Below, in pieces: positions 1 to 64,000 of a stretch of DNA of 64,000 nucleotides. Every line of letters begins with the position of its first letter. Position 1 is the first letter of the stretch. This DNA comes from Odiellus spinosus. Taxonomy: Eukaryota > Arthropoda > Arachnida > Opiliones > Phalangiidae. Position numbers and translations under genes: made by a program. The notes beneath the pieces were generated by a model, which was not told the DNA's origin, ran no database searches, and was given only the letters and a program-made list of their open reading frames with translations. The stretch covers positions 992,001-1,056,000 of the forward strand of contig CAWUCO010000167.1 in assembly GCA_963920705.1 (NCBI GenBank), in the 5' to 3' direction.

Positions 1-225
1 AAAATCAAATGTTTTTTGTCCATTTGAATAGAATAATCTTGGATTTTTAAGCGATTTTGCTTAATTTCAACCAATTTTATATTTGTCACGTTTTGGCAAT
101 TTAGACAAAACCAAAGTCATTCGAAAGAGCAATTAATGGACAATCTAAATATTAAGAGTTTTCAAAAATCCGTTGAAAAACAAGAAAAATATGGCCAATT
201 CAAGAAATCATACAATATCAAAATA
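1..225. repeat. Partial monomer at window edge
   Basis: The last ~60% of a monomer, starting inside the long spacer. It has the variant GAATAGAATAATC in place of GAATCCAATAATC. The same variant occurs again only near 8824, in the X-type monomer starting at 8640. Its GACAATCTAAATATTAAG arm 2 matches the X family. Confidence 0.85.
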
Positions 226-1755
226 GTCAAATTTCAGATTTTAAAAATTAGCTTTTTGATATTAGATGTTTTTTGAATTGACCATATTTTCCATGTTTTT
301 CCACGGATTTTCCAAAACCATTGTTTTTTCGTTAGACCAATATATGCTCTTTCGAGTGGTGTTAATTTTGTCTAAATCGCTTAAAAATCAAATGTTTTGT
401 GTCCATTTGAATCCAATAATCTTGGATTTTTAAGCGTTTTTGCTTAATTTTAACCAATTTTATATTTGTCACGTTTTGGCAATTTAGACAAAACCAAAGT
501 CATTCGAAAGGGCAATTAATGGACAGTCTAAATAATAAGAGTTTTCAAAAATCCGTTGAAAAACAAGAAAAATATGGCCAATTCAAGAAATCATACAATT
601 TCAAAAAAGTCAAATTTCAGATTTTAAATATTCGCTTTTTGATATTAGATGTTTTTTGAATTGACCATATTTTCCATGTTTTTCAACGGATTTTCCAAAA
701 CTCTTGTTTTTTAGATAGTCCAATATTTGCTCTTTCGATAGGTGTTGATTTTGTCTAAATCGCTTAAAAATCAAATGTTTTGTGTCCATTTGAATCCAAA
801 AATCTTGGATTTTTAAGCGTTTTTGCTTAATTTTAACCAATTTTATATTTGTCACGTTATGGCAATTTAGACAAAACCAAAGTCATTCGAAAGAGCAATT
901 AATGGACAGTCAAAATAATAAGAGCTTTCAAAAATCCGTTGAAAAACAAGAAAAATATGGCCAATTCAAGAAATCATACAATATCAAAATAGTCAAATTT
1001 CAGATTTTAAAAATTCCCTTTTTGATATTAAATGTTTTTTGAATTGACCATGTTTTCCATGTTTTACAACGGATTTTCCAAAACTCTTGTTTTTTAGATA
1101 GTCCAGTATTTGTTCTTTCGATAGGTGTTGATTTTGTCTAAATCGCTTAAAAATCAAATGTTTTGTGTCCATTTGAATCCAATAATCTTGGATTTTTAAG
1201 CGTTTTTGCTTAATTTTAACCAATTTTATATTTGTCACGTTTTGGCAATTTAGACAAAACCAAAGTCATTCGAAAGAGCAATTAATGGACAATCTAAATA
1301 TTAAGAGTTTTCAAAAATCCGTTGAAAAACAAGAAAAATATGGCCAATTCAAGAAATCATACAATATCAAAATAGTCAAATTTCATATTTTAAAAATTCG
1401 CTTTTTGATATTAGATGCTTTTTGAATTGACCATATTTTCCATGTTTTTCCACGGATTTTCCAAAACTTGTTTTTTAGATAGACCAATATTTGCTCTTTC
1501 GAGTGGTGTTAAATTTGTCTAAATCGCTTAAAAATCAAATGTTTTGTGTCCATTTGAATCCAATAATCTTGGATTTTTAAGCGTTTTTGCTTAATTTTAA
1601 CCAATTTTATATTTGTCACGTTTTGGCAATTTAGACAAAACCAAAGTCATTCGAAAGAGCAATTAATGGGCAGTCTAAATAATAAGAGTTTTCAAAAATG
1701 CGTTGAAAAACAAGAAAAATATGGCCAATTCAAGAAATCATACAATATCAAAATA
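226..1755. repeat. HOR tetramer X'-A-B-Y, single copy (1530 bp)
   Basis: Four monomers start at 226, 609, 992 and 1375. The first has CCATTGTTTTTTCGTTAGACC. The second has TTCAAAAAAGTC and TTTTAAATATTCGC. The third has AAATTCCCTTTTTG and TTAAATG. The fourth has GATGCTTTTTG and the 2-bp deletion giving AAAACTTG. The same four in the same order recur from 4050 with a 1530-bp period. This copy has a few private differences, such as TTAGC near 250 and GAATCCAAAAATC near 794. Confidence 0.9.
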
Positions 1756-1782
1756 GTCAAATTTCCGATTTTAAAAATTCGC

Positions 1783-1907
1783 TTTTTGATATTAGATGTT
1801 TTTTGAATTGACCATATTTTCCATGTTTTTCAACGGATTTTCCAAAACTCTTGTTTTTTATATAGTCCAATATTTGCTCTTTCGATAGGTGTTGATTTTG
1901 TCTAAAT
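1783..1907 (-). repeat. Inverted-repeat arm 1 of the monomer
   Basis: It begins TTTTTGATATTAGATG and ends TTTTGTCTAAAT. Aligned by hand against the reverse complement of arm 2, the 92-bp inner part has 16 mismatches and no gap. The outer 33-34 bp has about five mismatches and one 1-base gap, giving about 82% identity overall. Words shared exactly with the other arm include TGTTTTTCAACGGATTTT (18 bp), TTGCTCTTTCGA (12 bp) and TTTTGTCTAAAT (12 bp). Across the array this arm varies most. Type I copies read TCGATAGGTGTTGATTTTG; type II copies read TCGAGTGGTGTTAATTTTG. Confidence 0.88.
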
Positions 1908-1966
1908 CGCTTAAAAATCAAATGTTTTGTGTCCATTTGAATCCAATAATCTTGGATTTTTAAGCG
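1908..1966. repeat. 12-bp perfect inverted repeat in the long spacer
   Basis: CGCTTAAAAATC at 1908-1919 and its exact reverse complement GATTTTTAAGCG at 1955-1966 flank a 35-bp loop. The left copy directly continues arm 1. The right copy is separated from arm 2 by about 45 bp (1967-2011). The parent palindrome therefore probably reached about 137 bp per arm, with a later insertion of the 45 bp or a deletion on the opposite side. The repeat is present in most monomers. Some carry single changes, such as CGCTAAAAAATC or CGCTGAAAAATC. Confidence 0.85.
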
Positions 1967-2011
1967 TTTTTGCTTAATTTTAACCAATTTTATATTTGTC
2001 ACGTTTTGGCA

Positions 2012-2137
2012 ATTTAGACAAAACCAAAGTCATTCGAAAGAGCAATTAATGGACAATCTAAATATTAAGAGTTTTCAAAAATCCGTTGAAAAACAAGAAA
2101 AATATGGCCAATTCAAGAAATCATACAATATCAAAAT
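2012..2137 (+). repeat. Inverted-repeat arm 2 of the monomer
   Basis: It begins ATTTAGACAAAACC and ends ATACAATATCAAAAT. It is the reverse-complement partner of arm 1 and is visibly more uniform across the array. The stretch from ATTCGAAAGAGCAATTAATG through AAAATCCGTTGAAAAAC is nearly the same in most monomers. Common variants are GACAATCTAAATATTAAG, GACAGTCAAAATAATAAG, GACAGTCTTAATAATAAG and the 1-bp-shorter AGAGCATTAATGAACAGAC. The even conservation suggests recent homogenisation, constraint, or both. Confidence 0.88.
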
Positions 2138-2165
2138 AGTCAAATTTCAGATTTTAAAAATTCGC
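2138..2165. repeat. Short spacer between arm 2 and the next arm 1
   Basis: This 28-bp sequence runs from AGTCAAATTTCAG to AAATTCGC and lies between the outer ends of two inverted arms. It would form the loop of the tightest hairpin the array can make. Families differ here: CAGATTTTAAAAATTCGC, CCGATTTT, CAGATTATAAAAATTCGC, the shortened TTTTAAAATTCGC, and TTAGC in place of TTCGC. The window's single large insertion sits in an instance of this spacer. Confidence 0.8.
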
Positions 2166-4049
2166 TTTTTGATATTAGATGCTTTTTGAATTAACCATAT
2201 TTTCCATGTTTTTCCACGGATTTTCCAAAACTTGTTTTTTAGATAGACCAATATTTGCTCTTTCGAGTGGTGTTAAATTTGTCTAAATCGCTTAAAAATC
2301 AAATGTTTTGTGTCCATTTGAATCCAATAATCTTGGATTTTTAAGCGTTTTTGCTTAATTTTAACCAATTTTATATTTGTCACGTTTTGGCAATTTAGAC
2401 AAAACCAAAGTCATTCGAAAGAGCAATTAATGGACAGTCTAAATAATAAGAGTTTTCAAAAATGCGTTGAAAAACAAGAAAAATATGGCCAATTCAAGAA
2501 ATCATACAATATCAAAATAGTCAAATTTCCGATTTGAAAAATTCGCTTTTTGATATTAGATGTTTTTTGAATTGACCATATTTTCCATGTTTTTCAACGG
2601 ATTTTCCAAAACTCTTGTTTTTTATATAGTCCAATATTTGCTCTTTCGATAGGTGTTGATTTTGTCTAAATCGCTAAAAAATCAAATGTTTTGTGTCCAT
2701 TTGAATCCAATAATCTTGGATTTTTAAGCGTTTTTGCTTAATTTTAACCAATTTTATATTTGTCACGTTTTGGCAATTTAGACAAAACCAAAGTCATTCG
2801 AAAGAGCAATTAATGGACAATCTAAATATTAAGAGTTTTCAAAAATCCGTTGAAAAACAAGAAAAATATGGCCAATTCAAGAAATCATAAAATATCAAAA
2901 TAGTCAAATTTCAGATTTTAAAAATTCGCTTTTTGATATTAGATGCTTTTTGAATTGACCATATTTTCCATGTTTTTCCACGGATTTTCCAAAACTTGTT
3001 TTTTAGATAGACCAATATTTGCTCTTTCGAGTGGTGTTAAATTTGTCTAAATCGCTTAAAAATCAAATGTTTTGTGTCCATTTGAATCCAATAATCTTGG
3101 ATTTTTAAGCGTTTTTGCTTAATTTTAACCAATTTTATATTTGTCACGTTTTGGCAATTTAGACAAAACCAAAGTCATTCGAAAGAGCAATTAATGGACA
3201 GTCTAAATAATAAGAGTTTTCAAAAATGCGTTGAAAAACAAGAAAAATATGGCCAATTCAAGAAATCATACAATATCAAAATAGTCAAATTTCCGATTTT
3301 AAAAATTCGCTTTTTGATATTAGATGTTTTTTGAATTGACCATATTTTCCATGTTTTTCAACGGATTTTCCAAAACTCTTGTTTTTTATATAGTCCAATA
3401 TTTGCTCTTTCGATAGGTGTTGATTTTGTCTAAATCGCTTAAAAATCAAATGTTTTGTGTCCATTTGAATCCAATAATCTTGGATTTTTAAGCGTTTTTG
3501 CTTAATTTTAACAAATTTTATATTTGTCACGTTTTGGCAATTTAGACAAAACCAAAGTCATTCGAAAGAGCAATTAATGGACAATCTAAATATTAAGAGT
3601 TTTCAAAAATCCGTTGAAAAACAAGAAAAATATGGCCAATTCAAGAAATCATACAATATCAAAATAGTCAAATTTCAGATTTTAAAAATTCGCTTTTTGA
3701 TATTAGATGCTTTTTGAATTGACCATATTTTCCATGTTTTTCCACGGATTTTCCAAAACTCTTGTTTTTTAGATAGACCAATATTTGCTCTTTCGAGTGG
3801 TGTTAATTTTGTCTAAATCGCTTAAAAATCAAATGTTTTGTGTCCATTTGAATCCAATAATCTTGGATTTTTAAGCGTTTTTGCTTAATTTTAACCAATT
3901 TTATATTTGTCACGTTTTGGCAATTTAGACAAAACCAAAGTCATTCGAAAGAGCAATTAATGGACAGTCTAAATAATAAGAGTTTTCAAAAATGCGTTGA
4001 AAAACAAGAAAAATATGGCCAATTCAAGAAATCATACAATATCAAAATA

Positions 4050-7000
4050 GTCAAATTTCCGATTTTAAAAATTCGCTTTTTGATATTAGATGTTTTTTGA
4101 ATTGACCATATTTTCCATGTTTTTCCACGGATTTTCCAAAACCATTGTTTTTTCGTTAGACCAATATATGCTCTTTCGAGTGGTGTTAATTTTGTCTAAA
4201 TCGCTTAAAAATCAAATGTTTTGTGTCCATTTGAATCCAATAATCTTGGATTTTTAAGCGTTTTTGCTTAATTTTAACCAATTTTATATTTGTCACGTTT
4301 TGGCAATTTAGACAAAACCAAAGTCATTCGAAAGGGCAATTAATGGACAGTCTAAATAATAAGAGTTTTCAAAAATCCGTTGAAAAACAAGAAAAATATG
4401 GCCAATTCAAGAAATCATACAATTTCAAAAAAGTCAAATTTCAGATTTTAAATATTCGCTTTTTGATATTAGATGTTTTTTGAATTGACCATATTTTCCA
4501 TGTTTTTCAACGGATTTTCCAAAACTCTTGTTTTTTAGATAGTCCAATATTTGCTCTTTCGATAGGTGTTGATTTTGTCTAAATCGCTTAAAAATCAAAT
4601 GTTTTGTGTCCATTTGAATCCAATAATCTTGGATTTTTAAGCGTTTTTGCTTAATTTTAACCAATTTTATATTTGTCACGTTTTGGCAATTTAGACAAAA
4701 CCAAAGTCATTCGAAAGAGCAATTAATGGACAGTCAAAATAATAAGAGTTTTCAAAAATCCGTTGAAAAACAAGAAAAATATGGCCAATTCAAGAAATCA
4801 TACAATATCAAAATAGTCAAATTTCAGATTTTAAAAATTCCCTTTTTGATATTAAATGTTTTTTGAATTGACCATGTTTTCCATGTTTTACAACGGATTT
4901 TCCAAAACTCTTGTTTTTTAGATAGTCCAGTATTTGTTCTTTCGATAGGTGTTGATTTTGTCTAAATCGCTTAAAAATCAAATGTTTTGTGTCCATTTGA
5001 ATCCAATAATCTTGGATTTTTAAGCGTTTTTGCTTAATTTTAACCAATTTTATATTTGTCACGTTTTGGCAATTAAGACAATACCAAAGTCATTCGAAAG
5101 AGCAATTAATGGACAATCTAAATATTAAGAGTTTTCAAAAATCCGTTGAAAAACAAGAAAAATATGGCCAATTCAAGAAATCATACAATATCAAAATAGT
5201 CAAATTTCAGATTTTAAAAATTCGCTTTTTGATATTAGATGCTTTTTGAATTGACCATATTTTCCATGTTTTTCCACGGATTTTCCAAAACTTGTTTTTT
5301 AGATAGACCAATATTTGCTCTTTCGAGTGGTGTTAAATTTGTCTAAATCGCTTAAAAATCAAATGTTTTGTGTCCATTTGAATCCAATAATCTTGGATTT
5401 TTAAGCGTTTTTGCTTAATTTTAACCAATTTTATATTTGTCACGTTTTGGCAATTTAGACAAAACCAAAGTCATTCGAAAGAGCAATTAATGGACAGTCT
5501 AAATAATAAGAGTTTTCAAAAATGCGTTGAAAAACAAGAAAAATATGGCCAATTCAAGAAATCATACAATATCAAAATAGTCAAATTTCCGATTTTAAAA
5601 ATTCGCTTTTTGATATTAGATGTTTTTTGAATTGACCATATTTTCCATGTTTTTCCACGGATTTTCCAAAACCATTGTTTTTTCGTTAGACCAATATATG
5701 CTCTTTCGAGTGGTGTTAATTTTGTCTAAATCGCTTAAAAATCAAATGTTTTGTGTCCATTTGAATCCAATAATCTTGGATTTTTAAGCGTTTTTGCTTA
5801 ATTTTAACCAATTTTATATTTGTCACGTTTTGGCAATTTAGACAAAACCAAAGTCATTCGAAAGGGCAATTAATGGACAGTCTAAATAATAAGAGTTTTC
5901 AAAAATCCGTTGAAAAACAAGAAAAATATGGCCAATTCAAGAAATCATACAATTTCAAAAAAGTCAAATTTCAGATTTTAAATATTCGCTTTTTGATATT
6001 AGATGTTTTTTGAATTGACCATATTTTCCATGTTTTTCAACGGATTTTCCAAAACTCTTGTTTTTTAGATAGTCCAATATTTGCTCTTTCGATAGGTGTT
6101 GATTTTGTCTAAATCGCTTAAAAATCAAATGTTTTGTGTCCATTTGAATCCAATAATCTTGGATTTTTAAGCGTTTTTGCTTAATTTTAACCAATTTTAT
6201 ATTTGTCACGTTTTGGCAATTTAAACAAAACCAAAGTCATTCGAAAGAGCAATTAATGGACAGTCAAAATAATAAGAGTTTTCAAAAATCCGTTGAAAAA
6301 CAAGAAAAATATGGCCAATTCAAGAAATCATACAATATCAAAATAGTCAAATTTCAGATTTTAAAAATTCCCTTTTTGATATTAAATGTTTTTTGAATTG
6401 ACCATGTTTTCCATGTTTTACAACGGATTTTCCAAAACTCTTGTTTTTTAGATAGTCCAGTATTTGTTCTTTCGATAGGTGTTGATTTTGTCTAAATCGC
6501 TTAAAAATCAAATGTTTTGTGTCCATTTGAATCCAATAATCTTGGATTTTTAAGCGTTTTTGCTTAATTTTAACCAATTTTATATTTGTCACGTTTTGGC
6601 AATTAAGACAAAACCAAAGTCATTCGAAAGAGCAATTAATGGACAATCTAAATATTAAGAGTTTTCAAAAATCCGTTGAAAAACAAGAAAAATATGGCCA
6701 ATTCAAGAAATCATACAATATCAAAATAGTCAAATTTCAGATTTTAAAAATTCGCTTTTTGATATTAGATGCTTTTTGAATTGGCCATATTTTCCATGTT
6801 TTTCCACGGATTTTCCAAAACTTGTTTTTTAGATAGACCAATATTTGCTCTTTCGAGTGGTGTTAAATTTGTCTAAATCGCTTAAAAATCAAATGTTTTG
6901 TGTCCATTTGAATCCAATAATCTTGGATTTTTAAGCGTTTTTGCTTAATTTTAACCAATTTTATATTTGTCACGTTTTGGCAATTTAGACAAAACCAAAG

Positions 7001-9788
7001 TCATTCGAAAGAGCAATTAATGGACAGTCTAAATAATAAGAGTTTTCAAAAATGCGTTGAAAAACAAGAAAAATATGGCCAATTCAAGAAATCATACAAT
7101 ATCAAAATAGTCAAATTTCCGATTTTAAAAATTCGCTTTTTGATATTAGATGTTTTTTGAATTGACCATATTTTCCATGTTTTTCCACGGATTTTCCAAA
7201 ACCATTGTTTTTTCGTTAGACCAATATATGCTCTTTCGAGTGGTGTTAATTTTGTCTAAATCGCTTAAAAATCAAATGTTTTGTGTCCATTTGAATCCAA
7301 TAATCTTGGATTTTTAAGCGTTTTTGCTTAATTTTAACCAATTTTATATTTGTCACGTTTTGGCAATTTAGACAAAACCAAAGTCATTCGAAAGGGCAAT
7401 TAATGGACAGTCTAAATAATAAGAGTTTTCAAAAATCCGTTGAAAAACAAGAAAAATATGGCCAATTCAAGAAATCATACAATTTCAAAAAAGTCAAATT
7501 TCAGATTTTAAATATTCGCTTTTTGATATTAGATGTTTTTTGAATTGACCATATTTTCCATGTTTTTCAACGGATTTTCCAAAACTCTTGTTTTTTAGAT
7601 AGTCCAATATTTGCTCTTTCGATAGGTGTTGATTTTGTCTAAATCGCTTAAAAATCAAATGTTTTGTGTCCATTTGAATCCAATAATCTTGGATTTTTAA
7701 GCGTTTTTGCTTAATTTTAACCAATTTTATATTTGTCACGTTTTGGCAATTTAGACAAAACCAAAGTCATTCGAAAGAGCAATTAATGGACAGTCAAAAT
7801 AATAAGAGTTTTCAAAAATCCGTTGAAAAACAAGAAAAATATGGCCAATTCAAGAAATCATACAATATCAAAATAGTCAAATTTCAGATTTTAAAAATTC
7901 CCTTTTTGATATTAAATGTTTTTTGAATTGACCATGTTTTCCATGTTTTACAACGGATTTTCCAAAACTCTTGTTTTTTAGATAGTCCAGTATTTGTTCT
8001 TTCGATAGGTGTTGATTTTGTCTAAATCGCTTAAAAATCAAATGTTTTGTGTCCATTTGAATCCAATAATCTTGGATTTTTAAGCGTTTTTGCTTAATTT
8101 TAACCAATTTTATATTTGTCACGTTTTGGCAATTAAGACAAAACCAAAGTCATTCGAAAGAGCAATTAATGGACAATCTAAATATTAAGAGTTTTCAAAA
8201 ATCCGTTGAAAAACAAGAAAAATATGGCCAATTCAAGAAATCATACAATATCAAAATAGTCAAATTTCAGATTTTAAAAATTCGCTTTTTGATATTAGAT
8301 GCTTTTTGAATTGACCATATTTTCCATGTTTTTCCACGGATTTTCCAAAACTTGTTTTTTAGATAGACCAATATTTGCTCTTTCGAGTGGTGTTAAATTT
8401 GTCTAAATCGCTTAAAAATCAAATGTTTTGTGTCCATTTGAATCCAATAATCTTGGATTTTTAAGCGTTTTTGCTTAATTTTAACCAATTTTATATTTGT
8501 CACGTTTTGGCAATTTAGACAAAACCAAAGTCATTCGAAAGAGCAATTAATGGACAGTCTAAATAATAAGAGTTTTCAAAAATGCGTTGAAAAACCAGAA
8601 AAATATGGCCAATTCAAGAAATCATACAATATCAAAATAGTCAAATTTCCGATTTTAAAAATTCGCTTTTTGATATTAGATGTTTTTTGAATTGACCATA
8701 TTTTCCATGTTTTTCAACGGATTTTCCAAAACTCTTGTTTTTTATATAGTCCAATATTTGCTCTTTCGATAGGTGTTGATTTTGTCTAAATCGCTTAAAA
8801 ATCAAATGTTTTGTGTCCATTTGAATAGAATAATCTTGGATTTTTAAGCGTTTTTGCTTAATTTTAACCAATTTTATATTTGTCACGTTTTGGCAATTTA
8901 GACAAAACCAAAGTCATTCGAAAGGGCAATTAATGGACAGTCTAAATAATAAGAGTTTTCAAAAATCCGTTGAAAAACAAGAAAAATATGGCCAATTCAA
9001 GAAATCATACAATTTCAAAAAAGTCAAATTTCAGATTTTAAATATTCGCTTTTTGATATTAGATGTTTTTTGAATTGACCATATTTTCCATGTTTTTCAA
9101 TGGATTTTCCAAAACTCTTGTTTTTTAGATAGTCCAATATTTGCTCTTTCGATAGGTGTTGATTTTGTCTAAATCGCTTAAAAATCAAATGTTTTGTGTC
9201 CATTTGAATCCAATAATCTTGGATTTTTAAGCGTTTTTGCTTAATTTTAACCAATTTTATATTTGTCACGTTTTGGCAATTTAGACAAAACCAAAGTCAT
9301 TCGAAAGAGCAATTAATGGACAGTCAAAATAATAAGAGTTTTCAAAAATCCGTTGAAAAACAAGAAAAATATGGCCAATTCAAGAAATCATACAATATCA
9401 AAATAGTCAAATTTCAGATTTTAAAAATTCCCTTTTTGATATTAAATGTTTTTTGAATTGGCCATGTTTTCCATGTTTTACAACGGATTTTCCAAAACTC
9501 TTGTTTTTTAGATAGTCCAGTATTTGTTCTTTCGATAGGTGTTGATTTTGTCTAAATCGCTTAAAAATCAAATGTTTTGTGTCCATTTGAATCCAATAAT
9601 CTTGGATTTTTAAGCGTTTTTGCTTAATTTTAACCAATTTTATATTTGTCACGTTTTGGCAATTAAGACAAAACCAAAGTCATTCGAAAGAGCAATTAAT
9701 GGACAGTCTAAATAATAAGAGTTTTCAAAAATCCGTTGAAAAACAAGAAAAATATGGCCAATTCAAGAAATCATACAATATCAAAATA
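4050..9788. repeat. HOR tetramer X'-A-B-Y, 3.75 copies (1530 bp)
   Basis: Fifteen monomers with copies starting at 4050, 5580, 7110 and 8640. Landmarks repeat at exactly 1530 bp, for example the A monomer at 4433, 5963, 7493 and 9023. Copies differ by only a few bases, such as GACAATACC near 5078, TTTAAACAAAACC near 6222 and TTGGCCATA near 6781. Neighbouring monomers within a copy differ far more. The last copy starts with an X rather than X' monomer and lacks Y. Confidence 0.92.
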
Positions 9789-10938
9789 GTCAAATTTCAG
9801 ATTTTAAAAATTCGCTTTTTGATATTAAATGTTTTTTGAATTGACCATGTTTTCCATGTTTTACAACGGATTTTCCAAAACTCTTGTTTTTTAGATAGTC
9901 CAATATTTGTTCTTTCGATAGGTGTTGATTTTGTCTAAATCGCTTAAAAATCAAATGTTTTGTGTCCATTTCAATCCAAAATCTTGGATTTTTAAGCGTT
10001 TTTGCTTAATTTTAACCAATTTTATATTTGTCACGTTTTGGCAATTTAGACAAAACCAAAGTCATTCGAAAGAGCAATTAATGGACAGTCTAAATAATAA
10101 GAGTTTTCAAAAATCCGTTGAAAAACAAGAAAAATATGGCCAATTCAAGAAATCATACAATATCAAAATAGTCAAATTTCAGATTTTAAAAATTCGCTTT
10201 TTGATATTAAATGTTTTTTGAATTGACCATGTTTTCCATGTTTTACAACGGATTTTCCAAAACTCTTGTTTTTTAGATAGTCCAAATTTTTGTTCTTTCG
10301 ATAGGTGTTGATTTTGTCTAAATCGCTTAAAAATCAAATGTTTTGTGTCCATTTGAATCCAATAATCTTGGATTTTTAAGCGTTTTTGCTTAATTTTAAC
10401 CAATTTTATATTTGTCACGTTTTGGCAATTTAGACAAAACCAAAGTCATTCGAAAGAGCAATTAATGGACAGTCTAAATAATAAGAGTTTTCAAAAATCC
10501 GTTGAAAAACAAGAAAAATATGGCCAATTAGAGAAATCATACAATATCAAAATAGTCAAATTTCCGATTTTAAAAATTCGCTTTTTGATATTAGATGTTT
10601 TTTGAATTGACCATATTTTCAATGTTTTTCAACGGATTTTCCAAAACTCTTGTTTTTAAGATAGTCCAATATTTGTTCTTTCGATAGGTGTTGATTTTGT
10701 CTAAATCGCTTAAAAATCAAATGTATTGTGTCCATTTGAATCCAATAATCTTGGATTTTTAAGCGTTTTTGCTTAATTTTAACCAATTTTATATTTGTCA
10801 CGTTTTGGCAATTTAGACAAAACCAAAGTCATTCGAAAGAGCAATTAATGGACAATCTAAATAATAAGAGTTTTCAAAAATGCGTTGAAAAACAAGAAAA
10901 ATATGGCCAATTCAAGAAATCATACAATATCAAAATAG
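9789..10938. repeat. Transition monomers between tetramer and trimer
   Basis: Three monomers start at 9789, 10171 and 10555. The first has a CATTTCAATCCAAAATC spacer with a 1-bp loss. The second (type a) has TAGTCCAAATTTTTG. The third (type b) has TTGTTTTTAAGATAG, CCAATTAGAGAAATC and ATGTATTGTG. Types a and b recur at 13621 and 14005 and again as the first two units of the octamer. Confidence 0.82.
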
Positions 10939-13237
10939 TCAAATTTCCGATTTTAAAAATTCGCTTTTTGATATTAGATGTTTTTTGAATTGACCATATT
11001 TTCCATGTTTTTCAACGGATTTTCCAAAACTCTTGTTTTTTTAGATAGTCCAATATTTGGTCTTTCGATAGGTGTTGATTTTGTCTAAATCGCTTAAAAA
11101 TCAAATGTTTTGTGTCCATTTGAATCCAATAATCTTGGATTTTTAAGCGTTTTTGCTTAATTTTAACCAATTTTATATTTGTCACGTTTTGGCAATTTAG
11201 ACAAAACCAAAGTCATTCGAAAGAGCAATTAATGGACAATCTAAATATTAAGAGTTTTCAAAAATCCGTTGAAAAACAAGAAAAATATGGCCAATTCAAG
11301 AAATCATACAATATCAAAATAGTCAAATTTCAGATTTTAAAAATTCGCTTTTTGATATTAGATGTTTTTTGAATTGACCATATTTTCCATGTTTTTCCAC
11401 GGATTTTCCAAAACTCTTGTTTTTTAGTTAGACCAATATATGCTCTTTCGAGTGGTGTTAATTTTGTCTAAATCGCTTAAAAATCAAATGTTTTGTGTCC
11501 ATTTGAATCCAATAATCTTGGATTTTTAAGCGTTTTTGCTTAATTTTAACCAATTTTATATTTGTCACGTTTTGGCAATTTAGACAAAACCAAAGTCATT
11601 CGAAAGAGCAATTAATGGACAGTCAAAATAATAAGAGTTTTCAAAAATCCGTTGAAAAACAAGAAAAATATGGCCAATTCAAGAAATCATACAATATCAA
11701 AATAGTCAAATTTCAGATTTTAAAAATTCGCTTTTTGATATTAAATGTTTTTTGAATTGACCATGTTTTCCATGTTTTACAACGGATTTTCCAAAACTCT
11801 TGTTTTTTAGATAGTCCAGTATTTGTTCTTTCGATAGGTGTTGATTTTGTCTAAATCGCTTAAAAATCAAATGTTTTGTGTCCATTTGAATCCAATAATC
11901 TTGGATTTTTAAGCAGTTTTGCTTAATTTTAACCAATTTTATATTTGTCACGTTTTGGCAATTTAGACAAAACCAAAGTCATTCGAAAGAGCAATTAATG
12001 GACAATCTAAATAATAAGAGTTTTCAAAAATGCGTTGAAAAACAAGAAAAATATGGCCAATTCAAGAAATCATACAATATCAAAATAGTCAAATTTCCGA
12101 TTTTAAAAATTCGCTTTTTGATATTAGATGTTTTTTGAATTGACCATATTTTCCATGTTTTTCAACGGATTTTCCAAAACTCTTGTTTTTTTAGATAGTC
12201 CAATATTTGGTCTTTCGATAGGTGTTGATTTTGTCTAAATCGCTTAAAAATCAAATGTTTTGTGTCCATTTGAATCCAATAATCTTGGATTTTTAAGCGT
12301 TTTTGCTTAATTTTAACCAATTTTATATTTGTCACGTTTTGGCAATTTAGACAAAACCAAAGTCATTCGAAAGAGCAATTAATGGACAATCTAAATATTA
12401 AGAGTTTTCAAAAATCCGTTGAAAAACAAGAAAAATATGGCCAATTCAAGAAATCATACAATATCAAAATAGTCAAATTTCAGATTTTAAAAATTCGCTT
12501 TTTGATATTAGATGTTTTTTGAATTGACCATATTTTCCATGTTTTTCCACGGATTTTCCAAAACTCTTGTTTTTTAGTTAGACCAATATATGCTCTTTCG
12601 AGTGGTGTTAATTTTGTCTAAATCGCTTAAAAATCAAATGTTTTGTGTCCATTTGAATCCAATAATCTTGGATTTTTAAGCGTTTTTGCTTAATTTTAAC
12701 CAATTTTATATTTGTCACGTTTTGGCAATTTAGACAAAACCAAAGTCATTCGAAAGAGCAATTAATGGACAGTCAAAATAATAAGAGTTTTCAAAAATCC
12801 GTTGAAAAACAAGAAAAATATGGCCAATTCAAGAAATCATACAATATCAAAATAGTCAAATTTCAGATTTTAAAAATTCGCTTTTTGATATTAAATGTTT
12901 TTTGAATTGACCATGTTTTCCATGTTTTACAACGGATTTTCCAAAACTCTTGTTTTTTAGATAGTCCAGTATTTGTTCTTTCGATAGGTGTTGATTTTGT
13001 CTAAATCGCTTAAAAATCAAATGTTTTGTGTCCATTTGAATCCAATAATCTTGGATTTTTAAGCGTTTTTGCTTAATTTTAACCAATTTTATATTTGTCA
13101 CGTTTTGGCAATTTAGACAAAACCAAAGTCATTCGAAAGAGCAATTAATGGACAGTCTAAATAATAAGAGTTTTCAAAAATGCGTTGAAAAACAAGAAAA
13201 ATATGGCCAATTCAAGAAATCATACCATATCAAAATA
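10939..13237. repeat. HOR trimer P-Q-R, two copies (1150 bp)
   Basis: Copies start at 10939 and 12089. P has TTTTTTTAGATAGTCC with one extra T and TTTGGTCTTTCG. Q has AGTTAGACCAATATATGC. R has TTAAATG with AACGGATTTTCC and TAGTCCAGTATTTG. The two copies are almost identical; the first R has AAGCAGTTTTGC near 11912. P and Q recur at 14389 and 14772 without R. Confidence 0.88.
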
Positions 13238-15154
13238 GTCAAATTTCAGATTTTAAAAATTCGCTTTTTGATATTAGATGTTTTTTGAATTGACCATATT
13301 TTCCATGTTTTTCAACGGATTTTCCAAAACTCTTGTTTTTTAGATAGTCCAATATTTGTTCTTTCGATAGGTGTTGATTTTGTCTAAATCGCTTAAAAAT
13401 CAAATGTTTTGTGTCCATTTCAATCCAATAATCTTGGATTTTTAAGCGTTTTTGCTTAATTTTAACCAATTTTATATTTGTCACGTTTTGGCAATTTAGA
13501 CAAAACCAAAGTCATTCGAAAGAGCAATTAATGGACAGTCTAAATAATAAGAGTTTTCAAAAATCCGTTGAAAAACAAGAAAAATATGGCCAATTCAAGA
13601 AATCATACAATATCAAAATAGTCAAATTTCAGATTTTAAAAATTCGCTTTTTGATATTAAATGTTTTTTGAATTGACCATGTTTTCCATGTTTTACAACG
13701 GATTTTCCAAAACTCTTGTTTTTTAGATAGTCCAAATTTTTGTTCTTTCGATAGGTGTTGATTTTGTCTAAATCGCTTAAAAATCAAATGTTTTGTGTCC
13801 ATTTGAATCCAATAATCTTGGATTTTTAAGCGTTTTTGCTTAATTTTAACCAATTTTATATTTGTCACGTTTTGGCAATTTAGACAAAACCAAAGTCATT
13901 CGAAAGAGCAATTAATGGACAGTCTAAATAATAAGAGTTTTCAAAAATCCGTTGAAAAACAAGAAAAATATGGCCAATTCAAGAAATCATACAATATCAA
14001 AATAGTCAAATTTCCGATTTTAAAAATTCGCTTTTTGATATTAGATGTTTTTTGAATTGACCATATTTTCCATGTTTTTCAACGGATTTTCCAAAACTCT
14101 TGTTTTTAAGATAGTCCAATATTTGTTCTTTCGATAGGTGTTGATTTTGTCTAAATCGCTTAAAAATCAAATGTTTTGTGTCCATTTGAATCCAATAATC
14201 TTGGATTTTTAAGCGTTTTTGCTTAATTTTAACCAATTTTATATTTGTCACGTTTTGGCAATTTAGACAAAACCAAAGTCATTCGAAAGAGCAATTAATG
14301 GACAATCTAAATAATAAGAGTTTTCAAAAATGCGTTGAAAAACAAGAAAAATATGGCCAATTCAAGAAATCATACAATATCAAAATAGTCAAATTTCCGA
14401 TTTTAAAAATTCGCTTTTTGATATTAGATGTTTTTTGAATTGACCATATTTTCCATGTTTTTCAACGGATTTTCCAAAACTCTTGTTTTTTTAGATAGTC
14501 CAATATTTGGTCTTTCGATAGGTGTTGATTTTGTCTAAATCGCTTAAAAATCAAATGTTTTGTGTCCATTTGAATCCAATAATCTTGGATTTCTAAGCGT
14601 TTTTGCTTAATTTTAACCAATTTTATATTTGTCACGTTTTGGCAATTTAGACAAAACCAAAGTCATTCGAAAGAGCAATTAATGGACAATCTAAATATTA
14701 AGAGTTTTCAAAAATCCGTTGAAAAACAAGAAAAATATGGCCAATTCAAGAAATCATACAATATCAAAATAGTCAAATTTCAGATTTTAAAAATTCGCTT
14801 TTTGATATTAGATGTTTTTTGAATTGACCATATTTTCCATGTTTTTCCACGGATTTTCCAAAACTCTTGTTTTTTAGTTAGACCAATATATGCTCTTTCG
14901 AGTGGTGTTAATTTTGTCTAAATCGCTTAAAAATCAAATGTTTTGTGTCCATTTGAATCCAATAATCTTGGATTTTTAAGCGTTTTTGCTTAATTTTAAC
15001 CAATTTTATATTTGTCACGTTTTGGCAATTTAGACAAAACCAAAGTCATTCGAAAGAGCAATTAATGGACAGTCTAAATAATAAGAGTTTTCAAAAATCC
15101 GTTGAAAAACAAGAAAAATATGGCCAATTCAAGAAATCATACAATATCAAAATA
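13238..15154. repeat. Mixed monomers S-a-b-P-Q
   Basis: Five monomers start at 13238, 13621, 14005, 14389 and 14772. The a-b-P-Q run repeats the order at 10171-11704, with an offset of 3450 bp (nine monomers). The intervening trimer expansion therefore looks nested inside an older, longer period. S has CATACCATATC just upstream and CATTTCAATCC. Confidence 0.8.
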
Positions 15155-18100
15155 GTCAAATTTCAGATTTTAAAAATTCGCTTTTTGATATTAAATGTTT
15201 TTTGAATTGACCATGTTTTCCATGTTTTACAACGGATTTTCCAAAACTCTTGTTTTTTAGATAGTCCAAATTTTTGTTCTTTCGATAGGTGTTGATTTTG
15301 TCTAAATCGCTTAAAAATCAAATGTTTTGTGTCCATTTGAATCCAATAATCTTGGATTTTTAAGCGTTTTTGCTTAATTTTAACCAATTTTATATTTGTC
15401 ACGTTTTGGCAATTTAGACAAAACCAAAGTCATTCGAAAGAGCAATTAATGGACAGTCTAAATAATAAGAGTTTTCAAAAATCCGTTGAAAAACAAGAAA
15501 AATATGGCCAATTCAAGAAATCATACAATATCAAAATAGTCAAATTTCCGATTTTAAAAATTCGCTTTTTGATATTAGATGTTTTTTGAATTGACCATAT
15601 TTTCCATGTTTTTCAACGGATTTTCCAAAACTCTTGTTTTTAAGATAGTCCAATATTTGTTCTTTCGATAGGTGTTGATTTTGTCTAAATTGCTTAAAAA
15701 TCAAATGTTTTGTGTCCATTTGAATCCAATAATCTTGGATTTTTAAGCGTTTTTGCTTAATTTTAACCAATTTTATATTTGTCACGTTTTGGCAATTTAG
15801 ACAAAACCAAAGTCATTCGAAAGAGCAATTAATGGAAAATCTAAATATTAAGAGTTTTCAAAAATCGGTTGAAAAACCAAAAAAATTTGGCCAATTCAAG
15901 AAATCATACAATATCAAAATAGTCAAATTTCCGATTTTAAAAATTCGCTTTTTGATATTAGATGTTTCTTGAATTGACCATATTTTCCATGTTTTTCAAC
16001 GGATTTTCCAAAACTCTTGTTTTTAAGATAGTCCAATATTTGTTCTTTCGATAGGTGTTGATTTTGTCTAAATCGCTTAAAAATCAAATGTTTTGTGTCC
16101 ATTTGAATCCAATAATCTTGGATTTTTAAGCGTTTTTGCTTAATTTTAACCAATTTTATATTTGTCACGTTTTGGCAATTTAGACAAAACCAAAGTCATT
16201 CGAAAGAGCAATTAATGGACAATCTAAATATTAAGAGTTTTCAAAAATCCGTTGAAAAACAAGAAAAATATGGCCAATTCAAGAAATCATACAATATCAA
16301 AATAGTCAAATTTCAGATTTTAAAAATTCGCTTTTTTATATTAGATGTTTTTTGAATTGACCATATTTTCCATGTTTTTCCACGGATTTTCCAAAACTCT
16401 TGTTTTTTAGATAGACCAATATTTGCTCTTTCGAGTGGTGTTAATTTTGTCTAAATCGCTTAAAAATCAAATGTTTTGTGTCCATTTGAATCCAATAATC
16501 TTGGATTTTTCAGCGTTTTTGCTTAATTTTAAACAATTTTATATTTGTCACGTTTTGGCAATTTAGACAAAAACCAAAGTCATTCGAAAGAGCAATTAAT
16601 GGACAGTCTAAATAATAAGAGTTTTCAAAAATCCGTTGAAAAACAAGAAAAATATGGCCAATTCAAGAAATCATACAATATCAAAATAGTCAAATTTCCG
16701 ATTTTAAAAATTCGCTTTTTGATATTAGATGTTTTTTGAATTGACCATATTTTCCATGTTTTTCAACGGATTTTCCAAAACTCTTGTTTTTAAGATAGTC
16801 CAATATTTGTTCTTTCGATAGGTGTTGATTTTGTCTAAATCGCTTAAAAATCAAATGTTTTGTGTCCATTTGAATCCAATAATCTTGGATTTTTAAGCGT
16901 TTTTGCTTAATTTTAACCAATTTTATATTTGTCACGTTTTGGCAATTTAGACAAAACCAAAGTCATTCGAAAGAGCAATTAATGGACAATCTAAATATTA
17001 AGAGTTTTCAAAAATCCGTTGAAAAACAAGAAAAATATGGCCAATTCAAGAAATCATACAATATCAAAATAGTCAAATTTCAGATTTTAAAAATTCGCTT
17101 TTTGATATTAGATGTTTTTTGAATTGACCATATTTTCCATGTTTTTCAACGGATTTTCCAAAACTCTTGTTTTTAAGATAGTCCAATATTTGTTCTTTCG
17201 ATAGGTGTTGATTTTGTCTAAATCGCTTAAAAATCAAATGTTTTGTGTCCATTTGAATCCAATAATCTTGGATTTTTAAGCGTTTTTGCTTAATTTTAAC
17301 CAATTTTATATTTGTCACGTTTTGGCAATTTAGACAAAACCAAAGTCATTCGAAAGAGCAATTAATGGACAATCTAAATATTAAGTGTTTTCAAAAATCC
17401 GTTGAAAAACAAGAAAAATATGGCCAATTCAAGAAATCATACAATATCAAAATAGTCAAATTTCAGATTTTAAAAATTCGCTTTTTGATATTAGATGTTT
17501 TTTGAATTGACCATATTTTCCATGTTTTTCCACGGATTTTCCAAAACTCTTGTTTTTTAGATAGACCAATATTTGCTCTTTCGAGTGGTGTTAATTTTGT
17601 CTAAATCGCTTAAAAATCAAATGTTTTGTGTCCATTTGAATCCAATAATCTTGGATTTTTAAGCGTTTTTGCTTAATTTTAACCAATTTTATATTTGTCA
17701 CGTTTTGGCAATTTAGACAAAACCAAAGTCATTCGAAAGAGCAATTAATGGACAATCTAAATATTAAGAGTTTTCAAAAATCCGTTGAAAAACAAGAAAA
17801 ATATGGCCAATTCAAGAAATCATACAATATCAAAATAGTCAAATTTCAGATTTTAAAAATTCGCTTTTTGATATTAAATGTTTTTTGAATTGACCATGTT
17901 TTCCATGTTTTACAACGGATTTTCCAAAACTCTTGTTTTTTAGATAGTCCAATATTTGTTCTTTCGATAGGTGTTGATTTTGTCTAAATCGCTTAAAATC
18001 AAATGTTTTGTGTCCATTTGAATCCAATAATCTTGGATTTTTAAGCGTTTTTGCTTAATTTTAACCAATTTTATATTTGTCACGTTTTGGCAATTTAGAC

Positions 18101-21100
18101 AAAACCAAAGTCATTCGAAAGAGCAATTAATGGACAGTCTAAATAATAAGAGTTTTCAAAAATCCGTTGAAAAACAAGAAAAATATGGCCAATTCAAGAA
18201 ATCATACAATATCAAAATAGTCAAATTTCAGATTTTAAAAATTCGCTTTTTGATATTAAATGTTTTTTGAATTGACCATGTTTTCCATGTTTTACAACGG
18301 ATTTTCCAAAACTCTTGTTTTTTAGATAGTCCAAATTTTTGTTCTTTCGATAGGTGTTGATTTTGTCTAAATCGCTTAAAAATCAAATGTTTTGTGTCCA
18401 TTTGAATCCAATAATCTTGGATTTTTAAGCGTTTTTGCTTAATTTTAACCAATTTTATATTTGTCACGTTTTGGCAATTTAGACAAAACCAAAGTCATTC
18501 GAAAGAGCAATTAATGGACAGTCTAAATAATAAGAGTTTTCAAAAATCCGTTGAAAAACAAGAAAAATATGGCCAATTCAAGAAATCATACAATATCAAA
18601 ATAGTCAAATTTCCGATTTTAAAAATTCGCTTTTTGATATTAGATGTTTTTTGAATTGACCATATTTTCCATGTTTTTCAACGGATTTTCCAAAACTCTT
18701 GTTTTTAAGATAGTCCAATATTTGTTCTTTCGATAGGTGTTGATTTTGTCTAAATTGCTTAAAAATCAAATGTTTTGTGTCCATTTGAATCCAATAATCT
18801 TGGATTTTTAAGCGTTTTTGCTTAATTTTAACCAATTTTATATTTGTCACGTTTTGGCAATTTAGACAAAACCAAAGTCATTCGAAAGAGCAATTAATGG
18901 AAAATCTAAATATTAAGAGTTTTCAAAAATCGGTTGAAAAACCAAAAAAATTTGGCCAATTCAAGAAATCATACAATATCAAAATAGTCAAATTTCCGAT
19001 TTTAAAAATTCGCTTTTTGATATTAGATGTTTCTTGAATTGACCATATTTTCCATGTTTTTCAACGGATTTTCCAAAACTCTTGTTTTTAAGATAGTCCA
19101 ATATTTGTTCTTTCGATAGGTGTTGATTTTGTCTAAATCGCTTAAAAATCAAATGTTTTGTGTCCATTTGAATCCAATAATCTTGGATTTTTAAGCGTTT
19201 TTGCTTAATTTTAACCAATTTTATATTTGTCACGTTTTGGCAATTTAGACAAAACCAAAGTCATTCGAAAGAGCAATTAATGGACAATCTAAATATTAAG
19301 AGTTTTCAAAAATCCGTTGAAAAACAAGAAAAATATGGCCAATTCAAGAAATCATACAATTTCAAAATAGTCAAATTTCAGATTTTAAAAATTCGCTTTT
19401 TTATATTAGATGTTTTTTGAATTGACCATATTTTCCATGTTTTTCCACGGATTTTCCAAAACTCTTGTTTTTTAGATAGACCAATATTTGCTCTTTCGAG
19501 TGGTGTTAATTTTGTCTAAATCGCTTAAAAATCAAATGTTTTGTGTCCATTTGAATCCAATAATCTTGGATTTTTCAGCGTTTTTGCTTAATTTTAACCA
19601 ATTTTATATTTGTCACGTTTTGGCAATTTAGACAAAAACCAAAGTCATTCGAAAGAGCAATTAATGGACAGTCTAAATAATAAGAGTTTTCAAAAATCCG
19701 TTGAAAACAAGAAAAATATGGCCAATTCAAGAAATCATACAATATCAAAATAGTCAAATTTCCGATTTTAAAAATTCGCTTTTTGATATTAGATGTTTTT
19801 TGAATTGACCATATTTTCCATGTTTTTCAACGGATTTTCCAAAACTCTTGTTTTTAAGATAGTCCAATATTTGTTCTTTCGATAGGTGTTGATTTTGTCT
19901 AAATCGCTTAAAAATCAAATGTTTTGTGTCCATTTGAATCCAATAATCTTGGATTTTTAAGCGTTTTTGCTTAATTTTAACCAATTTTATATTTGTCACG
20001 TTTTGGCAATTTAGACAAAACCAAAGTCATTCGAAAGAGCAATTAATGGACAATCTAAATATTAAGAGTTTTCAAAAATCCGTTGAAAAACAAGAAAAAT
20101 ATGGCCAATTCAAGAAATCATACAATATCAAAATAGTCAAATTTCAGATTTTAAAAATTCGCTTTTTGATATTAGATGTTTTTTGAATTGACCATATTTT
20201 CCATGTTTTTCAACGGATTTTCCAAAACTCTTGTTTTTAAGATAGTCCAATATTTGTTCTTTCGATAGGTGTTGATTTTGTCTAAATCGCTTAAAAATCA
20301 AATGTTTTGTGTCCATTTGAATCCAATAATCTTGGATTTTTAAGCGTTTTTGCTTAATTTTAACCAATTTTATATTTGTCACGTTTTGGCAATTTAGACA
20401 AAACCAAAGTCATTCGAAAGAGCAATTAATGGACAATCTAAATATTAAGTGTTTTCAAAAATCCGTTGAAAAACAAGAAAAATATGGCCAATTCAAGAAA
20501 TCATACAATATCAAAATAGTCAAATTTCAGATTTTAAAAATTCGCTTTTTGATATTAGATGTTTTTTGAATTGACCATATTTTCCATGTTTTTCCACGGA
20601 TTTTCCAAAACTCTTGTTTTTTAGATAGACCAATATTTGCTCTTTCGAGTGGTGTTAATTTTGTCTAAATCGCTTAAAAATCAAATGTTTTGTGTCCATT
20701 TGAATCCAATAATCTTGGATTTTTAAGCGTTTTTGCTTAATTTTAACCAATTTTATATTTGTCACGTTTTGGCAATTTAGACAAAACCAAAGTCATTCGA
20801 AAGAGCAATTAATGGACAATCTAAATATTAAGAGTTTTCAAAAATCCGTTGAAAAACAAGAAAAATATGGCCAATTCAAGAAATCATACAATATCAAAAT
20901 AGTCAAATTTCAGATTTTAAAAATTCGCTTTTTGATATTAAATGTTTTTTGAATTGACCATGTTTTCCATGTTTTACAACGGATTTTCCAAAACTCTTGT
21001 TTTTTAGATAGTCCAATATTTGTTCTTTCGATAGGTGTTGATTTTGTCTAAATCGCTTAAAAATCAAATGTTTTGTGTCCATTTGAATCCAATAATCTTG

Positions 21101-24100
21101 GATTTTTAAGCGTTTTTGCTTAATTTTAACCAATTTTATATTTGTCACGTTTTGGCAATTTAGACAAAACCAAAGTCATTCGAAAGAGCAATTAATGGAC
21201 AGTCTAAATAATAAGAGTTTTCAAAAATCCGTTGAAAAACAAGAAAAATATGGCCAATTCAAGAAATCATACAATATCAAAATAGTCAAATTTCAGATTT
21301 TAAAAATTCGCTTTTTGATATTAAATGTTTTTTGAATTGACCATGTTTTCCATGTTTTACAACGGATTTTCCAAAACTCTTGTTTTTTAGATAGTCCAAA
21401 TTTTTGTTCTTTCGATAGGTGTTGATTTTGTCTAAATCGCTTAAAAATCAAATGTTTTGTGTCCATTTGAATCCAATAATCTTGGATTTTTAAGCGTTTT
21501 TGCTTAATTTTAACCAATTTTATATTTGTCACGTTTTGGCAATTTAGACAAAACCAAAGTCATTCGAAAGAGCAATTAATGGACAGTCTAAATAATAAGA
21601 GTTTTCAAAAATCCGTTGAAAAACAAGAAAAATATGGCCAATTCAAGAAATCATACAATATCAAAATAGTCAAATTTCCGATTTTAAAAATTCGCTTTTT
21701 GATATTAGATGTTTTTTGAATTGACCATATTTTCCATGTTTTTCAACGGATTTTCCAAAACTCTTGTTTTTAAGATAGTCCAATATTTGTTCTTTCGATA
21801 GGTGTTGATTTTGTCTAAATCGCTTAAAAATCAAATGTTTTGTGTCCATTTGAATCCAATAATCTTGGATTTTTAAGCGTTTTTGCTTAATTTTAACCAA
21901 TTTTATATTTGTCACGTTTTGGCAATTTAGACAAAACCAAAGTCATTCGAAAGAGCAATTAATGGACAATCTAAATATTAAGAGTTTTCAAAAATCCGTT
22001 GAAAAACCAAAAAAATTTGGCCAATTCAAGAAATCATACAATATCAAAATAGTCAAATTTCCGATTTTAAAAATTCGCTTTTTGATATTAGATATTTATT
22101 GAATTGACCATATTTTCCATGTTTTTCAACGGATTTTCCAAAACTCTTGTTTTTAAGATAGTCCAATATTTGTTCTTTCGATAGGTGTTGATTTTGTCTA
22201 AATCGCTTAAAAATCAAATGTTTTGTGTCCATTTGAATCCAATAATCTTGGATTTTTAAGCGTTTTTGCTTAATTTTAACCAATTTTATATTAGTCACGT
22301 TTTGGCAATTTAGACAAAACCAAAGTCATTCGAAAGAGCAATTAATGGACAATCTAAATATTAAGAGTTTTCAAAAATCCGTTGAAAAACAACAAAAATA
22401 TGGCCAATTCAAGAAATCATACAATATCAAAATAGTCAAATTTCAGATTTTAAAAATTCGCTTTTTTATATTAGATGTTTTTTGAATTGACCATATTTTC
22501 CATGTTTTTCCACGGATTTTCCAAAACTCTTGTTTTTTAGATAGACCAATATTTGCTCTTTCGAGTGGTGTTAATTTTGTCTAAATCGCTTAAAAATCAA
22601 ATGTTTTGTGTCCATTTGAATCCAATAATCTTGGATTTTTAAGCGTTTTTGCTTAATTTTAACCAATTTTATATTTGTCACGTTTTGGCAATTTAGACAA
22701 AACCAAAGTCATTCGAAAGAGCAATTAATGGACAGTCTAAATAATAAGAGTTTTCAAAAATCCGTTGAAAAACAAGAAAAATATGGCCAATTCAAGAAAT
22801 CATACAATATCAAAATAGTCAAATTTCCGATTTTAAAAATTCGCTTTTTGATATTAGATGTTTTTTGAATTGACCATATTTTCCATGTTTTTCAACGGAT
22901 TTTCCAAAACTCTTGTTTTTAAGATAGTCCAATATTTGTTCTTTCGATAGGTGTTGATTTTGTCTAAATCGCTTAAAAATCAAATGTTTTGTGTCCATTT
23001 GAATCCAATAATCTTGGATTTTTAAGCGTTTTTGCTTAATTTTAACCAATTTTATATTTGTCACGTTTTGGCAATTTAGACAAAACCAAAGTCATTCGAA
23101 AGAGCAATTAATGGACAGTCTAAATAATAAGAGTTTTCAAAAATCCGTTGAAAAACAAGAAAAATATGGCCAATTCAAGAAATCATACAATATCAAAATA
23201 GCCAAATTTCCGATTTTAAAAATTCGCTTTTTGATATTAGATGTTTTTTGAATTGACCATATTTTCCATGTTTTTCAACGGATTTTCCAAAACTCTTGTT
23301 TTTAAGATAGTCCAATATTTGTTCTTTCGATAGGTGTTGATTTTGTCTAAATCGCTTAAAAATCAAATGTTTTGTGTCCATTTGAATCCAATAATCTTGG
23401 ATTTTTAAGCGTTTTTGCTTAATTTTAACCAATTTTATATTTGTCACGTTTTGGCAATTTAGACAAAACCAAAGTCATTCGAAAGAGCAATTAATGGACA
23501 ATCTAAATATTAAGAGTTTTCAAAAATCCGTTGAAAAACAAGAAAAATATGGCCAATTCAAGAAATCATACAATATCAAAATAGTCAAATTTCAGATTTT
23601 AAAAATTCGCTTTTTGATATTAGATGTTTTTGAATTGACCATATTTTCCATGTTTTTCAACGGATTTTCCAAAACTCTTGTTTTTAAGATAGTCCAATAT
23701 TTGTTCTTTCGATAGGTGTTGATTTTGTCTAAATCGCTTAAAAATCAAATGTTTTGTGTCCATTTGAATCCAATAATCTTGGATTTTTAAGCGTTTTTGC
23801 TTAATTTTAACCAATTTTATATTTGTCACGTTTTGGCAATTTAGACAAAACCAAAGTCATTCGAAAGAGCAATTAATGGACAATCTAAATATTAAGAGTT
23901 TTCAAAAATCCGTTGAAAAACAAGAAAAATATGGCCAATTCAAGAAATCATACAATATCAAAATAGTCAAATTTCAGATTTTAAAAATTCGCTTTTTGAT
24001 ATTAAATGTTTTTTGAATTGACCATGTTTTCCATGTTTTACAACGGATTTTCCAAAACTCTTGTTTTTTAGATAGTTCAATATTTGTTCTTTCGATAGGT

Positions 24101-24348
24101 GTTGATTTTGTCTAAATCGCTTAAAAATCAAATGTTTTGTGTCCATTTGAATCCAATAATCTTGGATTTTTAAGCGTTTTTGCTTAATTTTAACCAATTT
24201 TATATTTGTCACGTTTTGGCAATTTAGACAAAACCAAAGTCATTCGAAAGAGCAATTAATGGACAGTCTAAATAATAAGAGTTTTCAAAAATCCGTTTAA
24301 AAACAAGAAACATATGGCCAATTCAAGAAATCATACAATATCAAAATA
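15155..24348. repeat. HOR octamer a-h, three copies (~3065 bp)
   Basis: Copies start at 15155, 18220 and 21285, exactly 3065 bp apart, and the third ends at 24348. Diagnostic landmarks: CCAAATTTTTG in a; TAAATTGCTTAAAAATC in b (copies 1 and 2); TCGGTTGAAAAACC and GATGTTTCTTG around c; CTTTTTTATATTAG in d; TTAAATG in h. Copies 1 and 2 also share TTTTTCAGCG and GACAAAAACC in d, which copy 3 lacks. In copy 3 the f and g positions (23201 and 23584) are replaced by e-like and f-like monomers, so the order is altered but the length is kept. Confidence 0.88.
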
Positions 24349-24707
24349 GTCAAATTTCAGATTTTAAAAATTAGCTTTTTGATATTAGATGTTTTTTGAA
24401 TTGACCATATTTTCCTTGTTTTTCAACGGATTTTCCAAAACTCTTGTTTTTTAGATAGTCCAATATTTGCTCTTTCGATAGGTGTGGATTTTGTCTAAAT
24501 GTACATTTGAATCCAATAATCTTGGATTTTTAAGCGTTTTTGCTTAATTTTAACCAATTTTATATTTGTCACGTTTTGGCAATTTAGACAAAACCAAAGT
24601 CATTCGAAAGAGCATTAATGAACAGACTAAATAATAACAGTTTTCAAAAATCCGTTGAAAAACAAGAAAAATATGGCCAATTCAAGAAATCATACAATAT
24701 CAAAATA
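24349..24707. repeat. Shortened monomer with 23-bp deletion
   Basis: At 24500/24501 GTCTAAAT is joined directly to GTACATTTG. Compared with the close relative at 26240, this removes 23 bp: the left CGCTTAAAAATC stem of the spacer hairpin plus the next 11 bp. The monomer is about 359 bp. It is the largest simple deletion I noticed in the satellite. Confidence 0.85.
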
Positions 24708-27700
24708 GTCAAATTTCAGATTTTAAAAATTCGCTTTTTGATATTAGATGTTTTTTGAATTGACCATATTTTCCATGTTTTTCCACGGATTTTCAAAAAC
24801 TCTTGTTTTTTAGATAGACCAATATTTGGTCTTTCGAGTGGTGTTAATTTTGTCTAAATCGCTTAAAAATCAAATGTTTTGTGTCCATTTGAATCCAATA
24901 ATCTTGGATTTTTAAGCGTTTTTGCTTAATTTTAACCAATTTTATATTTGTCACGTTTTGGCAATTTAGACAAAACCAAAGTCATTCGAAAGAGCAATTA
25001 ATGGACAATCTAAATATTAAGAGTTTTCAAAAATCCGTTGAAAAACAAGAAAAAAATGGCCAATTCAAGAAATCATACAATATCAAAATAGTCAAATTTC
25101 AGATTTTAAAAATTCGCTTTTTGATATTAAATGTTTTTTGAATTGACCATGTTTTCCATGTTTTTCCACGGATTTTCCAAAACTCTTGTTTTTTAGATAG
25201 ACCAATATTTGCTCTTTCGAGTGGTGTTAATTTTGTCTAAATCGCTTAAAAATCAAATGTTTTGTGTCCATTTGAATCCAATAATCTTGGATTTTTAAGC
25301 GTTTTTGCTTAATTTTAACCAATTTTATATTTGTCACGTTTTGGCAATTTAGACAAAACCAAAGTCATTCGAAAGAGCAATTAATGGACAGTCTAAATAA
25401 TAAGAGTTTTCAAAAATCCGTTGAAAAACAAGAAAAATATGGCCAATTCAAGAAATCATACAATTTCAAAAAAGTCAAATTTCAGATTTTAAATATTCGC
25501 TTTTTGATATTAGATGTTTTTTGAATTGACCATATTTTCCATGTTTTTCAACGGATTTTCCAAAACTCTTGTTTTTTAGATAGTCCAATATTTGCTCTTT
25601 CGATAGGTGTTGATTTTGTCTAAATCGCTTAAAAATCAAATGTTTTGTGTCCATTTGAATCCAATAATCTTGGATTTTTAAGCGTTTTTGCTTAATTTTA
25701 ACCAATTTTATATTTGTCACGTTTTGGCAATTTAGACAAAACCAAAGTCATTCGAAAGAGCAATTAATGGACAGTCAAAATAATAAGATTTTTCAAAAAT
25801 CCGTTGAAAAACAAGAAAAATATGGCCAATTCAAGAAATCATACAATATCAAAATAGTCAAATTTCAGATTTTAAAAATTCGCTTTTTGATATTAAATGT
25901 TTTTTGAATTGACCATGTTTTCCATGTTTTACAACGGATTTTCCAAAACTCTTGTTTTTTAGATAGTCCAATATTTGTTCTTTCGATAGGTGTTGATTTT
26001 GTCTAAATCGCTTAAAAATCAAATGTTTTGTGTCCATTTGAATCCAATAATCTTGGATTTTTAAGCGTTTTTGCTTAATTTTAACCAATTTTATATTTGT
26101 CACGTTTTGGCAATTTAGACAAAACCAAAGTCATTCGAAAGAGCAATTAATGGACAGTCTAAATAATAAGAGTTTTCAAAAATCCGTTTAAAAACAAGAA
26201 ACATATGGCCAATTCAAGAAATCATACAATATCAAAATAGTCAAATTTCAGATTTTAAAAATTAGCTTTTTGATATTAGATGTTTTTTGAATTGACCATA
26301 TTTTCCATGTTTTTCAACGGATTTTCCAAAACTCTTGTTTTTTAGATAGTCCAATATTTGCTCTTTCGATAGGTGTGGATTTTGTCTAAATCGCTTAAAA
26401 ATCAAATGTTTTGTGTACATTTGAATCCAATAATCTTGGATTTTTAAGCGTTTTTGCTTAATTTTAACCAATTTTATATTTGTCACGTTTTGGCAATTTA
26501 GACAAAACCAAAGTCATTCGAAAGAGCATTAATGAACAGATTAAATAATAACAGTTTTCAAAAATCCGTTGAAAAACAAGAAAAATATGGCCAATTCAAG
26601 AAATCATACAATATCAAAATAGTCAAATTTCAGATTTTAAAAATTCGCTTTTTGATATTAGATGTTTTTTGAATTGACCATATTTTCCATGTTTTTCCAC
26701 GGATTTTCAAAAACTCTTGTTTTTTAGATAGACCAATATTTGCTCTTTCGAGTGGTGTTAATTTTGTCTAAATCGCTTAAAAATCAAATGTTTTGTGTCC
26801 ATTTGAATCCAATAATCTTGGATTTTTAAGCGTTTTTGCTTAATTTTAACCAATTTTATATTTGTCACGTTTTGGCAATTTAGACAAAACCAAAGTCATT
26901 CGAAAGAGCAATTAATGGACAGTCAAAATAATAAGAGTTTTCAAAAATCCGTTGAAAAACAAGAAAAATATGGCCAATTCAAGAAATCATACAATATCAA
27001 AATAGTCAAATTTCAGATTTTAAAAATTCGCTTTTTGATATTAAATGTTTTTTGAATTGACCATGTTTTCCATGTTTTACAACGGATTTTCCAAAACTCT
27101 TGTTTTTTAGATAGTCCAATATTTGTTCTTTCGATAGTTGTTGATTTTGTCTAAATCGCTTAAAAATCAAATGTTTTGTGTCCATTTGAATCCAATAATC
27201 TTGGATTTTTAAGCGTTTTTGCTTAATTTTAACCAATTTTATATTTGTCACGTTTTGGCAATTTAGACAAAACCAAAGTAATTCGAAAGAGCATTAATGA
27301 ACAGACTAAATAATAACAGTTTTCAAAAATCCGTTGAAAAACAAGAAACATATGGCCAATTCAAAAAATCATACAATATCAAAATAGTCAAATTTCAGAT
27401 TTTAAAAATTCGCATTTTTGATATTAGATGTTTTTTGAATTGACCATATTTTCCATGTTTTTCAACGGATTTTCCAAAACTCTTGTTTTTTAGATAGTCC
27501 AATATTTGCTCTTTCGATAGGTGTGGATTTTGTCTAAATCGCTTAAAAATCAAATGTTTTGTGTACATTTGAATCCAATAATCTTGGATTTTTAAGCGTT
27601 TTTGCTTAATTTTAACCAATTTTATATTTGTCACGTTTTGGCAATTTAGACAAAACCAAAGTCATTCGAAAGAGCAATTAATGGACAGTCAAAATAATAA

Positions 27701-28917
27701 GAGTTTTCAAAAATCCGTTGAAAAACAAGAAAAATATGGCCAATTCAAGAAATCATACAATATCAAAATAGTCAAATTTCAGATTTTAAAAATTCGCTTT
27801 TTGATATTAAATGTTTTTTGAATTGACCATGTTTTCCATGTTTTACAACGGATTTTCCAAAACTCTTGTTTTTTAGATAGTCCAATATTTGTTCTTTCGA
27901 TAGTTGTTGATTTTGTCTAAATCGCTTAAAAATCAAATGTTTTGTGTCCATTTGAATCCAATAATCTTGGATTTTTAAGCGTTTTTGCTTAATTTTAACC
28001 AATTTTATATTTGTCACATTTTGGCAATTTAGACAAAACCAAAGTCATTCGAAAGAGCATTAATGAACAGACTAAATAATAACAGTTTTCAAAAATCCGT
28101 TGAAAAACAAGAAAAATATGGCCAATTCAAGAAATCATACAATATCAAAATAGTCAAATTTCAGATTTTAAAAATTCGCTTTTTGATATTAGATGTTTTT
28201 TGAATTGACCATATTTTCCATGTTTTTCCACGGATTTTCAAAAACTCTTGTTTTTTAGATAGAACAATATTTGCTCTTTCGAGTGGTGTTAATTTTGTCT
28301 AAATCGCTTAAAAATCAAATGTTTTGTGTCCATTTGAATCCAATAATCTTGGATTTTTAAGCGTTTTTGCTTAATTTTAACCAATTTTATATTTGTCACG
28401 TTTTGGCAATTTAGACAAAACCAAAGTCATTCGAAAGAGCAATTAATGGACAGTCTAAATAATAAGAGTTTTCAAAAATCCGTTGAAAACCAAGAAAAAT
28501 ATGGCCAATTCAAGAAATCATACAATATCAAAATAGTCAAATTTCAGATTTTAAAAATTCGCTTTTTGATATTAAATGTTTTTTGAATTGACCATGTTTT
28601 CCATGTTTTACAACGGATTTTCCAAAACTCTTGTTTTTTAGATAGTTCAATATTTGTTCTTTCAATAGGTGTTGATTTTGTCTAAATCGCTTAAAAATCA
28701 AATGTTTTGTGTCCATTTGAATCCAATAATCTTGGATTTTTAAGCGTTTTTGCTTATTTTAACCAATTTTATATTTGTCACGTTTTGGCAATTTAGACAA
28801 AACCAAAGTCATTCGAAAGAGCAATTAATGGACAGTCTAAATAATAAGAGTTTTCAAAAATCCGTTGAAAAACAAGAAAAATATGTTCAATTCAAGAAAT
28901 CATACAATATCAAAATA
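24349..28917. repeat. Irregular satellite stretch with partial 766-bp dimer
   Basis: Twelve monomers start at 24349, 24708, 25090, 25474, 25857, 26240, 26622, 27005, 27387, 27771, 28153 and 28536. Arm 2 with the shortened AGAGCATTAATGAACAG appears repeatedly (about 24611, 26526, 27290, 28056). The R-like monomers at 27005 and 27771, both with TTCGATAGTTGTTG, give a local 766-bp period. The unit at 25474 is an A-type monomer like those at 4050-9788, which links the two regions. Confidence 0.8.
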
Positions 28918-31900
28918 GTAAAATTTCAGATTTTAAAAATTCGCTTTTTGATATTAAATGTTTTTTGAATTGATAATGTTTTACATGTTTTACAACGGAT
29001 TTTCCAAAACTCTTGTTTTTTAGATAGTCCAATATTTGTTCTTTCGATAGGTGTTGATTTTGTCTAAATCGCTTAAAAATCAAATGTTTTGTGTCCATTT
29101 GAATCCAATAATCTTGGATTTTTAAGCGTTTTTGCTTAATTTTAACCAATTTTATATTTGTCACGTTATGGCAATTTAGAAAAAACCAAAGTCATTCGAA
29201 AGAGCAATTAATGGACAGTCTAAATAATAAGAGTTTTCAAAAATCCGTAGAAAAACAAGAAAAATATGGCCAATTCAAGAAATCATACAATTTCAAAAAA
29301 GTCAAATTTCACATTTTAAATATTCGCTTTTTGATATTAGATGTTTTTTGAATTGACCATATTTTCCATGTTTTTCAACGGATTTTCCAAAACTCTTGTT
29401 TTTTAGATAGTCCAATATTTGCTCTTTCGATAGGTGTTGATTTTGTCTAAATCGCTTAAAAATCAAATGTTTTGTGTCCATTTGAATCCAATAATCTTGG
29501 ATTTTTAAGCGTTTTTGCTTAATTTTAACCAATTTTATATTTGTCACGTTTTGGCAATTTAGACAAAACCAATGTTATTCGAAAGAGCAATTAATGGACA
29601 GTCAAAATAATAAGAGTTTTCAAAAATCCGTTGAAAAACAAGAAAAATATGGCCAATTCAAGAAATCATACAATATCAAAATAGTCAAATTTCAGATTTT
29701 AAAAATACGCTTTTTGATATTAAATGTTTTTTGAATTGACCATGTTTTCCATGTTTTACAACGGATTTTCCAAAACTCTTGTTTTTAGATAGTCCAATAT
29801 TTGTTCTTTCGATAGGTGTTGATTTTGTCTAAATCGCTTAAAAATCAAATGTTTTGTGTCCATTTCAATCCAATAATCTTGGATTTTTAAGCGTTTTTGC
29901 TTAATTTTAACCAATTTTATATTTGTCACGTTTTGGCAATTTAGACAAAACCAAAGTCATTCGAAAGAGCAATTAATGGACAGTCTAAATAATAAGAGTT
30001 TTCAAAAATCCGTTTAAAAACAAGAAAAATATGGCCAATTCAAGAAATCATACAATATCAAAATAGTCAAATTTCAGATTTTAAAAATTAGCTTTTTGAT
30101 ATTAGATGTTTTTTGAATTGACCTTATTTTCCATGTTTTTCAACGGATTTTCCAAAACTCTTGTTTTTTAGATAGTCCAATATTTGCTCTTTCGATAGGT
30201 GTGGATTTTGTCTAAATCACTTAAAAATCAAATGTTTTGTGTACATTTGAATCCAATAATCTTGGATTTTTAAGCGTTTTTGCTTAATTTTAACCAATTT
30301 TATATTTGTCACGTTTTGGCAATTTAGACAAAACCAAAGTCATTCGAAAGAGCATTAATGAACAGACTAAATAATAAGAGTTTTCAAAAATCCGTTGAAA
30401 AACAAGAAAAATATGGTCAATTCAAGAAATCATACAATATCAAAATAGTCAAATTTCAGATTTGAAAAATTCGCTTTTTGATATTAAATGTTTTTTGAAT
30501 TGACCATGTTTTCCATGTTTTACAACGGATTTTCCAAAACTCTTGTTTTTTAGATAGTCCAAATTTTAGTTCTTTCGATAGGTGTTGATTTTGTCTAAAT
30601 CGCTTAAAAATCAAATGTTTTGTGTCCATTTGAATCCAATAATCTTGAATTTTTAAGCGTTTTTGCTTAATTTTAACCAATTTTATATTTGTCACGTTTT
30701 GGCAATTTAGACAAAACCAAAGTCATTCGAAAGAGCAATTAATGGACAGTCTAAATAATAAGAGTTTTCAAAAATCCGTTGAAAAACAAGAAAAATATGT
30801 TCAATTCAAGAAATCATACAATATCAAAATAGTAAAATTTCAGATTTTAAAAATTCGCTTTTTGATATTAAATGTTTTTTGAATTGATAATGTTTTACAT
30901 GTTTTACAACGGATTTTCCAAAACTCTTGTTTTTTAGATAGTCCAATATTTGTTCTTTCGACAGGTGTTGATTTTGTCTAAATCGCTTAAAAATCAAATG
31001 TTTTGTGTCCATTTGAATCCAATAATCTTGGATTTTTAAGCGTTTTTGCTTAATTTTAACCAATTTTATATTTGTCACGTTATGGCAATTTAGAAAAAAC
31101 CAAAGTCATTCGAAAGAGCAATTAATGGACAGTCTAAATAATAAGAGTTTTCAAAAATCCGTTGAAAAACAAGAAAAATATGGCCAATTCAAGAAATCAT
31201 ACAATTTCAAAAAAGTCAAATTTCACATTTTAAATATTCGCTTTTTGATATTAGATGTTTTTTGAATTGACCATATTTTCCATGTTTTTCAACGGATTTT
31301 CCAAAACTGTTGTTTTTTAGATAGTCCAATATTTGCTCTTTCGATAGGTGTTGATTTTGTCTAAATCGCTAAAAAATCAAATGTTTTGTGTCCATTTGAA
31401 TCCAATAATCTTGGATTTTTAAGCGTTTTTGCTTAATTTTAACCAATTTTATATTTGTCACGTTTTGGCAATTTAGACAAAACCAAAGTCATTCGAAAGA
31501 GCAATTAATGGACAGTCAAAATAATAAGAGTTTTCAAAAATCCGTTGAAAAACAAGAAAAATATGGCCAATTCAAGAAATCATACAATATCAAAATAGTC
31601 AAATTTCAGATTTTAAAAATTCGCTTTTTGATATTAAATGTTTTTTGAATTGACCATGTTTTCCATGTTTTACAACGGATTTTCCAAAACTCTTGTTTTT
31701 AGATAGTCCAATATTTGTTCTTTCGATAGGTGTTGATTTTGTCTAAATCGCTTAAAAATCAAATGTTTTGTGTCCATTTCAATCCAATAATCTTGGATTT
31801 TTAAGCGTTTTTGCTTAATTTTAACCAATTTTATATTTGTCACGTTTTGGCAATTTAGACAAAACCAAAGTCATTCGAAAGAGCAATTAATGGACAGTCT

Positions 31901-34900
31901 AAATAATAAGAGTTTTCAAAAATCCGTTGAAAAACAAGAAAAATATGTTCAATTCAAGAAATCATACAATATCAAAATAGTAAAATTTCAGATTTTAAAA
32001 ATTCGCTTTTTGATATTAAATGTTTTTTGAATTGATAATGTTTTACATGTTTTACAACGGATTTTCCAAAACTCTTGTTTTTTAGATAGTCCAATATTTG
32101 TTCTTTCGATAGGTGTTGATTTTGTCTAAATCGCTTAAAAATCAAATGTTTTGTGTCCATTTGAATCCAATAATCTTGGATTTTTAAGCGTTTTTGCTTA
32201 ATTTTAACCAATTTTATATTTGTCACGTTATGGCAATTTAGAAAAAACCAAAGTCATTCGAAAGAGCAATTAATGGACAGTCTAAATAATAAGAGTTTTC
32301 AAAAATCCGTTGAAAAACAAGAAAAATATGGCCAATTCAAGAAATCATACAATTTCAAAAAAGTCAAATTTCACATTTTAAATATTCGCTTTTTGATATT
32401 AGATGTTTTTTGAATTGACCATATTTTCCATGTTTTTCAACGGATTTTCCAAAACTCTTGTTTTTTAGATAGTCCAATATTTGCTCTTTCGATAGGTGTT
32501 GATTTTGTCTAAATCGCTTAAAAATCAAATGTTTTGTGTCCATTTGAATCCAATAATCTTGGATTTTTAAGCGTTTTTGCTTAATTTTAACCAATTTTAT
32601 ATTTGTCACGTTTTGGCAATTTAGACAAATCCAATGTTATTCGAAAGAGCAATTAATGGACAGTCAAAATAATAAGAGTTTTCAAAAATCCGTTGAAAAA
32701 CAAGAAAAATATGGCCAATTCAAGAAATCATACAATATCAAAATAGTCAAATTTCAGATTTTAAAAATACGCTTTTTGATATTAAATGTTTTTTGAATTG
32801 ACCATGTTTTCCATGTTTTACAACGGATTTTCCAAAACTCTTGTTTTTAGATAGTCCAATATTTGTTCTTTCGATAGGTGTTGATTTTGTCTAAATCGCT
32901 TAAAAATCAAATGTTTTGTGTCCATTTCAATCCAATAATCTTGGATTTTTAAGCGTTTTTGCTTAATTTTAACCAATTTTATATTTGTCACGTTTTGGCA
33001 ATTTAGACAAAACCAAAGTCATTCGAAAGAGCAATTAATGGACAGTCTAAATAATAAGAGTTTTCAAAAATCCGTTTAAAAACAAGAAAAATATGGCCAA
33101 TTCAAGAAATCATACAATATCAAAATAGTCAAATTTCAGATTTTAAAAATTAGCTTTTTGATATTAGATGTTTTTTGAATTGACCTTATTTTCCATGTTT
33201 TTCAACGGATTTTCCAAAACTCTTGTTTTTTAGATAGTCCAATATTTGCTCTTTCGATAGGTGTGGATTTTGTCTAAATCACTTAAAAATCAAATGTTTT
33301 GTGTACATTTGAATCCAATAATCTTGGATTTTTAAGCGTTTTTGCTTAATTTTAACCAATTTTATATTTGTCACGTTTTGGCAATTTAGACAAAACCAAA
33401 GTCATTCGAAAGAGCATTAATGAACAGACTAAATAATAAGAGTTTTCAAAAATCCGTTGAAAAACAAGAAAAATATGGTCAATTCAAGAAATCATACAAT
33501 ATCAAAATAGTCAAATTTCAGATTTTAAAAATTCGCTTTTTGATATTAAATGTTTTTTGAATTGACCATGTTTTCCATGTTTTACAACGGATTTTCCAAA
33601 ACTCTTGTTTTTTAGATAGTCCAAATTTTAGTTCTTTCGATAGGTGTTGATTTTGTCTAAATCGCTTAAAAATCAAATGTTTTGTGTCCATTTGAATCCA
33701 ATAATCTTGAATTTTTAAGCGTTTTTGCTTAATTTTAACCAATTTTATATTTGTCACGTTTTGGCAATTTAGACAAAACCAAAGTCATTCGAAAGAGCAA
33801 TTAATGGACAGTCTAAATAATAAGAGTTTTCAAAAATCCGTTGAAAAACAAGAAAAATATGTTCAATTCAAGAAATCATACAATATCAAAATAGTAAAAT
33901 TTCAGATTTTAAAAATTCGCTTTTTGATATTAAATGTTTTTTGAATTGATAATGTTTTACATGTTTTACAACGGATTTTCCAAAACTCTTGTTTTTTAGA
34001 TAGTCCAATATTTGTTCTTTCGACAGGTGTTGATTTTGTCTAAATCGCTTAAAAATCAAATGTTTTGTGTCCATTTGAATCCAATAATCTTGGATTTTTA
34101 AGCGTTTTTGCTTAATTTTAACCAATTTTATATTTGTCACGTTATGGCAATTTAGAAAAAACCAAAGTCATTCGAAAGAGCAATTAATGGACAGTCTAAA
34201 TAATAAGAGTTTTCAAAAATCCGTTGAAAAACAAGAAAAATATGGCCAATTCAAGAAATCATACAATTTCAAAAAAGTCAAATTTCACATTTTAAATATT
34301 CGCTTTTTGATATTAGATGTTTTTTGAATTGACCATATTTTCCATGTTTTTCAACGGATTTTCCAAAACTGTTGTTTTTTAGATAGTCCAATATTTGCTC
34401 TTTCGATAGGTGTTGATTTTGTCTAAATCGCTAAAAAATCAAATGTTTTGTGTCCATTTGAATCCAATAATCTTGGATTTTTAAGCGTTTTTGCTTAATT
34501 TTAACCAATTTTATATTTGTCACGTTTTGGCAATTTAGACAAAACCAAAGTCATTCGAAAGAGCAATTAATGGACAGTCAAAATAATAAGAGTTTTCAAA
34601 AATCCGTTGAAAAACAAGAAAAATATGGCCAATTCAAGAAATCATACAATATCAAAATAGTCAAATTTCAGATTTTAAAAATTCGCTTTTTGATATTAAA
34701 TGTTTTTTGAATTGACCATGTTTTCCATGTTTTACAACGGATTTTCCAAAACTCTTGTTTTTAGATAGTCCAATATTTGTTCTTTCGATAGGTGTTGATT
34801 TTGTCTAAATCGCTTAAAAATCAAATGTTTTGTGTCCATTTCAATCCAATAATCTTGGATTTTTAAGCGTTTTTGCTTAATTTTAACCAATTTTATATTT

Positions 34901-35041
34901 GTCACGTTTTGGCAATTTAGACAAAACCAAAGTCATTCGAAAGAGCAATTAATGGACAGTCTAAATAATAAGAGTTTTCAAAAATCCATTTAAAAACAAG
35001 AAAAATATGGCCAATTCAAGAAATCATACAATATCAAAATA
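28918..35041. repeat. Alternating HOR modules T-U-V-W-Z and T-U-V (3062-bp super-period)
   Basis: T monomers start at 28918, 30832, 31980 and 33894, spaced 1914, 1148 and 1914 bp. They are marked by the preceding ATATGTTCAATTC, AGTAAAATTTCAG and TTGATAATGTTTTACATG. U has TTCACATTTTAAATATTCGC, V has TTGTTTTTAGATAG and CATTTCAATCC, W has AATTAGC with GACCTTATTTTCC, and Z has CCAAATTTTAGTTC with TCTTGAATTTTTAAG. The order is TUVWZ-TUV-TUVWZ-TUV. Private changes such as TCGACAGGTG are shared by the 30832 and 33894 T copies, which shows the 3062-bp unit was copied as a whole. Confidence 0.88.
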
Positions 35042-38000
35042 GTCAAATTTCAGATTTTAAAAATTAGCTTTTTGATATTAGATGTTTTTTGAATTGACCT
35101 TATTTTCCATGTTTTTCAACGGATTTTCCAAAACTCTTGTTTTTTAGATAGTCCAATATTTGCTCTTTCGATAGGTGTGGATTTTGTCTAAATCACTTAA
35201 AAATCAAATGTTTTGTGTACATTTGAATCCAATAATCTTGGATTTTTAAGCGTTTTTGCTTAATTTTAACCAATTTTATATTTGTCACGTTTTGGCAATT
35301 TAGACAAAACCAAAGTCATTCGAAAGAGCATTAATGAACAGACTAAATAATAAGAGTTTTCAAAAATCCGTTGAAAAACAAGAAAAATATGGTCAATTCA
35401 AGAAATCATACAATATCAAAATAGTCAAATTTCAGATTTTAAAAATTCGCTTTTTGATATTAAATGTTTTTTGAATTGACCATGTTTTCCATGTTTTACA
35501 ACGGATTTTCCAAAACTCTTGTTTTTTAGATAGTCCAAATTTTAGTTCTTTCGATAGGTGTTGATTTTGTCTAAATCGCTTAAAAATCAAATGTTTTGTG
35601 TCCATTTGAATCCAATAATCTTGAATTTTTAAGCGTTTTTGCTTAATTTTAACCAATTTTATATTTGTCACGTTTTGGCAATTTAGACAAAACCAAAGTC
35701 ATTCGAAAGAGCAATTAATGGACAGTCTAAATAATAAGAGTTTTCAAAAATCCGTTGAAAAACAAGAAAAATATGGCCAATTCAAGAAATCGTACAATTT
35801 CAAAAAAGTCAAATTTCAGATTTTAAATATTCGCTTTTTGATATTAGATGTTTTTTGAATTGACCATATTTTCCATTTTTTTCAACGGATTTTCCAAAAC
35901 TCTTGTTTTTTAGATAGTCCAATATTTGCTCTTTCGATTAGTGTTGATTTTGTCTAAATCGCTTAAAAATCAAATGTTTTGTGTCCATTTGAATCCAATA
36001 ATCTTGGATTTTTAAGCGTTTTTGCTTAATTTTAACCAATTTTATATTTGTCACGTTTTGGCAATTTAGACAAAACCAAAGTCATTCGAAAGAGCAATTA
36101 ATGGACAGTCTAAATAATAAGAGTTTTCAAAAATCCGTTTAAAAACAAGAAAAATATGGCCAATTCAAGAAATCATACAATATCAAAATAGTCAAATTTC
36201 AGATTTTAAAAATTAGCTTTTTGATATTAGATGTTTTTTGAATTGACCATATTTTCCATGTTTTTAAACGGATTTTCCAAATTTCTTGTTTTTTAGATAG
36301 TCCAATATTTGCTCTTTCGATTAGTGTTGATTTTGTCTAAATCGCTTAAAAATCAAATGTTTTGTGTCCATTTGAATCCAATAATCTTGGATTTTTAAGC
36401 GTTTTTGCTTAATTTTAACCAATTTTATATTTGTCACGTTTTGGCAATTTAGGCAAAACCAAAGTCATTCGAAAGAGCAATTAATGGACAGTCTAAATAA
36501 TAAGAGTTTTCAAAAATCCGTTTAAAAACAAGAAAAATATGGCCAATTCAAGAAATCATACAATATCAAAATAGTCAAATTTCAGATTTTAAAAATTAGC
36601 TTTTTGATATTAGATGTTTTTTGAATTGACCATATTTTCCATGTTTTTAAACGGATTTTCCAAATTTCTTGTTTTTTAGATAGTCCAATATTTGCTCTTT
36701 CGATAGGTGTGGATTTTGTCTAAATCGCTTAAAAATCAAATGTTTTGTGTACATTTGAATCCAATAATCTTGGATTTTTAAGCGTTTTTGCTTAATTTTA
36801 ACCAATTTTATATTTGTCACGTTTTGGCAATTTAGACAAAACCAAAGTCATTCGAAAGAGCAATTAATGGACAGTCTAAATAATAAGAGTTTTCAAAAAT
36901 CCGTTGAAAAACAAGAAAAATATGGCCAATTCAAGAAATCGTACAATTTCAAAAAAGTCAAATTTCAGATTTTAAATATTCGCTTTTTGATATTAGATGT
37001 TTTTTGAATTGACCATATTTTCCATTTTTTTCAACGGATTTTCCAAAACTCTTGTTTTTTAGATAGTCCAATATTTGCTCTTTCGATTAGTGTTGATTTT
37101 GTCTAAATCGCTTAAAAATCAAATGTTTTGTGTCCATTTGAATCCAATAATCTTGGATTTTTAAGCGTTTTTGCTTAATTTTAACCAATTTTATATTTGT
37201 CACGTTTTGGCAATTTAGACAAAACCAAAGTCATTCGAAAGAGCAATTAATGGACAGTCTAAATAATAAGAGTTTTCAAAAATCCGTTTAAAAACAAGAA
37301 AAATATGGCCAATTCAAGAAATCATACAATATCAAAATAGTCAAATTTCAGATTTTAAAAATTAGCTTTTTGATATTAGATGTTTTTTGAATTGACCTTA
37401 TTTTCCATGTTTTTCAACGGATTTTCCAAAACTCTTGTTTTTTAGATAGTCCAATATTTGCTCTTTCGATAGGTGTGGATTTTGTCTAAATCACTTAAAA
37501 ATCAAATGTTTTGTGTACATTTGAATCCAATAATCTTGGATTTTTAAGCGTTTTTGCTTAATTTTAACCAATTTTATATTTGTCACGTTTTGGCAATTTA
37601 GACAAAACCAAAGTCATTCGAAAGAGCATTAATGAACAGACTAAATAATAAGAGTTTTCAAAAATCCGTTGAAAAACAAGAAAAATATGGTCAATTCAAG
37701 AAATCATACAATATCAAAATAGTCAAATTTCAGATTTTAAAAATTCGCTTTTTGATATTAAATGTTTTTTGAATTGACCATGTTTTCCATGTTTTACAAC
37801 GGATTTTCCAAAACTCTTGTTTTTTAGATAGTCCAAATTTTAGTTCTTTCGATAGGTGTTGATTTTGTCTAAATCGCTTAAAAATCAAATGTTTTGTGTC
37901 CATTTGAATCCAATAATCTTGAATTTTTAAGCGTTTTTGCTTAATTTTAACCAATTTTATATTTGTCACGTTTTGGCAATTTAGACAAAACCAAAGTCAT

Positions 38001-40402
38001 TCGAAAGAGCAATTAATGGACAGTCTAAATAATAAGAGTTTTCAAAAATCCGTTGAAAAACAAGAAAAATATGGCCAATTCAAGAAATCGTACAATTTCA
38101 AAAAAGTCAAATTTCAGATTTTAAATATTCGCTTTTTGATATTAGATGTTTTTTGAATTGACCATATTTTCCATTTTTTTCAACGGATTTTCCAAAACTC
38201 TTGTTTTTTAGATAGTCCAATATTTGCTCTTTCGATTAGTGTTGATTTTGTCTAAATCGCTTAAAAATCAAATGTTTTGTGTCCATTTGAATCCAATAAT
38301 CTTGGATTTTTAAGCGTTTTTGCTTAATTTTAACCAATTTTATATTTGTCACGTTTTGGCAATTTAGACAAAACCAAAGTCATTCGAAAGAGCAATTAAT
38401 GGACAGTCTAAATAATAAGAGTTTTCAAAAATCCGTTTAAAAACAAGAAAAATATGGCCAATTCAAGAAATCATACAATATCAAAATAGTCAAATTTCAG
38501 ATTTTAAAAATTAGCTTTTTGATATTAGATGTTTTTTGAATTGACCATATTTTCCATGTTTTTAAACGGATTTTCCAAATTTCTTGTTTTTTAGATAGTC
38601 CAATATTTGCTCTTTCGATTAGTGTTGATTTTGTCTAAATCGCTTAAAAATCAAATGTTTTGTGTCCATTTGAATCCAATAATCTTGGATTTTTAAGCGT
38701 TTTTGCTTAATTTTAACCAATTTTATATTTGTCACGTTTTGGCAATTTAGGCAAAACCAAAGTCATTCGAAAGAGCAATTAATGGACAGTCTAAATAATA
38801 AGAGTTTTCAAAAATCCGTTTAAAAACAAGAAAAATATGGCCAATTCAAGAAATCATACAATATCAAAATAGTCAAATTTCAGATTTTAAAAATTAGCTT
38901 TTTGATATTAGATGTTTTTTGAATTGACCATATTTTCCATGTTTTTAAACGGATTTTCCAAATTTCTTGTTTTTTAGATAGTCCAATATTTGCTCTTTCG
39001 ATAGGTGTGGATTTTGTCTAAATCGCTTAAAAATCAAATGTTTTGTGTACATTTGAATCCAATAATCTTGGATTTTTAAGCGTTTTTGCTTAATTTTAAC
39101 CAATTTTATATTTGTCACGTTTTGGCAATTTAGACAAAACCAAAGTCATTCGAAAGAGCAATTAATGGACAGTCTAAATAATAAGAGTTTTCAAAAATCC
39201 GTTGAAAAACAAGAAAAATATGGCCAATTCAAGAAATCGTACAATTTCAAAAAAGTCAAATTTCAGATTTTAAATATTCGCTTTTTGATATTAGATGTTT
39301 TTTGAATTGACCATATTTTCCATTTTTTTCAACGGATTTTCCAAAACTCTTGTTTTTTAGATAGTCCAATATTTGCTCTTTCGATTAGTGTTGATTTTGT
39401 CTAAATCGCTTAAAAATCAAATGTTTTGTGTCCATTTGAATCCAATAATCTTGGATTTTTAAGCGTTTTTGCTTAATTTTAACCAATTTTATATTTGTCA
39501 CGTTTTGGCAATTTAGACAAAACCAAAGTCATTCGAAAGAGCAATTAATGGACAGTCTAAATAATAAGAGTTTTCAAAAATCCGTTTAAAAACAAGAAAA
39601 ATATGGCCAATTCAAGAAATCATACAATATCAAAATAGTCAAATTTCAGATTTTAAAAATTAGCTTTTTGATATTAGATGTTTTTTGAATTGACCATATT
39701 TTCCATGTTTTTAAACGGATTTTCCAAATTTCTTGTTTTTTAGATAGTCCAATATTTGCTCTTTCGATTAGTGTTGATTTTGTCTAAATCGCTTAAAAAT
39801 CAAATGTTTTGTGTCCATTTGAATCCAATAATCTTGGATTTTTAAGCGTTTTTGCTTAATTTTAACCAATTTTATATTTGTCACGTTTTGGCAATTTAGG
39901 CAAAACCAAAGTCATTCGAAAGAGCAATTAATGGACAGTCTAAATAATAAGAGTTTTCAAAAATCCGTTTAAAAACAAGAAAAATATGGCCAATTCAAGA
40001 AATCATACAATATCAAAATAGTCAAATTTCAGATTTTAAAAATTAGCTTTTTGATATTAGATGTTTTTTGAATTGACCATATTTTCCATGTTTTTAAACG
40101 GATTTTCCAAATTTCTTGTTTTTTAGATAGTCCAATATTTGCTCTTTCGATAGGTGTGGATTTTGTCTAAATCGCTTAAAAATCAAATGTTTTGTGTACA
40201 TTTGAATCCAATAATCTTGGATTTTTAAGCGTTTTTGCTTAATTTTAACCAATTTTATATTTGTCACGTTTTGGCAATTTAGACAAAACCAAAGTCATTC
40301 GAAAGAGCATTAATGAACAGACTAAATAATAAGAGTTTTCAAAAATCCGTTGAAAAACAAGAAAAATATGGCCAATTCAAGAAATCATACAATATCAAAA
40401 TA
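35042..40402. repeat. HOR hexamer W-Z-E-F1-F2-E (2298 bp), two copies plus F1-F2
   Basis: W starts at 35042 and 37340, Z at about 35425 and 37723, and E at about 35808, 36957, 38106 and 39255. E is preceded by AAATCGTACAATTTC and has TTTTCCATTTTTTTCAACGG. F1 and F2 follow an arm 2 with CCGTTTAAAAAC and have TTTTTAAACGG with CCAAATTTCTTG. F1 has TCGATTAGTG, and F2 follows TTTAGGCAAAACC and has AGGTGTGG. The sequence reads WZEFFE-WZEFFE-FF. An 1149-bp E-F1-F2 trimer is thus embedded in the hexamer. W and Z connect this block to the previous module. Confidence 0.86.
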
Positions 40403-43400
40403 GTCAAATTTCAGATTTTAAAAATTCGCTTTTTGATATTAGATGTTTTTTGAATTGACCATATTTTCCATGTTTTTCCACGGATTTTCAAAAACTCTTG
40501 TTTTTTAGATAGACCAATATTTGCTCTTTCGAGTGGTGTTAATTTTGTCTAAATCGCTTAAAAGCCAAATGTTTTGTGTCCATTTGAATCTAATAATCTT
40601 GGATTTTTAAGCGTTTTTGCTTAATTTTAACCAATTTTATATTTGTCACGTTTTGGCAATTTAGACAAAACCAAAGTCATTCGAAAGAGCAATTAATGGA
40701 CAGTCAAAATAATAAGAGTTTTCAAAAATCCGTTTAAAAACAAGAAAAATATGGCCAATTCAAGAAATCATACAATATCAAAATAGTCAAATTTCAGATT
40801 TTAAAAATTAGCTTTTTGATATTAGATGTTTTTTGAATTGACCATATTTTCCATGTTTTTAAACGGATTTTCCAAAACTCTTGTTTTTTAGATAGTCCAA
40901 TATTTGCTCTTTCGATAGGTGTGGATTTTGTCTAAATCGCTTAAAAATCAAATGTTTTGTGTACATTTGAATCCAATAATCTTGGATTTTTAAGCGTTTT
41001 TGCTTAATTTTAACCAATTTTATATTTGTCACGTTTTGGCAATTTAGACAAAACCAAAGTCATTCGAAAGAGCATTAATGAACAGACTAAATAATAAGAG
41101 TTTTCAAAAATCCGTTGAAAAACAAGAAAAATATGGCCAATTCAAGAAATCATACAATATCAAAATAGTCAAATTTCAGATTTTAAAAATTCGTTTTTTG
41201 ATATTAGATGTTTTTTGAATTGACCATATTTTCCATGTTTTTCCACGGATTTTCAAAAACTCTTGTTTTTTAGATAGACCAATATTTGCTCTTTCGAGTG
41301 GTGTTAATTTTGTCTAAATCGCTTAAAAGCCAAATGTTTTGTGTCCATTTGAATCTAATTATCTTGAATTTTTAAGCGTTTTTGCTTAATTTTAACCAAT
41401 TTTATATTTGTCACGTTTTGGCAATTTAGACAAAACCAAAGTCATTCGAAAGAGCAATTAATGGACAGTCTAAATAATAAGAGTTTTCAAAAATCCATTG
41501 AAAACCAAGAAAAATATGGCCAATTCAAGAAATCATACAATATCAAAATAGTCAAATTTCAGATTTTAAAAATTAGCTTTTTGATATTAGATGTTTTTTG
41601 AATTGACCATATTTTCCATGTTTTTAAACGGATTTTCCAAATTTCTTGTTTTTTAGATAGTCCAATATTTGCTCTTTCGATTAGTGTTGATTTTGTCTAA
41701 ATCGCTTAAAAATCAAATGTTTTGTGTCCATTTGAATCCAATAATCTTGGATTTTTAAGCGTTTTTGCTTAATTTTAACCAATTTTATATTTGTCACGTT
41801 TTGGCAATTTAGGCAAAACCAAAGTCATTCGAAAGAGCAATTAATGGACAGTCTAAATAATAAGAGTTTTCAAAAATCCGTTTAAAAACAAGAAAAATAT
41901 GGCCAATTCAAGAAATCATACAATATCAAAATAGTCAAATTTCAGATTTTAAAAATTAGCTTTTTGATATTAGATGTTTTTTGAATTGACCATATTTTCC
42001 ATGTTTTTAAACGGATTTTCCAAATTTCTTGTTTTTTAGATAGTCCAATATTTGCTCTTTCGATAGGTGTGGATTTTGTCTAAATCGCTTAAAAATCAAA
42101 TGTTTTGTGTACATTTGAATCCAATAATCTTGGATTTTTAAGCGTTTTTGCTTAATTTTAACCAATTTTATATTTGTCACGTTTTGGCAATTTAGACAAA
42201 ACCAAAGTCATTCGAAAGAGCATTAATGAACAGACTAAATAATAAGAGTTTTCAAAAATCCGTTGAAAAACAAGAAAAATATGGCCAATTCAAGAAATCA
42301 TACAATATCAAAATAGTCAAATTTCAGATTTTAAAAATTCGCTTTTTGATATTAGATGTTTTTTGAATTGACCATATTTTCCATGTTTTTCCACGGATTT
42401 TCAAAAACTCTTGTTTTTTAGATAGACCAATATTTGCTCTTTCGAGTGGTGTTAATTTTGTCTAAATCGCTTAAAAGCCAAATGTTTTGTGTCCATTTGA
42501 ATCTAATAATCTTGGATTTTTAAGCGTTTTTGCTTAATTTTAACCAATTTTATATTTGTCACGTTTTGGCAATTTAGACAAAACCAAAGTCATTCGAAAG
42601 AGCAATTAATGGACAGTCAAAATAATAAGAGTTTTCAAAAATCCGTTTAAAAACAAGAAAAATATGGCCAATTCAAGAAATCATACAATATCAAAATAGT
42701 CAAATTTCAGATTTTAAAAATTAGCTTTTTGATATTAGATGTTTTTTGAATTGACCATATTTTCCATGTTTTTAAACGGATTTTCCAAAACTCTTGTTTT
42801 TTAGATAGTCCAATATTTGCTCTTTCGATAGGTGTGGATTTTGTCTAAATCGCTTAAAAATCAAATGTTTTGTGTACATTTGAATCCAATAATCTTGGAT
42901 TTTTAAGCGTTTTTGCTTAATTTTAACCAATTTTATATTTGTCACGTTTTGGCAATTTAGACAAAACCAAAGTCATTCGAAAGAGCATTAATGAACAGAC
43001 TAAATAATAAGAGTTTTCAAAAATCCGTTGAAAAACAAGAAAAATATGGCCAATTCAAGAAATCATACAATATCAAAATAGTCAAATTTCAGATTTTAAA
43101 AATTCGTTTTTTGATATTAGATGTTTTTTGAATTGACCATATTTTCCATGTTTTTCCACGGATTTTCAAAAACTCTTGTTTTTTAGATAGACCAATATTT
43201 GCTCTTTCGAGTGGTGTTAATTTTGTCTAAATCGCTTAAAAGCCAAATGTTTTGTGTCCATTTGAATCTAATTATCTTGAATTTTTAAGCGTTTTTGCTT
43301 AATTTTAACCAATTTTATATTTGTCACGTTTTGGCAATTTAGACAAAACCAAAGTCATTCGAAAGAGCAATTAATGGACAGTCTAAATAATAAGAGTTTT

Positions 43401-43464
43401 CAAAAATCCATTGAAAACCAAGAAAAATATGGCCAATTCAAGAAATCATACAATATCAAAATAG
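40403..43464. repeat. HOR pentamer (~1913 bp), 1.6 copies
   Basis: Copies start at 40403 and 42316. Marks are the GCTTAAAAGCCAAATG spacer variant at about 40558, 41323, 42471 and 43235, and CAATTATCTTGAA-type changes (CTAATTATCTTGAA) near 41355 and 43268. Others are the CATTGAAAACC arm 2 near 41499 and 43409, and CGTTTTTTGATATTAG near 41191 and 43104. The third and fourth units of copy 1 include F1/F2-like monomers from the neighbouring hexamer. The second copy stops where a TTTTTCCTAAACTC monomer follows. Confidence 0.85.
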
Positions 43465-46400
43465 TCAAATTTCAGATTTTAAAAATTCGCTTTTTGATAT
43501 TAAATGTTTTTTGAATTGACCATGTTTTCCATGTTTTACAACGGATTTTTCCTAAACTCTTGTTTTTTAGATAGTCCAATATTTGTTCTTTCGATAGGTG
43601 TTGATTTTGTCTAAATCGCTTAAAAATCAAATGTTTTGTGTCCATTTGAATCCAATAATCTTGGATTTTTAAGCGTTTTTGCTTAATTTTAACCAATTTT
43701 ATATTTGTCACGTTTTGGCAATTTAGACAAAACCAAAGTCATTCGAAAGAGCAATTAATGGACAGTCTAAATAATAAGAGTTTTCAAAAATCCGTTGAAA
43801 AACAAGAAAAATATGGCCAATTCAAGAAATCATACAATATCAAAATAGTCAAATTTCAGATTTTAAAAATTCGCTTTTTGATATAAAATGTTTTTTGAAT
43901 TGACCATATTTTCCATGTTTTTCCACGGATTTTCAAAAACTCTTGTTTTTTAGATAGACCAATATTTGCTCTTTCGAGTGGTGTTAATTTTGTCTAAATC
44001 GCTTAAAAATCAAATGTTTTGTGTCCATTTGAATACAATAATCTTGGATTTTTAAGCGTTTTTGCTTAATTTTAACCAATTTTATATTTGTCACGTTTTG
44101 GCAATTTAGACAAAACCAAAGTCATTCGAAAGAGCAATTAATGGACAGTCTAAATAATAAGAGTTTTCAAAAATCCGCTGAAAAACAAGAAAAATATGGC
44201 CAATTCAAGAAATCATACAATATCAAAATAGTCAAATTTCAGATTTTAAAAATTCGCTTTTTGATATTAGATGTTTTTTGAATTGACCATATTTTCCATG
44301 TTTTTCAACGGATTTTCCAAAACTCTTGTTTTTTAGATAGTCCAATATTTGTTCTTCCGATAGGTGTTGATTTTGTCTAAATCGCTTAAAAATCAAATGT
44401 TTTGTGTCCAATTGAATCCAATAATCTTGGATTTTTAAGCGTTTTTGCTTAATTTTAACCAATTTTATATTTGCCACGTTTTGGCAATTTAGACAAAACC
44501 AAAGTCATTCTAAAGAGCAATTAATGGACAGTCTAAATAATAAGTTTTCAAAAATCCGTTGAAAAACAAGAAAAATATGGCCAATTCAAGAAATCATACA
44601 GTATCAAAATAGTCAAATTTCAGATTTTAAAATTCGCTTTTTGATATTAGATGTTTTTTGAATTGACCATATTTTCCTTGTTTTTTAAGGGATTTTCCAA
44701 AACTCTTGTTTTTTAGATAGACCAATATTTGCTCTTTCGAGTGGTGTTAATTTTGTCTAAATCGCTTAAAAATCAAATGTTTTGTGTCCATTTGGATCCA
44801 ATAATCTTTGATTTTTAAGCGTTTTTGCTTAATTTTAACCAATTTTATATTTGTCACGTTTTGGCAATTTAGACAAAACCAAAGTCATTCGAAAGAGCAA
44901 TTAATGGACAGTCAAAATAATAAGAATTTTCAAAAATCCGTTGAAAAACAAGAAAAATATGGCCAATTCATGAAATCATACAATATCAAAATAGTCAAAT
45001 TTCAGATTTTAAAAATTCGCTTTTTGATATAAAATGTTTTTTGAATTGACCATATTTTCCATGTTTTTCCACGGATTTTCAAAAACTCTTGTTTTTTAGA
45101 TAGACCAATATTTGCTCTTTCGAGTGGTGTTAATTTTGTCTAAATCGCTTAAAAATCAAATGTTTTGTGTCCATTTGAATCTAATAATCTTGGATTTTTA
45201 AGCGTTTTTGCTTAATTTTAACCAATTTTATATTTGTCACGTTTTGGCAATTTAGACAAAACCAAAGTCATTCGAAAGAGCAATTAATGGACAGTCTAAA
45301 TAATAAGAGTTTTCAAAAATCCGTTGAAAAACAAGAAAAATATGGCCAATTCAAGAAATCATACAATATCAAAATAGTCAAATTTCTGATTTTAAAAATT
45401 CGCTTTTTGATATTAGATGTTTTTTGAATTGACCATATTTTCCATGTTTTTCAACGGATTTTCCAAAACTCTTGTTTTTTAGATAGTCCAATATTTGTTT
45501 TTCCTATAGGTGTTGATTTTGTCTAAATCGCTTAAAAATCAAATGTTTTGTGTCCATTTCAATCCAATAATCTTGGATTTTTAAGCGTTTTTGCTTAATT
45601 TTAACCAATTTTATATTTGTCACGTTTTGGCAATTTAGACAAAACCAAAGTCATTCGAAAGAGCAATTAATGGACAGTCTAAATAATAAGAGTTTTCAAA
45701 AATCCGTTGAAAAACAAGAAAAATATGGCCAATTCAAGAAATCATACAATATCAAAATAGTCAAATTTCAGATTTTAAAAATTCGCTTTTTGATATTAAA
45801 TGTTTTTTGAATTGACCATGTTTTCCATGTTTTACAACGGATTTTTCCAAAACTCTTGTTTTTTAGATAGTCCTATATTTGTTCTTTCGATAGGTGTTGA
45901 ATTTGTCTAAATCGCTTAAAAATCAAATGTTTTGTGTCCAATTGAATCCAATAATCTTGGATTTATAAGCGTTTTTGCTTAATTTTAACCAATTTTATAT
46001 TTGTCACGTTTTGGCAATTTAGACAAAACCAAAGTCATTCGAAAGAGCAATTAATGGACAGTCTAAATAATAAGAGTTTTCAAAAATCCGTTGAAAAACA
46101 AGAAAAATATGGCCAATTCAAGAAATCATACAATATCAAAATAGTCAAATTTCAGATTTTAAAAATTCGCTTTTTGATATTAGATGTTTTTTGAATTGAC
46201 CATATTTTCCATGTTTTTCAACGGATTTTCCAAAACTCTTGTTTTTTAGATAGTCCAATATTTGTTCTTTCGATAGGTGTTGATTTTGTCTAAATCGCTT
46301 AAAAATCAAATGTTTTGTGTCCAATTGAATCCAATAATCTTGGATTTTTAAGCGTTTTTGTTTAATTTTAACCAATTTTATATTTGCCACGTTTTGGCAA

Positions 46401-49400
46401 TTTAGACAAAACCAAAGTCATTCGAAAGAGCAATTAATGGACAGTCTAAATAATAAGAGTTTTCAAAAATCCGTTGAAAAACAAGAAAAATATGGCCAAT
46501 TCAAGAAATCATACAATATAAAAATAGTAAAATTTCAGATTTTAAAAATTAGCTTTTTGATATTAGATGTTTTTTGAATTGACCATATTTTCCATGTTTT
46601 TCAACGGATTTTCCAAAACTCTTGTTTTTTAGATAGTCCAATATTTGCTCTTTCGAGTGGTGTTAATTTTGTCTAAATCGCTTAAAAGCCAAATGTTTTG
46701 TGTCCATTTGAATCTAATAATCTTGAATTTTTAAGCGTTTTTGCTTAATTTTAACCAATTTTATATTTGTCACGTTTTGGCAATTTAGACAAAACCAAAG
46801 TCATTCGAAAGAGCAATTAATGGACAGTCAAAATAATAAGAGTTTTCAAAAATCTGTTGAAAAACAAGAAAAATATGGCCAATTCAAGAAATCATACAAT
46901 ATCAAAATAGTCAAATTTCAGATTTTAAAAATTCGCTTTTTGATATTAAATGTTTTTTGAATTGACCATGTTTTCCATGTTTTACAACGGATTTTCCAAA
47001 ACTCTTGTTTTTTAGATAGTCCAATATTTGTTCTTTCGATAGGTGTTGATTTTGTCTAAATCGCTTAAAAATCAAATGTTTTGTGTCCATTTTAATCCAA
47101 AAACTTGGATTTTTAAGCGTTTTTCCTTAATTTTAACCAATTTTATATTTGTCACGTTTTGGCAATTTAGACAAAACCAAAGTCATTCTAAAGAGCAAAT
47201 AATGGACAGTCTAAATAATAAGTTTTAGAAAATCCGTTGAAAAACAAGAAAAATATGGCCAATTCAAGAAATCATACAATATCAAAATAGTCAAATTTCA
47301 GATTTTAAAAATTAGCTTTTTGATATTAGATGTTTTTTGAATTGACCATATTTTCCATGTTTTTAAACGGATTTTCCAAAACTCTTGTTTTTTAGATAGT
47401 CCAATATTTGCTCTTTCGATAGGTGTGGATTTTGTCTAAATCGCTTAAAAATCAAATGTTTTGTGTACATTTGAATCCAATAATCTTGGATTTTTAAGCG
47501 TTTTTGCTTAATTTTAACCAATTTTATATTTGTCACGTTTTGGCAATTTAGACAAAACCAAAGTCATTCGAAAGAGCATTAATGAACAGACTAAATAATA
47601 AGAGTTTTCAAAAATCCGTTGAAAAACAAGAAAAATATGGCCAATTCAAGAAATCATACAATATCAAAATAGTCAAATTTCAGATTTTAAAAATTCGCTT
47701 TTTGATATTAGATGTTTTTTGAATTGACCATATTTTCCATGTTTTTCCACGGATTTTCAAAAACTCTTGTTTTTTAGATAGACCAATATTTGCTCTTTCG
47801 AGTGGTGTTAATTTTGTCTAAATCGCTTAAAAGCCAAATGTTTTGTGTCCATTTGAATCTAATAATCTTGAATTTTTAAGCGTTTTTGCTTAATTTTAAC
47901 CAATTTTATATTTGTCACGTTTTGGCAATTTAGACAAAACCAAAGTCATTCGAAAGAGCAATTAATGGACAGTCTAAATAATAAGAGTTTTCAAAAATCC
48001 GTTGAAAAACAAGAAAAATATGGCCAATTCAAGAAATCATACAATATCAAAATAGTCAAATTTCAGATTTTAAAAATTCGCTTTTTGATATTAAATGTTT
48101 TTTGAATTGACCATATTTTCCATGTTTTTCAACGGATTTTCCAAAACTCTTGTTTTTTAGATAGTCCAATATTTGTTCTTTCGATAGGTGTTGATTTTGT
48201 CTAAATTGCTTAAAAATCAAATGTTTTGTGTCCAATTCAATCCAATAATCTTGGATTTTTAAGCGTTTTTGCTTAATTTTAACCAATTTTATATTTGTCA
48301 CGTTTTGGCAATTTAGACAAAACCAAAGTCTTTCGAAAGAGCAGTTAATGAACAGTCTAAATAATAAGAGTTTTCAAAAATCCGTTGAAAAACAAGAAAA
48401 ATATGGCCAATTCAAGAAATCATACAATATCAAAATAGTCAAATTTCAGATTTTAAAAATTCGCTTTTTGATATTAAATGTTTTTTGAATTGACCATGTT
48501 TTCCATGTTTTACAACGGATTTTTCCTAAACTCTTGTTTTTTAGATAGTCCAATATTTGTTCTTTCGATAGGTGTTGATTTTGTCTAAATCGCTTAAAAA
48601 TCAAATGTTTTGTGTCCATTTGGATCCAATAATCTTTGATTTTTAAGCGTTTTTGCTTAATTTTAACCAATTTTATATTTGTCACGTTTTGGCAATTTAG
48701 ACAAAACCAAAGTCATTCGAAAGAGCAATTAATGGACAGTCTAAATAATAAGAGTTTTCAAAAATCCGTTGAAAAACAAGAAAAATATGGCCAATTCAAG
48801 AAATCATACAATATCAAAATAGTCAAATTTCAGATTTTAAAAATTCGCTTTTTGATATTAAATGTTTTTTGAATTGACCATGTTTTCCATGTTTTACAAC
48901 GGATTTTTCCAAAACTCTTGTTTTTTAGATAGTCCTATATTTGTTCTTTCGATAGGTGTTGAATTTGTCTAAATCGCTTAAAAATCAAATGTTTTGTGTC
49001 CAATTGAATCCAATAATCTTGGATTTATAAGCGTTTTTGCTTAATTTTAACCAATTTTATATTTGTCACGTTTTGGCAATTTAGACAAAACCAAAGTCAT
49101 TCGAAAGAGCAATTAATGGACAGTCTAAATAATAAGAGTTTTCAAAAATCCGTTGAAAAACAAGAAAAATATGGCCAATTCAAGAAATCATACAATATCA
49201 AAATAGTCAAATTTCAGATTTTAAAAATTCGCTTTTTGATATTAGATGTTTTTTGAATTGACCGTATTTTCCATGTTTTTCAACGGATTTTCCAAAACTC
49301 TTGTTTTTTAGATAGTCCGATATTTGTTCTTTCGATAGGTGTTGATTTTGTCTAAATCGCTTAAAAATCAAATGTTTTGTGTCCAATTGAATCCAATAAT

Positions 49401-50351
49401 CTTGGATTTTTAAGCGTTTTTGCTTAATTTTAACCAATTTTATATTTGCCACGTTTTGGCAATTTAGACAAAACCAAAGTCATTCGAAAGAGCAATTAAT
49501 GGACAGTCTAAATAATAAGAGTTTTCAAAAATCCGTTGAAAAACAAGAAAAATATGGCCAATTCAAGAAATCATACAATATAAAAATAGTAAAATTTCAG
49601 ATTTTAAAAATTAGCTTTTTGATATTAGATGTTTTTTGAATTGGTCATATTTTCCATGTTTTTCAACGGATTTTCCAAAACTCTTGTTTTTTTGATAGTC
49701 CAATATTTGTTCTTTCGATAGGTGTTGATTTTGTCTAAATCGCTTAAAAATCAAATGTTTTGTGTCCATTTCAATCCAATAATCTTGGATTTTTAAGCGT
49801 TTTTGCTTAATTTTAACCAATTTTATATTTGTCACGTTTTGGCAATTTAGACAAAACCAAAGTCATTCGAAAGAGCAATTAATGGACAGTCTAAATAATA
49901 AGTTTTCAAAAATCCGTTGAAAAACAAGAAAAATATGGCCAATTCAAGAAATCATACAATATCAAAATAGTTAAATTTCAGATTTTAAAAATTCGCTTTT
50001 TGATATTAAATGTTTTTTGAATTGACCATATTTTCCATGTTTTACAACGGATTTTCCAAAACTCTTGTTTTTTTTGATAGTCCAATATTTGTTCTTTCGA
50101 TAGGTGTTGATTTTGTCTAAATCGCTTAAAAATCAAATGTTTTGTGTCCATTTGAATCCAATAATCTTGGATTTTTAAGCGTTTTTGCTTAATTTTAACC
50201 AATTTTATAATTGTCACGTTTTTGAAATTTAGACAAAACCAAAGTCATTCTAAAGAGCAATTAATGGACAGTCTAAATAATAAGTTTTCAAAAATCCGTT
50301 GAAAAACAAGAAAAATATGGCCAATTCAAGAAATCATACAGTATCAAAATA
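43465..50351. repeat. Irregular satellite stretch with 3062-bp-offset duplication
   Basis: Eighteen monomers with no simple local period. The segment of about 45761-46600 recurs at 48823-49660, offset 3062 bp. It shares GTCCTATATTTG, TTGAATTTGTC, GGATTTATAAGCG, TATTTGCCACG and ATATAAAAATAGTAAAATTT. Another pair shares ATTTTTCCTAAACTC, near 43546 and 48520 (13 monomers apart). TTTGGATCCAATAATCTTTG first appears here near 44791 and 48618 and becomes common at the right end. Changes per monomer are more numerous here than in the ordered HOR blocks. Confidence 0.82.
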
Positions 50352-52646
50352 GTCAAATTTCAGATTTTAAAATTCGCTTTTTGATATTAGATGTTTTTTG
50401 AATTGACCATATTTTCCTTGTTTTTTAAGGGATTTTCCAAAACTCTTGTTTTTTTGATAGACCAATATTTGCTCTTTCGAGTGGTGTTAATTTTGTCTAA
50501 ATCGCTTAAAAATCAAATGTTTTGTGTCCATTTCAATCCAATAATCTTGGATTTTTAAGCGTTTTTGCTTAATTTTAACCAATTTTATATTTGTCACGTT
50601 TTGGCAATTTAGACAAAACCAAAGTCATTCGAAAGAGTAATTAATGGACAGTCTTAATAATAAGAGTTTTCAAAAATCGGTTGAAAAACAAGAAAAATAT
50701 GGCCAATTCAAGAAATCATACAATATCAAAATAGTCAAATTTCAGATTTTAAAATTCGCTTTTTGATATTAGATGTTTTTTGAATTGACCATATTTTCCT
50801 TGTTTTTCAAGGGATTTTCCAAAACTCTTGTTTTTTAGATAGACCAATATTTGCTCTTTCGAGTGGTGTTAATTTTGTCTAAATCGCTTAAAAATCAAAT
50901 GTTTTGTGTCCATTTCAATCCAATAATCTTGGATTTTTAAGCGTTTTTGCTTAATTTTAACCAATTTTATATTTGTCACGTTTTGGCAATTTAGACAAAA
51001 CCAAAGTCATTCGAAAGAGCAATTAATGGACAGTCTTAATAATAAGAGTTTTCAAAAATCCGTTGAAAAACAAGAAAAATATGGCCAATTCAAGAAATCA
51101 TACAATATCAAAATAGTCAAATTTCAGATTTTAAAATTCGCTTTTTGATATTAGATGTTTTTTGAATTGACCATATTTTCCTTGTTTTTCAAGGGATTTT
51201 CCAAAACTCTTGTTTTTTAGATAGACCAATATTTGCTCTTTCGAGTGGTGTTAATTTTGTCTAAATCGCTTAAAAATCAAATGTTTTGTGTCCATTTCAA
51301 TCCAATAATCTTGGATTTTTAAGCGTTTTTGCTTAATTTTAACCAATTTTATATTTGTCACGTTTTGGCAATTTAGACAAAACCAAAGTCATTCGAAAGA
51401 GCAATTAATGGACAGTCTTAATAATAAGAGTTTTCAAAAATCCGTTGAAAAACAAGAAAAATATGGCCAATTCAAGAAATCATACAATATCAAAATAGTC
51501 AAATTTCAGATTTTAAAATTCGCTTTTTGATATTAGATGTTTTTTGAATTGACCATATTTTCCTTGTTTTTCAAGGGATTTTCCAAAACTCTTGTTTTTT
51601 AGATAGACCAATATTTGCTCTTTCGAGTGGTGTTAATTTTGTCTAAATCGCTTAAAAATCAAATGTTTTGTGTCCATTTCAATCCAATAATCTTGGATTT
51701 TTAAGCGTTTTTGCTTAATTTTAACCAATTTTATATTTGTCACGTTTTGGCAATTTAGACAAAACCAAAGTCATTCGAAAGAGCAATTAATGGACAGTCT
51801 TAATAATAAGAGTTTTCAAAAATCCGTTGAAAAACAAGAAAAATATGGCCAATTCAAGAAATCATACAATATCAAAATAGTCAAATTTCAGATTTTAAAA
51901 TTCGCTTTTTGATATTAGATGTTTTTTGAATTGACCATATTTTCCTTGTTTTTCAAGGGATTTTCCAAAACTCTTGTTTTTTAGATAGACCAATATTTGC
52001 TCTTTCGAGTGGTGTTAATTTTGTCTAAATCGCTTAAAAATCAAATGTTTTGTGTCCATTTCAATCCAATAATCTTGGATTTTTAAGCGTTTTTGCTTAA
52101 TTATAACCAATTTTATTATATTTGTCACGTTTTGGCAATTTAGACAAAACCAAAGTCATTCGAAAGAGCAATTAATGGACAGTCTTAATAATAAGAGTTT
52201 TCAAAAATCCGTTGAAAAACAAGAAAAATATGGCCAATTCAAGAAATCATACAATATCAAAATAGTCAAATTTCAGATTTTAAAATTCGCTTTTTGATAT
52301 TAGATGTTTTTTGAATTGACCATATGTTCCTTGTTTTTCAAGAGATTTTCCAAAACTCTTGTTTTTTAGATAGACCAATATTTGCTCTTTCGAGTGGTGT
52401 TAATTTTGTCTAAATCGCTTAAAAATCAAATGTTTTGTGTCCATTTGGATCCAATAATCTTTGATTTTTAAGCGTTTTTGCTTAATTTTAACCAATTTTA
52501 TATTTGTCACGTTTTGGCAATTTAGACAAAACCAAAGTCATTCGAAAGAGCAATTAATGGACAGTCTAAATAATAAGAGTTTTCAAAAATCCGTTGAAAA
52601 ACAAGAAAAATATGGCCAATTCAAGAAATCACACAATATCAAAATA
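50352..52646. repeat. Homogeneous run of a single 382-bp monomer type, six copies
   Basis: Monomers start at 50352, 50734, 51116, 51498, 51880 and 52265. They share GACAGTCTTAATAATAAG in arm 2 (from the second copy on), TTTTAAAATTCGC, TTTCCTTGTTTTTCAAGGG and TCGAGTGGTGTTAATTTTG. Adjacent copies are nearly identical, unlike elsewhere in the window where neighbours differ and only HOR-distant copies match. The 51880 copy has a 3-bp insertion (TTTTATTATATTTG near 52111) and TTATAACC. The last copy diverges, with CATATGTTCC and AAGAGATTTT. Confidence 0.9.
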
Positions 52647-54565
52647 GTCAAATTTCAGATTTTAAAAATTCGCTTTTTGATATTAAATGTTTTTTGAATT
52701 GACCATGTTTTCCATGTTTTACAACGGATTTTTCCAAAACTCTTGTTTTTTAGATAGTCCAATATTTGTTCTTTCGATAGGTGTTGATTTTGTCTAAATC
52801 GCTTAAAAATCAAATGTTTTGTGTCCATTTCAATCCAATAATCTTGGATTTTTAAGCGTTTTTGCTTAATTTTAACCAATTTTATATTTGCACGTTTTGG
52901 CAATTTAGACAAAACCAAAGTCATTCGAAAGAGCAATTAATGGACAGTCTAAATAATAAGAGTTTTCAAAAATCCGTTGAAAAACAAGAAAAATATGGCC
53001 AATTCAAGAAATCACACAATATCAAAATAGCCAAATTTCAGATTTTAAAAATTCGCTTTTTGATATTAAATGTTTTTTGAATTGACCATGTTTTCCATGT
53101 TTTACAACGGATTTTTCCAAAACTCTTGTTTTTTAGATAGTCCAATATTTGTTCTTTCGATAGGTGTTGATTTTGTCTAAATCGCTTAAAAATCAAATGT
53201 TTTGTGTCCATTTGAATCCAATAATCTTGGATTTTTAAGAGTTTTTGCTTAATTTTAACCAATTTTATATTTGTCACGTTTTGGCAATTTAGACAAAACC
53301 AAAGTCATTCGAAAGAGCAATTAATGGACAGTCTTAATAATAAGAGTTTTCAAAAATCCGTTGAAAAACAAGAAAAATATGGCCAATTCAAGAAATCATA
53401 CAATATCAAAATAGTCAAATTTCAGATTTTAAAATTCGCTTTTTGATATTAGATGTTTTTTGAATTGACCATATTTTCCTTGTTTTTCAAGAGATTTTTC
53501 AAAACTCTTGTTTTTTAGATAGACCAATATTTGCTCTTTTGAGTGGTGTTAATTTTGTCTAAATCGCTTAAAAATCAAATGTTTTGTGTCCATTTGGATC
53601 CAATAATCTTTGATTTTTAAGCGTTTTTGCTTAATTTTAACCAATTTTATATTTGTCACGTTTTGGCAATTTAGACAAAACCAAAGTCATTCGAAAGAGC
53701 AATTAATGGACAGTCTAAATAATAAGAGTTTTCAAAAATCCGTTGAAAAACAAGAAAAATATGGCCAATTCAAGAAATCATACAATATCAAAATTGTCAA
53801 ATTTCAGATTATAAAAATTCGCTTTTTGATATTAAATGTTTTTTGAATTGACCATGTTTTCCATGTTTTACAACGGATTTTCCAAAACTCTTGTTTTTTA
53901 GATAGTCCAAATTTTTGTTCTTTCGATAGGTGTTGATTTTGTCTAAATCGCTTAAAAATCAAATGTTTTGTGTCCATTTGAATCCAATAATCTTGGATTT
54001 TTAAGCGTTTTTGCTTAATTTTAACCAATTTTATATTTGTCACGTTTTGGCAATTTAGACAAAACCAAAGTCATTCGAAAGAGCAATTAATGGACAGTCT
54101 AAATAATAAGAGTTTTCAAAAATCCGTTGAAAAACAAGAAAAATATGGCCAATTCAAGAAATCATACAATATCAAAATTGTCAAATTTCAGATTATAAAA
54201 ATTCGCTTTTTGATATTAAATGTTTTTTGAATTGACCATGTTTTCCATGTTTTACAACGGATTTTCCAAAACTCTTGTTTTTTAGATAGTCCAAATTTTT
54301 GTTCTTTCGATAGGTGTTGATTTTGTCTAAATCGCTTAAAAATCAAATGTTTTGTGTCCATTTGAATCCAATAATCTTGGATTTTTAAGCGTTTTTGCTT
54401 AATTTTAACCAATTTTATATTTGTCACGTTTTGGCAATTTAGACAAAACCAAAGTCATTCGAAAGAGCAATTAATGGACAGTCTAAATAATAAGAGTTTT
54501 CAAAAATCCGTTGAAAAACAAGAAAAATATGGCCAATTCAAGATTTCATACAATATCAAAAAGTC
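52647..54565. repeat. Mixed satellite monomers with two tandem pairs, up to the insertion
   Basis: Near-identical neighbours at 52647 and 53030 share ATCACACAATATC and ATTTTTCCAAAACTC. A 382-bp-type unit follows at about 53413. Then a second tandem pair at 53796 and 54180 is 384 bp apart and shares AAAATTGTCAAATTTC, CAGATTATAAAAATTCGC and CCAAATTTTTG. The last arm 2 ends CAAGATTTCATACAATATC before the insertion. One T is lost at TATTTGCACG near 52887. Confidence 0.84.
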
Positions 54566-54572
54566 TACCCCC

Positions 54573-54848
54573 ATTTCGCCCAATTTATTTTCGCCCAATT
54601 TAATTTCGCCCAATTCCCATTTCGCCCAGTTTCTTTTCGCACAATTTCATTTCGCCCAATTCCCATTTCGCCCAATTTCTTTTCGCCCAAATCCCATTTG
54701 GCCCAATTTCTTTTCGCCCAATTTCTTTTCGCCCAATTCCCGTTGGCCCAATTCCCATTTGGCCCAATTCCCATTTGGCCTAATGTCTTCTCGCCCAATC
54801 TCGTTTCGCCCAATTGTGATTTGGACCAATCTCATTTTGCCCAAGTCA
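54573..54848 (+). repeat. 15-16 bp minisatellite, about 18 units
   Basis: Tandem degenerate units with the theme (A/T)TTTCGCCCAATT(C/T)CC. Variants carry TTGGCCCAATTCCC, TTGGACCAATCTC and TCTCGCCCAATCTC. It is GC-richer than the flanking satellite. Long open frames here, such as the one spanning 54474-54878, only translate the repeat (FRPISFRPI-like and FAQFPFAQF-like peptides) and run in from the satellite, so they are not genes. Confidence 0.88.
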
Positions 54849-54871
54849 CATTTTTCCACTTTTTTCCCCCC

Positions 54872-54896
54872 AACCTAACCTAACCTAACCTAACCT
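54872..54896 (-). repeat. (AACCT)5, complement of the arthropod telomere-like motif TTAGG
   Basis: Five perfect AACCT units, followed by AAATTAAATAAAAG. On the minus strand this reads AGGTT repeated, a permutation of (TTAGG)n, the telomere repeat of many insects and other arthropods. It lies close to the midpoint of the insertion, after a C-rich run (TTTTTTCCCCCC). Five units could equally be a simple microsatellite. Confidence 0.85.
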
Positions 54897-54967
54897 AAAT
54901 TAAATAAAAGTCACTTTTTTGGCCTACTAAGACTTTAAATTTTAAAAGATTTAAGCTTTAATCGTTT
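54897..54967. other. AT-rich centre of the insertion, no gene
   Basis: A short unrepeated stretch between the left minisatellite with AACCT run and the right inverted cluster. It contains GTCACTTTTTTGGCC and several TTTAAA-like words (AAATTTTAAAAGATTTAAGC). It would form the turn region if the two halves of the insertion paired. I see no open frame, RNA gene or known motif. Confidence 0.6.
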
Positions 54968-55243
54968 TAGGCGAAAAGGGAAGAGTCATTTTTGGGTTGG
55001 GCGAAATGGGAATAGATAATTCTAGGCTAACTGATAAAACGATTGGGCAAATTGGGATTGGGCGAATTGAGAAAAGGAATTTTTAGTTTGGGCAAAATGG
55101 GAAGAGATAATTTAGGGCCAAATGATAAAGCGATTGGGCAAAGTAGGATTGGGCGAAATGGGAATAGATAATTTTGGGCAAAAAATGCCTTGGGCGAAAT
55201 GGGAATAGATCATTTTGGGCGAAATATTTTGGGCGAAATGGGT
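54968..55243 (-). repeat. Inverted, irregular copies of the minisatellite motif
   Basis: TTGGGCGAAATGGGAATAGAT and near variants recur at irregular 20-70 bp spacing, starting from GGCGAAAAGGGAAGAG near 54971. They include the pairs GATAAAACGATTGGGC and GATAAAGCGATTGGGC (55033 and 55123). Read on the minus strand these are CCCATTTCGCCCAA units like those on the left. The spacing differs from the left side, so the two halves are not a simple perfect palindrome. Confidence 0.8.
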
Positions 55244-55259
55244 ACATACCTATCAGGTC

Positions 55260-58200
55260 AGTCAAATTTCAGATTTAAAAAATTCGCTCTTTGATATCAG
55301 ATGTTTTTTGAATTGACCATATTTTCCATGTTTTTCAACGGATTTTCCAAAACTCTTGTTTTTTAGATAGACCAATATTTGTTCTTTCGATAGGTGTTGA
55401 TTTTGTCTAAATCGCTTAAAAATCAAATGTTTTGTGTCCATTTGAATCCAATAATCTTGGATTTTTAAGCGTTTTTGCTTAATTTTAACCAATTTTATAT
55501 TTGTCACGATTTGGCAATTTAGACAAAACCAAAGTCATTCGAAAGAGCAATTAATGGACAGTCTAAATAATAAGAGTTTTCAAAAATCCGTTGAAAAACA
55601 AGAAAAATATGGCCAATTCAAGAAATCATACAATATCAAAATTGTCAAATTTCAGATTATAAAAATTCGCTTTTTGATATTAAATGTTTTTTGAATTGAC
55701 CATGTTTTCCATGTTTTACAACGGATTTTCCAAAACTCTTGTTTTTTAGATAGTCCAAATTTTTGTTCTTTCGATAGGTGTTGATTTTGTCTAAATCGCT
55801 TAAAAATCAAATGTTTTGTGTCCATTTGAATCCAATAATCTTGGATTTTTAAGCGTTTTTGCTTAATTTTAACCAATTTTATATTTGTCACGTTTTGGCA
55901 ATTTAGACAAAACCAAAGTCATTCGAAAGAGCAATTAATGGACAGTCTTAATAATAAGAGTTTTCAAAAATCCGTTGAAAAACAAGAAAAATATGGCCAA
56001 TTCAAGAAATCATACAATATCAAAATAGTCAAATTTCAGATTTTAAAAAATCGCTTTTTGATATTTAATGTTTTTTGAATTGACCATTTTTTCCATGTTT
56101 TACAACGGATTTTCCAAAACTCTTGTTTTTTTGATAGTCCAATATTTGTTCTTTCGATAGGTGTTGATTTTGTCTAAATCGCTTAAAAATCAAATGTTTT
56201 GTGTCCATTTGAATCCAATAATCTTGGATTTTTAAGCGTTTTTGCTTAATTTTAACCAATTTTATAATTGTCACGTTTTGGCAATTTAGACAAAACCAAA
56301 GTCATTCGAAAGAGCAATTAATGGACAGTCTAAATAATAAGAGTTTTCAAAAATCCGTTGAAAAACAAGAAAAATATGGCCAATTCAAGATTTCATACAA
56401 TATCAAAATAGTCAAATTTCAGATTTAAAAAATTCGCTTTTTGATATCAGATGTTTTTTGAATTGACCATATTTTCCATGTTTTTCAACGGATTTTCCAA
56501 AACTCTTGTTTTTTAGATAGACCAATATTTGTTCTTTCGATAGGTGTTGATTTTGTCTAAATGGCTTAAAAATCAAATGTTTTGTGTCCATTTGAATCCA
56601 ATAATCTTGGATTTTTAAGCGTTTTTGCTTAATTTTAACCAATATTATAATTGTCACGTTTTTGAAATTTAGACAAAACCAAAGTCATTCTAAAGAGCAA
56701 TTAATGGACAGTCTAAATAATAAGAGTTTTCAAAAATCCGTTGAAAAACAAGAAAAATATGGCCAATTCAAGAAATCATACAATATCAAAATAGTCAAAT
56801 TTCAGATTTTAAAATTCGCTTTTTGATATTAGATGTTTTTTGAATTGACCATATTTTCCTTGTTTTTCAAGGGATTTTCCAAAACTCTTGTTTTTTAGAT
56901 AGTCCAAATTTTTGTTCTTTCGATAGGTGTTGATTTTGTCTAAATCGCTTAAAAATCAAATGTTTTGTGTCCATTTGAATCCAATAATCTTGGATTTTTA
57001 AGCGTTTTTGCTTAATTTTAACCAATTTTATATTTGTCACGTTTTGGCAATTTAGACAAAACCAAAGTCATTCGAAAGAGCAATTAATGGACAGTCTAAA
57101 TAATAAGAGTTTTCAAAAATCCGTTGAAAAACAAGAAAAATATGGCCAATTCAAGATTTCATACAATATCAAAATAGTCAAATTTCAGATTTAAAAAATT
57201 CGCTTTTTGATATCAGATGTTTTTTGAATTGACCATATTTTCCATGTTTTTCAACGGATTTTCCAAAACTCTTGTTTTTTAGATAGACCAATATTTGTTC
57301 TTTCGATAGGTGTTGATTTTGTCTAAATCGCTTAAAAATCAAATGTTTTGTGTCCATTTGAATCCAATAATTTTGGATTTTTAAGCGTTTTTGCTTAATT
57401 TTAACCAATTTTATATTTGTCACGTTTTGGCAATTTAGACAAAACCAAAGTCATTCGAAAGAGCAATTAATGGACAGTCTAAATAATAAGAGTTTTCAAA
57501 AATCCGTTGAAAAACAAGAAAAATATGGCCAATTCAAGAAATCATACAATATCAAAATAGTCAAATTTCAGATTTTAAAAATTCGCTTTTTGATATTAAA
57601 TGTTTTTTGAATTGACCATATTTTCCATGTTTTACAACGGATTTTCCAAAACTCTAGTTTTTTTGATAGTCCAATATTTGTTCTTTCGATAGATGTTGAT
57701 TTTGTCTAAATCGCTTAAAAATCAAATGTTTTGTGTCCATTTGAATCCAATAATCTTGGATTTTTAAGCGTTTTTGCTTAATTTTAACCAATTTTATAAT
57801 TGTCACGTTTTTGAAATTTAGACAAAACCAAAGTCATTCTTAAGAGCAATTAATGGACAGTATAAATAATAAGAGTTTTCAAAAATCCGTTGAAAAACAA
57901 GAAAAATATGGCCAATTCAAAAAATCATACAATATCAAAATAGTCAAATTTCAGATTTTAAAATTCGCTTTTTGATATTAGATTTTTTTGAATTGACCAT
58001 ATTTTCCTTGTTTTTCAAGGGATTTTCCAAAACTCTTGTTTTTTAGATAGACCAATATTTGCTCTTTCGAGTGGTGTTAATTTTTTCTAAATCGCTTAAA
58101 AATCAAATGTTTTGTGTCCATTTGGATCCAATAATCTTTGATTTTTAAGCGTTTTTGCTTAATTTTAACCAATTTTATATTTGTCACGTTTTGGCAATTT

Positions 58201-60479
58201 AGACAAAACCAAAGTCATTCGAAGGAGCAATTAATGGACAGTCTAAATAATAAGAGTTTTCAAAAATCCGTTGAAAAACAAGAAAAATATGGCCAATTCA
58301 AGAAATCATACAATATCAAAATAGTCAAATTTCAGATTTTAAAATTCGCTTTTTGATATTAGATGTTTTTTGAATTGACCATATTTTCCTTGTTTTTCAA
58401 GGGATTTTCCAAAACTCTTGTTTTTTAGATAGACCAATATTTGCTCTTTCGAGTGGTGTTAATTTTGTCTAAATCGCTAAAAAATCAAATGTTTTGTGTC
58501 CATTTGGATCCAATAATCCTTGATTTTTAAGCGTTTTTGCTTAATTTTAACCAATTTTATATTTGTCACGTTTTGGCAATTTAGACAAAACCAAAGTCAT
58601 TCGAAAGAGCAATTAATGGACAGTCTAAATAATAAGAGTTTTCAACAATCCGTTGAAAAACAAGAAAAATATGGCCAATTCAAGAAATCATACAATATCA
58701 AAATAGTCAAATTTCAGATTATAAAAATTCGCTTTTTGATATTAAATGTTTTTTGAATTGACCATGTTTTCCATGTTTTACAACGGATTTTCCAAAACTC
58801 TTGTTTTTTAGATAGTCCAAATTTTTGTTCTTTCGATAGGTGTTGATTTTGTCTAAATCGCTTAAAAATCAAATGTTTTGTGTCCATTTAAATCCAATAA
58901 TCTTGGATTTTTAAGCGTTTTTGCTTAATTTTAACCAATTTTATATTTGTCACGTTTTGGCAATTTAGACAAAACCAAAGTCATTCGAAAGAGCAATTAA
59001 TGGACAGTCTAAATAATAAGAGTTTTCAAAAATCCGTTGAAAAACAAGAAAAATATGGCCAATTCAAGATTTCATACAATATCAAAATAGTCAAATTTCA
59101 GATTTAAAAAATTCGCTTTTTGATATCAGATGTTTTTTGAATTGACCATATTTTCCATGTTTTTCAACGGATTTTCCAAAACTCTTGTTTTTTAGATAGA
59201 CCAATATTTGTTCTTTCGATAGGTGTTGATTTTGTCTAAATCGCTTAAAAATCAAATGTTTTGTGTCCATTTGAATCCAATAATCTTGGATTTTTAAGCG
59301 TTTTTGCTTAATTTTAACCAATTTTATATTTGTCACGTTTTGGCAATTTAGACAAAACCAAAGTCATTCGAAAGAGCAATTAATGGACAGTCTAAATAAT
59401 AAGAGTTTTCAAAAATCCGTTGAAAAACAAGAAAATATGGCCAATTCAAGAAATCATACAATATCAAAATAGTCAAATTTCAGATTTTAAAAATTCGCTT
59501 TTTGATATTAAATGTTTTTTGAATTGACCATATTTTCCATGTTTTACAACGGATTTTCCAAAACTCTTGTTTTTTTGATAGTCCAATATTTGTTCTTTCG
59601 ATAGGTGTTGATTTTGTCTAAATCGCTTAAAAATCAAATGTTTTGTGTCCATTTCAATCCAATAATCTTGGATTTTTAAGCATTTTTGCTAAATTTTAAC
59701 CAATTTTATATTTGTCACGTTTTGGCAATTTAGACAAAACCAAAGTCATTCGAAAGAGCAATTAATGGACAGTCTTAATAATAAGAGTTTTCAAAAATCC
59801 GTTGAAAAACAAGAAAAATATGGCCAATTCAAGAAATCATACAATATCAAAATAGTCAAATTTCAGATTATAAAAATTCGCTTTTTGATATTAGATGTTT
59901 TTTGAATTGACCATATTTTCCATGTTTTTCAACGGATTTTCCAAAACTCTTGTTTTTTAGATAGACCAATATTTGCTCTTTCGAGTGGTGTTAATTTTGT
60001 CTAAATCGCTTAAAAATCAAATGTTTTGTGTCCATTTGGATCCAATAATCTTTGATTTTTAAGCGTTTTTGCTTAATTTTAAACAATTTTATATTTGTCA
60101 CGTTTTGGCAATTTAGACAAAACCAAAGTCATTCGAAAGAGCAATTAATGGACAGTCTAAATAATAAGAGTTTTCAAAAATCCGTTGAAAAACAAGAAAA
60201 ATATGGCCAATTCAAGAAATCATACAATATCAAAATAGTCAAATTTCAGATTTTAAAATTCGCTTTTTGATATTAGATGTTTTTTGAATTGACCATATTT
60301 TCCTTGTTTTTCAAGGGATTTTCCAAAACTCTTGTTTTTTAGATAGTCCAAATTTTTGTTCTTTCGATAGGTGTTGATTTTGTCTAAATCGCTTAAAAAT
60401 CAAATGTTTTGTGTCCATTTCAATCCAATAATCTTGGATTTTTAAGCGTTTTTGCTTAATTTTAACCAATTTTATATTT
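55260..60479. repeat. Mixed satellite monomers right of the insertion
   Basis: About 13.5 monomers. Three copies of the CAAGATTTCATAC / CAGATTTAAAAAATTCGC / GATATCAGATG variant lie near 56391, 57157 and 59068, and the interrupted copy resumes at 55261. The 56391-57157 spacing is 766 bp and 57157-59068 is 1911 bp. Other variants include CACGTTTTTGAAATTTAG (about 56658, 57805), TTTTTTTGATAG, and TTTGGATCCAATAATC (about 58121, 58503, 60038). The pattern is locally shuffled, without a clear HOR of more than two copies. Confidence 0.82.
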
Positions 60480-63400
60480 GTCACGTTTTGGCAATTTAGA
60501 CAAAACCAAGTCATTCGAAAGAGCAATTAATGGACAGTCTTAATAATAAGAGTTTTCAAAAATCCGTTGAAAAACAAGAAAAATATGGCCAATTCAAGAA
60601 ATCATACAATATCAAAATAGTCAAATTTCAGATTTTAAAATTCGCTTTTTGATATTAGATGTTTTTTGAATTGACCATATTTTCCTTGATTTTCAAGGGA
60701 TTTTCCAAAACTCTTGTTTTTTAGATAGACCAATATTTGCTCTTTCGAGTGGTGTTAATTTTGTCTAAATCGCTGAAAAATCAAATGTTTTGTGTCCATT
60801 TGGATCCAATAATCTTTGATTTTTAAGCGTTTTTGCTTAATTTTAACCAATTTTATATTTGTCACGTTTTGGCAATTTAGACAAAACCAAAGTCATTCGA
60901 AAGAGCAATTAATGGACAGTCTAAATAATAAGAGTTTTCAAAAATCCGTTGAAAAACAAGAAAAATATGGCCAATTCAAGAAATCATACAATATCAAAAT
61001 AGTCAAATTTCAGATTATAAAAATTCGCTTTTTGATATTAAATGTTTTTTGAATTGACCATGTTTTCCATGTTTTACAACGGATTTTCCAAAACTCTTGT
61101 TTTTTAGATAGTCCAAATTTTTGTTCTTTCGATAGGTGTTGATTTTGTCTAAATCGCTTAAAAATCAAATGTTTTGTGTCCATTTGAATCCAATAATCTT
61201 GGATTTTTAAGCGTTTTTGCTTAATTTTAACCAATTTTATATTTGTCACGTTTTGGCAATTTAGACAAAACCAAAGTCATTCGAAAGAGCAATTAATGGA
61301 CAGTCTAAATAATAAGAGTTTTCAAAAATCCGTTGAAAAACAAGAAAAATATGGCCAATTCAAGAAATCATACAATATCAAAATAGTCAAATTTCAGATT
61401 ATAAAAATTCGCTTTTTGATATTAGATGTTTTTTGAATTGACCATATTTTCCATGTTTTTCAACGGATTTTCCAAAACTCTTGTTTTTTAGATAGACCAA
61501 TATTTGCTCTTTCGAGTGGTGTTAATTTTGTCTAAATCGCTTAAAAATCAAATGTTTTGTGTCCATTTGGATCCAATAATCTTTGATTTTTAAGCGTTTT
61601 TGCTTAATTTTAAACAATTTTATATTTGTCACGTTTTGGCAATTTAGACAAAACCAAAGTCATTCGAAAGAGCAATTAATGGACAGTCTAATTAATAAGA
61701 GTTTTCAAAAATCCGTTGAAAAACAAGAAAAATATGGCCAATTCAAGAAATCATACAATATCAAAATAGTCAAATTTCAGATTTTAAAAATTCGCTTTTT
61801 GATATTAAATGTTTTTTGAATTGACCATATTTTCCATGTTTTACAACGGATTTTCCAAAATTCTTGTTTTTTTGATAGTCCAATGTTTGTTCTTTCGAAA
61901 GGTGTTGATTTTGTCTAAATCGCTTAAAAATCAAATGTTTTGTGTCCATTTGAATCCAATAATCTTGGATTTTTAAGCGTTTTTGCTTAATTTTAACCAA
62001 TTTTATAATTGTCACGTTTTTGAAATTTAGACAAAACCAAAGTCATTCTAAAGAGCAATTAATGGACAGTCTAAATAATAAGAGTTTTCAACAATCCGTT
62101 GAAAAACAAGAAAAATATGGCCAATTCAAGAAATCATACAATATCAAAATAGTCAAATTTCAGATTATAAAAATTCGCTTTTTGATATTAGATGTTTTTT
62201 GAATTGACCATATTTTCCTTGTTTTTCAAGGGATTTTCCAAAACTCTTGTTTTTTAGATAGTCCAAATTTTTGTTCTTTCGATAGGTGTTGATTTTGTCT
62301 AAATCGCTTAAAAATCAAATGTTTTGTGTCCATTTAAATCCAATAATCTTGGATTTTTAAGCGTTTTTGCTTAATTTTAACCAATTTTATATTTGTCACG
62401 TTTTGGCAATTTAGACAAAACCAAGTCATTCGAAAGAGCAATTAATGGACAGTCTTAATAATAAGAGTTTTCAAAAATCCGTTGAAAAACAAGAAAAATA
62501 TGGCCAATTCAAGAAATCATACAATATCAAAATAGTCAAATTTCAGATTTTAAAATTCGCTTTTTGATATTAGATGTTTTTTGAATTGACCATATTTTCC
62601 TTGATTTTCAAGGGATTTTCCAAAACTCTTGTTTTTTAGATAGACCAATATTTGCTCTTTCGAGTGGTGTTAATTTTGTCTAAATCGCTGAAAAATCAAA
62701 TGTTTTGTGTCCATTTGGATCCAATAATCTTTGATTTTTAAGCGTTTTTGCTTAATTTTAACCAATTTTATATTTGTCACGTTTTGGCAATTTAGACAAA
62801 ACCAAAGTCATTCGAAAGAGCAATTAATGGACAGTCTAAATAATAAGAGTTTTCAAAAATCCGTTGAAAAACAAGAAAAATATGGCCAATTCAAGAAATC
62901 ATACAATATCAAAATAGTCAAATTTCAGATTATAAAAATTCGCTTTTTGATATTAAATGTTTTTTGAATTGACCATGTTTTCCATGTTTTACAACGGATT
63001 TTCCAAAACTCTTGTTTTTTAGATAGTCCAAATTTTTGTTCTTTCGATAGGTGTTGATTTTGTCTAAATCGCTTAAAAATCAAATGTTTTGTGTCCATTT
63101 GAATCCAATAATCTTGGATTTTTAAGCGTTTTTGCTTAATTTTAACCAATTTTATATTTGTCACGTTTTGGCAATTTAGACAAAACCAAAGTCATTCGAA
63201 AGAGCAATTAATGGACAGTCTAAATAATAAGAGTTTTCAAAAATCCGTTGAAAAACAAGAAAAATATGGCCAATTCAAGAAATCATACAATATCAAAATA
63301 GTCAAATTTCAGATTATAAAAATTCGCTTTTTGATATTAGATGTTTTTTGAATTGACCATATTTTCCATGTTTTTCAACGGATTTTCCAAAACTCTTGTT

Positions 63401-64000
63401 TTTTAGATAGACCAATATTTGCTCTTTCGAGTGGTGTTAATTTTGTCTAAATCGCTTAAAAATCAAATGTTTTGTGTCCATTTGGATCCAATAATCTTTG
63501 ATTTTTAAGCGTTTTTGCTTAATTTTAAACAATTTTATATTTGTCACGTTTTGGCAATTTAGACAAAACCAAAGTCATTCGAAAGAGCAATTAATGGACA
63601 GTCTAATTAATAAGAGTTTTCAAAAATCCGTTGAAAAACAAGAAAAATATGGCCAATTCAAGAAATCATACAATATCAAAATAGTCAAATTTCAGATTAT
63701 AAAAATTCGCTTTTTGATATTAGATGTTTTTTGAATTGACCATATTTTCCATGTTTTTCAACGGATTTTCCAAAACTCTTGTTTTTTAGATAGACCAATA
63801 TTTGCTCTTTCGAGTGGTGTTAATTTTGTCTAAATCGCTTAAAAATCAAATGTTTTGTGTCCATTTGGATCCAATAATCTTTGATTTTTAAGTGTTTTTG
63901 CTTAATTTTAAACAATTTTATATTTGTCACGTTTTGGCAATTTAGACAAAACCAAAGTCATTCGAAAGAGCAATTAATGGACAGTCTAAATAATAAGAGT
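60480..64000. repeat. HOR pentamer-scale duplication (1915 bp), ~1.8 copies
   Basis: Private variants recur exactly 1915 bp apart: AAAACCAAGTCATTCG (about 60504 and 62419), TTCCTTGATTTTCAAGGG, TCGCTGAAAAATC (about 60770 and 62685) and CAGTCTAATTAATAAG (about 61685 and 63600). After about 63685 the match ends. The next monomer (from 63684) is instead a near copy of the one at 63301, which gives a local 383-bp tandem pair at the window edge. Confidence 0.86.

Follow-up and report, generated by a model that had tools for sequence, protein, structure and literature searches.

Long dyads within satellite monomers have been called "not so common", and a case of 80 bp is counted among the rare examples (PMC13081366, sections consulted). 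The satellites that these sections describe or cite include the major satellite of Tribolium brevicornis, with a 1061-bp monomer made of two ~470-bp inversely oriented segments (cited in PMC13081366), TmSat2 of Tribolium madens, with a 704-bp monomer and ~300-bp imperfect inverted arms of ~110-bp subunits (PMC13081366), and a Trichogramma brassicae satellite of 385 bp with 80-bp inverted repeats (cited in PMC13081366). More insects with predicted satellite dyads are listed, together with the HJURP/CENP-A hypothesis, in the consulted part of a review (PMC8122249). Intramonomer dyads are cited in favor of a contribution of non-B DNA to the definition of centromeres (PMC13081366, same sections).

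The stretch of DNA analyzed here, referred to as the window, is 64 kb long and consists almost entirely of a satellite, the sole break being a foldback-like insert of ~694 bp. It forms a long tandem array of near-identical monomers with a period of 383 bp (142.6 copies before and 22.8 copies after the insert, 96% matches in Tandem Repeats Finder), and every scored monomer contains inverted segments of at least ~80 bp (arms of 127 and 128 bp, 163 of 163 scored monomers, 76–83% complementarity). The 383-bp satellite belongs in kind with the already described type with long intramonomer dyads as a further example, the grouping being made by descriptions. As described in the sections consulted, the T. 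brevicornis satellite likewise has a monomer with two long inverted segments, but these measure ~470 bp in a unit of 1061 bp, compared with ~126 bp in 383 bp here. The T. brassicae satellite, by its description there, is close in unit length (385 and 383 bp) and also carries an inverted repeat inside the monomer, with arms of 80 bp instead of ~126 bp. TmSat2 is described with imperfect inverted arms in every monomer and a predicted whole-monomer hairpin; its ~300-bp arms, however, are built from ~110-bp subunits, and its arrays switch orientation, giving rise to macro-dyads. No such array-level change of orientation was found within the 64-kb window, where a 21-bp anchor with up to 4 mismatches was located 165 times in forward and never in reverse orientation.

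Cutting of the array yielded 164 monomers, of which the insert-bearing one was left out and 163 were aligned and scored. Identity figures at offsets and to the consensus were taken from a cut of 158 monomers, the consensus of which is identical to that from the 163. The features of the array and of one monomer in consensus phase are listed in Table 1; one unit sums as ~126 + 12 + 35 + 12 + 45 + 126 + ~27 bp.

Table 1. Positions in the window of the satellite array, of the parts of one described monomer and of the insert
Feature	Position	Strand	Basis and remarks
383-bp satellite array	1..54565	+	~142.6 copies, single orientation; Tandem Repeats Finder, anchor search
Array resumed past insert	55260..64000	+	~22.8 copies; Tandem Repeats Finder
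Described monomer, 383 bp, in consensus phase	1759..2141	+	Monomer alignment
Arm 1	1783..1907	+	Consensus 26-152 = 1784-1910; local alignment
Perfect 12-bp inverted repeat, left half, adjoining arm 1	1908..1919	+	Exact match
Long-spacer centre, 35 bp	1920..1954	.	By subtraction
Perfect 12-bp inverted repeat, right half	1955..1966	-	Exact match
One-sided 45 bp, without partner	1967..2011	.	By subtraction
Arm 2, inverted copy of arm 1	2012..2137	-	Consensus 251-378 = 2009-2136; local alignment
Short spacer, arm 2 to next arm 1	2137..2166	.	Consensus 379-383 + 1-25; short stem, 10-nt loop in predicted fold
Insert, inverted arms of ~15-bp repeats, AGTC on both sides	54566..55259	.	Alignment, inspection of flanks

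The initial annotation had described the monomer as an internal inverted duplication with arms matching at about 82% of roughly 126 positions. Local alignment of arm 1 with the reverse complement of arm 2 gave 103 matches, 21 mismatches and 1 gap in 125 columns, with a score of 138, while 300 pairs of dinucleotide-shuffled arms reached a mean of 22.1 and a maximum of 47. When the consensus was compared with its own reverse complement, the alignment scored 245, both arms being passed twice, and 300 shuffles remained at or below 61. In the consensus of 163 monomers, 106 of the 127 aligned arm positions are complementary pairs. The inverted structure was found in all scored monomers, with a complementarity of 0.764–0.827 (mean 0.805, gaps set aside). 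The arm alignment, the consensus and the individual monomers thus support the inverted duplication, the anti-diagonal being longer than 100 bp and the identity higher than in shuffled sequence. Two smaller elements were confirmed as well, namely the 45 extra bp on one side and the perfect 12-bp inverted repeat in the long spacer, which is exact (CGCTTAAAAATC at 1908, reverse complement at 1955) with 35 bp between its halves. The 18-bp identical word is also present (TGTTTTTCAACGGATTTT at 1824, reverse complement at 2078), with the qualification that it varies across the array: exact occurrences in the window number 54 for the arm-1 form and 126 for the arm-2 form. Since a longest identical run of 18 fits random placement of the mismatches (5000 permutations, P = 0.56), the word itself is nothing special, and its reading as a conserved protein site was rejected on account of both its variation and its length.

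The monomers showed a mean identity of 97.9% to the 383-bp consensus and of 96.6% to their neighbors, and monomer-monomer identity averaged 0.9625–0.9715 at all 24 offsets tried (1–20, 30, 50, 80, and 120). Local higher-order repeats were observed as runs of 10, 9, 6, and 5 monomers with at least 99% identity at offsets of 8, 4, 6, and 5, respectively (starting at 15158, 3670, 35045, and 39641), which supports amplification by whole units; the array gives the impression of a mosaic formed by amplification over short distances. One monomer among the 163 is shorter than 375 bp; this 359-bp copy (24352–24710) lacks 23 bp from near the end of arm 1, which leaves the perfect 12-bp inverted repeat with a single half. 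Short stretches with a 17-bp period (unit TTTTTGAATTGATAATGT) occur at 28945–28982, 30859–30896, 32007–32044, and 33921–33958, at spacings of 1914, 1148, and 1914 bp, corresponding to ~5, 3, and 5 monomers.

Exchange between the arms would be expressed at the 21 mismatched pairs. Here, 14 of 27 distinct variant types were directed towards pairing (the mutation spectrum predicts 11.3), and two adjacent mismatched sites were healed together in a single case in 163 monomers, so that inter-arm conversion was not detected at these pairs. The mismatched sites held 253 variant cells, of which 122 restored pairing, 98 of these through three common variants. With gaps counted as unpaired, each of the 21 consensus mismatches was unpaired in at least 66% of the 163 monomers, and 17 of them in at least 98%. 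As the mismatches are largely array-wide, the duplication predates the amplification of the array, and the unit of homogenization is the full 383 bp; the identity of ~96–97% between monomers against ~80% between arms likewise points to the dimer as the homogenized unit. The claim that the array consists of alternating plus and minus half-units therefore holds as its probable history but not as a description of the repeat, which is a head-to-tail array of 383 bp, given the 96.6% identity of neighbors, the ~80% identity of arms and the lack of detectable inter-arm exchange.

These findings are best explained, with a probability of roughly 0.7, by a eukaryotic satellite whose amplifying unit goes back to an old inverted duplication of a ~190-bp ancestor, followed by divergence of the arms. 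The ancestral unit would have been copied once in inverted orientation, for example through a template switch at a replication fork or through fold-back repair there, resulting in a head-to-head dimer from what was presumably a single founding event. The 383-bp dimer, and not the half-unit, would then have spread and been homogenized through unequal exchange as well as through higher-order amplification on a local scale. One half probably gained or lost 45 bp, and independent divergence of the arms would have brought their consensus identity down to ~83%. The symmetry would accordingly be mainly a relic of its origin. Imperfect hairpins or cruciforms about two centers per unit could, by calculation, still form, but no upkeep of this capacity is seen in the variation of the array.

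The layout of the monomer, with ~126-bp arms around a ~100-bp core and a short junction, also has a MITE-like shape, as long arms flank a core in MITEs with long terminal repeats. The unit might hence descend from a mobile element with palindromic structure (a MITE or a foldback element) that was amplified in tandem, with the arms as its long terminal inverted repeats. However, the junction showed no plain target duplication, and by eye the alignment is not at its best towards the outer arm ends; we consider this origin unlikely. A foldback element as a source of satellite building blocks is described for Tetris of Drosophila virilis (PMC4079207, part consulted). Tetris/TIR-220 resembles the present satellite in its inverted symmetry and tandem amplification and also provides a model for the insert at 54566–55259, but the satellite described in that part of PMC4079207 arose from ~220-bp tandem repeats within terminal repeats and not from a whole palindromic unit.

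When the consensus was folded as a single strand with DNA parameters, energies of -90.8 and -93.1 kcal/mol were obtained about the two symmetry centers, compared with means of -33.7 and -33.6 kcal/mol (sd 4.0) for 100 dinucleotide shuffles each, a difference in stability of ~14 standard deviations. At the first center, in the short spacer, the predicted stem extends inwards to a 10-nt loop, while the predicted fold at the second center, in the long spacer, is capped by the 12-bp repeat and carries the 45 bp as a one-sided bulge. With these energies against about -34 kcal/mol, hairpins are possible, the calculation applying to a lone strand and not to duplex DNA in the cell. It had been proposed in the initial annotation, and marked there as inference, that the symmetry could seed cruciforms and affect replication, recombination or chromatin. 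The energies permit the hairpins; the paired sites, however, were neither significantly less variable nor covarying.

The stable folds would suit a dyad under selection, in which a hairpin or cruciform in each unit aids the loading of the centromeric histone or positions paired nucleosomes at the (peri)centromere, and satellite dyads have been hypothesized to aid the deposition of centromere proteins (PMC8122249, PMC13081366, sections consulted). An A/T-dinucleotide period of 10.95 bp over the monomer, which was reached in only 1 of 300 dinucleotide shuffles and in none of 300 symmetric controls with an inverted copy, is likewise in favor of such a function; periodicity was tried on several stretches, and the values derive from dinucleotide shuffles and these controls. 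The period was not significant in the single arms (reached by 186 and 96 of 300 shuffles, respectively) and of borderline significance in the long spacer (11 of 300), and it therefore does not come from the arms. Furthermore, no CENP-B-box core is found in the consensus, the best match on either strand having 2 of 9 fixed bases wrong. In view of these results and of the variation described below, a selected dyad appears improbable.

The 163 scorable units allow the idea of a centromeric role for non-B DNA to be tested on variation. Variants reached a mean frequency of 0.0215 over the 212 paired sites; the corresponding values were 0.0370 for the 42 mismatched sites of the arms and 0.0122 for the remaining 129 sites. 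The means of the arm classes lean as constraint would and the spacers in the opposite direction, neither difference being significant (paired versus mismatched arm sites, p = 0.47; paired versus other sites, p = 0.14; Mann-Whitney rank tests, 163 monomers). More than 5% variability was observed at 18 of 127 sites in arm 1 and at 9 of 128 in arm 2 (Fisher p = 0.07, Mann-Whitney p = 0.34). Of the variant cells at paired positions, 735 of 739 break the pair and 4 keep it, compared with 3.83 expected by independence, all four being copies of a single double variant, at consensus 73/330, carried by four monomers. Changes on both sides were found in 5 cells against 6.5 expected, and the variability of partner sites was uncorrelated (r = -0.05). 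Compensatory changes between the arms were thus no more frequent than by independence (4 versus 3.83), a comparison of weak power. The variant cells are shared by descent and are not independent events, and the variation is recent, which gives low power against weak selection. There is no clear sign of an upkeep of cruciforms or hairpins in the variation of the array, and weak or ancient constraint is possible; for arms that are 83% alike with no visible inter-arm conversion, weak constraint and age look the same in a single array. A structural role is possible, though unsupported by the variation here. On the time scale of one array, the finding that pairing is not visibly protected favors a relic of origin over a maintained structure.

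The 10.95-bp period and a unit of about two nucleosome repeats are suggestive only. They could be combined in a mirrored dinucleosomal module, in which two facing ~190-bp halves, A/T phasing across the unit and hairpin-prone centers at a fixed place per nucleosome pair would label the array for a chromosomal role, for instance in centromere identity, a proposal that we regard as very doubtful. Satellite arrays are difficult to assemble, but an inversion arising from misassembled chimeric or fold-back reads is hardly credible, since it is found within each of the 163 scored monomers, which bear variants of their own, and fold-back reads would be expected to give near-identical arms and not largely the same 21 mismatches throughout the array.

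An origin from a structured RNA gene was rejected, the window containing neither a tRNA nor an Rfam match at the gathering score, and so was a coding role, as only 3 open reading frames of at least 90 amino acids are present in 64 kb and the longest (134 amino acids) runs into the repeats of the insert. Two monomers gave no blastn match to phage and plasmid sequences, and exact satellite patterns were found neither in the genome contigs searched (one 23-bp pattern) nor in viral contigs. The 18-bp word occurs in 6 viral contigs, which was taken for chance, as consensus matches there do not exceed 37 bp; these longest matches, in two loci, have 89% identity and an E-value of 1.2e-7 in a database of only the 6 word-selected loci. 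Six monomer words and four insert words did not occur in the literature text searched, and the literature search returned no paper combining "383 bp", "satellite DNA", "monomer" and "insect".

The two sides of the ~694-bp insert are mutually inverted, with a score of 91 compared with at most 29 in 200 mononucleotide shuffles and 16 in direct orientation, and its arms are built from repeats of ~15 bp (CATTTCGCCCAATTT type) that have diverged. The AGTC of the satellite is present on both sides (54562–54565 and 55260–55263), resembling a 4-bp target duplication, and the insert looks like a small foldback-type element. The exact joined-flank form of the insertion site had 0 matches in other monomers, and an exact search of viral contigs with insert patterns found nothing. 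In the middle of the insert, at 54872–54898, lies an (AACCT)5 stretch, whose complementary strand reads as the TTAGG telomere repeat of the insect type and gives a hint of an arthropod origin; two-unit (AACCT) words are absent elsewhere in the window. The insert sits at the symmetry center of the short spacer, within ~10 bp of the predicted hairpin loop, a single event that may be due to chance.
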